DNA of 64,000 nucleotides from Sthenelais limicola (taxonomy: Eukaryota; Annelida; Polychaeta; Phyllodocida; Sigalionidae), in assembly GCA_942159475.1 (NCBI GenBank), contig OW804097.1, forward strand, positions 109,492,582 to 109,556,581, in the 5' to 3' direction. Positions 1 to 64,000 of the stretch are shown here, piece by piece. The notes under the pieces were generated by a model. The model was given only the letters and a program-made list of their open reading frames with translations. It was not told where the DNA came from and ran no database searches. The position numbers were made by a program, and so were the translations under genes. Numbering within the stretch: the first letter of the stretch is position 1; each line of letters starts with the position of its first letter.

Positions 1-2
1 TG

Positions 3-887
3 CTCCATAACATCAAAACAAAGAGAGCGTACAGAGTAAACAAGGTCAGAGGTAGCCACATCAAAATGGAATTCTATTCCACTCAAGATGCGATCAGCAC
101 ATATGATGCAAGACTCAAACTAAAACAACATGAAGATGACCCCACAGTAGGAAAGCTGTTCATCAAGAAGGACGTACCTCTCTTCCTTAGACAAAGAAAC
201 GCTAGGGCATCCAAAATAGCTAAGGCAGCTGTACATATGGGATATCCTGACGCGAAGGTAGCAAGAGGAAGTGTCTTACTCAATAGGTGGTATAGGCACA
301 ATGAGCTCTCAGCGGTGCCGACCCCTCTCCTCTTATCGCAACTAACAAAAGCTGAAAACGAGAAAGTCTTCATCTTCTACACCGAAGATAATCCATTATC
401 AAACCACCACTTTTCCCCCTTCACCCTGGAAAGCCACGCTTTTGATAATGTAGAACAGTATCTTTTCTACAAACGCGCTAAGATAGGACAGGATCCTGAA
501 AAGGCGAAGATGGCATTAACAACATACAACCCAAAGGATGCAAAATCCAACATGGCATCAGTGCTCAACCATAAAGATGAATGGATAAAACACCGCCCAG
601 AGTTCATCCTGTCTGCTCTGAGAGCTAAGGTCAGAGATAACGACACCATAGAAGACTATCTGGTCTACACAGGCAGCAAAAAGATTGGCGAAGCCTCACC
701 TAGGGATAAGGTGTGGGGTATTGGAATCCCAATGGACGACCCAAACGCTCTCGACGACACCCTATGGCCCCCCAAAGGCAACCTACTAGGAACATCCTGG
801 ATGGAAGTGAGAGAGGAAGTCAGAGTGAGGAGACTGAGAGAAATGCAAGAAGCTATGGATTACCAGGAGGAGAAAGAGGAAGGATAA
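3..887 (+). CDS. LINE ORF1: L1-ORF1p-like RNA-binding segment fused to a C-terminal NADAR domain (5' partial)
   Basis: The frame is open from base 3, so the protein probably begins upstream of the window; the first in-window ATG is at 66. Numbering from that ATG, residues 1-80 with the 21 upstream codons resemble the RRM/CTD end of L1 ORF1p: a basic strand, H-I-K-M-E-F-Y, then a basic helix L-R-Q-R-N-A-R-A. Residues 101-255 match the NADAR (YbiA/DUF1768) family in order: FIFY, PLSN..F.PF, VEQY with the family's conserved Glu at 130, EASPRDKVWGIG at 209-220, and GNLLG..WMEVREEV at 238-252. NADAR enzymes cleave N-glycosidic bonds in riboflavin intermediates and ADP-ribosyl-guanine. Close spacing to the RT ORF argues that this is the element's own ORF1 and not a host gene. 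Domain assignment is by motif reading only; activity is not shown. Confidence 0.85.
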   Translation, partial: LHNIKTKRAYRVNKVRGSHIKMEFYSTQDAISTYDARLKLKQHEDDPTVGKLFIKKDVPLFLRQRNARASKIAKAAVHMGYPDAKVARGSVLLNRWYRHNELSAVPTPLLLSQLTKAENEKVFIFYTEDNPLSNHHFSPFTLESHAFDNVEQYLFYKRAKIGQDPEKAKMALTTYNPKDAKSNMASVLNHKDEWIKHRPEFILSALRAKVRDNDTIEDYLVYTGSKKIGEASPRDKVWGIGIPMDDPNALDDTLWPPKGNLLGTSWMEVREEVRVRRLREMQEAMDYQEEKEEG

Positions 888-943
888 ATCGAGTGCAATG
901 ATCCAGTGTTAGTGTACAAGATCGAGTCCCACAATCTCTTAAA

Positions 944-3900
944 ATGGAGCAAAATACCAGCAATAAATCGACCCTAAGTGTAATCTCTTTTAATGTCAAA
1001 GGCCTAGCCGGAGACATAAAGAGAAGAGCCATCTTCGACAAGTTCAAAAGTGAAAATAATTTGATCCTGGCAGTACAGGAATCCCACTCAACAACACAGA
1101 AGGAATATTATGTGGGGCCTACAGTGGCCGGGGAAAATTCTTTTTTCCCATGGTACTAGTGCCGCCAGAGGTACCATGTTTCTAATAGCCAAAAATATTC
1201 AAAATAATATTATAAAACACAGTGAAGATGCAGAAGGAAGATGGCAATATATAATCATTAAAATAGGTCAAACTAAAACAGCCATATTTAACATATACGC
1301 CCACACTGCGAACAATCCGAAGGGACAAGCACAAACTCTTGAACAAGCTACGGCCTGTGTCAAGGACCTGGAGGTGGACAACCTCGTCATAGCTGGAGAC
1401 TTCAACACTGACATTACATATAAACCGCTTCAAAAGACCAGCGTCCAACTTAAAGACTTCATTAACGATTTAGACTTGTGTGACATCATTGATGTCAAAA
1501 ATGGTGGTACCCCACCGAAAACATGGTCGAACACCACGCAAGATTCAAGAATAGACTATATTCTCCTGTCAAATAATATTGTAAATTTGGTAACAAAACA
1601 TAAATGTGAGTCACATCCGTTGTCTGATCATAAGTTAGTTCGGGTAGAGCTACAACTTTTCTCTGAAAAACGTGGTAAAAGCTTCTGGAAATTTAACTCA
1701 AAACTTCTCGAAGACGAAAGTTTCATATCAGAGGTCGAAACATTAGCGTTTCGCACAAATGAAGAAAACTTATCTCCCATTCTCGTATGGGAAATTTTTA
1801 AAATGAAGGTGAGGCAGACCGCGATCAGAATTAGTTGTAGCACCGCCAGGGCAAAGAAAGTGGTCATTGAAAGTAAAAAGAAAAGACTCGATTATATTGA
1901 CAAGATAGTTACACTCTCTGAAACAGAAAGAGAAGAAAAAAGTAAACTGTTAGATTTCTTCGAAGAAGTAGAGTTAAACAACGCAAGGAGCGCCCTAGTT
2001 AGATCTAGAGCCAAGTGGGCAATGGAGGGCGAGAAACCCACCAAGTACTTTTGTTCCCTAGAAAAATTCCGCGCGGAAAAGAAAACAATTAATCAATTAG
2101 AAAAAAACGGTAAACTAATATCGGGAAAAGAAGAAATATTAAAGGAAGGAAAAGAGTTCTATCATAAACTATACGATGAATTTAATTCCGACCACCAGTC
2201 GGCCGAAGTGTTTCTAAAAGAAGAAAGCAAATACCTCTTGGATGAAGTCGATAATGACATTATCTCTTGTCCTTTTGAATATCACGAAATTACGAAGGTG
2301 GTAAAAAACTTAAAAAACAATAAGTCACCAGGGTGCGACGGCTTAACCTCAGAATTTTATGTTTTCTTTTGGTACGCCATCAATCGTATCTTTATGTCTA
2401 TGATGGAATATTGTTTGGAGACGGGGAAAATCTCAGAAACCCAAAATAGGGGAATAATCAGTGTCTTGCCCAAGAAGGATCAGGATTTAAACTTAATCCG
2501 AAATTGGAGGCCCATCACCCTCCTAAACGTTGATTATAAGATAATGTCAAAAGCAATCTCTACTCGCATTGAATTCTATCTACATGATATCATTAGCGAA
2601 GACCAATTTGGATTCGTTAAAAAAAGATATATCGGAACAGCTATTAGAAAAATCGACGACACCATATCATATTTAGAAAAACATAACCAGAAGGGCCTGG
2701 TGGTCTCATTCGACTTCACCAAGGCTTATGATTCCGTGAGCTGGTCCTTCTTGGACAAGGCACTGATGTCATTTAACATATGTGAAAAATACAGGTCCTG
2801 GATCAAAGTTTTGCTAGAAACCTCCCAAGCAACCTTTAGCAACAATGGATTTATATCCGACTGGTTCAACATTAAAAGAGGAGTCAAACAAGGGGACCCT
2901 ATCTCCTCCACATTGTTCACAATTGTCGTAGAAAAACTTACCCAATGTATCAAAAATGAAGAAAACATCAAAGGTATAAAATTCGGAGAAACTGAAACAA
3001 AAATTGTTCAATTCGCGGATGATCTAACTGTTACTTTAAGCGACGAGTTCTCCTTAGTGCAAACTGTAAGATTACTGGATAAATTCTATCTAGCATCAGG
3101 TCTTAAACTCAATCCCAATAAAACCAAAGGGTTCAACATAGGAGGTAATACTCTAACAAATAGAGAAATCCTTCAATTCTGTTGGGAAGACAGGATGAAG
3201 GTTCTAGGCGTAACATTATTTTACCCTAGAAACGAAAAACTTCTCACAAAGACCAACATAAACGACCTAATATTGAAGATGAAAAATGTCCTAAATGAGT
3301 GGAATAAGCGACCTCTTACCCTAAAAGGTAGAGTCCTAGTTGTGAATGTTTTCGTCCTCTCGCTGTTTCAGCACACCTTAGCCTGTGTAAATATTTCTAA
3401 AGATTGGCAAAAAAAAATAGACGACATCATAAACAAATTCATATGGAAAAGCTCATCAAATAAAATTAGTGAGGACTTCCTAGTCCAGAACACTGAAAAT
3501 GGTGGACTTAAACTTAGAAACATTAAGGAGGTAATAGAGACAAATAGAATCAAATGGATTCAAAGATTTTTGGAAGAAAAAAACAGAAAACACATGGCCG
3601 CAGTAGAGACAGAGTGTGGACGAAAGTATGTGGTAGAAACGAGTACGAGTGTGGTAGAAAGTATATTCCTCTCTAGAAGTAAACCATCAAGTCACCTTAA
3701 TGAGTTTTACAGAGATCTCTTTACCATATGGGACAAATATTATTATAAACACAAACCCATAAACGCGGCACAGATAAGAACAGAGAGACTGTGGTATAAC
3801 AGGCTTATAAAGCACAAAGGTCAAATGTTCTTATACCCCTCTTGGGAGGAAAAAGGAATATCTGTAGTAGGAGATATAATTAACCCAAATGGATCTCTGA

Positions 3901-4757
3901 TGTCCTTACTCGACTTAAAGAAAGAGTACAATGTAGACTCTCTGATCGTAACTAAAAATGATCTTGTAAAAGCCATACCCAAAGAATGGTGGCGTATATT
4001 AAAACAAGAGAGGAATCTCCCTGATGATGACTCTATTAACATAAACATAGGTGGTAGTCTCGTAGACGTAACTAAAGCGAATGCCAAAACTATTTATAGT
4101 GCATTAGTCTCTAAAAGAAAACCAAAATATTCAAAGATTCACAAATGGATCGAAATTTTGTCCTTAAATGAACAACAAGCGAAAGAGGTAAACTGGGGAA
4201 AAATTTTCTTAAGACCCTACAAAACTACATGTGAAACAAAACTCCAGGCCTTCCAATATAAAGTCCTACATAGAATTATAACATGTAACGAGGTTCTAAA
4301 AATTTACCAGATCATAGACTCCCCAGCATGTTCTTACTGTAAAAGCAGGGATAACATTACCCATTTCCTAGTCGAGTGCAATGAAACCAAGAAACTATGG
4401 AGAGAAGTTCTAACTCTAGCCACCTCAATGGGGCATCTAAATTCCTCCAGGAACGATAACCCCTTCTTTGAGACAAAAAATGGCAGATTAATCTTTGAAG
4501 CTAGTGATATTATCTTCGGAATACCCATACATGACATAAGCTCTAAAATAATGAATTGGATAATCCTAAATACCAAGTTCTTCATATACAAACAAAAACT
4601 CTTTCATGAAGGAAACATCTCACTAAAACACTTGGTCGCTGAGCTAGAAAGCAAATGTATTACAGTACTATATCAAAATAAAGTAACAAATCTGCAAAGA
4701 AAAGAAAGCAAAGCGTGGAAAAACTTCCATACAGACCTTAAAAGTCTGAAAGTGTAG
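944..4757 (+). CDS. LINE ORF2: APE endonuclease - reverse transcriptase - zinc-knuckle (one frameshift)
   Basis: The likely start is the ATG at 944, 56 bp after ORF1. The first part (944-1112) carries endonuclease motifs SFNVKGL and QESHS. The frame then shifts by one base near 1110-1115, and the rest reads in the frame open to 4757. Further motifs follow: GDFNTD near 1395 and SDHKLV near 1627 (endonuclease), NKSPGCDG near 2325, the RT-A aspartate motif FDFTKAYDS at 2709-2735, GVKQGDP near 2880, and FADD at 3012-3023. A C-x2-C...H...C knuckle lies at 4329-4379. About 1270 residues in all, normal for Tx1/L1 ORF2. The protein nicks target DNA and primes reverse transcription at the nick. The frameshift probably inactivates this copy unless it is a sequencing error in a T/G-rich stretch. 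Confidence 0.9.
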
Positions 4758-4969
4758 TATCAAACTCCTTACACACTAAAAGAGGACGAAAAAAAAAAAA
4801 ACCAAAAAAAACCCCAACAACTTGTCCAAAGGTATGTTTCTATGTCATAACACCTAATCAGATGAGAAGAGGGTACGTTGTAAAACTGTGTCACCGACCC
4901 CGAAAGATGAAGATGATCATTTGTTGACAGGCTGAATAAAAGTTTTTTAAAAAAAAAAAAAAAAAAAAA
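4758..4969 (+). terminator. LINE 3' UTR, polyadenylation signal and poly(A) tail
   Basis: Short 3' UTR containing an A-rich tract at 4788-4820. AATAAA lies at 4935-4940, and an uninterrupted poly(A) runs 4949-4969. A tail this long and clean suggests recent insertion. Confidence 0.8.
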
Positions 4970-5800
4970 TGTTTATTATCAAGGTGTTAGTAGTATAATG
5001 TTATACCTAGCTCTGACTGGCTTAGAAGGCGAGACTCTTTATAATATTATACTAAAGCTTACAGAGACGCCATACAGAGGTGTGGGTTTCTCATTACAAG
5101 TGACCCCGCTCCCTCTATATAGAGGGTATTGATAAAGACAAAGGGATGCCTGGCCAGCAACGTGACTGTTCACGTTCATTAATCATTAACCCACAGTGTT
5201 ACTCAATGGACACGTATTAACATGATTAAAGCCTATATTTTGGTATTATTAATAATAGAATTATTATAATAGTTACGCATGCTACAACATTGTGTAATAT
5301 AATATCCCCTCCTTATTGAGAAATGTCTCCCCGTAAATGTAAGACAGAAACATTTTAATTAATATTAGAAGAGCGTTGTAGCATTAAGAATAAAAATATG
5401 ACAGTGACAATAGTACCCTGTAATATTACATAATTATTAATAGTTACGTAATAATTATAATAATGAAAAACGGTAATTAAAAGTTTGATATCATAGATCA
5501 CACTAGTATGTGTATGTATGTATAGTGTTAATTTCCAGTTTCAACATAATTAAGTACAGATAAAGATAATAATAACAATAATTCTGGAAATGGGTCTCCC
5601 TTTCTATGGTAGCCTTAGCTCTTCCAAGGGGTCCCTTGTACATTAGTTAATTAATTACAATAAGTTTCCATGTAAAGTATACATATTCAGTGACATTAGA
5701 GTTAGGTAAATTATTGTAGGGACATTTCCCTATGGTTTTATATAATAAAGTTGTTGTATTACATTTGTTGTTCACTATCTTATTTTCTAGGACCCTCAGT
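4970..5800. other. AT-rich intergenic DNA
   Basis: No coding sequence recognised. The stretch is AT-rich with short TATG/ATAT microsatellite-like runs (for example near 5510-5525). I see no gene, RNA gene or terminal repeat in it. Confidence 0.6.
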
Positions 5801-6080
5801 AGGTGGTTGCATTCTAACGAACACTTCACGTACTTTGGGTTATTTGTGTCCGTGGATGGTTCAGCGGAGTCTCAGTTGAGACTACGCTTTCACATCCTTC
5901 TGTTGTACATATATATATATATATGTTGGACCACAATGGTAAATCAATTGCAATACAGTAACACAACGTAAGCGGTAGACGGTTTGCATTCTGAAGAACA
6001 CTCTTGTCCACCGCTTATTTTGCCACTGGTCTACATACGGGTTGGAGGCATTCTGACGAACACTCACCGCTGCGTATGTA
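5801..6080. repeat. Three hairpins with different stems and a common loop sequence
   Basis: A loop core close to GCATTCTGACGAACACTC occurs near 5809, 5986 and 6048. Each copy is enclosed by its own inverted repeat: AGTAGGTG/CACGTACT, then AGCGGTAGAC/GTCCACCGCT, then CTACATACG/CGTATGTAG at 6031-6039 and 6072-6080. Stem sequences differ while pairing is kept, with single mismatches in the first two. That is the pattern expected of a structured RNA or a DNA hairpin under selection. The block lies just beyond the 3' end of the antisense LINE at 6201-7763 and may be part of its 3' UTR. Function unknown. Confidence 0.55.
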
Positions 6081-6200
6081 GTCCGCGGGCAATTGCTATA
6101 TCAGCTATCTTCAAGATGTTCTTAAGTGTTAGATAGTACGTTGGCGAGGGAAAGGGGAAAGGTGGTAGTCGTCGTTATAAGTTTTCAATGGGGATAGCCT

Positions 6201-7763
6201 CTATTGTTGATGCAATTGAGGTCGTGGCGGCAGTTCTTGGGCCCCTTCTCTCTGGGTTCCAGAATAGGAATAATATTCCGCTTCTAGGAATATTTTAAAT
6301 TTGTCTATCGTGGACCAATTTCTTCCTTTTACTGGTAATTTATTAAAGAGGGTCAGGGCTTGTACCATGAAGGATCTCCGTATTCTCTCAATTTTTGTCT
6401 TAGGGATTTTCAATGTTTTGCCATTTGCCAAGTTTCTTAGATTTAGATTTAGACCTCTCTGATCTATATACTCCTCGCTACAGCTCATTCTGAATGCTAG
6501 GCCCAGGAGGTGGGATTCTCTCCTTTCATCTAGAAATGGGATGTTGTTTGCTTTGTGTTGTTCTCTAACACTATCTCTTTTCCCTAAACCATATGCTATT
6601 CTAAGGAATGAGTTCTGAATGGTCTGAAGCTTTTCTGTTAATTTTTTCTGAGCTGGAGCATAGAATACATCACAGAAGTCCATCACTGGGCGCACCATCG
6701 TTGTATAGACAAGTATGGTATTTTTTGTGTTCAGTGATTTCCTAATTTTGGCTGTGGCTCGTAATCTTTTAGTAATTTGGTTTATTTTCCCTTGGACATG
6801 CTTATTGAATGTGAGTGTTTGGTCTATAAGTAGGCCAAGATAGCAGTATTCGTCAGCATAGTCCAGATTTGCAGAATTCAGGTTCAACTCAATATGGTTT
6901 GTGGTGGGCTTTTTGTTATTTGTTTTCAAAACGATGTCCATTACTTGGCTCTTTTTGGTGTTTATTGAGATTTTATTGGCCTTGCACCACATTCCAACCA
7001 TATTTAGGTCATTCTGTAATTCCTCCTTAAGGTTGTTATCGAGGGGGTGGGAGTGATATAATACGGTGTCGTCGGCAAATAGTTGGATTTGTGATTTGCC
7101 TATGACTCGATGGAGATCATTCACGTATAGTAAAAAGAGAAGTGGTCCAAGTACTGTTCCCTGGGGGACACCGCACTTGACCTCTTGCATCTCTGAGTAT
7201 TTCCCATTCGTTCTAACCTGTTGGTAGCGGTCCGAAAGGTAATGTTCTATCCAATTTATTATTGGAAATGATAGCCGAAATGATTTTAGTTTTTCGAGTA
7301 ATATCTCATGATTAACGGTATTGAAGGCTTTCTTGAAATCAAGATACACAATCGAGACGTGTTCATTATCGCATTTCTTTCCGTAGATAAACTCAAACAA
7401 TCTTTGGTGTGCCTGTTCCAGGGAGTGGGCAGCTCTAAACCAATACTGGAAATCATACAAAAGATTGTTTTCTTCCAGATGGGGGTAAATGACTCCGTGT
7501 ACTACCCTTTCTAAGATTTTTGCTGGTAGTTTTACCAGGCTGACAGGGCGGTAGTTTGAGGGGTCAGATACTGGCCCTGATTTGTGTATGGGGGCTACTA
7601 TTGCCTGTTTAAAGTCCTGTGGAACTTTGGACGTTCTCAGGGAGACGTTACATAAGTGAGTGAATTGATGCGATAAGGTCATATATATCGGCTTTAGAAC
7701 TCTTGTCGGTAATAGGGGGATACCAGAGGATTTCGATGTAATGTTATGTAATGATTTTGTAAA
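6201..7763 (-). CDS. Jockey/CR1-group LINE reverse transcriptase, 5'-truncated
   Basis: An open frame of about 520 codons covering RT and the C-terminus. The annotated ATG is at 7682, but homologous sequence (T-S-K-S-S-G-I-P, RT motif 1) continues upstream in frame to a stop at 7764-7766, so the ATG is not a true start. Motifs in order: APIHKSG, NYRPVSLVKLPAKILE, YLDFKKAFNTVNH (RT-A), GVPQGTVLGPLLFLLYVNDL (RT-B), LFADDTVLYHS (catalytic FADD) and YLGLLID. The C-terminal 200 residues are the usual basic, Trp/Leu-rich region of this group. The endonuclease half is missing, as expected from 5' truncation during target-primed reverse transcription. The frame is otherwise intact. It belongs to the same broad clade as the copies at 37435 and 41045. 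Confidence 0.88.
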   Translation of the reverse strand, partial: FTKSLHNITSKSSGIPLLPTRVLKPIYMTLSHQFTHLCNVSLRTSKVPQDFKQAIVAPIHKSGPVSDPSNYRPVSLVKLPAKILERVVHGVIYPHLEENNLLYDFQYWFRAAHSLEQAHQRLFEFIYGKKCDNEHVSIVYLDFKKAFNTVNHEILLEKLKSFRLSFPIINWIEHYLSDRYQQVRTNGKYSEMQEVKCGVPQGTVLGPLLFLLYVNDLHRVIGKSQIQLFADDTVLYHSHPLDNNLKEELQNDLNMVGMWCKANKISINTKKSQVMDIVLKTNNKKPTTNHIELNLNSANLDYADEYCYLGLLIDQTLTFNKHVQGKINQITKRLRATAKIRKSLNTKNTILVYTTMVRPVMDFCDVFYAPAQKKLTEKLQTIQNSFLRIAYGLGKRDSVREQHKANNIPFLDERRESHLLGLAFRMSCSEEYIDQRGLNLNLRNLANGKTLKIPKTKIERIRRSFMVQALTLFNKLPVKGRNWSTIDKFKIFLEAEYYSYSGTQREGAQELPPRPQLHQQ

Positions 7764-7766
7764 TTA

Positions 7767-9492
7767 AAGAAAGTTGAAAATAGTCACATAAGCTTATGTA
7801 ATGTTACATAATTAGAATTAAATTATAGAATTAAAATTGAGTCAAAAGTAAGAGTTATGGTAGCTGTACATACAGCCTATTCAAGTAACTGGCGCCACCC
7901 AGCTCGCCGATCACCTACAAATTTAATGACTTTGTAGTGTCTATATAACAATCACAAGTATTTTAACCCTGGAACTCATAGACAAAATAGATGCAAGTTA
8001 AAATCAAGCAGAGATCATAGCATATCGGCTAAAACAGAATCTACAGTGACTTCCAGATTATGCAATATTGCGTAAGTGATGTAACTTTGCGAAGTGGAGC
8101 GACCCTTCTTAATGTTCAAATATGAGTAGGCGCATGCAAAGAGGAACGTGTGAAGATTTAACGTATAAGGCCCATTCACATTAGACTACAACGGCCGATT
8201 GGTGTACGGCTGCCGCGCGGCAAAAAACACAATGTTAAAGTGTTACAGCCGGCAAGTATCGGCCGGCTGGTCGTGGTAGTGGGAATGGACCTTTACAATA
8301 AGGCAAGTCTCAAAAAATAGAAACTGGGCATCAGAAAATGTACAATCGACAGCTCTGTATTTCTATAATAGGGAATTCTACTAATTCTTCAAGGCGGATT
8401 GTACAGGGCGAGGCAGAAAAGAGGGAATGGGAGGGAAAGATGCGATATATATATGTATAATATAGATAGATACAAAGGTTATATATTGATGATATAGATA
8501 TAAGCTACAATTTTCTGAGTAAGAAATAAAAAGAGCTTAGAACACATACCTTCCAGTGTGTATCTGTCCCTGTGGTGGACTGCAGCAGGATTCACTAGTA
8601 TCCGTATGTGGTCAGGATTATATTCATATATCTAAAGACCTCTCTCACTCAATAATCATCAGAAAAATAGATTTACATGTATAGACATAGCTTATGAAGT
8701 ATATACCCAAATATAGACATTTTCAAAAGGTATCAAAACAAATATTACAATATAGTGACACAAAGAAGGTTTTGGGGAGAGATATTTATTCATCATTCTA
8801 TTTATTTAGTCAGTTTTATTAGATTTAGTTGTTGGTGTTAACACTAGACCAATCACTACAGAACTTTTCTTATATGCTCGCTGATTGGTCTCTCTCTGAT
8901 TGGCTGCCTCACCAGATATTTCCCGGTGGACTAACAAGTTTACCGATTCTTTTAAATTTAAATATGGCAATATTCTTATATCCTTATATTATAGTATATA
9001 TAATTAACAATAAAAATAATTCAAACTTTTATTTTCATTGGGATGAAATGTCACTTATGTACAATTTGGGGGTTTTCAATTGACCCAGAACGCAGTTACA
9101 GGAGCGAACACTATGGGACATTGAAGCTATTATGACAAATATTATCTTACCAATTTACACATAGTTCTCATGACTTAGAGGACTGGATTAATCAATATTC
9201 TGCTGCTTTTATATGTTTGTACAGGAGAAGTCGAATCGGCCGGGGGAGATGAGCAATAATAGGTGAAGCTCTCCATAGAAAGGATTGTGGTGGGTCTCCG
9301 AGATATAAATGTGGACTTTTAAGAAGCCCTGCAGCAAAAACAACCAGACCAAATCCTCCAAAAGTTTGGCCAAATGACTCTTAGATGGGTTAGAAAGTAA
9401 CAGAACAAAAACTAGAAACTCTTTAGTTTTTTGCCGATGTTAGCTGGGAGTGCAGCTTTAATGCTGTTTTACGGTGGAGATTCGTTCGTGTA
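7767..9492. other. Intergenic DNA with one small MITE
   Basis: Apart from the inverted-repeat element at 8167-8293 and a partial terminus of the CAGAAAATGTACAATT repeat family near 8334, I see no gene here. An AT microsatellite-like patch lies at 8440-8520. The short open frame at 8829-9083 has no recognisable motif and is not called. Confidence 0.55.
8167..8293. mobile_element. 127-bp MITE, AAGGCCCATTCACA terminal repeats
   Basis: The left end reads AAGGCCCATTCACATTAGAC. The right end, reverse-complemented, reads AAGGTCCATTCCCACTAC. The interior is GC-rich with GCCGGC and CCGCGCGG palindromes. Related termini occur at 12587-12820 and 60467. Confidence 0.6.
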
Positions 9493-9890
9493 TGGGTGGA
9501 ATCGCTCGAAGATGTGTAATTTGCCCTCCACAATCCTCTCAAACAACCCGACTTTAAGACAAAAATGAGGTAAAAATTACATAATAACATGGGGGGGGGG
9601 GGGGGTGTATACTGCTTGTGCACTGTTTGGTGTATCATCAATTATGCACAAACTGTGCACCAGCAGGTCCAAAATGGAGGTTATTAATCCTTTTAATCGC
9701 TGCCTAAGTTTGTTATAGCCCCAAGACCTTCAAGGCAGTAATCAGAACCATTCATGGACTGAAACGCATATATATTATTATATCATTCATATGTGATTCC
9801 CCAACTGCAAAAATCCTCTTTTAATGTTACCATTTTCATCCTAATTTAGTGTGGAGCTGCCGATTGTACAATTTCTTATACCTTGACCAT
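9493..9890. repeat. Probable degraded copy of the CAGAAAATGTACAATT repeat family
   Basis: 9493-9570 (a GGGT-flanked start, then CCTCCACAATCCTCTC and a GACTTTAAGAC-like stretch) parallels the left half of the copies at 29743, 35733 and 61983. A GCCGATTGTACAATTTC terminus lies near 9857. A poly-G run at 9591-9604 and about 150 bp of other sequence interrupt it. Boundaries uncertain. Confidence 0.35.
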
Positions 9891-10133
9891 ATACATGTAC
9901 TGATAAATGATTCGAGGATATAGTGTACAAGATGTAATGTATAAGATGTAAGTAGATCACGATGAATTCATATTATTGTTATTGTTACCGGTATTAACAA
10001 TATCTCTTGTTTATATTTGTCTTGAGAATGCCAGTGAAGTGGAGGTCCTACAGGATCAGGTACAGTCAACAGGAATGATCAACTTCGGTGTATACAAGTA
10101 CAGGATGTATCAAGTTTCGCAGCCTATCCCTTC

Positions 10134-10570
10134 CAAATGTGATGCGTTTCAGGAAAATGAGTCACAAGTCGCAAAAAATGGATATTGAGATACCATCATA
10201 TTTGAAAAGATGAGATCAAGCCGATTCCGATGATAGTAAACAATAGGACATCTAATAAGTATTTCTCTATTGTAAATTGTAAATTTTTACTTTTGAAAAA
10301 CAAGTTTGCAATATTTCTGGGTGGACATTTACTAGTAGGGTAGCTAAATATACTCTACAGGATGACCTTAGAAATGTATGGATACATAGGATGATATTAC
10401 AAATGAATAAATATACTTAATAAACTGTCTTGAAATTTGGTAAATGCATTCATGTTACAAACAGCGTTAAGTACCCCAAGTGTGAAAACATTCCAACAAA
10501 GATATTTTGTGAATAAAACACTTTGAAGTTTTGCGACTTGTGACTCATTTTCCTGAAACCCATCACATAT
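10134..10570. repeat. Inverted pair of a dispersed motif (CGACTTGTGACTCATTTTCC)
   Basis: The motif lies on the - strand at about 10140-10176 and on the + strand at about 10526-10566, with about 37 bp nearly identical. Related copies lie at 30779-30815 and 50826-50862, so this is a dispersed repeat family. The pair could be the two ends of one element of about 430 bp or two opposed insertions. Confidence 0.5.
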
Positions 10571-11536
10571 GATAAATGTAAGTAAGTATCCTGCATTTCG
10601 ATTCTTTTATTTATTAATTTTGGTTTAAGCGATTGCATACGAATGTCTGTTTTAAAGCTGCATACTCAGTTAATATCGATTAACAATCTGAGATTTACGT
10701 GACCAGAATTGTGGATTGACATGACATGGTTGTAAATAAATAGATAAATACCACATCCTATGAACACAATAGTAACTCTCTGTGATTTGGCACCCCACGA
10801 AAGGTTGATATAGTGTAAAGAATTGGATTTTTTAAAGTCATCTTTGGCATAATTAATTAACTAGCCAAGTGATGATCCCATGCCACAGGCCTCCATTACG
10901 AAAATACAGTAAAAGGATTTTGGCATGTTTTCCTTGGCGCAAAACAAATTCATCTGCTGATTTATCCATTTCGGTGAACACCAGAATTCCACCACTTCTA
11001 ATATGGGTCTAATTCATTTTTTTAATGTAGAGAACCCTCGTAATTAATCATTACCATCAGTATTTACATATTATTGCAGTAGGCTATTATTTTGTGCTAG
11101 AAAGTTCTTCAGCACAATTTACTATATACGCATTGCTCTGAAAACAATTAACGTATCTAGTATAGTGCGTATTTCACTAGTGAGTTATGTGGGGTTGTCA
11201 TGGCAACCAATCTTAATAAGATTACCGCTGAAATTAAAATTCATGAGGCATCTGGCGATGTCCTGACCCCCACCCTCACATTTTCCCCAAGTGCCTTTTG
11301 TACAACCCAAACTACCCTTTTTTACAGCCCAAAATGTCCTTTTTTCGTTGTAAGTGTAACGTTAACAACCAAAAGTGTTTTTGTTACAACCAAAAGGGGG
11401 CTTTTTTAAAGTACCTAAATTTCTAGAGCCTAAATTTCTTTTGCAACCAAATGTAAATGGCCGTTAAAAGAACTTACAAATGCTGTTTGCCTAATTTAGG
11501 TGTATGGGCCTTCCTCAAGCATGTTTGTGCTGACAT
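10571..11536. other. Intergenic DNA, nothing recognised
   Basis: No coding signature or terminal repeat recognised. The short frame at 11200-11409 encodes a low-complexity Thr/Phe/Val sequence from a degenerate run of 'CAACCCAAA'-like units and is probably non-coding. Confidence 0.5.
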
Positions 11537-12586
11537 TAGTTAGATTAGATTAGATTAGAAAATTGTTTATTCGCCACTGAGTTATACAAGTACAGAAACA
11601 AAGTGTGACAAAAAGGTCGACTAGCTTATGGAATGAAAGATCCCATGTTTTCCCGCTGTTACCTTTTTGGGGAGGAAAAAATAAGAAGACTAATAGAGAA
11701 CTACACATGAGTTTAAATACAGGGTATTGGCAAGATATAAAGTATGAATACATAATATATAACTAAGTCCATTACAGTTACAGTTCATATCAGATCGGTT
11801 GGGCATTACATATATAGGTTTTTTGGGTACAGAAAGGTACCTAAAGCTTCATTGTTCAATTAGATGATGACGACTACAATAAGAGCGAAAACTAAGGTAC
11901 TGATAGTAACCAGTGATGATAATAAATACATCATTGGGACATCCATTTGGTTAACAGGTAAACAGGTGTATACATCATTGCAGTTTTGCGATGAAATTCA
12001 TGTCGCGAGCTCTGGGTTTTTCTCTATTTTTAAAATATCGTTGGTCTATATTTCATGATTATTCCGGTGTAAATTTTCGATTTGTTTTCTGAAATCTTTT
12101 TGTGTTTCTAGGGCCTGGTTTTTGGTAGACAGTGAATTCCAGGCCACTTTTGCCTTATAGGAGAAACTGTTCCTGTATAGTGAGGAATTTGGAGTTGGGA
12201 GTTTTAGTTTTTTTCTTCTTGGTGAATGACTTCTGGTTGGGAGTTTTCGTTGATCTAAATTTGAGTCTATTTGGGCAAGGTGATGTGCACTTTCAAGGAT
12301 ATGAATTTCACGCCTGACATGGTTTGGTAATATATTCAGTTTGGTAATATATCGTCAACATTTGTTCTCCTATTTAGGTTAAATACAGTTCGTATTGCTG
12401 AGTTTAGTAGTGACTTCAGCCTTTGTAGTAAGTACTGGTTAGTTGAGGAGTAGAATATATCTCCATAATCTATGTTTGGTATTATTAACATTTTCACTAT
12501 ATCTGTTTTTACCCTTTTTGTTAGCATGTATCTGGCATTTGCCAACAACTTCACTTTCCATAGTTCTCCTTCTCATTTTATCGTGA
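11537..12586 (-). pseudogene. 3' fragment of a Jockey/CR1-group LINE with a TCTAA tail
   Basis: Reading the - strand, 12586-12336 encodes an RT C-terminal segment (LLANARYML, IIPNIDYGDIFYSS, LNRRTNVDDILPN). The homology resumes in another frame at about 12325-12035 (HVRREIHILESAHHLAQID, then basic PTRSHSPRRKKLKLP, then AWNSL). A short direct duplication of TTGGTAATATATTCAG-like sequence at 12323-12352 accounts for the break. The 3' end has AATAAA followed by about three TCTAA units (11540-11565). The 5' end is cut at the MITE starting at 12587. Confidence 0.8.
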
Positions 12587-12820
12587 AAGGCCTCTTCACA
12601 CCCAACCGATTTCTCAGCCACTTAGCCATCCCACAGGAATCAATCCGATCATCGTGGGAGATCAGCCACACAATCTGTTGTCCATAATAACAACAGATTA
12701 TACATTGCCAACAAGGCTAAGATAGTCGCCGATGGCAAGTCTGCTGAGAATCGCTTGGGCCAAATTGTGTCAGCCGAGAAATCGGCTGAAAATAGTATCA
12801 GGTTGGTGTGGACAGGCCTT
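12587..12820. mobile_element. 234-bp MITE, AAGGCC...TTCACACC terminal repeats
   Basis: The left end is AAGGCCTCTTCACACCCAAC and the right end is GGTTGGTGTGGACAGGCCTT, so about 20 bp are nearly inverted. Internal inverted repeats include AATCTGTTGT/ACAACAGATT. It abuts the truncated LINE. I see no clear target duplication. Confidence 0.7.
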
Positions 12821-13059
12821 AATTAACACACTTATTCCTGTACAATGAAGCTTCTCGGTCCACAATAAATGATTAGGATTTCTATGTCGATGTCATAACT
12901 ACTTAACCACAAAGACCAGCCGGAAGGTACAATGCAAACAGAGGACAGAAATCTATTTTCAGTAGATAAACATGAGATGCCCTGAACCTAAATTATATGG
13001 TAGGATGAACTGACCGATCGTAGGTAGACCACCGCTGCTCACAGTGAGTACTCGTTAAT

Positions 13060-13320
13060 TCAATTCAATTCAATTCAAAGAATTTTTTATCTATACGAGA
13101 AGGTGTACAAAAAGGAGACCCGTATCTGAAAGGTGACTTCCAGGTCTTCCAGCGGGTTGAAGAAGTTTTTGAACTGAGAAAAATAAGTTATACCGGTATG
13201 TTAAATACAGTGCCGAGAGCCTGTGTGTAAGGCTGCTGCCTTGATCTGCTTTTCTGATCATCACCTGAGTTTTAATTGGAATACCATTGTTTGGCAAGTT
13301 AAATATAATCTTCAACAAAC
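13060..13320 (-). repeat. Probable LINE 3' end with ATTCA/TTGAA tail
   Basis: Four ATTCA units at about 13058-13077 are followed by AAAGAATTTTTTATC. On the - strand this is an A-rich end followed by a TTGAA microsatellite tail, as seen for other LINE 3' ends in this window. No RT residues are visible, so this would be 3' UTR only. Confidence 0.4.
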
Positions 13321-13595
13321 TTTAAATATTACACAAAGATTCGCTGTCATGAAAATAGTGCGATCTTAAGTCAGAATAATTATGGTTTCTAAAAGTGAAT
13401 TTGGCCATGGTTTGGTTATAATAGGCACCAGTTGATCAAAGAAGGAATCAACTGAAGCAAAACTATGTACATAAATATTGTAAAGAAACAGGACAAAGAA
13501 AACATATACGTTTATAAAAGTTAAATCATAATAAGAATTTACTTTTATTATTCTAAAGTGTAATCCTAGACTTTTTCAGGTTGTAAAACATATAT

Positions 13596-13927
13596 CAAAA
13601 TCAGGAAGAAGGCAAGCAGGTAGTTTGTATTTATTTATTGGCTCGAACTTAGAAGTGATAATCCGCCCAAAGACGTTTAAAAAATAAAAAAAAATCTCAG
13701 GCAGAAACACAACTGTCCACTGCGTAGGTCAGCATTAGAGTGAGCGTCTGTTGCACTGGCGGGAGTCGTCCTAGCAACCAGTCCATTCAGGTGTCCAGCA
13801 ACAGAATATAGTCCATCATAATATAATCATATATACAAGTATATATTAACCATATCAAAATCAGGAAGAAGGCAAGCAGGTAGTTTGTATTTATTTATTG
13901 GCTCGAACTTAGAAGTGATAATCCGCC
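13596..13927 (-). repeat. B2 - spacer - A2 - B1 block of the split direct repeats
   Basis: B2 13596-13667, spacer 13668-13688, A2 13689-13855, B1 13856-13927. B1 abuts A2 directly. The 21-bp A/T-rich spacer between B2 and A2 has no counterpart at the A1 or B1 edges. Confidence 0.85.
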
Positions 13928-13960
13928 AATGAGCCAAGTATAATAAAGTGAGAAAAATAA

Positions 13961-15073
13961 TTAAATAAGATTAGAAGCGACGACGGCTTCTAATTCAACC
14001 CTGCGATCTGGGGAAATTGATAAGTACTCCAGGGCTACGAGAGAACGCCAGTCACCCAGCATCTTGATATCGGCCAAGGAGAAGCCTAACTCATGCAAGT
14101 AGGAGGCCCCTGATCGGCGAAGGGAGTGAAATGAATAGTCAGAAGTCGGAAGACCGATGGCAGTGACAAGTTTCTTCAGGTACAATGAGACCTCCGAATA
14201 GACAATCGGACAAGGTCGACCATTGTGGTTGGACATGAAGACAGGGGACGATGACGAAGGAAACTCTTGAATATTCCATTCCATGAGAGACACCACACAT
14301 AGGGGAGAAGATGGAATCCTTTTGATGGGTATCAGTAGAGGACGGCCACCAAACTGGCGTGTCTTGGAGGAAGAAACTGACAAAATCACACCCCACTCGG
14401 AGAATGAAAGATCAGCACGAGTTAACACATGAGGAGGGATGAAACTAGTCGAATCAGGGACGATGTTGGACTTTCTCAATAGCGATCTGAAAGAGAGCAA
14501 GATTACTCCCCACATGGCACGACAATGATTATCTAAAACATTGACGTGGAGATACATCATCCGGAACTGAGTAATGGTGATAGGTCTGGCCTGTTTAACC
14601 AGGGTGCCTAGGGCTCTCTTAATTCCTTGTAGAATCATCTTGAGGTAGAAGGAACTCCGAAACTCAGGAGAATAGCCATAGCATTTATGTAACACAACTA
14701 CGGACGATAAGTAATTCTCGATCGTTGAATATTTGCAGTCTCTAGCCAGGTAAGTTAGAAACCGGCCGACAGTCTCCACAGAAGCTGGTACAGGGATTGT
14801 TTGAATCAGGTTACAGAAGGAGAAGTACCTCTTCCACTGAGACTTGCGAGTCAGATTAGTATTCAGCGACCACGCCCCTCTGACATAGGAGTTCATTTCT
14901 TCATCCAAGTCTTGGCGTAGCACATCTGCAACAACATAAGCCAGATTCAGAAAGAGCGTACTGGGGAAAGGAATGAAGTCTGGACAATACATCGGGAAGA
15001 ACATTACAGACCCCCGGAATATGTGAAGACAGTAAATGAAAATTGCAGAGGGCCGAGCACCAGAACATGTCAC
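13961..15073 (-). CDS. Tyrosine recombinase of the Ngaro/PAT-like element
   Basis: 370 codons. The catalytic set of the tyrosine recombinase family can be read in order: Arg in SLLRKSN, Lys in SSSKTRQFG, H-x-x-R in FHSLRRSGAS, Trp in LGDWRS, and the Tyr nucleophile in ALEYLSI. The N-terminal half contains the SAM-like core-binding segment (W..Y..FC....P.....VGRFLTYLA). It joins a circular cDNA to the chromosome. The ORF overlaps the RT-RNase H ORF by 173 bp in another frame. The first 40-55 residues up to LDEEMNSYV look unlike a recombinase and may not be used, with an internal start or translational coupling instead. All catalytic residues are present, so the enzyme may be active. Confidence 0.88.
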   Translation of the reverse strand: MTCSGARPSAIFIYCLHIFRGSVMFFPMYCPDFIPFPSTLFLNLAYVVADVLRQDLDEEMNSYVRGAWSLNTNLTRKSQWKRYFSFCNLIQTIPVPASVETVGRFLTYLARDCKYSTIENYLSSVVVLHKCYGYSPEFRSSFYLKMILQGIKRALGTLVKQARPITITQFRMMYLHVNVLDNHCRAMWGVILLSFRSLLRKSNIVPDSTSFIPPHVLTRADLSFSEWGVILSVSSSKTRQFGGRPLLIPIKRIPSSPLCVVSLMEWNIQEFPSSSSPVFMSNHNGRPCPIVYSEVSLYLKKLVTAIGLPTSDYSFHSLRRSGASYLHELGFSLADIKMLGDWRSLVALEYLSISPDRRVELEAVVASNLI

Positions 15074-16838
15074 GCAGTAAGTCCATGCAAAAAGGGTTTG
15101 AGCTGCGACCAGAACGAATCATCGCCACAACTTGAGTATTGTCAGACAAACAGGTGATTTTACTGCCTGACCACTCTGGCCCAAACCGATGGCAAGCTAG
15201 CCAGATAGGTAAGAGCTCTAAATAGTTAATGTTGAACGTGGGGGGACACAGGTTGATCCAGTGATGATGAGTTGAATCGACCGAAAGCACTTGATGAGGG
15301 GGAGCGGCAGAAAGAAACCCACCGGCAACCCAGTCTCCCGACCAAGTAAGGCCGAAACCAGTCGACGATGCATCAGAATGAAGGCTGAAGAACTCGCGAT
15401 AATGATGTCGAATCATGCAAGCCTTTCCGTTGAAGTAATGAGCATATTGAACCCACCACATCACATCAGATCTGAATTGATGGCCCAATTTAATGCGACG
15501 ACGACAAGGCTTAGAAACTTTCAAGAGATCCATTATTCTCCTGGAAAAGGTTCTACCGCCTTTGACGAGTTTAGAAGCGTGAGACAAGATCCCACACAAT
15601 CTCTGTAGTTGATGGAGTGTAGCACGAGAGCGGTGTTTGAAGAAGTCTAATTCCTGATGAAGACGAGCGACTTTCTCATCAGGTAGAGACATTGACATTT
15701 CAGCAGTATTGAAAGTGATTCCCAAATAGCGGCAAGACTTGGACGGTGAAGAACACTTGGACCAAGAAACTTCGAAGCCTAGCTGGCCCAGTAGAGAGAC
15801 CAGTTGTGATTGTGTATCCTGACAAGAGGCGAACGAATCACCCCAACAAAAGAAATCGTCGAGGTAGTTAATGATATTTGGAAAGCCTCTCCTGCACATG
15901 CAACTGACGACAAAGTCACTAATAACAGTAAAAATAAATGGAGCGCACTTTAACCCGAAGCATAAGCGCGTGTCCATCAAGGTGCGAGGAACTCCATCTA
16001 CAATCCAACGCAGACCTTGAAACTGCCAATCATTAGGGTGCACTGAGATAGATCTGTAAGCCGCCTTAATGTCTACACACGACATATAATCACCAGGTGA
16101 AAGAACGGAAGAGACAAGATCCACATGTTTATAGGTGAATGGTTGGGCAGTAACATTCATGAAGTTGTTAATCGAGTAGGAAGTAGGCCTACTGCAATCA
16201 GTGATTGGACGGTATTTTCCTCCCTGTTTGGGAACTGCGCCGATGGCGTGTACACATCTCGGAGTATTCCATGAAGTAAACACAAACTTGTCTTCCTTTA
16301 GCTCTTGACAAATCAGATCGGATATAAATGAAAAAGCTGGGCCAGATGTAGCGGAAGCATAGTTGTCACAAGCATAGTGAGGTACATTAGCATCGGTATC
16401 CACGATGCGAAAACCATTGCTAATACCATCAAACAGGAATGATGATAGCACCTTGTCCTCCTCAAACTGCAGTTCATGCAGCCATCCGGCCAAATTCATT
16501 TGTGAAAAGGCCGAACCAATTTTGTGTCTGGACGAAGCACGGGAGAGCAGAGGTAAACAATAGTAGGCTGGAGCCAAACCCGGCGACACAAGATCGGGCG
16601 ATACAGCTGTAGATAAAGAACTATCCTGAATAACGTCACCAGAATGAGAGTCAAACAAGACAAACTCATTAGTAGAAGAATCCGGGGTTATATGAGAAAC
16701 AGAAGCATCTGAAACTGTAGTAGTAGGCACAAATTCATTGTCGAGGGACGGTAAAACGGGTCGATGACCACCATCTTGGTTTAGACCGGAAGTATCATGA
16801 CGTGTTATTGCTTGTCTGCAGAGTCCGCTTTCCTGCAA
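14901..16838 (-). CDS. Reverse transcriptase - RNase H of the Ngaro/PAT-like element
   Basis: 645 codons. RT motifs: GGKYRPITDCSRP, CVDIKAAYRSISVHP (first Asp), LCFGLKCAPFIFT, NYLDDFFCWG (YLDD active site near 15864-15875) and CRYLGITF. RNase H follows: LHSDASSTGFG (Asp), INYLELLPIWLA (Glu), CLSDNTQVVAMI (Asp), then VLPDVLSRL. It copies element RNA and degrades the template. It overlaps gag by 34 bp upstream and the recombinase by 173 bp downstream in different frames, so expression probably relies on frameshifting or reinitiation. No stops interrupt it. Confidence 0.9.
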   Translation of the reverse strand: MQESGLCRQAITRHDTSGLNQDGGHRPVLPSLDNEFVPTTTVSDASVSHITPDSSTNEFVLFDSHSGDVIQDSSLSTAVSPDLVSPGLAPAYYCLPLLSRASSRHKIGSAFSQMNLAGWLHELQFEEDKVLSSFLFDGISNGFRIVDTDANVPHYACDNYASATSGPAFSFISDLICQELKEDKFVFTSWNTPRCVHAIGAVPKQGGKYRPITDCSRPTSYSINNFMNVTAQPFTYKHVDLVSSVLSPGDYMSCVDIKAAYRSISVHPNDWQFQGLRWIVDGVPRTLMDTRLCFGLKCAPFIFTVISDFVVSCMCRRGFPNIINYLDDFFCWGDSFASCQDTQSQLVSLLGQLGFEVSWSKCSSPSKSCRYLGITFNTAEMSMSLPDEKVARLHQELDFFKHRSRATLHQLQRLCGILSHASKLVKGGRTFSRRIMDLLKVSKPCRRRIKLGHQFRSDVMWWVQYAHYFNGKACMIRHHYREFFSLHSDASSTGFGLTWSGDWVAGGFLSAAPPHQVLSVDSTHHHWINLCPPTFNINYLELLPIWLACHRFGPEWSGSKITCLSDNTQVVAMIRSGRSSNPFCMDLLRDMFWCSALCNFHLLSSHIPGVCNVLPDVLSRLHSFPQYALSESGLCCCRCATPRLG

Positions 16839-18019
16839 AACCCCACCTTGTGCGATTTGGATTTACATGTACCGCAAACATGGGAACGGGAACAAGCTCC
16901 CGTGCAGACTCCATAATTGAACTTGAAACAAACATCATCAGGCCAGTCCGAAGGAATCACTAATTTACCATCAGAAGAGCGTTTAAGCGTAGATCCGGAC
17001 TTTGTTTTGTTCACATTTCTTGCTTTCGACTCGTTTGCAGACGTGAAATGTGTAGCTATTGACAAGGCACTTCGGGGAGTGAAACCGACTGCAGGATTTC
17101 GTAAATAGCAGTCCACCACTTCCCTATCATAGCTGGTGTAAGCAGAATTTATATATGACTTGCCAATAGAAAGGTTGAGCATGTTCTGAAAGTGACACAA
17201 ATAACTACGCCAGTCCCCACCAGAGCTGATAAGGTGTTCTAGGACCAGCGACATGCCGTAAAGATACTCCTGCAGGGACATCTTGGACGGTTCCGCAGAT
17301 TTGAGGGGCATACCCTTCACAAGCACTAAGTATTGATACTCTGGACGAAGGGGAATACCTTGTTGTCTGGTGACTGATGGATCGATGCTAACCGATAGTT
17401 GGCTCATTGAAGTAGCCATGGCGAGCATGGCGGCAGCAGCTGGATCAGCAGAAGAAGCCGTAGTAGGTGTGCCAGTCGTCGAGACGGGAGCAGGGCTGAC
17501 AAAGCCGGCAGGAGCCAACCCCGGCGGGTTGACAGTAGATGATGACAGCATCGGCTGGATAGCTGTCAGGGGCCCTGGTACACCGTGTAGGGCAGGTAGA
17601 CTCTGACTCAGGGCCGGTGGTTGTTGCTGACCAAAGGACGCAGCGATCCGAGGGGACTTAGGTTGTAGAGGAGTAACAGGTAACTTCCCACGTTCCATAG
17701 AAGAGACTCTATCCATCAGAGATGTAATAGTGACTTTGTCGGCCGCCTGACTGGACAAGACCGAAGAGAGCTGTTGTTGTGTAGTAGACGCCATTGCCAA
17801 TAGCTTTGACAAGACATCGGTGGTACCTGCGGAGATATCTACAGAGGCCGAAATGTCAAGATCATCGACATCGTCCTCGATTTTACCGTCCAGGTAAGTC
17901 TTCCAATTAGATTCATCATCACCTTGAGTAACACATCGCTGAATAGCTTCTTTTTTGAATCGACAAGAAGAAGATCCAGGATGCTTGTGGGATAAACCAC
18001 AGGCGTTGCAGAGACCCAT
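16805..18019 (-). CDS. Gag-like zinc-knuckle protein of the Ngaro/PAT-like element
   Basis: About 404 codons from the ATG at 18019. An upstream in-frame ATG at 18052 lies within terminal repeat A1, so I prefer the later start. It opens with a Cys/His cluster (LCNACGLSHKHPGSSSC). A coiled-coil-like and Pro/Ser/Ala-rich middle follows, then a helical central domain (LRPEYQYLVLVKGMPLK) and a C-terminal Cys/His cluster (CFKFNYGVCTGACSRSHVCG then CKSKSHKVGFC). The layout suits a nucleocapsid-type protein that packages element RNA. The position upstream of RT and the terminal Cys/His motifs support gag; the sequence itself is not strongly conserved. Confidence 0.75.
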   Translation of the reverse strand: MGLCNACGLSHKHPGSSSCRFKKEAIQRCVTQGDDESNWKTYLDGKIEDDVDDLDISASVDISAGTTDVLSKLLAMASTTQQQLSSVLSSQAADKVTITSLMDRVSSMERGKLPVTPLQPKSPRIAASFGQQQPPALSQSLPALHGVPGPLTAIQPMLSSSTVNPPGLAPAGFVSPAPVSTTGTPTTASSADPAAAAMLAMATSMSQLSVSIDPSVTRQQGIPLRPEYQYLVLVKGMPLKSAEPSKMSLQEYLYGMSLVLEHLISSGGDWRSYLCHFQNMLNLSIGKSYINSAYTSYDREVVDCYLRNPAVGFTPRSALSIATHFTSANESKARNVNKTKSGSTLKRSSDGKLVIPSDWPDDVCFKFNYGVCTGACSRSHVCGTCKSKSHKVGFCRKADSADKQ

Positions 18020-18030
18020 TGCAAATACAC

Positions 18031-18197
18031 AAAAAATCTCAGGCAGAAACACAACTGTCCACTGCGTAGGTCAGCATTAGAGTGAGCGTCTGTTGCACTG
18101 GCGGGAGTCGTCCTAGCAACCAGTCCATTCAGGTGTCCAGCAACAGAATATAGTCCATCATAATATAATCATATATACAAGTATATATTAACCATAT
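18031..18197 (-). repeat. A1 terminal repeat of the Ngaro/PAT-like element
   Basis: 167 bp apparently identical to 13689-13855. It forms the 5' end of the element, so it probably carries the promoter. It ends in TTAACCATAT at 18197, next to unrelated sequence. Confidence 0.85.
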
Positions 18198-20707
18198 AGC
18201 ATTTCACCCAACAAGACTTCGGTATCGACATGGGTGTGGTTTCCCTATATACCATTGTTGTCTCATCCCATCTGATATCTGTATTGAAATGTGCAGAACA
18301 CTTCTGAGCTGGGACATATTGCATCAAATATGCAACTCGAGATATTCAATAAGGCCTCTGTTATTTTGAAATAAGAATAAATGTGGAGACTTTCTGTGCC
18401 AAAGCTAACAATGGTGGTGATTCAAATATTATATTGAAAGTATGAATCTTTATTTTACTTATTTATTAAATATTTATTTTATGATCACTTCTTTTTACGA
18501 GGGAAGAGAAAACACCAATTATGGCAGAAATGGCTCAATTATTTCGAGATTTATTACCATAAAATCTCGAAATAATAATTGGGACTTGGGTGTTGCACTT
18601 ATGGCTCCATAACGTCTGTGGACCTAAAAGTGACCATGGACCACTTTACTGACCTTTAAGGCTCATAGCATGGACACTTATAAATGTGGTTTTCTACCCT
18701 TCAACAATGGGTATACTTTCGATTATATGATTATGTTTCATTATTGATGTAAGCATGACAACCAAATATGGATACTTATGCCCCAGTCTCTTTGGTAAAT
18801 CATCAATCAGGCAACATTTTGAGCTGTATTTGCCACTTTGTCTTTCATGCGTGCCTTCAGTGAAAGACATGCACCAAAAGCCACTTGCATTCTGTCGTCG
18901 CATATGCAGCTCTCGTTTCTTAATACTTTATTTGTATGTTATCTTACATCTTTATCACAATGAATCACTACATGTATATGACTTTAAAGATGAAAATACT
19001 TGCCAAGAAAAGGCAATGTTGATCGTTGATTCTAGAAAAATGTTCAAGACTGTTCATTATGACCTAAGGGATCATGAATTAAAAACTAGGCGGAATCTTA
19101 GGTTTCTTCTCCAACCAACAATGAAAATGTATAGAAATCTACAGTTGATTCAATTTATCTGATGAAAGAGGTTAAAAGAAGGCGGGGTCACCCTTAGTAC
19201 TACCGGAGTAGTTCTTCATTGTCCAAAGTTGTTCAAAGAACTACTTGATCTCAACGTTGCATAGATCAACAATTGCGAACATATTTAAGTCAGTTACAAG
19301 CTCAGGTGTCACGAGTCTTGTCATAAAAACTTGTATAATGGTCTATTTGAGTCATCAATTTCTGAAAAATCTTTTGAACGGTCTTTTTCCGTCTTGCCAC
19401 CCTGTGGATCACACTTCAATAAATAAAAAAATCCAAAAGGGGGAATTGGGTTCAAAATGCATTTGGTGAAAACATGTTTAGCAATTGACCTATGCATATC
19501 ACATAAATACCCATAATTTGACTGTGTGTGGTGTGTAACTTTTATAAAACGGAGAATACTACCAACTATGCTTATTTTTATGGCCTAGGCCAGATTGATG
19601 AATATATTTTATAATGAAGAGATAAGTGAGATCTGTGCTCAAAACTCCTTTTTAAATCACGGCTAGCAGCTACAACGTGTGCACCAGGGTAATAAGATTT
19701 TCTTTCTGACTTCAATCTCTAAAAAAGAAATCAGGGTTACAAAGTAGAAGGTTTTTTCCTAAACCGAAAATAGCCATTCCACGTAAGTGAGGCTTGATTT
19801 TGATAATTCTGCTAAAGCATAGATCTATTTCTTTTGGAATTAACTAAATCTGGACTATATATAACTAGCAGTTGGATGTAGCCTTGGGAAGGCAAATAGC
19901 CATCGATAGAACTTTCCCATTAGAGTTGTGTTTCATCTTAATCCCTTAATCACTAACATTATTTGTTTGTCAATGAATTCACCAACACAGTTGTAGCAGT
20001 TGCCTGATTAGCCTGAGGCTGCCGAACAAGGATCAGGTTTGCACTTTTTTGTCAGTTTCTAGGTGTTAAATGGTTTCAGGGACGTTGTGGGCTAATAACT
20101 TTCCATTTTATCTAAATATACATACATAATATATCTTCCCTCCACAAACAAACTAAATGCAATTTAATATCAAATGTTACTCTTGGGGTAACGGAGACAC
20201 AAATATTCCAAAACAATATTTTCCATTTTTAGATCAGTTTAAGTTAGTGATTACATAGATATTGCGTTTTTTTATAATAATGAACATGTGTGCATGTGTA
20301 GAAACCATTTCTTTCAGCAGAAGTGATATATTTTCTTATTTATTAATGTATATGAAATGGTTTGTCTTAATGCAACCCATAACAAATCTCATGAATTAAA
20401 TCTGCTTTCACAGTTCTCTCAGAGTTGATTATGTGGGAAAAGATGAGTAAGACTGAGCGATAATAAGTGATGCCACAATATTGAAAGATTTTGAGATACA
20501 TCAACATGTATATAGCTCTTCTCTAAGAACAACCGGGGGTATGCTAAAGTTTGGGTCAAATGAATTTTAGATGGAAAGGAATAGAAAGTAACAAACAGTA
20601 AAAATCCTTTTCTGATCGTTTTTAGCTGAGCACACATGGTTAAGTAAAGAAGAACAACATTAAGAAGGCAAGTTGTCAATAGTAGCAATGCTCTTTTTCT
20701 TTCTCCA
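18198..20707. other. Intergenic DNA upstream of the receptor gene
   Basis: No gene recognised. It holds a hairpin at about 18545-18590 (ATTTCGAGATTTTA and its complement). A block at about 18585-18670 recurs at 56745-56830. A 44-bp segment at 18998-19041 recurs inverted at about 21800-21846 in the receptor's first intron. The open frame at 18755-19162 has no family resemblance and is AT-rich; not called. Confidence 0.55.
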
Positions 20708-20723
20708 GAACTTCAATAGAAGG

Positions 20724-22960
20724 ATGGATGTGGAAATCACAACAGCCTTTGTGACATCAAGCCGAACACCAATGAACACCACCTTCTCTGGCAATAAACC
20801 AGAGGTATACACCCATGATCCTCCCTTGGCGGGATTCCCTGGCAAGCTCTTTTATATACTTCATTTTGTGGCCATAGCAAGCCTTTCAATTTCCATCATC
20901 TCTAGTGTCACTGTCTTTGTAATTCAGCGACCTAGATGTCCATCCTTTTACCAACGGACTCTAGGAGAACGTCTATCTGTCTATCTAGCTCTTGGAGATC
21001 TCTTCTTCAGTGTTAGTCATATCATTGACCATTCAGCCATGCTGGTTCTGGTGGATAATCCCTCTAATATTCCTTGTAGGATCATGGGGTTTTTTGTCAC
21101 CATGTTCATGTTTGTGCAGATATGCATGGTTTGTTTCATTGGACTCAATGGATTTATTCTTGTGGTAAAAGAAACCAAACTAAGTCTTGGAAGGTATGAT
21201 TGGCGATTCTTTGCAGGCACAATTCTTTTTCCTTTCAGCCTGCATGTGCCGCTTGTGGCTTTGGGTATTAATGGACCCAGTGGAGCTTGGTAAGTTTGGA
21301 ATAATAAGAATATTTGTCAAGATGAATTTGATGATCCTTTTGGATTTTGACCATTATTATTATTTAACACGAGTATCTTTGAAAGGTCACAGTGGTCACA
21401 ATCATGAAATATCTGATTGCAACAACACTAACAACAATCGATTTTGTTGAGTCAACTTAGGAAATAAATGTGATTAAAATGATATATGATTAAAAACTGT
21501 AATGAATTAATGGATATCAATATTACGCACTACTATTGCATGATATACTTTGGTATTTAGTAGAACTTATTCTACCAGTTATAACTTAAAATTTAGTTAA
21601 TTTGACACACTGTCCAGGCGACGAGGCTGACAATTACATTAAACCTGTCCCTGGAAGGCATTACAGTATATAATTTCTTGCTGGTACATTGTGCCCTTTT
21701 ATCCACAAAAAGTTAGCAGTCATTACAGTGTAAGGTCTAAGCAAAACGTTAAAAAGGACTCTATACATCTTAATGCCATGAACTGATAAATGAACATGGA
21801 CACATTTCTCTAGAATCAACAATCAACATTGCCTTTTCTTGGCAAATGAACATGACCAATTCTTATGATTGGCAAATCAACATTGCCATTTTTTATGATC
21901 AACAAGTCAATACATGCTTTTTCTTATTAGTGGCACAAGAAATGTGACCCCTGCCCCCATTACAAGCTGTTTCGCTTACAGGCTTCAGAGTTAGTTTCAT
22001 ATATCCATGTTTTATCAAAACATTGTGATATGTTTCTAATACATGTACATTTCTAATACTAATATCTCTAATTCTTTTTTTAATATATTTTGTTTTCTTC
22101 ACATCATAGGTGTTTCTATGATGTGAGGACTCAGGCAGGGAGGCTGGCAGGTATGACACTCTCCATCATACAGATCTCTGTCACTGTTATCATACTCATC
22201 AGTTATGTTGGCATTTTCATCAAGATCCACCGGGTGTCCTCTGCAACAGAAGCAATGGGTGGGACATCTGGAGGCGCAGACAGGTACCAGGTAGCAAGGG
22301 TCATGATGAACTTTGTTGGTAAGTTTGTTTCTATTGGGAATATATATTTGCAGTATTCCATGCCAGGATTCCATGCCTCTCTGTGTTCTCAGTTTTAGCT
22401 GCAAGTTGACCAGGGCAACATCGGTAATTAAATATTGATGACAAATCATTACACTTTTATATTGGATGTCCTTCATTTCCTGGAAAGCTGTTCTTCAGTT
22501 TGTAATGGTTTTATCTTGTCATTTCATCTATTTAACCCATGATTCCTAGATACCTGGTTTAGAACTTTGTTTCTGAGCAAAATCTTAAACCCTGAATACA
22601 TTTTAATAGCAAAATTTTAAACCCTGAATACATTTTAATATCAAATGACCTGGTTTAGAATTTTGTTTCTGAGCAAAATCTTAAACCATGAATACATTTT
22701 AATATCAAATGAAAGTACAACTATGCAATCTGTATGTTTCAGCTGCCTACTTCATCCAGTACTTTGCACTGGCCACCTACTCACTCTGGGCCATGTTTGC
22801 AGTGCCCCCATTTGAGCTAGTCCTTATGGTGGTGTCCTTCACCAACTGTGGTGGCTTGTTCAACCTCATCGTCTACACCCTGCTGAGACGCACTGGGAAG
22901 AAGAATCAGAGGCCAAAGAGTGATAGCACTAACACCTCTTTAACTTCAGTTTCGAAATAA
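20724..22960 (+). CDS. Seven-transmembrane receptor, three coding exons (20724-21289, 22110-22318, 22743-22960)
   Basis: Spliced length 993 nt, 330 residues. Donors GTAAGT at 21290 and 22319 and acceptors AG at 22109 and 22742 give a continuous frame (phases 2 and 1). A polypyrimidine tract and CAG at 20707 suggest an upstream non-coding exon; start ATG at 20724. Seven hydrophobic segments are readable: FYILHFVAIASLSISIISS, LSVYLALGDLFFSVSHIID, IMGFFVTMFMFVQICMVCF, FFAGTILFPFSLHVPLVAL, LSIIQISVTVIILISYVGI, VAAYFIQYFALATYSLWAM, and LMVVSFTNCGGLFNLIVYT. Cys at the start of TM3 and in the second extracellular loop (AWCFYD) could form the usual disulfide. There is no DRY or NPxxY. The WCFY loop and TM2 LGD recall cAMP-receptor-like/Git3-type receptors, but family assignment is uncertain. 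The N-terminus has NTT and the tail is Ser/Thr-rich. Ligand unknown. Confidence 0.85.
21290..22109 (+). other. Intron 1 of the 7TM receptor gene
   Basis: 820 bp, GTAAGT donor and a TTTTGTTTTCTTCACATCATAG acceptor region. It contains tandem variants of ATCAACATTGCC near 21818-21895 and the inverted relative of the 18998-19041 segment, so repeats have accumulated in it. Confidence 0.8.
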
Positions 22961-24353
22961 AGGAACAATTAGAGTTAGAATTGTCCAGTTTCCAGAGTCA
23001 ACGGATCAGCATGGGGAGATGATGCAGAAATTGTATTTGTGTTTGATCTACTAAGATTAAAAAATCTACTTCATTAGTTTAGTTTTCATGGAGAAAACAG
23101 AAATATAAGTTCAATTATTAAACCTTATGGAAATTGGGGAAACGAATTTTTAAAAAGGTTTGTTCCTGTATCATCTCAAACATTTCGATCAGTTGTACTC
23201 TGCTCAGGCCCTACCCTTGACATAATTGGGGCGGGGGGGGGGAGGGGTTCATAGCAAGAAATCGTCACTATTTACATAATATAGCCTATAAGTGATAATA
23301 TCAAGATAAAATAAGAGTAAATAATACATTCAGGAGCTCTGAAACCGTCATGACATGAACGACTGGCCAATAACCAAGTCAGTGATTCTTGACTCAATGA
23401 AGAGCGTTTGTAAAAACTTTGTACAATCTAAGATGAAAAATAAAATTTAGTGACCGGTATATGTCTTTTATATCATTCCACCTAATTAAACATCCCAAAC
23501 TTTAGACGCAGCTAACCTTGCTTCAAGTTAGGTTACCACGGAATCGGTTTCTCCTGAATAAATTGTTCAAGAGTGTAGGATGAAAATCTAGTTAAATAAC
23601 CGTATTCTGCCCACTCTGTTTCACACATGTGCTTCGACCAACTTATGTCGTATTATTATTTGGTGATGCAACTTTGGTCTTTGCGTTGTCGGTGGCCAGC
23701 GCAACTATCCATGACATTAGATACTACCTAAAGCCCCGAATACATATGCATGATTTGAGATTCATTCACGATTTCAGGTTCTACGATTGATCGTGGGTGC
23801 TTATTTGCCTGAAATCATACCTATTTTTGGACCTAAACATGCACGACTTGGAGAAAAAAAGTGAAATTGTGGGTAAAAAGTGAAATCATGGGTGGGTTGG
23901 CCGTCATGATTTGATCTGTGATTCTGAAATATAGAGCTGAGAAAATTGTTTAATGAAACGACCCTAGAAGCAACAAGAATGTAAAAATAATAAAATAAAA
24001 TAAAACACTACTCATTTTCCTGTGACACATCACCTATTTTCTGGTGTGTGTGTTTTTTTAATTGTCGAATAAAATCAAATATAATATGAGAAGAAGGAGG
24101 CCTAATGTTGGCATGTGCAGAAGGAAAACTCATTATAAAACGTTGCGTCATGAAATGAGCGTCATAAAATGAGCGTCATCCATAGGCGCAGCTAGATTTA
24201 CGTAACCAAACAAAATAGCGGGAGTAAATTGGCTGCATTCGAAAAGCAGATTCCGCTAGTGAAATCTCTGCATGCATATGCCATGGGCTAATCTGGCCAT
24301 GTTTTTGTGGATACGCAGAGCTATCATGGCATAATAACCATTAACAGCTGTTT
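22961..24353. other. Receptor 3' UTR and intergenic DNA
   Basis: A candidate polyadenylation signal AATAAA lies at 23439-23444, about 480 bp after the receptor stop. A poly-G run lies near 23228-23245. A tandem duplicate of TTAAACC(C/A)TGAATACATTTTAATA occurs upstream in intron 2 (22588-22705). Otherwise nothing recognised. Confidence 0.5.
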
Positions 24354-24947
24354 AGGGACTGTTCATGATTAATGACTGGGGGGGGGGGGGGGGGGGCTAG
24401 GAGGATTTGGAGGGGGGGCCATCTTTTTTTGCACAGACCAAGAAGGGGGGGGGGGGCCATTTAATTTTGCACAAGTCTTGAAGGGGGGGGGCCATACATT
24501 TTTGCGCATGAAATTTAACCCCCAAATAGGTATTTCTATATGAAAAGATATCTCACCACATATCCTTGACTTGCTTTAATACAACTTTAATCACAACCTT
24601 AATATAATCATGTAGTGTCTAGTATTACTTTGGATAAGCTCGGAACACAAATACCAAAACACAGAACCCAGATCCTTCAGTCTTTGCTCGGTCTTTTCTC
24701 ATTATTCACAAACTCTTTCTCTGTACTGGGGATGGCTACTGGGTAACCAACACTGACACCAGACAGTGAAAGGGTAAAAGGATACAGAATATTCCAGGAA
24801 GAAGGGAGTCAGTACCAATGTGGTAAGATTGTACAATAGAATTGAACATTTTAACAGGTAAAAGCACATAATGATACCTAGTGTAGAAAAGGTTATCAAA
24901 TCAATTAAAGCGACCTGCAGTGGCAGGCTTAGTGAACTACCATGCGC

Positions 24948-25687
24948 CTAGTTCAGCTGACCTGGAAGAGGAGCTGAATATCCGACAAGCGGTGCCAAAA
25001 CAGAGCGAGGATAACTCATTCTCTGCTCGGCAAACTTCATCTCTACACGTAAAAAAGCAATGTGTGAGAAAATCCAAAAATCCAAACAGAATCTTTTTGC
25101 AACCCTGCCACTCCTTGTGGTAGTAGTTGCTCTTTTAAAACTGTGAGCAGCATTAGAGGCATCATAATTTGGCTCATCTTCACTTTCGCTACTGTTGGAA
25201 TATTCAGGCTCAGAATCACTGTCACTAGACACATGTTGGCTCACATCATGTCCCTCATACACAACACCTTCCAATGTGTTATCATGGATCCCAATGTGAC
25301 TGACTATTGTCTTGCCTTTGTCTTTTTAGTTTTACCTTTAATAGTGAGCCCATGGTGTAGTCAATACTTATCTAACTCAGATACTTTTAAATTATCCAGT
25401 TTTCCTGATAAAGCCATTTGGGCCCAGTTCATATGTTTTTCCCTCCCTTTTTGTTGTTCATTGACTTGTTGATTTGCCCTTATCTTTTCACCCAACTCAA
25501 TATAATGCAGATGACACAAGTAATCAATGATAAGGCCAATGTCAACTGCAAATTTATCAGAACTTGGCAATTTCTGCCTCACTCTCCAATTTATGATCAG
25601 AGAAGGTTTCTTTATGTTGGCATGGGGCTGGAAGTCATCAATCTCTCTTGGTTGTTGTAATGTTGAAAGCATCAGGATAGCCCTCAT
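24948..25687 (-). pseudogene. Degenerate SAP-domain / acidic-tail protein fragment
   Basis: On the - strand, 25687-25361 reads into a SAP-like motif (LDNLKVSELDKY, then an in-frame stop, then HHGLTIKGK, then a second stop near 25310). After a frame change, 25274-24948 encodes an acidic Ser/Glu/Asp stretch (SDSDSEPEYSNSSESEDEP) and TTTRSGRVAKRF. SAP motif, acid stretch and TRSGR-type tail in that order are common in transposon-associated proteins of marine invertebrates. At least two stops and one frameshift make it a pseudogene. The opposite-strand frames at 25717-26140 overlap each other and show no known motif. Confidence 0.5.
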
Positions 25688-26317
25688 CTATCTGTTCAAA
25701 CACTGTTCAGAACATCTTGGACACAGTTTGTTCAACTGGTCCAACAAACATGGAGATGAACAAAGAAAGATTTTTCTATGATTATCCAATGTTCGAGAAG
25801 AGCGAAAAAGAAGATGAGAATTTAACCAAAGTTGCAAGCTCCTCAGAGGGTCATAGAAGTCATTTTCAAGTGCAAGACAGGGGCCTCAGGAGGCAGGGAA
25901 ACCAAATTCTATTTTTCCATTCCACCAAGGCCAAAGATAGAAGATGTTGCCCTTATCAACAAGGCTGTGGAACATCTTCATGGCCAAATGGATCTAGTTA
26001 AGGGCCTGCATCAAAAAGTCCAAAAGCAGCATGCAGCAGAATCAGCTTTGTTTTTTGGAAGAGGCACTGGTAAGCCCAGTCACATATCAGTATATAGTTC
26101 TCCAATGGTAATAGCGTATATAAATGAGTTCCGAAATTAAAAAAAATAATTGAACACATTTATTAGAGTAATTTACTGCAAAACAGTAAGCAAAATACAT
26201 GTACATGAATGTACAGAATTAAATAATTTTGTGTTCTAAGATATAGTCCTGACCCTTGCGGGTCAGAAATAATGGCACATGGAAATACACAAATGCGTCA
26301 AGACAGGAGTCATGATG

Positions 26318-26613
26318 CAGGGCTAAAAAAAACCCTATGTTTACTTGCCCGGGGCAAGTAAAAAATGGCTCTGGGCAAGTAAAATTTAATGTTACTTGCC
26401 CAAGTGGGCAAAGTGGAAATCTCTACGGCCTCGATTTCAAACCCCTGTTGTGATGTCTACTTACAATGAAACAAGATACATACAGATCAGTGTGAATTCG
26501 TTTATAATTCTGCAAATAAATTTGGGCAAGTGAAAAAGGATGTTGGGCAAGTAAATCTTGGCTGCCACTTGACCAATGGGTAAGTGAAGTTGGTAGGTTT
26601 TTTTAGAGCCCTG
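26318..26613. mobile_element. 296-bp hAT-like MITE
   Basis: The left end CAGGGCTAAAAAAAACC and the right end GGTTTTTTTAGAGCCCTG are inverted. The interior carries repeated GGGCAAGT/ACTTGCCC units, including the palindrome ACTTGCCCGGGGCAAGT near 26343-26359. The CAGGG start suggests hAT. An 8-bp target duplication is not clear. Confidence 0.65.
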
Positions 26614-27247
26614 TGATGTAAAGAAAGATGTCAATGTCAACATCAACCAAGACTAACATGAATTTAATTTCATCAATAAATCTATAATACTCAAGTATAT
26701 TTTAATAAGTAACAGGGAAATAAATAAAACAAAATCTGTGGGACTATGCGAGAATTCCATATCATCGCTTGGCTTCGGTATTGAACCATGTGAGCTATGT
26801 GCACTTGGTTGAATACCTCCACTGCTCGATGATAGGCCTATGCTCCATCCCTTGGTTATTTTTGTCTTATTATAGGTTATAGGTTTCTAATTCTCCTAGG
26901 ATACTGATATGGAGCATTCCAAATAAAATGTTATGGAGCATTCCAAATAAAATGTTCAATCAATCAATCACATTTATTTGATGTCGAAAGGGATAGAGAG
27001 AAAGGGGAGGGAGTGAGATTGGTTGCTTTAAGGAAATGGCCAAAATTCTTGCGCAAAAATGTATGACCCCCCCTTCACAAGATTGGTTGATAAGGGCTAT
27101 CAACACATTGAACTGAAGGTTGAGAGGAAGGGGGGGGGGCCATACATTTTTGCACCAATTGTGAAGGGGGGGGTCATACATTTTTGCGCAAGAATTTTGG
27201 CCATTTCCTCCTAGCCCCCCCCCCAGTGATTAATTATGAACAGTCCC

Positions 27248-28748
27248 TTACACATTAGAATCCGTTGCAGAACAAATCCTTGCCTTAGGTTTTTCCTAAA
27301 ACCTTTTCTTGCTGAGCAGATGGTAAAAAAACTATACAACTATGCACAAAATGCAGATTTTCTTAAGATAGGAATCTCCTACCTAGATAAGCAAAGAGAA
27401 ATAGCTTTGCAATGAAGGTTTTAAGGAAGAATTCCTTATGCAACAGGCACCAGGAGTTCAAGCTTATCTGAAGGTCATATTTATCTAAGAAACATGAATA
27501 ATCTTGGAAACTTCCCTCATAAATTGACGTATTATTTTGTTAACTAAACAGAATACCCCTCACTTCTTCCAGCACATTTTTTCACATTTTCGTGAATAGA
27601 ACAGAAATGGCAACTCTTAATGTCCCACAATCTTCTACACATAGTGCAGGTCATATATTCTACACATATAAAGGAAAGAAAATCATGTCATCACGTTAAA
27701 AAGAAAATTGTAGCTGTCTGAAATAGACATGTTTAGGAAACATAGAACACTTGGAAAGCAGCAGATTTTGGGGTTCTCGGCCATGTTTTGTGGCAAGTGT
27801 CAATGCTGCTATGGATATCAAATTCAAATGTTGCTTAATATATGAGAGAAAAATGGTAACAACAAAATATTTTTGTTAATGGAAACCTTTGTGGTATCCA
27901 AATATGAGGCTACACTGTTTTCGCAGCTTTGTAGTAAAATGAGATACCAAACTTTTCAAAGCCCAATAATTCAGAAATGAACACGATGATCAACTGATTT
28001 TTTTATTTCTATGACCACAAACACTCCAAGAATAATATACTAACAAATCAGAAAAATTACATTTATTATCGGTGAGGACGAAAATAAAATTGTTTTTACT
28101 AAAATAGTGAAAAATAGATGAGGTGATGTCCCGACGACGATTGTCAACCACAGCGGCAGAAGTAGCGGACCAACCGGATTATATAGGATATAATTAGTGG
28201 CTCACCAATCAGGTACTATAGAGTTGTGTTGAATCCGTAGGTGGGTCAGGGTGACCCCCTATGTAGTGTTCCATGAACTACCTGATGTGACTCGAAATGC
28301 TTTGCGTTATCTGATGCTCCCAGGGCTGCCAACACCTGAACAAAATTTGTGTGTGTGCCTAAAAATACTATAATGGCCTGTTTCGCTCATGACAGGTCTG
28401 ACGATTCTGCACTTGATGTGTCCCTTTCACGGAAGTTGGCATGTCATGAAGCATGTTTCCTGTTTTGGTGAGAGATGGGATAGCAAGTAAGGTGTCTGTT
28501 TTGTCCCCAAACTATCAGGATAAAAAAGTGTAATAGTAAATTATATCCAATGTATCCAACACTTTTCTTTTTCAAATATGATTTTCCTTTTCTCAGATAT
28601 TCCAACACATAATCAATATGACTTATGGATATCTTAATATCCAAAGAGATACTTTCTTGGATTTGTGATTTTATTTCTCAGAGATATCCACATAACCACC
28701 AGCTGATGCTATTCTGATTCCTTTTCACCTTAATGTACTTCAATGTAT
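27248..28748. other. Intergenic DNA, nothing recognised
   Basis: AT-rich, without a coding signature or terminal repeat that I can identify. The region around 28494-28600 (TTGTCCCC then a TTTTCTTTTTCAAATATGA-like stretch) resembles 35253-35340. Confidence 0.5.
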
Positions 28749-31548
28749 CAGGGGCGGCGGAACAGATAAAATATTGGGGCTGGGGGGGGGGGACAAACTT
28801 TTTTGGGGTGGAGGGGGGGGGGGGCATAGAGGATGAATTTGCATTGCCCTCCAATATGATTTTTGATTTAAAAATATTTTATTCAGGAACTTCGACATTT
28901 TCATACATAAAGCATAAATATTCTCAGGGGAGCCTGAATTATTAGAAAAATATTTTTTACATAATACAGCAAGATGAGAGTTCATTTACAAATGTTTCAA
29001 TAATAATATAATAACTATGTGACTCTCTATCAAACATAGAACGATAGGTAAATTAAGCTTATTTTTAAACATATATATACATAAGTCAATGCAATAAAAT
29101 AATATAATAGAATCGAAATATTTCATACAAACCCAATACTTTCAACTTTCATCAGCTTCAACTTTAAATTGTATTGTCTAGAAAAGTATCATATTAACGA
29201 TATCAAGAAAAATTGACCACACGCTGTTGTTTTTATTTTTCGTGTAGTATCTGGCAGAGGCAAAAAAACAAAAATATATTACCTTGTGAACCTATGTAAA
29301 AAGAAAAGTTTAATGTACTTCTCTTTTCTTCGTTAACTATAATGTTATTTCCCTTTGAGATCTTGATGTTAAAGTAAATTGTTAAAAAAGGTAAAAATGC
29401 ACATACAAAGACAAATAGTTTTTCCAAGAGGGTTTCCATGAGATTACCACATACTGCACAAAGGAACTGGACTCAATAAAATTTCTTTAAAAAAAAATCA
29501 GCATCAGCATGGCATAGTACCATACTATTGAATACTTCTTAGAATTTTAGTGTGGTATGCTATAACCCAGCTTATCCCAGCCTATAAGGCGTGGGGTCTG
29601 GGGCCGGCTTAGGGCCCCAGAAGCCAGAAGTTTTTCCCTTAGACTTGAACTCATTTTAGGCATTTTTGGGGGCGTTGAATCTATTCTCATTGGGATCTAA
29701 AATGTTGTTTTTTATAGTTTTACAATTCTTTTCTTACATGGCTCAGACTTTCAGAAAATGTACAATTTGTCTTTAACAATCCTTTCAAATAACACAAATT
29801 TAAGACAATAATAATGTTCAAAATTCAGTTTAACACCACCAAACACATCCTTTAAATCAACTCAATACCAAATACATTCAGATATAACTAGTTTTGACCA
29901 TTTTTCAGTCTTAAATTAGCAGAATTTACTAAATATGTAGAAAAAAATATGTAAAAAATATATAGAATTTTTTTTTCCTAAAAAGAGACAACCTCTCTCC
30001 CTGATCCTAAGTCTTAGCAAGGGAGAAGAATTAAAAACATAAATATGTAGATCTGCCAATTGTACATTTTTCTGAAAATCTGACCCACATGTATTTAGAT
30101 GAGGTGCTTTTAGGTACAATTTAAGAATACTATAAACCAAATCTGGTGACTACCATCTATCATCTTCATTTGTGCATTTTTCAAACATTTAAAAAGATAT
30201 ATTAGATCTCTAAGATGAAGGATATGAATTTGGTGATGAATAGGGGGGGGCAGGGGAGAATTTACAGGGGGCACCTTTTTCGTGCAGACTCTGAGGGGGG
30301 GGCAAGGAGGAACCAAGGAATCTCGCACAAGACTTTAAAGGTAGGGGGGGATCATACAATAGACAATGAGAGGAGAGGAAGATATAGGAAAGGGAGGAGG
30401 GCGAGAGGGAATGGGAGGGAGAGGGTGGGGCAATGAGAAAGAAGATCGCTATAGAAGTTCATCGAGAGTCATCAAGGACAATACTTTTTTTTACTGATTC
30501 TCTTAGTTTTTACATAATTTTTTTTTAATGATGTGTAAAAACTTTCTGCTTTTAATATTCATGATTTATGGTTAGTCTTACCACTGTATGCTGTGAGTTA
30601 TTTTTTTTGGCAAATAAAATGTTCACATTTCAACAAAATTATTGGTGGGGGGGGGGGGGCAGTATGATTAATATAATATAATTATTGGGGGGCAAGTGCT
30701 CCCCTTGCCCCGGTTATGCCGCACCTGCACCAAAGAGATCTCAATTGTAAATAAATCCTTTTGGAAAATATCAATTTTGCGACTTGTGACTCATTTTCCA
30801 GAAACACATCACAATGTATTTATTCAGAGTATTCACAGCAGCAAACCAGAATATAGCGACGGATTGAGAAATATATCACTATTGTGAAATATCTCAAAAC
30901 AAAAACTTGTTTTTAAAAAAATATGCCCTTGTCCCTCATTCATCTCTCATCTCTTAATTAACTCTCCTCCCTCATCTCTCCCCTCTCTTCTCTCAACTCT
31001 CCCCTCTCGCCTTTCCCCTTTTGAGAGTACAGTTTTGTCACACATGTTTCTAGTCCAATTCCTTGCATATCTTTGATACTAAGCTATACTATGCATGTGG
31101 TGTGTTACAAGGAAATGAGTCACAATGTTATACTTTTTATTTCCCATATCTTTGATATTTTAGTAAGGTAGTAAGGTGAGAAGAATATTGATAGAGAGGG
31201 AAATAGACAGTGAGAGGAGAGAAAGATATATCAAGGTAGAGGGAGGAGGGCGAGAGGGAGAGATGCAGGGACAGATAGGCATTGAGAAAGAAGATTGATA
31301 TAGGCCTACAGAAATGAAGTTCTAAATCAGCAAGAACAACGATTTTTTACTGATTCTCTTAGTTTTTACATGAATGATATTCGTTTTTACATGAATGATG
31401 TCTGAACTTTCTGAACTTAGTATTTATGATTTCATTAGTCTTACTACTGTACACGTTGCATAAGCGTCTGTGAGTGACATTCTTTGGCGAATAATTTGTT
31501 CACATTTCAACCATATTATCATTGCCCCCCCCGGTTCCGCCGCGCCTG
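28749..31548. repeat. Poly-G repeat cluster bounded by CAGGGGCGGCGGAAC-type ends
   Basis: The left end CAGGGGCGGCGGAAC at 28750 is mirrored by CCGGTTATGCCGCACCTG near 30714 and by CCGGTTCCGCCGCGCCTG near 31529. The right-hand 350-370 bp occur twice in direct orientation (30355-30731 and 31195-31548). They share a GAGAGGAGAG purine stretch, TACTGATTCTCTTAGTTTTTAC and GTTCACATTTCAAC before the terminus. This suggests two related copies, one truncated at its left, of a TIR-type element. A repeat of another family is nested at 29743-30086. Confidence 0.5.
29743..30086. repeat. CAGAAAATGTACAATT-family inverted-repeat element, copy A
   Basis: Starts TCAGACTTTCAGAAAATGTA and ends ATTTTTCTGAAAATCTGACC. 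The body parallels 35733-35974, with about 100 bp of A/T-rich extra sequence at about 29941-30045. Confidence 0.65.
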
Positions 31549-32630
31549 TGTATTCCTACGCCAGAATCTAAATCTTTATTGAAACAATAGGGGGCGCCTC
31601 AGCTCATCTCATGATGTCGTTGGTTCTTGTGTCGGCCACTAGGTAAAGGCACTGGTTAACATGTGTGTATGGTAAATTTTCATGAACTAATCAATATAAT
31701 ATATGTATCAGATAACTATATTCTATATGATATATCTCCTGAATTAGAACAAACACCAATCTTTAGCACCATTGGAATACATTATATATGCTTATTCAAG
31801 GTGTTTATTTACTTCAAAACTCTTGAATAACCAGATCATAGGAGAGGGGAGGGGCGGGGGAGGGGACACACTAGTGGAGGGGAGTAGGGTCAGCCAGGAA
31901 CTGGGTATACGTTTAATTCGTGATGGGATGTCGGTCCCATATCACGGCTGGCAGACCTAGTTTGAGTGAAGAGATTGCTGGTAGTCGCACTCTGTATGGG
32001 ATCTGTTGAGTGCTGCAACATTAGGCCTGACCCAGAAAATCTCACTTTGAAGTTTCAACTTAACAGATCGTGCACAGAGTACGCTGTTCGGGGATTCCCC
32101 GAAAGCTGATGTCACCCAGTCTACGGCCGGGTTGAGTGCCACGGAGGCAGAGAGAGGCTGTATTAGCCCTGGCTAAGTGAATGTTTAACAGAAATCAATA
32201 TTAAAACTAACCCTACACCTAACCTTAAATTGATTGTCCTTAGTCCGTAAATTGGTTGTCCTAAGTCTGTAAAGGGAATCTCGTTGGTTTAAGGTGATTA
32301 GGCTGTAATAGGGCCCTTGTCGACGTTTCATGAGAAGTGCCCATATAAATAACAGTAAGGGCTTATTTTCTAACTTTGGATCTATATATGGTAGGAATAT
32401 GAATTAAAAAAGTTTATATTCCTACAAACTAGTAGAATTTATTTATTCCACTACAAAGCTTTGGGAACTACTATTCCTTTTTCAAAAAATGTCAAGACAT
32501 GCAAATGTGGTCACAATTATGTCCATTACTGTTGGAGGGCTTTGGGGTGGCGGGGGTCCCCTAATGAGAGGTGAGATAAGAGATAAGAGAGGAGGGGAGA
32601 GAAAGAGGGGGCTCAGATTATTTCATTTTG
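31549..32630. other. Intergenic DNA, nothing recognised
   Basis: No gene found. A GGGGAGGGG purine patch lies near 31845-31890, and a GAGAGGAGGGG patch near 32565-32610. Confidence 0.5.
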
Positions 32631-35028
32631 AGGAGGATGAACGATGTCCAAAAAAATAATGTTTCCGCATACAGATCACAGTAGCTCTAGGGTGATAATG
32701 ACTCGCCATACAACTCAACCAACGCACCAATGCATGCACTAATGTCTCCAAACACATTAATGTTTCTCCATGCTGATCGCAGTACCTCCAGGCTGATAAT
32801 GACTCGCCATACAACTCAACCAACGCAGTCCAACCCAATTATCACCAATTATGTCCAATTATCCAATTAGTATAATGCACAGGGTGGTCATTATTATCCT
32901 ACTAGAATCCTATAATGACTTGTTGTAATTATTGGTACCAGATTTCCTGTGAATTTGTTCAGAATAAAGACGGGTAATAATGCCCCCAAACCCCCTAAAA
33001 GTGTGTTAATATGCAACTGCATATTTTAAATATTAATTTTCATAGAGTTTCTATTATTATACCAACACTTTTTCACTTTTAAACTTCTCTTTCTCTTTTC
33101 ATATAAGACCTATATTCGTATATACGAAAATTTAACAAATCATCCACATAGTGACCATCAAAAAATACATTTTCATCTGAATTCCACAGAAGAGGAGCTC
33201 TATATAAGCAAGATATTTTAATTCTCTCTGTATGTGGTATTGGAATTCTCATTTTTCTATTATTACTTCCCTTATTTGATCTTAAATCTTTTCTATCATC
33301 CTCGTTAATATTTTCACCCTGTAATATAGATAACTTATAAGCCATCTCCAATAGGTGAGCTTCTCTTCTTATTTCAAGTAATGGTAAACCTATCTCTTCT
33401 GATAACTCTATCACATTTGCTCTATTATCTAAATATTTTGCTATACGTACAATATTGTTCTGAATTACCTGTAACTTTTTTAACATTGCTACATTAGTTG
33501 TTCCATCATAAATTGTATCCCCATAATCAATATGTGGGAGAACCGTCACTTTGTACAGATTTAAAAACATCTTTTCTGTAAATATATGTCTAGACCTTGA
33601 TAATATTTTACTTTTATGTTAGTAAATTATTAGTAAGTTATTGTTAGTAAATAAGTGTATTTTTCATATATATATTTTTCAAAAGAAACAGAACACCAGA
33701 CCTAGATGTATAAAGAAAGAACAGAACCTAAGCTTCTAAACATAGATGTCTTAAGAATGAGAAAATAACACCAGTTGAGGCGCTCTTGGAAGAACTATTT
33801 TCGCATAGAAAGTGACATGTCCTTTTTTCAATGTAATTGTGATGCAATTGGAAATAAAAACACTTATATATATGTTGTATTATAGATAACTTATTCTTCA
33901 AATGTGATTTAAAATTCAACTTTTCATCAATAGTCAGACCTAAGTTTATATATTCACTTGTGTGGTTAATAATATGATCACCAAATTTATATACATTCAA
34001 TCCATCACATTTTTTGGTGTTACCAGAGTTAATTTTCATCATTTTACATTTATCTATGTTCAAAGATATTTTATTAACTTTACACCAAGAGCTTACATTT
34101 TGTAATTCTGATTGCAATTCTATACCAAGGTTATTATAGTTATCTTTAATATTATATATCACAGTATCATCAGCAAATAATTGTATTTTGGATTTAAACC
34201 AAACAAGCAACTATTTCTTCTCATTTCCACTATCAGTGTGAAAGCAAAAGGGAAATATACGGTTTTGGTTATGTATTAACAGAAAAAAATCAAGGCTAGA
34301 AGCCAAAATAAGGCAAATATGTTCCCTGTTCCAAAAGCATGACTTGGATTCACATACAAATGGAATAAATGGAGAGAGAGTGTCTTTAAGTATTATTCCT
34401 AAAAGTATCACAGCTGCATTATGGGTATTTCTATTTTTTCCCACAGTAATTTCCGTAACAATTCTCCCCTGGTAATTTTTGCAAACATGTCATTATGATA
34501 TAACTACAGTAGTGCACTGAGTTGTTCACACAATTCCAATTATCTGAGAAAGAAATTTGTGGAATTAGAAGTGGATGATATAAATGCTACTACTACTTTA
34601 TATGTATATGAACCGTTTTATAGCCCACACTTAGAAGTGATTAACACACTTTTAGGGGGTTTTAGGGTATTATTACATGTCTTTATTCTGAACAAATTCA
34701 CAGAAAATCTGGTACCAATAATTACAACGCGTCATTATAGGATTCTAGTAGGATAATAATGACCACACTGTGCAGTATACTTAATTGAATAATTGGACAT
34801 AATTGGACATAATTGGTGATAATTGGATTAGTGTGTTGGCTGACTTGTATGGCGAGTTATTATCACCCTGGAGGTACTGCGATCTGCATGGCGAAACATT
34901 ATTTTGTTTCCATGCAATAGTGCGTGCATTGCTGCGTTGGCTGAGTTGTATGGCGAGTCATTATCACCCTGGAGCTACTGTGATCTGTATGCGGAAACAT
35001 TATTGTCTTGGACATCATTCGTCCTCCT
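32631..35028. mobile_element. Long inverted repeat (about 380-bp arms) enclosing a LINE fragment
   Basis: Left arm 32631-33008 and right arm 34641-35028 are reverse complements with moderate divergence (for example GAGGATGAACGATGTCC versus GGACATCATTCGTCCTC, and AAACCCCCTAAAAGTGTGTT versus its complement). Each arm contains a roughly 99-bp tandem duplication around GATAATGACTCGCCATACAA. As a result, mirrored reading frames (32623-32838 - and 34803-35039 +) encode similar peptides; I treat these as repeat artefacts. The 1.6-kb spacer holds an antisense LINE. The structure is that of a foldback or long-TIR transposon. Confidence 0.7.
33079..34205 (-). pseudogene. Jockey/CR1-group LINE RT fragment, interrupted
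   Basis: On the - strand, 34205-33870 starts just before the RT active site (KSKIQLFADDTVIYN) and runs to KLSIIQHIYK. About 260 bp of unrelated sequence follow (about 33870-33612). RT C-terminal sequence then resumes (SRHIFTEKMFLNLYK, VLPHIDYGDTIYDGTT) and continues to 33079. The N-terminal RT motifs and endonuclease are missing. The interrupting piece has no recognisable ends. The copy sits between the arms of the long inverted repeat, so either it inserted there or the arms grew around it. Confidence 0.8.
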
Positions 35029-35249
35029 GGCCATGTTAATTGGCTCTTAATTAAACAGACTCTAATGAGGTTAAGTTGCGACGAGCTAGGGAATTGGTTG
35101 GATGGGTGTTCTAATACATGGACTTTCCATTGCACAGTGCGGGGGGCATGAAACACCTTCTATTTTAAAAAAAAGAATATTAAGTAAAGCGATTATCTAG
35201 GCTAAGGGGGTTTTAAAATCATAAGGTTAACCAGAAACGTTTATAATCG

Positions 35250-35480
35250 ATGTTGTTTTGTCCCCAATCTGAAAGGATATAAACGTGAAATAGGAAAAAT
35301 CAAAAATATCCAAGACTTTTCTTTTTGGAATATCCAATACCTTTTTGTCAACTTTCTTTTCCTTTTTGCCAATGTCCTTTTCCTTTTCGGATTATCATTT
35401 TCCTTTTAGGAATATACTTTTCCTTTTTTGAATATCCTTTTCTTTTTTGAATATCCTTTTCCTTTTCTGAATATCCACTC
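35250..35480. repeat. Degenerate GAATATCCTTTTCCTTTT minisatellite
   Basis: Six or more imperfect units of about 17-20 bp at 35320-35480, led by sequence resembling 28494-28600. It is followed by a purine-rich GAGAGGGAG tract (35525-35630). The antisense frame across it (35348-35728) is low-complexity and not called. Confidence 0.6.
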
Positions 35481-35732
35481 CTCTTCACCCAAATGTACCA
35501 TGATGTATTCCTACCCCAACATGACTGGGAGAGAGAAGGAGGGTGAGAGGGAGAGGGAGGGTGAGCGGGGGAGGGGGGGGGGTTGAGCGGGAGGGGAGAG
35601 GGAGAGAGGGAGAAAGAGAAAGGAAGAGAAGATGTATTGGATGTGTTATGTAACACTGCTACACTACAAAGATAGCTGGTGGCCCCCCACTCAGTGGTAG
35701 TGGATAATGTTATGTAACACTGAGCCACTACT

Positions 35733-35974
35733 CATGTGGGTTAGATGTTCAGAAAATGTACAATTCATCTTCACCAATCCTCTCCAATAACCCAAATTTC
35801 AGACCAAAATAAAGTACAAAATACAGTTCAACCTGACCAAACAGATTGCTAGAATCAATGCAATGCCAAATGTACAGGTATTTACATAATATTGACCAAA
35901 TTGCAGCCTAATTTAGCAGAATATACTAAATGTGTACAGCTGCCAATTGTACATTTCTGAAAATCTGACCCATG
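35733..35974. repeat. CAGAAAATGTACAATT-family inverted-repeat element, copy B
   Basis: 242 bp. CATGTGGGTTAGATGTTCAG and AAAATGTACAATT at the left are mirrored by AATTGTACATTTCTGAAAAT and CTGACCCATG at the right. This is the best-preserved copy of the family in the window. Confidence 0.7.
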
Positions 35975-36270
35975 TCTGCTTTTGTATGGGTAGAAAAGGA
36001 GTGTCCTAGGGAGGACACCAATGAGAAAAGATGGCCAAATCTAGACATAGGAGTCACAGCAGCTAGACATGGCTTTTCATGTAGGGGAAATAGGAAAAAT
36101 GTGCAGTGATATACTTTTCGGTGGTGAATATCTAAGGGAAATAGTGGAAAAGGAGGCTAACATGGGAAAATCGACACTGACATGGAACTTTTTGTTCTGG
36201 AAATAGTAAAATCTTCTCGGAAATAGGAAGAAAGCAGTTGGAAAAGAACTATAGTATGTGAAATAGCATG
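35975..36270. other. Short intergenic stretch, nothing recognised
   Basis: No gene or repeat end recognised. It contains several short GGAAATAG-like repeats around 36085-36240. Confidence 0.45.
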
Positions 36271-37236
36271 TTTGTTTGTTTGTTTGTTTTTTATTCATAA
36301 GCTCATGTACTAAGTACAACATTTTCAGCCTATATAAACATAATTAAATAATAGTAATACAAATTAATTCATGAAATTGTACAATCACTAGTCAAATTGA
36401 TTACGCAATTAAATCATAGTCAAATAGTCAATCATTCAAATACGACACAAATATTATACATGTAAACTTTTTTCCATTTTGGGTATAAGGTAAAACATAT
36501 TAATGAGTTGAGAAAGGTGATTAGATTTAGATGATCATTGACGCCGTGCATCCATACACAGAGTCCAAAAAAGTCACTATTTGTTTAGATCCTTACACGA
36601 AAATCCCTATATTCACGTCACCAGAAAAACCATACAAATACAGTTTAGGTCAGTCAACCAAATAATAAACAATATACTCAATATACAAGACCACTTATGA
36701 ACCACAATAAACAGGTCAATCAATGGCTAGATAAAACCAGCTGCGTTGAACTTAGCCCAGTAGAGTTTAACCACGGCTGCCTTAAATTGGTGTTTCCCCT
36801 CCAACAGTCTAATATTTTCGTTTAAACCGTTCCACAGAGTGGGTAGTCGGCCGAGAGTTGTACGACTTAGAGAAGTCCTTTTCCATCTCTTTACCGGGAT
36901 CTTATTCAAGGCCCCACCCCTTAAATTGTACCTTGCTCTATTATCCGTCACCTTTTCATCATACCCATGTGACAGGGTCAGCATTCTTACTTCCCTTCTC
37001 AGGGCTAATGGTAGCAGGCCATATTTTTGATGTGATTGGAACATGCTTAGATTCCTGAATTTGTTCAACTTATTGATTAATCTCAGGGCACGGTTTTGTA
37101 TAGACTGTAGGCGGCCGTAATTACTCTTCGAACCAAAATCTACAAAGAGAGCACCATTTTCCAGAATAGGTACCACAGAGGAAAAGTCTGTACCGATTTC
37201 ATCATTTGTACATATGTCTACTTTGGGACGCAACAC
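36271..37236 (-). pseudogene. LINE 3' fragment with CAAA tail
   Basis: The - strand frame 37236-36727 (169 codons) matches the post-RT C-terminus of Jockey/CR1-group LINEs: ILENGALFVDFG, IQNRALRLINKLNKFRNLSM, GLLPLALRREVRMLTL, and LPTLWNGLNENIRLL. The 3' UTR runs to four or five CAAA units (TTTG on +) at 36271-36290. The copy is 5'-truncated near 37240. Its wording (ALRREVRML) differs from the other LINEs here, so it is probably a separate family. Confidence 0.75.
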
Positions 37237-37434
37237 GCAACGCCTGCTTGGCTGTGAAATAGAGACTAAAAGGTGGCAAGATTTTGCTCGAGCTTTTATA
37301 CTTTCTGAAAGTGAGCAGTGCTAACCAGATGACGACAGCGCCACCTGCATTTAGTGATTGGACCGCCCACTACTGGTTTTTGACATTGGAATGTTAATAT
37401 CTTTAATACTTACCCTCTTGGTTACTGAAAAAGA

Positions 37435-39201
37435 TCTTAATCATACTAGCAGTACAATTGGTCGAAATAATTAATTTAACTTATACTGAAAGCTCGATCC
37501 CTCAAGAATGGAAACGATCAAAAGTAACCCCACTATACAAGGCTGGCCCCATGACAAATCCAAGTAATTACAGACCAGTCTCCTCCATTCCCATGCCTGC
37601 AAAACTATTAGAGAAATCTATGCACAAACAAGTTATATATTATCTGGAGAACAACAACCTCCTATTTGACGGTCAGTACGGTTTTAGACAGGGTCGCTCG
37701 ACTAAAGACGCCCTCATAAATTACTTAATGGAAATATATAACAACATGAATGAAAATAAAGTCTCTAGGGCAGCCTACCTCGACTTCAGAAAAGCTTTCG
37801 ATACAGTAAACCATTCAAGACTCTTGGAAAAACTAGAAATTATAGGTATAAGAAACAAAGAACTGGAATGGTTCAAAAATTACCTATCCCACCGATACCA
37901 ATCAGTAGAAGTAAATAAAACAAAATCAAGTCTAAATCCAATAACTTGCGGGGTGCCACAAGGCACAACTTTAGGCCCATTATTGTTTACAATATACATA
38001 AATGACATGCCAAAATTTATCCAAAACTCAAATATCCAATTGTTCGCTGATGACACCATAATATTTGCAAAAGGCACGGATGTCCTAGAAGCTACAAACC
38101 TGCTTCAACAGGATCTAAATGCCCTAATATACTGGTGTAAGAATAATATGATATCAATTAATTACGACAAATCCAAAATCCAAACATTCTTTGCAAGGCA
38201 GAACCTGAGGTCGAGGTGGGCTGTGAGTGGACAACCCCACTCAGAGAATCTCATTCTGAATCTGGATGGAAATCCCATGGAAGAAGTTGAATCTTATGAA
38301 TATCTCGGAGTAGATATCGACAGAAATCTTAAATTCAAATCAGTAGTAAGTAAACTAATAAGCTCCATGAATTATAAATGCTGGCAACTAACAAAACTTA
38401 AAGGGAAAATACCACAAGACACTTTGTTACTCATATATAAGGTTATGGTATTGCCCCTGATTGACCAATCTGATATTTTTCATGATTCCCACACAACATC
38501 AGGGACTAACCGACTTCAAATAATTCAAAATAAAATACTCCGCAGAATCTATGGGCTTCCAACCAGAGCAAATGTTGATGAAATTCATGTTAACAAAAAC
38601 CTACTGACATTAAAACACAGAAGAAGGTTGCATGTTTTGCAGGCGGGCCATGGTCTGGCGAGCAATCCAAAATATATTGATATTAGACGATTAAACACCA
38701 GAAATTTTGCTGTAGGTAGGAAACCATTGAAACAAATCCTTCCCATAAATGAGCAATTAAGAAAATCAATCCTCCACAGAATCCCATATACATGGAATTC
38801 GCTTCAGACCATGGCCCATGGGGTACCAGATAAGAAATTGTTTAAATCACTAGCGAAGAAAACTCTGATATGGTCAGACCAACACTTCATTGAATAGCAT
38901 ACTCATTGTCCAATTGACTTAATTAGGCACTAAGCCTTAGTACAAATCATGTTCAACAGTATTGAGGTAAATTTTTATATAAGTTCTAATGCGCCTTTTC
39001 AAAAAACTTCAACAACAGTAAAATCCTATTTAATTGCTTATAACAGTGCGCTCCTTTCGTCAATGACGACTGGAGTATTGTGTACTGTTAGGAGAATATG
39101 TAAAAAAACAGGAAAAGTGTGATCCTCCCTTTGCTGGAGATATGCTTCCTGAAAGCGATAAGTCGAAAAATAAATGTATCTTAATCTTAATCTTAATCTT
39201 A
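37435..39201 (+). CDS. Jockey/CR1-group LINE reverse transcriptase, 5'-truncated, with TTAATC tail
   Basis: The open frame runs from about 37435 to the stop at 38897; translation from 37458 gives 479 residues. There is no true ATG start because the 5' half is missing. Motifs: PQEWKRSKVTPLYKAG, NYRPVSSIPMPAKLLEK, AYLDFRKAFDTVNH (RT-A), GVPQGTTLGPLLFTIYIND (RT-B), LFADDTIIFA (active site), YLGVDIDRNL, then a C-terminus with VLPLIDQSDI. The 3' UTR (38898-39201) has AATAAA near 39168 and ends in three to four TTAATC units. The RT frame is uninterrupted. Its truncated 5' end faces that of the LINE at 36271-37236. Confidence 0.88.
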
Positions 39202-41044
39202 GTGAGGCAGATATGTACTACAATCGTGCACTTCTGTGACCGTTGAGAGTATAGAGGTTGGTTTCTCAGTGGATTTGACATCTATGAAGGGTAAATAAAA
39301 AATTGAGCGGGGGCGACCCTCGCAAAAGTGCGGGGAAAACCTGTGAGAGCCCCAAATCCAAAATGGCCGCCATCAACCATTATGAGAATTATTATTTCAA
39401 TGGTCCTACCATGCAGTCCAGTATATGGTTATTAGGGTTTTGGGGGCTGAGGAATTCATATCTGATATCAGTTTGATGATTTGACCTTGCTTTGACCTTC
39501 AAATCCAAGATGGCTGACAATTTTCAGCTCACAAGGGTCAAATTTTCAAAATCATCATAGAACCTTCCTAATAGGCTCTTATGAAAGATCTTACCATGCT
39601 AAATTAACTTATGGAAAGTGAAACTACAATGAGGACAACCATAGTTAGCACTGAGCATGGGAAACTCACCCTCAAAGCCCCCTGGGGCTAATAGAACAAA
39701 CCCCTTTTCAAACTAATGACCTTTCAGGTTTAGTTTAGGAGAAATTAAAGTTTAGGACAAATCGCAAAAGACAGTTTCTGAACTGTTTTGGGTATTATTA
39801 ATATCCCATATTAATATACTAAAACGCCCAGAAAATCTAGGTCAGGAAACATGCTCAAACTCACAATAAAATACAAAATGGCTGCCACTAAAACTTTGGA
39901 ACAGCATAACTCAGGGTATAATCAAGATATATTCAAGTATGAATACACTTTTTCTGTGTTTTTAGACATGGGGAATCCAGTGCAATATAAATAAAGTCAA
40001 TTATAACCGAAATTTAGTAAGTTAGTATTCTGATACTGGGAAATATCAAGTAAAAACTCCCTTAAATGCATCAAGTAAACTCAAGAAACAGCATAAGTCA
40101 GGGTATAATCAACATATATATTCAAGTTTGAATATACTTTTTCTATGTTTTTTAGACATGGGGAATCCAAATCAATATGAATGAGTTCAATTTAATCAAT
40201 ATTTAGCAATTTATTTAGTTCGTATATGTGTTATGCTGAACCGACTACTTGGATAGTGAGGGAATAAAAGAAAAAAAGTCAAATTTATCCAATAAACTTA
40301 AGAAATCTATTGGGATTGTATTGCATAAAAAGCATTCATGACCAAGCACAATTGGTATCATTATTCCTCCATATTTTCATTTTTGAAAAAAAAGGTTTGC
40401 AATGTTTCTGGATGTGTATGTATGTATGTATTACTTTTATTTCCATTCAAACATTTACATTGTCAAGGAAAAAGGGGAGAAGCTATACACAGCCTTCTCT
40501 TTAGCTCCTTCTGAGAAACATAAAAGTCCCGCAGCTCTTCCAGGTATCCCATAGCAAGGGTGGATTTAATAATACGTTATGCTTGCGGTTATTTGGTGAT
40601 TTGAGCTTCAAAAGCTTACATTAAAAGACATACAATTATTCAATCAATACAATACAATCCAGAGCATAATCTGGAGTTTGCGGTAACAGTAAAATTAACA
40701 ATTTTAATTAGACATCATCAGCAACATTCTTCGGGAGGAGAATGTCAAAATCGATATTTATATTTAAGAGTGGCAGTATATTTACATTTACATGCTGGTT
40801 TTGACCAGGTTCCTATTTTATAGACCTCAGAAATTTACATTGATTTTACTAACGGTATTATAGGAAATGTATACGGATTTACATACCATAAATTTGCTAC
40901 TTGAAGTTATATAATAAAATGTACACTCAATTTAATTGAGTTAAAAATATGAATATTCACTATACAGTGATTATTATTCGTTCAATAAACAGATACTGAT
41001 TTTCTTAATATTTCGTATTTACTAAATACTCTTCATCAATTCCT
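39202..41044. other. Non-coding repeat-rich DNA with a tandem 185-bp duplication
   Basis: A unit beginning AGCATAACTCAGGGTATAAT at about 39903 recurs at about 40088 (AGCATAAGTCAGGGTATAAT), with GACATGGGGAATCCA in both. 'AAATCCAAAATGGC' and TTTGACCTT motifs occur at 39350-39510. ATGT microsatellite units at 40418-40432, next to TTTTATTTCC, may mark the 3' end of an antisense LINE. No gene. Confidence 0.5.
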
Positions 41045-42439
41045 TTACAATCCAGTATCTCCTTTATCTCCGTTATCAGGGCCATCTTTTCTTTCTAAAA
41101 AGAGTTTAAACTCTTCTTCAGAATTACAATCTTTCCCCTCTTTGGGTAAATTATTCCAAGAAAGTGGTAATAAGTAGTAAAATGATTTCTTTATCTTCTC
41201 TGTGCGTGGTAGAGGTACTATCATTTTTGTCCCTCTTGTGTGGGATCTGAGGTTTAGGTTTCTATCATCAATAAAAAGGTGCTTTTGCACTAAGTCGTAT
41301 GCTATTTCAAGAATGTGTTGTTCCCTTCTATCAGTTAAGATTTGAATGTCATTGGTTTGTTGTAACTCAATTACATTTATTCTTCTATTTAAACCAAATG
41401 CAACTCTAACAAAGGAATTTTGTAAAACCTGAAGCTTATCAAGAAGATACTTTGGTGCTCCCATATAAACAAAGTCTCCATAGTCAAAAAGAGGCCTTAC
41501 AGCCACCTTATAGAGAGTTAAGATGTCTTGTGGTTTTAATGATCTTTGGATTCTCTTCACTGCTCCAAGTCTCTTGGATGCCTGAGCAATTTTTTGGCTT
41601 AAGTGATCCTTAAAATTCAGTGCTTTGTCAATAGTTAATCCTAAGTAAGTGTATGTATCAGTATAATTCATGATTTGATTTCCTAGTTTAAAGGAGAATA
41701 CATTATAAGTATCATTTGCCTTATTAGGGAGTATTTCAAGTATGTTGCTTTTCGAGATATTAATGGAGATTTTATTTTTCCTACACCACAAGTCAACTTT
41801 CTCCAGGTCAGATTGCAAATCCTCGTTAGCTTCCTGTCTAGTTTGTCTAGACGTATACAACACAGTGTCGTCAGCAAAATGCTGAACTTGCACCTTTGAC
41901 ACCACTTCACTTAAATCATTAATATACAAAAGAAATAATAACGGCCCTAGTCCTGTACCCTGGGGAACCCCTCTTGTCACCCTTAATAGTTCAGAGGTTT
42001 TATTGTTTATGCTCACTCTTTGAAATCTGTTACTGAGGTAATCAGTGAACCAAGCCAAAGTATTTTCGTGTAAGTTGAAGGTTTTTAATTTTTCTATTAA
42101 GATGGAATGGTCGACCGTGTCAAAGGCCTTTTTGAAATCCAAAAAGGCCAAAACAGTTTTCTCTTTTTCATTATTATTTTTGTAAATATGGTGAAAGAGT
42201 TTATGGTGTGCTTGGCTCACCGAATGCCCTTTTATAAACCCGTATTGGTGTTTAAAAAGTAAATTTTGGATTTCTAGATAAGAGTAGAGTTGATTGTGAA
42301 TGGCTTTTTCTAAAATTTTAGCTGGGTATTTAATCAAGCTTATAGGTCTGTAGTTTGAGGGGTCATTTTTCGACCCTTTTTTAAATAAAGGATGGGTAAT
42401 TACCAGTAAAGTAACTGAATATACTCCATACGAAGGCCT
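41045..42439 (-). CDS. Jockey/CR1-group LINE reverse transcriptase, 5'-truncated
   Basis: 430 codons from the first ATG (42337). RT homology continues upstream in frame (THPLFKKGSKNDPSNYRPIS) to a stop at 42440-42442, so the true start is lost. Motifs: IKYPAKILEKAIHNQLYSYL, AFLDFKKAFDTVDH (RT-A), GVPQGTGLGPLLFLLYIND (RT-B), HFADDTVLYTS (active site) and YLGLTIDKALNF. The C-terminus includes VRPLFDYGDFVY and LPLSWNNLP. The endonuclease is absent. No internal stops from RT motif 2 to the end. It is related to, but not a close copy of, 6201-7763. Confidence 0.88.
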   Translation of the reverse strand, partial: RPSYGVYSVTLLVITHPLFKKGSKNDPSNYRPISLIKYPAKILEKAIHNQLYSYLEIQNLLFKHQYGFIKGHSVSQAHHKLFHHIYKNNNEKEKTVLAFLDFKKAFDTVDHSILIEKLKTFNLHENTLAWFTDYLSNRFQRVSINNKTSELLRVTRGVPQGTGLGPLLFLLYINDLSEVVSKVQVQHFADDTVLYTSRQTRQEANEDLQSDLEKVDLWCRKNKISINISKSNILEILPNKANDTYNVFSFKLGNQIMNYTDTYTYLGLTIDKALNFKDHLSQKIAQASKRLGAVKRIQRSLKPQDILTLYKVAVRPLFDYGDFVYMGAPKYLLDKLQVLQNSFVRVAFGLNRRINVIELQQTNDIQILTDRREQHILEIAYDLVQKHLFIDDRNLNLRSHTRGTKMIVPLPRTEKIKKSFYYLLPLSWNNLPKEGKDCNSEEEFKLFLERKDGPDNGDKGDTGL

Positions 42440-43089
42440 TCAAAACACAAGGATATATTCAATACAATGTCCTAAAATTTGTTGCATAGATTTATATGAC
42501 TACTAGCAAAGTACCCGTCCTCCGGATGGTCACTCTCTCTCCCCACACTTTCCCCTCTCCCTCTTTTCCCTCCCCCTCTCCTCTGTCTTTCATACCTGTA
42601 TTTCCCTCCCAACCCCATCTCCGATTTCCCCCCGCCCTTCTGCCTCCCCCATCTCCCTCCCCTCTTCCTCATTATTATCATTAATAACTTTTATTTCTCA
42701 TTAAGCATACAGTTACATAAAGGAGAAAAAGGGGATAGCATATGATCTGTCAGCACTACTCTGAAGTGTGTTGATCTTCCCAGATTTCCTGATATATTTT
42801 GGATTACATTTTGTTTTATTTGTTATGATGAAGTTGCTGTTACATAATGGTTTCCATATTTTACATTAGCTTTACATTTGGTAGAGTGGTAGAAACTTTT
42901 TGAATTATGTATTCAAGTTTGATTAGAAAATCATGCTCCCCCTCCCCTCTCCGTTCCCCTGCCCCACACACACACACACTCCCCCTCCCCTCTTCCTCAT
43001 GCTACCCCTAGGTCCCCCTGGACATAGGTTGTGGGAAATGACGTAGTATCTATTCGACTTCCTCACCCCCGTAGTTAAGGGTCTGGATA
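42440..43089. other. C/T-rich intergenic DNA with an ACTAGCAAA...ACCCGT repeat start
   Basis: ACTAGCAAAGTACCCGTCCT at 42500-42519 begins a C/T-rich stretch and resembles 52945-52985. An ATT-type microsatellite followed by TTTTATTTC near 42668-42695 looks like the end of an antisense LINE 3' UTR. A CA repeat lies at 42966-42979. No gene. Confidence 0.5.
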
Positions 43090-44207
43090 GAGGTGAATGT
43101 ACCACAGCCTGCTACTATGACATATCCAAAGCTTTCAACAGTATTGACCATCGAGTTCTTAGACGAAAATTATCTTTTTATCAGATTCATCCTTAATTGA
43201 TCAGGATTATAGAGAATTACCTTCAAAACAGACAACAACAAACGGTACTGAATGGATTTATCTCTGATACAAAATTGATAAATAGAGGTGTGCCCCAAGG
43301 GAGTCACCTGGGACCCTTAATTTTTCTTATATACATTAACGATCTCCCCTCATGTATAGATACTGTTGATCACGGAAATAATGACCTAAATATCTCACTT
43401 TACGCAGATGATACTGCCTTAACAGTAACGGGTCCTAATCTAGACGACTGTCTAACCATATGTCAAAACGCAGCCTCAACAATAAATAATTGGATGAAGG
43501 CGAATGGCCTTTTACTGAATGGGAAGAAATCCCAGCTTCAAATTATTGGCACAAGAGCATCTCTAAAAAAGATCAATTTCAACCAACTAAGAAAGATCTA
43601 TATAAACGGTTCTGAAATTACAAACAGTAAGACAGTAAGATACTTAGGGTTCAAAATAGATCGACTGATAAGCATGAATGATCATATGAACAAACTGAAA
43701 ATCTCAGTATTATACAAAATGACTCAATTTAGAAAAATCAGGGGCTATATTACAATCAAGATGGCGCGTAAAATATTAAAAACGCACATCCTATCTATTC
43801 TTGAATATGGTGTAGTCTTTCTGAGTATGGCAAATGCCAATATCAAAAATAAACTTAAGAGGCTTCTCATAAGGGCCATCAAACTTGTTTATAAGAATGA
43901 TCCTAGAAACATAGACGAACTAAAAATTGATTGTAACATCAACTCTCTAGAAAAAAGGGGTAAAATTGCCTTACTAGGTATCATGTTCCAAAAGAAAAAT
44001 GATCCTCTTTATTGTCAAAACATGCCAAGAGAGACCAGGCTTGCTGATGGGCAGGTCTTAAAAATCCACAGGCCAAATAGGGAAAAATTTAGGCAGACCC
44101 CCCACTTTATTGGTCCTACCCTATGGAACAACCTTCCAGCAAATTATCGAAAATTAGACTGGAAAACCCTGAAAATATCTTTGAAGGCCAATAACGATCT
44201 GATATAG
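43090..44207 (+). pseudogene. LINE reverse transcriptase fragment with one nonsense codon
   Basis: RT homology starts in frame near 43093 (YYDISKAFNSIDHRVL, RT-A), meets a TAA at 43194-43196, and continues for 336 codons. Further motifs: IIENYLQNRQQQT, GVPQGSHLGPLIFLIYIND (RT-B), LYADDTALTVTG (YADD active site), YLGFKIDRL, then ILSILEYGVVFLS and TLWNNLPANYR. The upstream RT motifs and endonuclease are missing. The YADD box and sequence differ from the FADD copies, so it belongs to another LINE family. The stop and truncation make it inactive. Confidence 0.82.
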
Positions 44208-44342
44208 GTCTTGAATCGTTATAAGCGTGATTTTCAGAAATTGTCCTTGTTCTGGTCAACGAGGGGCCTGAACGGACACAAATTGATTGAAATGTACTCG
44301 TGAAATTGTTTGATAAATGTCCTTTTATTATAAGGAACCTCC

Positions 44343-45293
44343 TGTTTCGCACTAGGGGTTCGTGTGAGAACATAAAGAATTTTAGCTAATTAAATATATC
44401 ACGCGTGCTCATCACTGACTAAAATACAGAGTATTAAATAGCCAGTGAGACTCCGTTGATTGATAAGTCCAAGTTGTATTGTAGGTAGTGGGTTTATTTA
44501 CAAATCCATTGAAACGGTACAGAGTCAAGTGTAATGGATACCACCCTTAAGTCTGAAAAGTGAGAGTTGAAATGTTGAAATGTTGAGAGTCCATGTTAGC
44601 CGCACAGCTAATTTGGTATAATAGCTTTGTCCCAGTTCCTCTGTTCCCAAGTCATGCTGGTAGCACTTTGACTGGACACGCGGAGGATCACTATTGGAGT
44701 TGGTAGCTGCTGGTCTCTCTCCCTCTCTGTCTGTCCTTTACATCAGCTGGCTCATATTTATACTACCACATTCATATAAAGGTTATAAGAGTTATATAGG
44801 ATATATGGTATATATGGTATATAAGGTATATAAGGCATATATAGGATATAAGGTATATATTTGCGTCGGCCTTTCTGATTGGATACCAGAGTACTGGCTT
44901 CCAATTGGCCCTTAGTGTACAACTCCCCAATTGGTCTACCTAGTCCTGAGAGCATGACACATTTCTATATGTCTATATATGGGCAGATCCATATAAGGAG
45001 AACCTCTTTCCAGGTCAGTTAGTACAGGGACTATATTTAGTGTGACTAGGAAACATACACACAATGGTTATATATATAGCTAACGGTTACAAACAGGATA
45101 TATAGTCTGCTAGTGATTTCATATATCTAGTAATTAATGATTACTGACACATGCAAGTATATTGGTGATCATATATGTATAGGTGGTTATATATGTATAT
45201 AGGTGATTACACTGGTACCCATATATATAGGCACATGGTGGGAGGGGATTACACTAATACCTAGTACTTGCATTTATGGCATGAAATGCAACA
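44343..45293 (-). repeat. 3' LTR (element orientation)
   Basis: 951 bp, TGTTTCGC...GCAACA. It contains a TATGGTATATAAGG-type AT repeat near 44790-44860. Small frames inside it occur identically in the other LTR and are not genes. Confidence 0.9.
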
Positions 45294-45312
45294 TTCCTCC
45301 CCCATTTTATAG
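45294..45312 (-). promoter_or_regulatory. Polypurine tract
   Basis: On the - strand AAAATGGGGGAGGAA directly precedes the 3' LTR, as expected for plus-strand DNA priming. Confidence 0.75.
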
Positions 45313-46190
45313 ATTTCTGAGTGTATTCCAGAAATCTACCAACGTTTCTTGCAGTGTTCTCAAAGATGAAGTTATGACAGCATTTTCTAACAGTGTGCTT
45401 GCTTCTTAGAAGTGGGTCACGAACAGGATGACATATGTCCTGGCATCCTTCATAGAAATGTTATACATAAAACTCGAGTACATTTTGTTATAAGTGTGAC
45501 AAGTGCATGTTATTAGCTAGATGACGAATGCGGTTTTCTTTCGTTGCTAAACATCCTTCTCGTGGGTTTTCTGGGTGGACGTAATGTTGATATTACTTTG
45601 GGTTATCGTGTTATCAACATGTCACAGGCTAAAAAGGTTTCTGTCCCAAAGCCTCAATAGTTTATATTGTCACAAGTCTGTGGTCTCGGCACGGGTGTCG
45701 TTGCTGGGGGACTCTCTGGACAAACACATTCAATGAAATAAGCAATAAAGGTACAGAAGTTTGGTTATATATATTCACTATATGTTGACATATTTATAAT
45801 ATGTGGATTTCTCAGTACATGACCATTGATAATTTTATTGTGGAGCAGGCTCAAGCATGTCCACCTGAACAGTAGCATTTGTGTGCATCATAGTGTACAA
45901 TTGGCATATGAATTTAGCCCTTAGATATTTTACGTTATATACTAGAATTCCCAAACCACCGATACGATAATCCAGATCCACCAGGGCCTATGTTATAGGA
46001 GACCTAAGTTTTTTTATGTTCCAAAACTGAGTAGCAAGTCAGATTTATCCAGGATAGATCAACAATATTAGGTATGAGCTGGGTCATGTTTTGGGAATGG
46101 AGGGAGCATTAGTTATTGAAAATCCTGAGCAGGTAGCATGTCTACCTTGTTGGTTATAATAGCAGCTGGTGCTATACATTTAGTCTTTTG
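45313..46190 (-). pseudogene. Decayed 3' part of LTR-element pol
   Basis: The - strand around 46010-45850 keeps a coding-like stretch (DLDYRIGGLGILVYNVKYL and on to QVDMLEPAPQ), which may be the pol C-terminus. The rest has no clear motif. Stops in all frames make it non-functional. Confidence 0.3.
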
Positions 46191-46415
46191 GGGTGCTTCG
46201 CTGAGGGGGAAGGCTTTCTCGCAATTCTTGTACTTGGTGTGCTTCGTTAGGGGGAAGGCTTTCTCGCAATTCTTGTACTTGGTGTGCTTCGTTAGGGGGA
46301 AGGCTTTCTCACAATTCTAATACTTGGTGTGCTTCGCTGGGGGAAGGCTTTCTTGCAATTCTCGCACTTAGTGTGCTTCGCTAGGGGGAAGGCTTTCACG
46401 CAATTCTCACCCAGG
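46191..46415 (-). repeat. 45-bp minisatellite encoding KYKNCEKAFPLTKHT units
   Basis: Five head-to-tail units start at about 46191, 46237, 46282, 46327 and 46371. The period of 45 bp is a multiple of three, and the - strand reads K-Y-K-N-C-E-K-A-F-P-L-T-K-H-T, with a Cys...His spacing reminiscent of a degenerate zinc finger. A sixth partial unit (GGCGCTTCGCTGGGGGAAG) lies near 46495. It sits inside the LTR element interior. Confidence 0.7.
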
Positions 46416-46479
46416 TAATGGGTCTACCTTGTCATTTATCACAGCAGCTGGTGCCATACGTTAGCATGTAACGGTTTAG

Positions 46480-47080
46480 TTCCACCGGTAGTGGGGGCGC
46501 TTCGCTGGGGGAAGCTTATCTCTTGATTGTCTGGCAGGTAGTGGGTCTACCTCATCATATGATTTCACTTCTGGAATGGCTCTGGCATTCCTCTGGTTTA
46601 CTCGGACCACACGTCCAGTTTCGATCTCCTCTACACAGAATACTCCCTCAGGGTTAGAGAGTATCTGAAAACCTGGTTGGCCTTTCTCGGGATTGAGCGC
46701 ACAGACCGATACAAAGATACCTACTGGGAGGCTTTTGGCACTCGCCGGTTCCTTTGCTTGATATGCAGCTCAAGTGGATTGTTGGTAATCCTTAATAGCT
46801 CCTGGGCAAGTTGGATTGCCTGTAGTCTTTTTTAATTGATTAAATGCTTCTTATTATTTGGGACCCCAATGAACCTTCGTTTTGGGCATGGCAACTTCTG
46901 CCAATGGCATGACCAGGGTCGCGAATCCTTGCATGCACTGGCGATAATAGTCTACCATCCCAAGGAAACCTCTGACGGCAGATTTGTCTTGGGGCGGATC
47001 AAGGTTCTTTATAACTTCTACTTATGCTTCTTGTGGTGGAAATCCACTTCCACTAATGGTATAATCTAGAAGCTCTATCT
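46480..47080 (-). pseudogene. Remnants of LTR-element RT connection and later pol
   Basis: The - strand at about 47010-46855 encodes a Ty3/gypsy RT thumb-type stretch (DKSAVRGFLGMVDYYRQ then a PLAE-like segment). The - strand at about 46690-46500 encodes GFQILSNPEGVFCVEEIETG and RVVRVNQRNAR, resembling an integrase C-terminal tail. They are separated by unrelated sequence, so RNase H and the integrase core are deleted or unrecognisable. Confidence 0.5.
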
Positions 47081-47376
47081 GCTTCTTAATAAAGTCACAC
47101 TTGCTAGGCTTCTGTTGGAGGCCTGCCTTGTGTAACCTGTCAAGCACCTGAGCCAGGTGCGGTGCATGTTCTTCACTTTCACTTCATTTTGGCTAAATAT
47201 TACAATATTAATACAAACTAAACAACAGCACTCAATGAGGCCTTATAAGACTGTTGTCAGTGGCCTCTGGAAAATGCCAGGGCATTAGCCAGCCAATTTG
47301 AATAAACCATAGTGGCAGGTGAGGGCCTTTTTGGGGATTGATCCTTCAACCATGGCTTTCTGCCAGTAGCCACACT

Positions 47377-48246
47377 TTATATTAAGTCTGTTGGACTAAA
47401 TGCTATAGCTCCTTGTGGCTGGGCAAAGACATCCTGGATATGGGGCAGTGGTAACGCGTCTTTGGTGGTGATCACGTTTAAACGGCGATAGTCAACACAG
47501 AACCTTGTTGACCCATCTTTATTGGGGACCAGTGTTATCGGGGAATAACTTGGTCGGATTATTCCTTTGTTGAGCATGTCTTGTACACACTCCTCAACCT
47601 TTTGCCTTTTTGACAATGGCATCTGGTACGGGATTTGCCGTTTCGGTGTATTATCTCCAGTTTCAATCACTGCGGGTGGCAGCGCTGGAGCACTGTTGAC
47701 AGGCGTTTGCTTGTGACAGAAAATATCTCTACATTTAAATAATGTTTCATTAATAACTGCGCAGTCTGTCTGCGGAACTATTGAAGTTGCCATGGCTGGG
47801 GCAACATCTAGACCAGGAGACTGTCGGATTGGGTACATTTTGTGACCCAACTTCATCTCCCCATGTACAAAGTCTAAAATGCATGTATCTTTGCACAGAT
47901 TCATTCCTATAAGTAAATCAATGTCCCCCATTTCTTTGCAAACGAGGACTTGGGTAGGAAGCCCACCTATTTTTAATACACAGGCACCACGGATGGGCAG
48001 GCCATGGCCAGTAATACCTTGCAGCTCTGGTGCTGCATAAAGCGGAGCTAAGCGGGAATATAATTTGCTGGTGTGTATAAGTGTATGCGTACTGCCAGTA
48101 TCGACAAGTGCCTCGACTTGGATACCTTCTATATCGAGTCGCACCCTAGGTTGTGCGGCTCCTCTTAATACTCCACAATGACCAACCTCTTTGCAATGTC
48201 GCTCCGCTGACTGGGAGCTGGCGACAACTGACATGAATTTCACCAT
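47377..48246 (-). CDS. Protease - partial reverse transcriptase of the LTR element
   Basis: 289 codons. An aspartic protease active site ALVDTGSTHTLIH is followed by ITGHGLPIRGACVLKIGG and DLLIGMNL, the usual flap and hydrophobic strand. Then comes the start of an RT of Ty3/gypsy type: QIPYQMPLSKRQKVEECVQD, MLNKGIIRPSYSP, VPNKDGSTRFCVDYRRLN and DALPLPHIQDVF. The frame ends before the palm catalytic YxDD box. The protein would retain protease but not polymerase. Start at 48246 is the first ATG; the original gag-pol junction probably lay upstream (48250-48810), where frames are broken. Confidence 0.85.
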   Translation of the reverse strand: MVKFMSVVASSQSAERHCKEVGHCGVLRGAAQPRVRLDIEGIQVEALVDTGSTHTLIHTSKLYSRLAPLYAAPELQGITGHGLPIRGACVLKIGGLPTQVLVCKEMGDIDLLIGMNLCKDTCILDFVHGEMKLGHKMYPIRQSPGLDVAPAMATSIVPQTDCAVINETLFKCRDIFCHKQTPVNSAPALPPAVIETGDNTPKRQIPYQMPLSKRQKVEECVQDMLNKGIIRPSYSPITLVPNKDGSTRFCVDYRRLNVITTKDALPLPHIQDVFAQPQGAIAFSPTDLI

Positions 48247-48249
48247 AAG

Positions 48250-48810
48250 TTTATCTTCCTCAGTTCAAAGCTGCTCGGCTTGGGGTGTGGGACCCTCGCC
48301 TTCTTTCGCAAATATATTGATAGTTTGTGCCATTCTGGTTCCCTTTGGTTGTTGCAGTCCGTTTTCCATATCAAGGTTGTAATCGTCTTTGAGACAAAAA
48401 ATGTTGGAGGGATGTGTGAATAAGCTGAAGGAGGGATGGCTAGTTGTGTGGCTGGAGGGTGCTTTTGAAAATTGAAATTTCTCTGAACTGGCTCCAAATG
48501 TGATTTTACATTTAGATTCGCTTTAATCTTTTGGTTCGTCTATTATAGTGGGATCAGTGTGTTTTACGACTTTTTCAGTGGTTTCTTCAATATAGGACAT
48601 AGTTACAAATATGTTTTCAGTCTGGGCCGTGAAATCTACCTTCTTTCCTCTCTTTATCATTCTTACTTTAACTGGATTATCTTGTAACCCTGGATTAAGT
48701 ATCGGTTTGGCTGACCTTGTTGCATGTTTTAGGACTAAATTGAGTTTTGAGTTTTTGAAACATTGATATTGAACATAATGCACTATTTCACACAGCTGCT
48801 GAATCAAGTG
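48250..48810 (-). pseudogene. Probable decayed gag region of the LTR element
   Basis: Two - strand frames (48497-48240 and 48807-48523) lie between leader and protease, where gag is expected. They encode basic and polar sequence but no CCHC knuckle or major homology region that I recognise. Confidence 0.35.
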
Positions 48811-48924
48811 AACTTACCAGGCGATCACAGCCGTCACAGCTATGTAGGTTATTTTGGAGTCTAAGTTGGTTGGTCAGATCGTAGCGGTCGTGCTAGGGCG
48901 ATGTTACACCTGTATGGCTTCGTT

Positions 48925-49135
48925 GCAGCAGGGCAAGCTCCAAGGTCATCACGGAAGGCAAGGTCACTGTGGATCGGCACAGCAAGGTCAAGGTCATCAC
49001 GGCTAGGCAAGGTCATCATGGATCGGCACGCCAAGGCCAAGGTCAGCATGGCAAGGTCACGGTCAGCACAGCAAGGTCATCATGTATCGGTAGGCAAGGT
49101 CAAGGTCAGCACAGCAAGGTCATCACATCCAGGCA
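48925..49135 (-). repeat. Degenerate AAGGTCA tandem repeats in the LTR-element leader
   Basis: About ten irregular copies of CAAGGTCA(T/G)CA(C/T) with interspersed GGATCGGCA(C/G) between the primer-binding site and the coding remnants. Frames through it are low complexity. Confidence 0.6.
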
Positions 49136-49140
49136 GGATA

Positions 49141-49160
49141 ATCACGTCGAGGGGTCACCA
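49141..49160 (-). promoter_or_regulatory. Primer-binding site, tRNA-Trp-like
   Basis: On the - strand, four bases after the 5' LTR, TGGTGACCCCTCGACGTGAT matches the complement of the eukaryotic tRNA-Trp 3' end except for a 2-base insertion after TGGTGACCCC. Confidence 0.6.
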
Positions 49161-49164
49161 TTTA

Positions 49165-50115
49165 TGTTTCGCACTAGGGGTTCGTGTGAGAACATAAAGA
49201 ATTTTAGCTAATTAAATATATCACGCGTGCTCATCACTGACTAAAATACAGAGTATTAAATAGCCAGTGAGACTCCGTTGATTGATAAGTCCAAGTTGTA
49301 TTGTAGGTAGTGGGTTTATTTACAAATCCATTGAAACGGTACAGAGTCAAGTGTAATGGATACCACCCTTAAGTCTGAAAAGTGAGAGTTGAAATGTTGA
49401 AATGTTGAGAGTCCATGTTAGCCGCACAGCTAATTTGGTATAATAGCTTTGTCCCAGTTCCTCTGTTCCCAAGTCATGCTGGTAGCACTTTGACTGGACA
49501 CGCGGAGGATCACTATTGGAGTTGGTAGCTGCTGGTCTCTCTCCCTCTCTGTCTGTCCTTTACATCAGCTGGCTCATATTTATACTACCACATTCATATA
49601 AAGGTTATAAGAGTTATATAGGATATATGGTATATATGGTATATAAGGTATATAAGGCATATATAGGATATAAGGTATATATTTGCGTCGGCCTTTCTGA
49701 TTGGATACCAGAGTACTGGCTTCCAATTGGCCCTTAGTGTACAACTCCCCAATTGGTCTACCTAGTCCTGAGAGCATGACACATTTCTATATGTCTATAT
49801 ATGGGCAGATCCATATAAGGAGAACCTCTTTCCAGGTCAGTTAGTACAGGGACTATATTTAGTGTGACTAGGAAACATACACACAATGGTTATATATATA
49901 GCTAACGGTTACAAACAGGATATATAGTCTGCTAGTGATTTCATATATCTAGTAATTAATGATTACTGACACATGCAAGTATATTGGTGATCATATATGT
50001 ATAGGTGGTTATATATGTATATAGGTGATTACACTGGTACCCATATATATAGGCACATGGTGGGAGGGGATTACACTAATACCTAGTACTTGCATTTATG
50101 GCATGAAATGCAACA
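49165..50115 (-). repeat. 5' LTR (element orientation)
   Basis: 951 bp, apparently identical to 44343-45293. It is followed by the right-hand CCTCC target duplication at 50116-50120. Confidence 0.9.
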
Positions 50116-50480
50116 CCTCCTGTAATAAGACAGGAAAATCTCTAATTTCGGAGACAAATATAACTTGATGCATGATCTGTTTTTTATGCCTATGTGTACT
50201 TTTATTCAATTTCTGTATGGTCGAAAAAACAAAAAACTCAAAAATATTAGTAGTTAAGTGAATGATAACATGAAATTGTGTATATCTAGAATGAACTTGA
50301 TCTGCCGGGAGTAAATAAACATTCGTATGTCCTCCTGCTATGTAATTACAATGAAGTTAAAACGTTAAAATAACTAAAATATATAAAGGAATAACTATGT
50401 AATTTTTGAACTGTGTATCATGAGATTATTGGGTTCGCCTGAAGATGTTTACGCAATAAAAATTTATTCAAAAAAAAAAA

Positions 50481-50863
50481 TCTCACAGGGGCTTTCCGTG
50501 GCTATAAATAGAGTGTGGTTATCCCGATTTAAAAAAGGCTTCAAAATCACATTTCCACCCCAAATACCTTCACAAACCACATGTATATGACGACATCCAG
50601 AGAGGGGGGAGAGACCTCTAAAGATGAGTAAAGTGGTTTGTAAAACAACAAATTCCGAGAACATTCGGGATAAAAAAAACCCTCTTTCTACCTTTTCTTT
50701 TCTACCTCTTTTCGTAGAAATCGCTCTACGCTTATATTATATGGATAAGTGCTAAACTCACCAAAAATCAGAACATTCCAACAAAGAGATCTTTTAAAAA
50801 AAAACACTTCAAAAATATCAATTCAGCGACTTGTGACGCATTTTCCTGGAACACATAACATGT
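50481..50863. other. Intergenic stretch ending in a dispersed-repeat copy
   Basis: No gene. 50770-50862 (AACATTCCAACAAAGA through GCGACTTGTGACGCATTTTC) aligns with 10489-10566 and, for its last 37 bp, with 30779-30815. Confidence 0.5.
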
Positions 50864-51943
50864 TAGGCCATCAGCTTGAGAATATGGCTAGAAAATGATT
50901 TTCGTTCCGGATTTTGGGCACTACTTTTTGACACCAGTTTCCAATTGCTAATACTATATATTATAATATCCCAAAAGTTCTCCATGATATTTGTGCCAGT
51001 TTTTGAGAAAATGAGCAATCACTCAGACAGTGCAAAGCCTATGGAGCTTATGGACTGGCTTCATTTTTAATGGTAATTTTAATAGTCCATCATTTATTTG
51101 GTAAACGTTGAATTCTCGGTCCTCCTAAGTTTTTATGATTGATTCAAAATCTCCAGAATCTCCTAATTTCGAATCTGCCAATTTCCACTTTGTAATTTTT
51201 GAGGAATTTTAATTATTGACGTTTGAAAAAAAAAAGTTAAACAATTAAATAATTAATCAATAAATAAATTATCTAATGGGTTTAGAATCAAGTGACTGAT
51301 ATGAATTGATAGGAAATGATGTCCCCTAGAACTGTTTTTATTTGACCTAATATGTCAGTGCATTATTTTCAGAGTTATTTGCAAAATACCTCACGATTAA
51401 TGACCTTTGACCTTGACCTTTATGAGGCATTTTGCTAATAACTCTGAAAATAATGCACTGACATCTTAGGTCAAAAGAAAACAATTTTAGGGCACAGTAC
51501 TCTCTATTGATTGATATCAGTCACTTCATTCTAAATATAGAAGATAATATTTTTTATTATTTATTTATTTAATTTTTTACATTTTATTTTCCAAACATGG
51601 AGAACTAAAATTCCTCAAAAGTTAGAAAGGTAAAAATGGCAGATTCAGAATCAGAAGATTCCGGAGATCTGGAGTTAATAAAAAAATCATTGAATCAAGA
51701 TTCAACATTCATCAAATAAATGATGTTCTATTTAAATGACCATTAAAATGAAGCCAGACCGTTGGCTTCATAGGCTTTGCACTGTCAAAAACAATGCCCA
51801 ATTACTCAAAATCTGGCAGGAATTGCATGGAGAACTTTTGGGATATTATAATATAGGGTATTAGCAATAGGAATCTGCTACTAAAAAGTAGTGCCCGAAA
51901 TCCGGAACGAAAATCACTCTTTTGGGGTACAGCTGATGGCCTA
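50864..51943. mobile_element. 1.08-kb near-complete palindrome (foldback element)
   Basis: TAGGCCATCAGCT at 50864 is mirrored by AGCTGATGGCCTA ending at 51943. Pairing continues inward: ATCCGGAACGAAAATC with its complement; a TGCAAAGCCTATG pair; GCATTATTTTCAGAGTTATT with its complement. It continues to the centre near 51386-51434, where TGACCTTTGACCTTGACCTT forms the small loop. Arms of about 520-535 bp are moderately diverged. No ORF. A full-length foldback of this kind would form a cruciform or a long double-stranded RNA if transcribed. Confidence 0.8.
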
Positions 51944-52679
51944 TATGTCTTTGATGGCGATGTGAGGAAGAAAGAATTGCGGCGAGGCATTTCAGAATTG
52001 CGGCGAGACATATCAGATATTTTTTTTTTTTTTTTACATTTCTTTATTCAGGTACGACAACTGTGGCAAATGCCAAGGATCTTATGTATGTGGCTAGGGT
52101 GACCCCTATCTCCCACCAGACCCTGAAAGTGGACTTGCGGTATTGCCATAGTCTATGGAGTCATGTCATATTAACAAATACAACTTGGTTGGAATGGGAA
52201 AAACATGAAAAGATGAGATGAGATGGTGGTGAGATTTAAAGAGTACATAAAAATAGTGGTAACGATATTGATTCGATAATGGAGTACAGCGATTGTTACA
52301 TATCTTTCAAGATAACATAAACAAGTGCACAGGGTGAGTAACATATATACAGATGAGTAAGTACCAGTCAGGTACTACTTGATTAGAGCAGTTGATACAC
52401 ATTAAATAATAATTTATTAGAAGTAATGGTCCAGTGGGATCTGACCCCTAAGGATAACAGATTTGAGGTTAGTTTTGAATTTCAATTTATCTTGGATGAG
52501 TTTGAAGTTTATATCCAAACCATTGCACATGACCATGTCTATTATCTGACTAATGATATATAACCACCTCAGTACATATATATCTAGGCTGTAAAGCTAA
52601 TGCACCAGAAAGAGACAGCGATGACCAAGTTTACCCTTGATTCTTACTTTCACTTTATTCTTATTCACTTTATTTTTAC

Positions 52680-52945
52680 CTTGCTTTTACTTTACTTTGT
52701 AATGACATTTAACTGTTGTGTAGCAGGCAGGTCCAATATTAGACACTGTCTATATTTAGCTAGAAATAGATGTACAAATGATAGGGATAGCAAAGTAAAA
52801 CAAAATTTAAGGGATATTCGGAAGAGCTGTGACTGTCACATAGATTATTCCTCTTTCCATAGGTTTCTCTCTTTTAATTCTACATTGTATGACAATTGTT
52901 GTAAATGTGATATGGAAATAAAAATCTATCATTATTATTACATAC
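52680..52945 (+). repeat. LINE-like 3' UTR end with ATT tail
   Basis: GATATGGAAATAAAAATCTA followed by four ATT units (52919-52945) resembles other LINE ends in this window. No RT is visible. Confidence 0.4.
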
Positions 52946-52985
52946 TAGCAAATACCCGTGCTACGCACGGGATTTGCTAGTGGGA
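52945..52985. repeat. Perfect-stem hairpin ACTAGCAAATACCCGTGC...
   Basis: ACTAGCAAAT/ATTTGCTAGT and CCCGTG/CACGGG pair around a CTACG loop, with one extra A in the left stem. A C/T-rich tract follows. A diverged relative lies at 42500. Confidence 0.6.
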
Positions 52986-53389
52986 CCCACATTCTCATCT
53001 CTCCTTGTTCCCTCTCCCACTATCTTTCTCTTTCAAGTTGTCTCTATAATTTAGTATCTTCATACCACAAATGGAACCCTGTTTAGATGCTTTTTTGGTC
53101 ACTGTTCAGTGTTGTGCTGTTGTTGTGTTGCCTGTCCCTGTCCCTGTCCCTGTCCCAATCCCTCTCCCGCTCCCTCTCCCATTCCATCTTTCATTGAGAG
53201 GTAATTAGTGGGCGGGTTCCCCCCACTCGACTTCAAAAACCATCACAAACAATAGTTTATGAACTGATTCAACTCTGATGATGCTCCTTTCGGTGGAAAT
53301 ATATCAACTCCTGTCCCATAGTAAAGCAATGATGTGCCCGTCCATGACGTCATGCTTTGGGTGACCCAGAAACCTGGTGTAGGGGCACT

Positions 53390-53850
53390 GGGGCCCATTT
53401 CATAACTAGTAGCGATGCCTAACGATGCCTAACGATAACGAACGATCATTAAGCTGTTGCATAACTAGTAACGATAGCGATATATCGCTATTTCATCACT
53501 AAATCTCTGTCAAAATAGTGGAGATTTTTTTGGGCTCCGCTAAATTTTTTCATTAATAATTTCTTCACTTTTGGTCATTAAATCAGGGAAAAACATAGAC
53601 TACTGTTGTCAAGTGGCCTCAACATGATGCTTCATGGCCGACATGAAGTTTTCTATGCAGGGGGAAGGGAAGATGGCACAAATAACTAGGGCCTTCTGTC
53701 AGGGAAATATTAACTGTAAAAATAACTAGCGCTATATCGCAATATTTTTAACGACGTGTCGCAATTCTTAACGATATATCGCTAATTTTTAATTAGTGAA
53801 TGATTAGCGAATATTAGCGATATATCGTTACTAGTTATGAAACGACCCCC
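53390..53850. mobile_element. 460-bp MITE, GGGGCCCATTTCATAACTAG ends
   Basis: Left GGGGCCCATTTCATAACTAG and right CTAGTTATGAAACGACCCC are inverted. Many ATATCGCTA/TAGCGATAT and AACGAT units follow the ends, giving subterminal palindromes. No ORF. Confidence 0.7.
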
Positions 53851-54665
53851 TGATAGGTTTGTTTTCAGGCAGTGCTGGGGACCCTGGATGGGGGTGCTCG
53901 ATGTAAACCCATTTCTAACCCCTTTCCAACCCTAATTTGTTAATGAAACATAGTGGAATGGTTCGGCACCATTTTTGGTAATGTGCATGTGAAATATAAT
54001 GGAGATCTGGCCAGTGGTTTCAGAGAAGATAGGCTCCAAACCCTTATTTTATCAATATAGAGATACCCATATAAGCCAATGACAGAATTGCGGCGAGGCA
54101 TATCAAGAAGGCGTGCTTAATGACCAAAACATGACTGAAACTGAGATATACTATATAGGAGGCCCAAGCACTATGTGACATGGAGATGGTTAGCAACGTT
54201 CCTGCTGCCGAGATACTCAGTGATCTTGGTACCTTAATTAATAATTATTTACTAACTGTATATATAATCGTCATAAAAATATCAATAACGCCGTTTTTCA
54301 TGATGAAGTGGATTAATATGATATTAATTTGGAGGGAGTCAATGTTTGTTATGTTACGACCAATGCAAATGTACATTTATCAATAATAAAACAGGTTTTT
54401 ATTGCTTAAAATTACGCTTCAAACACAGAACTACTTTCTGTCCGAACAACACTCATGTAAGGATATGTGCACTACTTTCGGATTCTCATTTTCCCGCCTC
54501 TACATGCCTTCAGTTTAGCGTTCAAATCTCAAGTATGGCTATTAAATTATAAGTAGGCCTATACCAAATTATAAGTTACACATTCCAGATTAAAGGGTTG
54601 AATTTTATATTTCTATATAAGTGTGTAATTTTATACATATTCAGTTAGTGCCGTTCAACTTGTAA
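53851..54665. other. Intergenic DNA, nothing recognised
   Basis: Short frames at 54180-54552 overlap each other and lack family features. Nothing else seen. Confidence 0.45.
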
Positions 54666-54670
54666 TTATA

Positions 54671-55100
54671 TAATAATAATAATAATAATAAGATTCTTTT
54701 ATTTCATGACTAGCAGGTTACAAAAATACAGGTAGTACACGCCAGGTCTGGACCTGGTCTTTCCGTGTATGCCTAGCTACAGAGGGTTGACTAGCCAATT
54801 TCGGGGTTAACTAGGGGTTTAGTTGTGGAGCTAAGGTTGGGGTAGGTTTTACATTTATAACATCCTAGAGCCTTTGAAATGAGTGAAAAACATTCAATTA
54901 TAGACTTGTTACTAAGCCCTTTGTCCTACAGGGTAAATATAGTTATAATGATTTATATAGAGGCAAGAGGTTGACTTTATATATGTCACTCTACATGACT
55001 CACAAATCTCATTTGTATTAAAATATATGATGACATACATATATATGACAATATTTTAGTGACCATAACATTAACATTAACAACATAGACCAGGTCATCG
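54671..55100 (-). repeat. LINE-like 3' end with TAA microsatellite tail
   Basis: Seven TAA/ATA units at 54670-54690, then GATTCTTTTATTTCATG. On the - strand this is AATAAAAGAATC followed by the microsatellite, the same design as the LINE ends at 39168 and 42680. The extent to the right is unclear. Confidence 0.4.
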
Positions 55101-56744
55101 CCCGATCAATGTACTGCACCATGTATAAAAATGGACATGTATGTGATGCAACGTCGCCAGTGACGCCAAGCTTGAGGTATCAGTGAGTAATGAACCTAAT
55201 AGAGTTATTGATGTCCATATATCGACCCCGAGTGTGTACTGTGTCAACTGACCACACCCCATGTCCCCAATCCCAGATGCCCTCTTATTATGTAATGATT
55301 ATGTCATATGTAAAGGAGATATAATTAATTCATACCATGCGTGAAGAGTTTTGTTGTTGGCATTATAATACTCACTTAAAGCCAAAAATAAAAAAAATTA
55401 AACTAAAACAAACAATCCCTCTTATGAATCATTTTCTCTGAAACACATCACTTATGTTTTCGTTCCAATTATTTTTGCATTTAATTTGTTGTCCTTGTCT
55501 TGCAAGAAAACTTTTGTTCTCCATTCACATTAACTTTTATACTTTCTTAACTTTTTTTAAACCTTTCAAACTTTTTTTAAAGATATTTTTATTGTTTTTA
55601 TTGTAATTTTTTTAGCGTAATTTTTTTAAATTTTAATATATAAGAAAAATATTATTTTTACTTTTTTTAGTGTGTGAGCAGGCTCGGCTTCCGTAGTACG
55701 CTATCAAAATTGCTAAGGTTACAAGTGAGGTATTAGTTACCCACATCTGTGGAACATATGACGTTCCCAGTGACATGGTAGCATCAGCAGGAGCAAGATC
55801 ATAGTAATCGTCAACATCATCATTTTCCTGTAACTTATCACATATATATGGGCTATATCACATGTTGGAGATGGAATACATGCAAGTCGATGCATAATTT
55901 GTAATAACAAAATAAATAAGTAAGTACATTCTTTAATAACACATTTTATTCAGGGAAATATTCGTGTGTATAATATGATATAAAAACGGTGTTTAACATT
56001 GCATTACATATATATGTGCCTCAGTATAATATGCTCAGTATAATATGCTCTCATATGCTCTTTGTAATGTGATGCCTAATGCCCTCAGAATACACTCATA
56101 GAGTAAAAGAAATATATGATGAAGATCTCACCTCATACCTAGTCGGATAATTAAATATTCTAAGATGGAACACATGCACGTTGAGCTATTAAAGTGTCAG
56201 TAAACCCCCAAATATTATGAGCAAATCCATTTCCTTGCTATTATTGAAATGTAACCAGCCCGGTTTTACTTAATTCAAGTTATTATTTAGTGAGTTTTAC
56301 CCATTTAAAGGAGTGAAAAAGTAGTTCCACAGTTTAACACTCCATTCAAGGCGCCACTGTTTGCCTATGTCATAAAGGTGCGCCAATCTTGAAATGTACA
56401 TGCAATGAACATAACAAACAATTCTCATAATTGCTGCTAGAAAGAAGGAGGGTGGGGTGGGAGGAAGGAGTTTGACCAATGCAGTTGTGCAGACCAAAAC
56501 AACACTGTGTTACATATATAGTTCTCTGGTCAAAACAATGGCTGAAAGCAGTGACAGTGAACTGTTTCAATTGCTGGGATATTGGCGGGAAAGGTAGGGA
56601 TATTATGTTCATTTCTGGCGCACCTTTATGATGTCACACAGCACTCTCAGTGCCCTCTTGTGCTAAACAGACCTTTTCAACTAAGCTTTCCCAATTCGTG
56701 CCTGTAAGTGACTATAAGTTAGACATAAATGGAAGTAAAAAAAT
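55101..56744. other. Intergenic DNA, nothing recognised
   Basis: AT-rich. Local TATGCTC/AGTATAATATGCTC tandem units at 56020-56060. No gene. Confidence 0.45.
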
Positions 56745-56830
56745 TGAGACTTGGGTGTTGTATTTATGGCTCCATGAAGTTTGTTGTCCTAAAAGTGACC
56801 AGGAACCCGTTAACTGACCCTTTAAATTAA
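56745..56830. repeat. Second copy of an 85-bp block found at 18585-18670
   Basis: Both contain GACTTGGGTGTTG, ATGGCTCCAT and CCTAAAAGTGACCA in the same order and spacing, ending near a CTGACC(C/T)TT motif. Confidence 0.65.
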
Positions 56831-56881
56831 GCCCATATCGAAAGCACCAATCTATCTAACTTGCAGTTGTTTAATTTTATA

Positions 56882-57114
56882 CATGCGTCAGACTTTTAGA
56901 AAATGTAGAATTGGCAGCTGTACACATTTAGTAAATTCTGATAAATAAGCCTGCAATTTGGTCAATACTAGGTAAATTTGAGTATATTCGGCATTGCATT
57001 GATTCTAGCAATCTGTTTGGTTAGATTGAACAGTATTTTGAATTTGATTTTCGTCTGATATTTGGGTTATTTCCGAGAATTGGTGAAGCAGAATTGTGCA
57101 TTTTCTGACGACTT
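56882..57114. repeat. CAGAAAATGTACAATT-family inverted-repeat element, copy C
   Basis: It opens with GTCAGACTTTTAGAAAATGT and closes with GAATTGTGCATTTTCTGACG. Its body runs in the reverse orientation relative to 35733-35974. The short frames on both strands at 57005-57247 are a consequence of the repeat. Confidence 0.65.
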
Positions 57115-58232
57115 CACCAACATATCTATGAGCATTCACACTGACACTAAGATGGGCTTGGAAAAAGTTGTTTCCCGTCTTTGCCAAAAGGAAGCCAAGA
57201 AAACGTTGCCAAGAAAGAGTTGTTGTCAATTATTTCATTTTTTTTAATATGACAAAATAATCCCAACTTATAAATGAGATATAACATTTTTTATATCTCT
57301 AAAATGCGGTCTATTTAATTATGACCACTAGGTATTAGAGATATTATGCCTGTAGTACAATGTTGCCTGAAGCCTGAACGATTTTACCTACATTCATGCA
57401 ATAATCAAAGAAAAGGTGTGATATATTCATGCATATTTTCTCGCCATGTTTTTTGCATGAACTTTGTTATATTAATCTACCCTTATTAACTTAGTTCATG
57501 TAAGACATTGTATGTAGCATGCCATGCATTAGACTAGTATCATGTCCCTCAACCTCAACAAATACTGAACGTAGAATAATAGTTAATACTTCATATGAAA
57601 GTAGACTTTCTATCCTATTAATTATTTAATGTAAGTTTAACTCTCTGACAAATATTAACTACTGTTTTGTTTGCTTAGAAAAAATAATTTTTAACACTAT
57701 ATTTTTTAACCGAAAAATCAGAATTATGTTACTTCTGAGCTATAAAGGCTACAATGATGTATTATATATCAAATGAAAGGTAACCTTGTTGTCTAAAAAC
57801 GGTTTAATATACACAAACCTGTAGGATTGATATTTTGGCAGGTATTCAAGAAAACGCGAAACGAGCGCCCCCTATCGGCCATTTTGATAAATTTCCGACA
57901 ATTACATAAATGTACATTTTTTATATTTTATACAGGCGGCTTTCCTCTCTACACATTCCCGCAAAAATAAATTATGTTGCAATTAGTGGTGGGTCAAATC
58001 ATAAATTACCTGGACAAAGTGTTTGTTTGCATTTGTCTGTTAAATGTGAAATTAAAATTCTTAAAAAAAATACCTCACAGTGAAATAAGTGTGAGCATTC
58101 CTTTGGTATTCAGCAAATTAATACGTTGACGTGGCAAACATTGAACATGTTCAATTGAGCTCTGCGGTCATCATATTGCCGTGGAAAGTCGTGGAAAGCC
58201 ATGTATATTTCATGTACATTTCACTTAAGCAC
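57115..58232. other. Intergenic DNA, nothing recognised
   Basis: No coding or repeat signature recognised. Confidence 0.45.
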
Positions 58233-58436
58233 GATATCCACTTACACGTCGACCGTCCACTGAGCGGTCACCGTCGGACGGTCCCCCCTGCGTCCGTCCG
58301 ACGTGCAAGTGGATACCACAGCCACCGCCGAGCGGTGGGGTGCTCCCGTCCGACGGTCCCTCGACGTGACCCCCTCCCGTCCATATCTAAAAATTTAGAT
58401 TTGGACGGGAGGGCCACCGTCCGACGGTACCCCACC
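58233..58436. repeat. GC-rich palindromic repeat with CCGTCGGACGG motifs, copy 1
   Basis: GATATCCACTTACACGTC at 58233 is mirrored by GACGTGCAAGTGGATACC at 58300-58317, and a further GC-rich palindromic stretch runs to 58436. CCGTCGGACGG and CCGTCCGACGG recur. It stands out from the AT-rich surroundings. The frame over it (58131-58496) is a by-product. Confidence 0.6.
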
Positions 58437-59286
58437 CATTTTTTTAATTTTGGTTCTTTTTTTGTTATGGCCTTAAAAAGTGTTCTTATAGCCTGAGTAC
58501 ATTTTCTTGAAGTCTGGGAGTACTTTGGAGTACCTCAGTACAATGATTATTCGATTAGGGTTCATTTAAAATTACAAATGGTAATTCAAGAATTATAAAC
58601 TGGGTAATTCTTCAATTCAAAGCATTCAATCCGGATTTATTTGTGAGACTTTTCTTATATTGTTGCTATTGTTTTTGATCGATCTCTATATCATTTAATA
58701 TTGATATTTAACTTCGCCATGATTATTAGTTGAATTATTTCACCGAATCGATCACATATATAGTGATAGTTGGTTATGTTATATAGTTGGTTTTGTCTAC
58801 ATGCCTCTAGTAAAAGGATATTTAGATTGACACAGTATACAAAACTGCCAGGAAATAAGTCTGTGGATGTATGCTAGGGAAATTTTAATATGGACAAGAG
58901 AAAATGACTGAGACCATTGTGATCTAATATTATGGTGTTTCGAATAGGAATAAGTATGATAGATAATTTAGGAGGTAATTTAGATACTGTTTTCTCTTTA
59001 TTTTATTTCGAGAGGCAACGCCTGAGACCCATCCATGACGGTCTGTGTATTTTTTGTAATGTATTAAATATTATATTGGCCTTAACAAAATAAAAAAAAA
59101 AATTAATTGATTTAGATTATGCCCAATATTTCATACTCGTCATGTAACAAATATTAACAAGCCAGAATTTAAGTGAACCAACTCTTTATCGCATGAATTT
59201 TCTAGCATGAATGGTCAATATATCATGCCGTGCCCCCCCCCCCATGCAAATTTGAGTAAAATGACAGCTATTTCAGGGCATTCTGG
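58437..59286. other. Intergenic DNA, nothing recognised
   Basis: AT-rich. A poly-C run lies at 59235-59244. No gene. Confidence 0.45.
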
Positions 59287-59311
59287 TGATTTTTAGGCCA
59301 AATTATAACCA

Positions 59312-59494
59312 GATCTTTCTAAGGTGAGGGGTGATCGTTGTATACTGTGGGGGGGGGGGGATTTATTTAATCGATGTTTCCTTCTTGGGATGGAATACAT
59401 GGAGCCCTTGTGTTATGGTTTTATCATGGCTTTATTTAAGCACAAGCTTTCGCCCTGGTTTGGGCTTCATCAGACCTGTGATATTGTGATGTGC
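59312..59494 (-). repeat. Short insertion with LINE/Penelope-like end between direct repeats
   Basis: A 25-bp direct repeat (GCCAAATTATAACCA core) lies at 59287-59311 and 59495-59519. The enclosed sequence contains GCCCAAACCAGGGC on the - strand, followed by GAAAGCTTGTG and AATAAAGCC, the kind of hairpin-plus-tail seen at ends of some Penelope-like or LINE elements. It also carries a poly-G run at about 59349-59360. Confidence 0.35.
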
Positions 59495-59519
59495 TGATTT
59501 TGAGGCCAAATTATAACCA

Positions 59520-60057
59520 ACAAATGCTTAATCCTCAGAGATTAAAGTATACCATTAATGATTGACGCTAGTGTTTATCAATAAATGAATTTATATTGGC
59601 ATAAATTATTTTCTGTATAACCGTTATAATGTGTAATAAACACTAGGGAAAATAAATAAATATATACTATACATACATAGGCAAAAATTGTTCGCAGATG
59701 GCCTTGTTGATGTATTATCCGCAATGTATGAGTTGAGAATGAGATGTAGGCCTAAAGTTGTGATTCTTGTGGAAAAGACTCTTAGGGGACATAAACGAGC
59801 TCATTGAAACGGTAAAGTACCCCCTCCCCCCCCCCCTTCTACCATCCAAAACAATCTCAAATTTATCCTATTATTATACTGTGCACAAAATACCTTCGAA
59901 AATTCTTAATTTAATTATTTTTGTCAAATGGTACCCCCACCCCGGGCCCCCATCCTTCCTTCCCATCTCCTCTACTATTATTATATGAGACTCGAAATGT
60001 TTCTAAATGTTATTAAAATGCTTTGAAATCGACCTTGATTCAAAGTCTTGATGAAAG
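59520..60057. other. Intergenic DNA, nothing recognised
   Basis: A poly-C run lies near 59820-59836. No gene. Confidence 0.45.
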
Positions 60058-60216
60058 TACTACCGCTCGACGGTCGATATCTGGCATATATTGGACGTGC
60101 AAGTAGATACCAGGGACCGTCCACTGCCACCGTCCGCTGTGGCCACCGTCGGACGGTGGCCATGGGAGGACGGTCGGCGGTCGACGGTAGTACCAATTGG
60201 ACGTGTAAGTGGATAC
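60058..60216. repeat. GC-rich palindromic repeat with CCGTCGGACGG motifs, copy 2
   Basis: AGTACTACCGCTCGACGGTC at the left is mirrored by CGACGGTAGTACC near 60182-60194. GGACGTG(C/T)AAGT(A/G)GATAC occurs twice (60093 and 60199). It shares the CCGTCGGACGG core and the outer CACTT(G/A)CACGTC sequence with 58233-58436. Confidence 0.6.
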
Positions 60217-60249
60217 GCTATTTTAAACTACAACAACAACTACCAAGAT

Positions 60250-60467
60250 AAGTTCATTTCCCACAGGATGAATATAATGAACGTGCGGCAGGTGTACAAC
60301 TGGAAAATCGTGCTAGTGGAAACATGTTTCTATCCACGCACTCTGCCGTACGATCTCACAAGTTGTGATACGATTATCTGTTCCCATTACCACGATCTCC
60401 TACGTTGTTTTTTTTGATCGTGCGATTGTCGTACACCACGTCGGCCATTGCAATGTGAATGGGCCTT
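60250..60467. mobile_element. MITE abutting and entering the receptor's 3' coding end
   Basis: The right terminus on the - strand is AAGGCCCATTCACATTGCAA, matching the MITE at 8167. A weaker left terminus (AAGTTCATTTCCCAC, like the right end at 8293) lies near 60250. It overlaps the last 94 bp of the receptor ORF. Confidence 0.5.
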
Positions 60468-61549
60468 AAGGCTTCGTGAGAAATAAGAGAATTATTATTC
60501 CCATTTAAAGATACTCGCGGGTGAACCCTATTCTTTGCTCCCCACATTATGGACTTAAAGGCCTTTTTTATCTCCTTCTGCCTAAGCGCTAACAACAAGG
60601 GGTTAATGAAAGTATTAATCTTGTAAAACATCTCAGCAGTACGAGTGACGAGCCTACCGTATGTGTAATACCGATCCAAAGCACCGACAACATAGCAGGT
60701 AGTAGTTGTTATTACATAGAAGCAAACAGTCAAACCAAGTGTAATTGCCATCCTTCTTTGAGAACTGAACGGAAAATGGGCGCCAAATCGTCTCTGCTCT
60801 GCTCGAATCTGGCGTTGCTGCTTTAAAGCAACCACACAAACCCTTGAATAAAGAGTCCCCGTGATTGCTGTCGAAGAAGTCATCAAAGATAGAGCAAATA
60901 CATTGAAGGGTCTTGGGACCGTAGCTCTGTCAAAGCAGTAGTTGTCCCGCGCGAACGCCAATGATTCCTCATAGTTGTCTAACTGCAGCGAGAAGACCAC
61001 GATCGGGGGTACAACTAAACAGATCCAAATCGCTGCGCAGATTTTTTGGATAGTTCCCCACGTCATGATCGAGTGATATCTTAAAGGATGCACGATGAAT
61101 ATATACATGTCAATTGCAATAAAAAGAGTGAATACTGAGTTCCCAAATGCTGAAATCCTGTTAAAAACCATGTTAACTCGGCAGAAAGTCATCCATTTGG
61201 TGAGATCACTGAACTGGGTTGTGTGAGTTATCACGCTAAACACAGCAGAAAGAACCGCTGAGAGATCGGCGATGGAGAGACAGGCAACAAGTAGATAATG
61301 TACTGTATGTAAGCTTTTGGTTCTTACTATAGCTATGACAGTAAGAGCGTTTCCAATCAGCCCAAAAGTTGACTCCAAGGCGACAACGGTGTGAAAAATG
61401 GCCATGAATCGTGGAGAAAGTCTCAAATTTTCAATTTCCTCACGTTTGTCCTTTTCCAACATTCCCTCTAGCCATTCCCTTGACGAGTTTTGTATTTCCA
61501 AGCTTTCATTTGTACCAAGAAACTCCATTCTAGTGATGAAAGTGTTCAA
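60374..61549 (-). CDS. Single-exon class A (rhodopsin-like) orphan receptor with a transposon-derived tail
   Basis: 391 residues. Seven membrane segments with family landmarks: GNALTV in TM1 (Asn67), LSIADLSA in TM2 (Asp95), Cys123 before TM3 and Cys205 in the second extracellular loop, IDMYIFIVHPLRY at the TM3 end (Asp147; Met replaces Arg of DRY), Trp175 in TM4, and NTFINPLLLAL in TM7 (NPxxY without Tyr). The TM6 CWxP motif is absent. N-glycosylation sites at Asn14 and Asn21. A basic helix (RQKEIKKAFKSI) follows TM7. Residues 362-391 are encoded by the MITE at 60250-60467. Either Met1 or Met8 could start. Loss of the DRY arginine and NPxxY tyrosine suggests unusual coupling. Ligand unknown. 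No introns seen. Confidence 0.88.
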   Translation of the reverse strand: MNTFITRMEFLGTNESLEIQNSSREWLEGMLEKDKREEIENLRLSPRFMAIFHTVVALESTFGLIGNALTVIAIVRTKSLHTVHYLLVACLSIADLSAVLSAVFSVITHTTQFSDLTKWMTFCRVNMVFNRISAFGNSVFTLFIAIDMYIFIVHPLRYHSIMTWGTIQKICAAIWICLVVPPIVVFSLQLDNYEESLAFARDNYCFDRATVPRPFNVFALSLMTSSTAITGTLYSRVCVVALKQQRQIRAEQRRFGAHFPFSSQRRMAITLGLTVCFYVITTTTCYVVGALDRYYTYGRLVTRTAEMFYKINTFINPLLLALRQKEIKKAFKSIMWGAKNRVHPRVSLNGNNNSLISHEALRPIHIAMADVVYDNRTIKKNNVGDRGNGNR

Positions 61550-61643
61550 ATGATTCTTGACCTGTAGTTGATTAATGCAGGTGAGTGGATGTGATAGTGG
61601 AGAGCAGATGCAGCCGTGGAAAGGAGATGTATGCCATTATGAT

Positions 61644-61858
61644 TACTGTAAATGTATTAATGTACGCGCAGTATTTATTTTCGCTATTTTCGCGCACCCA
61701 CCTTTGTGCGTGAAAATAGATCCTGCGTTAAAGGTATAACTATTGCATAAACAAGGTGTGAGACTTCCTTACTGCGCGAATTTAAATCCACGCGAAAAGC
61801 TGTCAAATTACTTAGTGCGCGAAAATTTATCTGAGCGAAAATAAATCCGTTTACAGTA
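61644..61858. mobile_element. 215-bp MITE, TACTGTAAA termini
   Basis: TACTGTAAATGTATTAATG at the left and GGATTTACAGTA-type sequence at the right (CCGTTTACAGTA ending at 61858) are inverted. The interior repeats GCGCGAAAA/TTTTCGCGC. It lies about 95 bp upstream of the receptor start and may affect its promoter. Confidence 0.7.
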
Positions 61859-61982
61859 TGCTATGGAAGGGCGGAGGGAGACCTGTAACTTGTGAGTGGG
61901 AGACCGACGCTCTTTGAGGCGATGGGAGTCATTGGCCTTTGTTTCCACCGCCTCTCCTCCGCCTCGCTGTGAAATGTACATG

Positions 61983-62222
61983 CATGGGTCAGGTCGTCTG
62001 AAAATGGACAATTCGCCCTCACCAACCTTCTCTCTATTAACCCTAATTTGAGACAAACCTGATGTTTGAACACAGTTCAAGATAACCAAATAATTATTTT
62101 GAATCGACGCAATAACAAAGATATACAGATATGCCTAGCAGTTATAGTTTGTCAGTCAGATTTAGCAGAATTGATTAAATGTGTGCGTAGAGATGCCAAT
62201 TGTACATTTCCTGACGCCCAGT
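61983..62222. repeat. CAGAAAATGTACAATT-family inverted-repeat element, copy D
   Basis: CATGGGTCAGGTCGTCTGAA and AATGGACAATT at the left; GCCAATTGTACATTTCCTGA and a GTCCCACAT flank at the right. About 240 bp, same order of internal motifs as 35733-35974 (CTCACCAACCTTCTCT, TTTAGCAGAATT). Confidence 0.65.
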
Positions 62223-64000
62223 CCCACATACATGTATGATTGATGTGCTAGCTTAAAACATACTATTAACTTATACAGGGAGTGAGAGGGGTATGAGATA
62301 GCTATAGAGAAGGAAGGAGAGAGGAGAGAGGGGAGTAGAGGAGAAAGGAGGGGAGAAGAGCAGAAAGGAGAGAGTGGGGGAGTGAGAGAGATGGGAGGAG
62401 AGGAGAGAGAGGAGATTTCAAGAGAGACCAAGAGGGAAGACAGAGGGGATAGAGAGAAATACACATGGTCCTTTTCTACTTGGTCCACAGGAACGAGATC
62501 CAAGCACGTGAGAGATAATTAATAGGTGTGGCTGCCCCAAAGAGCTCCAGGCATCCAACCCTGTTTGGTGGACCAGAAAAAGACCCTGTGAACAGAATCA
62601 GAATAACTATAGCCAAGCAGAAAGGAGGCTCCAGGGCCAATTTTTCGAATTTATTATATTCGGTATCTGCATGTCCTTCTTAGTTGATAACCGATACAGA
62701 TTGTTGAATATTCCCAGAATTTATCAAAATATGGGTTCATGCAAATTAGTCCTGGGGCGGGTTTTGAAAAAGGGGGTTTTTGGTGAAAAGTAATACAACA
62801 AAGGTTTTTTGATATCAAATGAAAGCTAAGATACTGAACATTCCAAGTATGATGATCTTACATTCTAAAAAGTGTCCGTTTGACCTTTTATCAGGGGTCA
62901 AAGGTCAAAGTTCACCAAAATATAAGGATAATGTGAAAAATGACTTTTCTTGCTGTAGCTTGGTGAAATATGCAGCGATCTTCTTTATTTTTGGTATGTA
63001 GTTAGCTGCTAAAGAGACTTTTATTCTGTTGTCATGCATTTGTCATAGGTCAAGGTCAAGGTCACTAAATGGAATAAAAAACTGCTAAAATTACTCGAAA
63101 TTTAGGATATGACCATGTTCCACTTTATTTTACAAGCTAAATATAGGAAGCTAGCAGATAATTTTTAATGTTCCATGGAGTGGCTGTCATAGTAACCAAT
63201 ATCTGCAAGTTGTATTGTCCCAGCATGCATTGTTCTCCTGAAATGGGGTCAAAGGTCAAGGAACATGCATCTCAGAGCACCACCTGAAAAATGAATGTCT
63301 CCCTCTGTAACTCTTGAACTTTTCTCACGATTCCTCTCATATTACATCTGTGTATACTTCTGCTGGATTCCTTCCATTTACCAAAAAATATTGTAAAAAC
63401 TTGTTATTATGAAATGTTATGTTATGATAACAAATCATTATGGTTACCCTTCCAAATAATTTATTGATTAAATGATGTAAGGTTAATAACTTATAAAATC
63501 GTCCATGATTACTACATACATTGTATCCATGTACAAATCGAAACAAGCATTTTAGTCACCTTAATATTTTTTTCCCCTGATATATTGGGCTATATATGGA
63601 CCGAGAGCCGTTGCCATTCCCATTACCATTACTGAATTGTTATGGCTGTAACTCATATACTGTGGAACACCATCCCATGGGATATAAAAACAGAAAACAA
63701 ATAACATGATTTTATTCACAAATTGAATGAATATAAGCCAGTACAGTAGCATGTTGCACATACATGTATACATGACACTCGTCATGTCATATTCTTGTTA
63801 TAACACCTTCCGTCGCTCATGCATAGCAGTGTTGTTGTGGCCTCATTATAGAGTGGTCTCCACTGGCTGCAGTAAGCTCTGTGGTAAGCTCTGTGGTAAG
63901 CCTTGCGACTGTGTTGTGTTGGTGAGGAGTGGCGAGGACCTGCCTACATGGCCAGTGAACCCTGTGGATAGGATCTTGTCATTCCTTTCCACCTACAGAA
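62223..64000. other. Intergenic DNA to the window end
   Basis: A GAGAGGAGA purine tract lies at 62280-62455. TCAAAGGTCAA/CAAGGTCAAGGTCA units lie near 62893-62915 and 63047-63066, and GGTCAAAGGTCAAGG near 63245. GTAAGCTCTGTG is tandemly repeated near 63868-63900. No gene recognised. Confidence 0.5.

Follow-up and report, generated by a model that had tools for sequence, protein, structure and literature searches.

The mark on nucleic acids that NADARs have been shown to act on is ADP-ribose attached to guanine, and the NADAR of Phytophthora strips ADP-ribose off guanine in DNA (PMC11543638). The same study describes a glutamate as the marker of the YbiA subfamily, with aspartate at this position in BC4488 and histidine in phage types. 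The closest described systems to ours are LINEs: a paper in Genome Biology (2025) reports divergent matches of NADAR domains to the ORF1 proteins of several Tx1 families of Crassostrea gigas (PMC12477816). The original prediction for the LINE that we describe here, from Sthenelais limicola, knew of no described LINE lineage with a NADAR in ORF1 but allowed that there might be one, and the oyster report takes precedence. Apart from the elements compared at the end of this paper, we found no reports of NADAR in LINEs or other transposable elements among the matches listed in the open-licence literature.

The window is a 64-kb stretch of DNA (C4:109492582-109556581) from a 1.13-Gb assembly of 161 contigs, which is also the genome that we searched. 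The window opens within a LINE insertion, whose features are given in Table 1. The full-length element (locus L032) is about 6.9 kb long, from near L032:360 to 7267, and its 5′ boundary precedes the window by about 1,940 bases. A common (AC)TTCCGGT-like start is seen in 11 elements (L032-L037, L041, and L044-L047) across subfamilies in which ORF1 identity to the window copy goes down to about 52-61%, and is perhaps a conserved promoter element.

The element has two ORFs, APE and RT domains, a C-terminal zinc-type motif, poly(A), and target-site duplications, and it is a LINE of the L1 superfamily (L1/Tx1). In the ORF2 of the window copy, RVT_1 scores 137.7 bits, two APE models and zf-RVT are above their Pfam cut-offs, the zf-RVT has CCHC spacing (judged by eye), and the closest solved relative is human L1 ORF2p (E = 1.1e-74). 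This ORF2 is frame-broken within about 1065-1160, because the APE N-terminus (902-1159) is in a different frame from the long frame (1065-4757).

ORF1 had been predicted to occupy 3-887 and to end with a full-length NADAR-like domain, directly upstream of an APE-RT ORF. The open frame is real: it has 294 open codons, whereas in 500 dinucleotide shuffles of bases 1-900 none of the six frames stayed free of stops for more than 202 codons. The NADAR is real as well. A search of the translation against Pfam, proposed along with the prediction, matched PF08719 (NADAR) at residues 127-274 over nearly the whole profile (positions 4-163 of 163, E = 1.5e-23, 84.3 bits versus a cut-off of 35.1), and ORF2 starts on the same strand with an ATG at 944. 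The predicted start needs correcting, as position 3 is only the edge of the window: the complete ORF1 is a 532-residue frame that reaches upstream of it (the first methionine is codon 21).

Table 1. Features of the LINE copy in the window (coordinates are window positions).
Feature	Position	Strand	Basis
LINE insertion, 3′ part	1..4969	+	boundaries by pairwise alignment to five close copies (L033-L037)
ORF1, C-terminal 294 of 532 residues	3..887	+	open frame
ORF1 middle part, position of L1-type RRM/CTD	3..362	+	hhalign E = 2.1e-12 to four database ORF1-NADAR-like proteins
NADAR domain, YbiA subfamily by Glu at residue 230	381..824	+	Pfam PF08719
ORF2 start, APE N-terminus	944..1159	+	ATG at 944 in ORF2 frame
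Remaining ORF2: APE endonuclease, reverse transcriptase, C-terminal zf-RVT	1065..4757	+	Pfam; human L1 ORF2p (8sxt), E = 1.1e-74
3′ UTR: AATAAA motif and poly(A) tail of about 21	4758..4969	+	sequence
Target-site duplication, right copy	4970..4983	+	left copy upstream of window

Ahead of the NADAR, ORF1 has a basic N-terminus, a heptad-periodic stretch, and a middle part at the place where L1-type proteins have the RRM/CTD. The heptad-type periodicity of residues 91-210 was not equaled in any of 500 shuffles (9 of 500 for residues 131-210 alone). By its position and motif, the middle part may correspond to an RRM/CTD. Pfam gave a single row for the middle part, far below the cut-off, and a single-sequence search of the PDB with this part gave no match. 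Some candidates were set aside: PCNA, the chief row of a PDB profile search with the middle part, was rejected because the rows lacked support; GvpL_GvpF, Pfc11_Rna14-15-ID, RMC1_N, and other sub-cut-off Pfam rows in ORF1 proteins were taken as chance matches; and a single-sequence structure model of ORF1 was discarded (pLDDT of 36.5).

The rest of the window is rich in other frames. On the minus strand, 13961-18070 holds in a row a phage-integrase-like frame (26.4 bits, just under the cut-off), an RT frame, and a frame without a Pfam match; it looks like a tyrosine-recombinase (DIRS/Ngaro-type) retroelement, and a frame resembling it is nested in the ORF2 of another copy of our LINE (L050). 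Four further RVT_1 frames (6201-7763 (−), 37407-38897 (+), 41045-42439 (−), and 43197-44207 (+)) apparently belong to other non-LTR elements. There are also two rhodopsin-type GPCR-like frames, one at 20664-21293 (+) that is below the cut-off and one at 60374-61636 (−) that covers nearly the whole 7tm_1 profile. There were no tRNA or Rfam matches within the 64-kb window.

ORF1 in the window copy continues beyond the window's edge, so the window alone would also fit a host gene that was hit by a LINE insertion, or a chance capture in one copy. Across the genome, a search with ORF1 yielded 4,366 candidates, and all of the best 133, which were scored, match (44-100% identity, E ≤ 2.4e-75, on contigs C1-C9); 118 of these 133 have no in-frame stop. 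As only the best candidates were scored, this count says nothing about weaker kin. We fetched 20 loci, chosen across the range of identity and from both strands, and in every one of them ORF2 sequence follows ORF1 on the same strand. (L043 retains just the beginning of ORF2, and in L050 it is split by the nested element, which has its own RT frame.) The ORF2 frame is unbroken in 8 of the 20, at 1,264-1,275 amino acids.

We also searched the genome with the reverse transcriptase and scored the best 137 of 11,896 candidates. Among these 137, ORF1-NADAR lies 1.4-1.8 kb upstream on the same strand in 68 and at other distances of up to 12 kb in 6; the other 63 have no upstream ORF1 among the matches listed, and in 53 of the 63 the ORF2 frame is shorter than 1,260 amino acids. 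Counted by eye, 51 of the 137 have an ORF2 frame of 1,260 amino acids or longer, and 41 of the 51 are among the 68 with the regular spacing. From each of the remaining 10 long-ORF2 copies, we read a 601-base stretch where the domain would be expected, and seven of these stretches contain NADAR: it is complete in one frame in L058, L060, and L061, cut by the end of the stretch in L062, split between frames in L056 and L057, and present as the second half only in L054. The 601 bases of each of the other three (L055, L059, and L063) match neither NADAR nor the known ORF1 and ORF2 proteins, which may reflect 5′ truncation or insertion. NADAR sequence is thus at the same place in 48 of the 51 long-ORF2 copies, and the prediction, which was to be given up if other full-length copies lacked the domain, stands.

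The ends of the elements and their base composition point the same way. Pairwise comparison gave boundaries for 13 of the 20 loci, and in 10 of the 13, including the window copy, a string of 10-16 nt is found at both ends, outside ORF1 and ORF2 (some strings include up to three adjoining A's, and the count has no chance control; L038, L039, and L041 are unclear). For the window copy, the common string is 16 nt, or 14 without the adjoining A's. An A-rich strand bias is common to ORF1 and ORF2: AT skew is +0.27 in the NADAR part and +0.19 to +0.23 in three parts of ORF2, versus −0.03 in the downstream flank and −0.17 and −0.04 in the two GPCR-like frames, and a skew this strong is seen in 1.2% of 586 background stretches. 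This is in keeping with ORF1 having come from a LINE. Given the dispersed copies, the direct repeats outside ORF1, the regular spacing to RT, the strand bias, and the purifying selection described next, ORF1 is part of the LINE, and a disrupted host gene or a one-copy capture has next to no chance of being the explanation.

The LINE NADAR is under purifying selection. The original prediction had suggested measuring dN/dS over the domain, and in eight pairs of related copies (some copies are members of more than one pair) the nonsynonymous to synonymous ratio per site is 0.04-0.14 (Fisher P of 1.6e-4 to 5e-16). The middle part of ORF1 has a ratio of 0.06-0.14. We give no ratio between subfamilies because synonymous sites are saturated there (in all three parts for 12 of 17 pairs).

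Structure modeling supports a NADAR fold for the window domain, and its sequence places it in the NADAR superfamily (PF08719) and, by the glutamate at the place of E125, which all 20 loci share, in the YbiA subfamily. In the Phytophthora NADAR, ADP-ribose is contacted by E43, K50, R79, W89, R93, E125, D130, and W133 (PMC11543638), which align, with a fitted numbering offset, to residues 151, 158, 185, 194, 198, 230, 235, and 238 of the window frame. Across the 20 loci, residues 151 and 230 are always E, residue 194 is always W, and residue 198 is always R. Residue 238 is W in 19 and C in 1; residue 235 is D in 17 and N in 3 (L049-L051); residue 158 is R in 15 and K in 5; and residue 185 is A, S, or G in 17 and R or K in only 3. 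If R is counted in place of K50, then the window copy keeps seven of the eight contacts.

One alternative is that the NADAR does belong to ORF1 but only as a structural relic, such as a folding or multimerizing module, with no ligand. The drift at the R79 place, and in some lineages at the D130 place, would fit this idea, and we found no biochemical data on a LINE NADAR in the literature. Against it, E151, W194, R198, and E230 are among 37 domain positions that are invariant in all 20 loci, although the farthest LINE NADARs are just 48-50% identical to the window domain. E151, W194, and E230 are also invariant in 100 of 100 aligned database NADARs. We consider a relic highly improbable and believe that NADAR is very likely an integral, selected, and probably catalytic domain of ORF1.

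Where did this domain come from? A protein search with the whole 294 residues found none of 920 candidates at E ≤ 1e-3, and a search with the NADAR domain alone found one match. With an alignment as the query there were 1,366 matches. Among the best 120 of these, four proteins (P0024, P0036, P0049, and P0056) have a pre-NADAR part that is collinear with the middle of the LINE ORF1, and the middle part matches their profile (hhalign E = 2.1e-12, probability 97.7). All four have the source code lgn and come from contigs of 2.8-4.5 kb; identity to the L032 middle part is 21% for P0024 and 23% for P0049. We built a tree of 108 NADARs from 13 of the 20 LINE loci (near-copies were removed), these four proteins, and 91 further matches of at most 190 amino acids, with 25 longer matches and YbiA left out and with a midpoint root. 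The LINE NADARs form one clade (support 100/98), and together with the four proteins, P0021, and P0027 they form a clade (99/100) apart from the other 89. The tree supports one origin for the window's lineage and fits a single capture of NADAR by it. Scanned viral contigs gave no relative, and tblastn of ORF1 against plasmids (60 records) and phages (649 records) gave only NADARs of less than 60% identity, none over 80% of the query.

The genome also contains a second set of NADARs. In a search with PF08719, the best 150 of 5,561 candidates were scored, and all 150 are above the cut-off and score higher than the ORF1 set. They are a separate set, as none is within 1.2 kb of the 133 ORF1 matches, so at least 283 NADAR-matching places were scored in the genome. 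Frames in the second set are 162-827 amino acids long (median 617), and 89 of the 150 are 570-680 amino acids long. An example of the set is at C6:73358056-73358493 (L053 and L064). The two loci read downstream, L052 and L053, have a tail of 155-158 residues after the NADAR, and no ORF2 match was found within the 1.2 kb read behind it. L064 covers the upstream part of one of these two loci, and ahead of its NADAR is a region that faintly resembles the ORF1 middle (20.0 bits and E = 2.7e-8 by hmmsearch with one target; by hhalign, E = 6.7e-7 against the profile of the four database proteins and 0.054 against the window lineage's own profile). This hints at a LINE context, and the second set may represent a different LINE family, with a long spacer, or some other type of element. 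The NADAR of L064 keeps E151, W194, E230, D235, and W238 and has S at R198. One origin for all of the genome's NADARs is unsupported because L064 stays outside the window's clade (in a quick tree, on a long branch whose placement is unsure); a second capture, or fast divergence, is possible. Three of the 150 are in 162-residue frames, all on C1 (94855254-94855679, 89380390-89380815, and 66983187-66983612), which could be free-standing genes or cut-off copies and may not be LINE ORF1.

What might NADAR do for the LINE? The original prediction saw in it an enzyme that could strip ADP-ribose, or a related mark, from element RNA or cDNA, as a counter-defence or as an aid in nucleotide metabolism; our results bear out that the LINE carries its own NADAR, while a counter-defence role is conjectural. 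L1 ORF1p is known to coat the element's RNA. We propose that an L1/Tx1-type lineage captured a YbiA-type NADAR, which became the C-terminal domain of its ORF1p. By analogy with other LINEs, this ORF1p, with its basic N-terminus, putative coiled coil, and presumed RNA-binding middle, would coat the element RNA, so NADAR would ride on the ribonucleoprotein beside ORF2p. There, in what would be the simplest role for a conserved N-glycosidase, it would hydrolyze ADP-ribose, or a like N-linked ribosyl mark, off guanine in element RNA or nascent cDNA, so that the template could still be copied in a host that modifies foreign nucleic acid. We infer the location, the activity, the substrate, and the benefit, and the statement as a whole falls a little short of an even chance. 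Counting against it are A, S, or G at the R79 place (17 of 20), N at the D130 place (3 of 20), and R at the K50 place (15 of 20). The K95R change in E. coli C7 NADAR, which matches K50R, left activity in vitro but abolished the rescue of cells from DarT1 (PMC11543638), and the K-to-R state of residue 158 thus counts against an antitoxin-like role. Also against the proposal, YbiA acts on riboflavin intermediates, and NADARs outside DarT1 operons are described as having unknown physiological substrates (PMC11543638). The proposal does not depend on one origin for all copies.

A second possibility is that NADAR is an active N-glycosidase that works on small molecules (damaged nucleotides, riboflavin-like intermediates, or free ADP-ribose derivatives or signals) rather than on the element's nucleic acid. 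We regard action on small molecules as unlikely, if a real contender.

Third, NADAR could be an ADP-ribose-binding tether that targets ORF1p to modified protein or RNA at sites of DNA damage or stress, with catalysis unneeded. The seven retained contacts and the N at the D130 place in three loci suit this idea, and the NADAR protein SNA-3 works as part of a trans-splicing complex (PMC9303266). Yet the two glutamates coordinating the distal ribose never vary (among the 20 loci and the 100 database NADARs), as expected if cleavage matters, though binding alone could suffice. A pure tether seems to us rather unlikely.

If NADAR does clear ADP-ribose from nucleic acids, then a host source of the mark can be suggested. 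The clam protein CARP-1 is a DNA ADP-ribosyltransferase that puts ADP-ribose onto the N2 of guanine and has been proposed to be an immune factor (PMC8053099; PMC11543638). CARP-1 activity is reported from various shellfish, and defense against DNA viruses or the regulation of NAD has been suggested as its role (PMC8053099). NADARs are the enzymes that have been found to undo this linkage, and their action on CARP-1 products is put forward as an assumption (PMC11543638). By analogy, ORF1p-NADAR could be the LINE's own nucleic-acid de-ADP-ribosylase against a CARP-1- or pierisin-type mark on guanine N2, in an arms race in which the spread to hundreds of copies or more reflects an advantage. This extension is quite unlikely to be correct as it stands. 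Still, if there is such an ADP-ribosylation contest, a NADAR that is under selection in a multi-copy LINE is a natural choice for the host's opponent, with the link to shellfish made by analogy with the oyster elements. The LINE NADAR makes two questions testable: what accessory ORF1 domains do for a LINE, and whether ADP-ribose serves animals as a mark on foreign DNA or RNA.

Several known systems resemble this LINE in part. The NADARs of the DarTG1 antitoxin and of Phytophthora nicotianae (PDB 8bat and 8bau; PMC11543638) are apparently not on a mobile element, unlike the LINE's, and the DarTG1 type is described as having aspartate where the YbiA-type and LINE NADARs have glutamate. Polyproteins of positive-strand RNA viruses (PMC9503650; BFVD, e.g., nidovirus replicases) resemble it in that a genome-copying element carries NADAR in its own protein, and removal of host ADP-ribosylation has been proposed for them (PMC9503650). 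They differ in the replicase context, and the predicted structures match less well (E of about 1.5e-4 for yellow head virus). The esterase of some LINE ORF1 proteins (PMC3905857; PMC4120745) is also an enzymatic domain in ORF1, but an unrelated enzyme. Retrotransposons of Ectocarpus share with our LINE both the YbiA subfamily and the carriage of NADAR, but they are LTR elements with NADAR in Pol; as reported, their blastp matches outside Ectocarpus are almost only bacterial, and presumably these are separate captures.

The closest described systems remain the Crassostrea gigas Tx1 LINEs (Repbase families; PMC12477816), which are likewise of the L1/Tx1 group, with NADAR in ORF1 and apparently the same architecture. 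The report of them appears to be brief, with a supplementary alignment, and seems to give no copy number, selection, active-site, or origin analysis of these families. The kind was thus known, if barely, and what we add is that the domain is integral, multi-copy, and selected, with its catalytic residues present.
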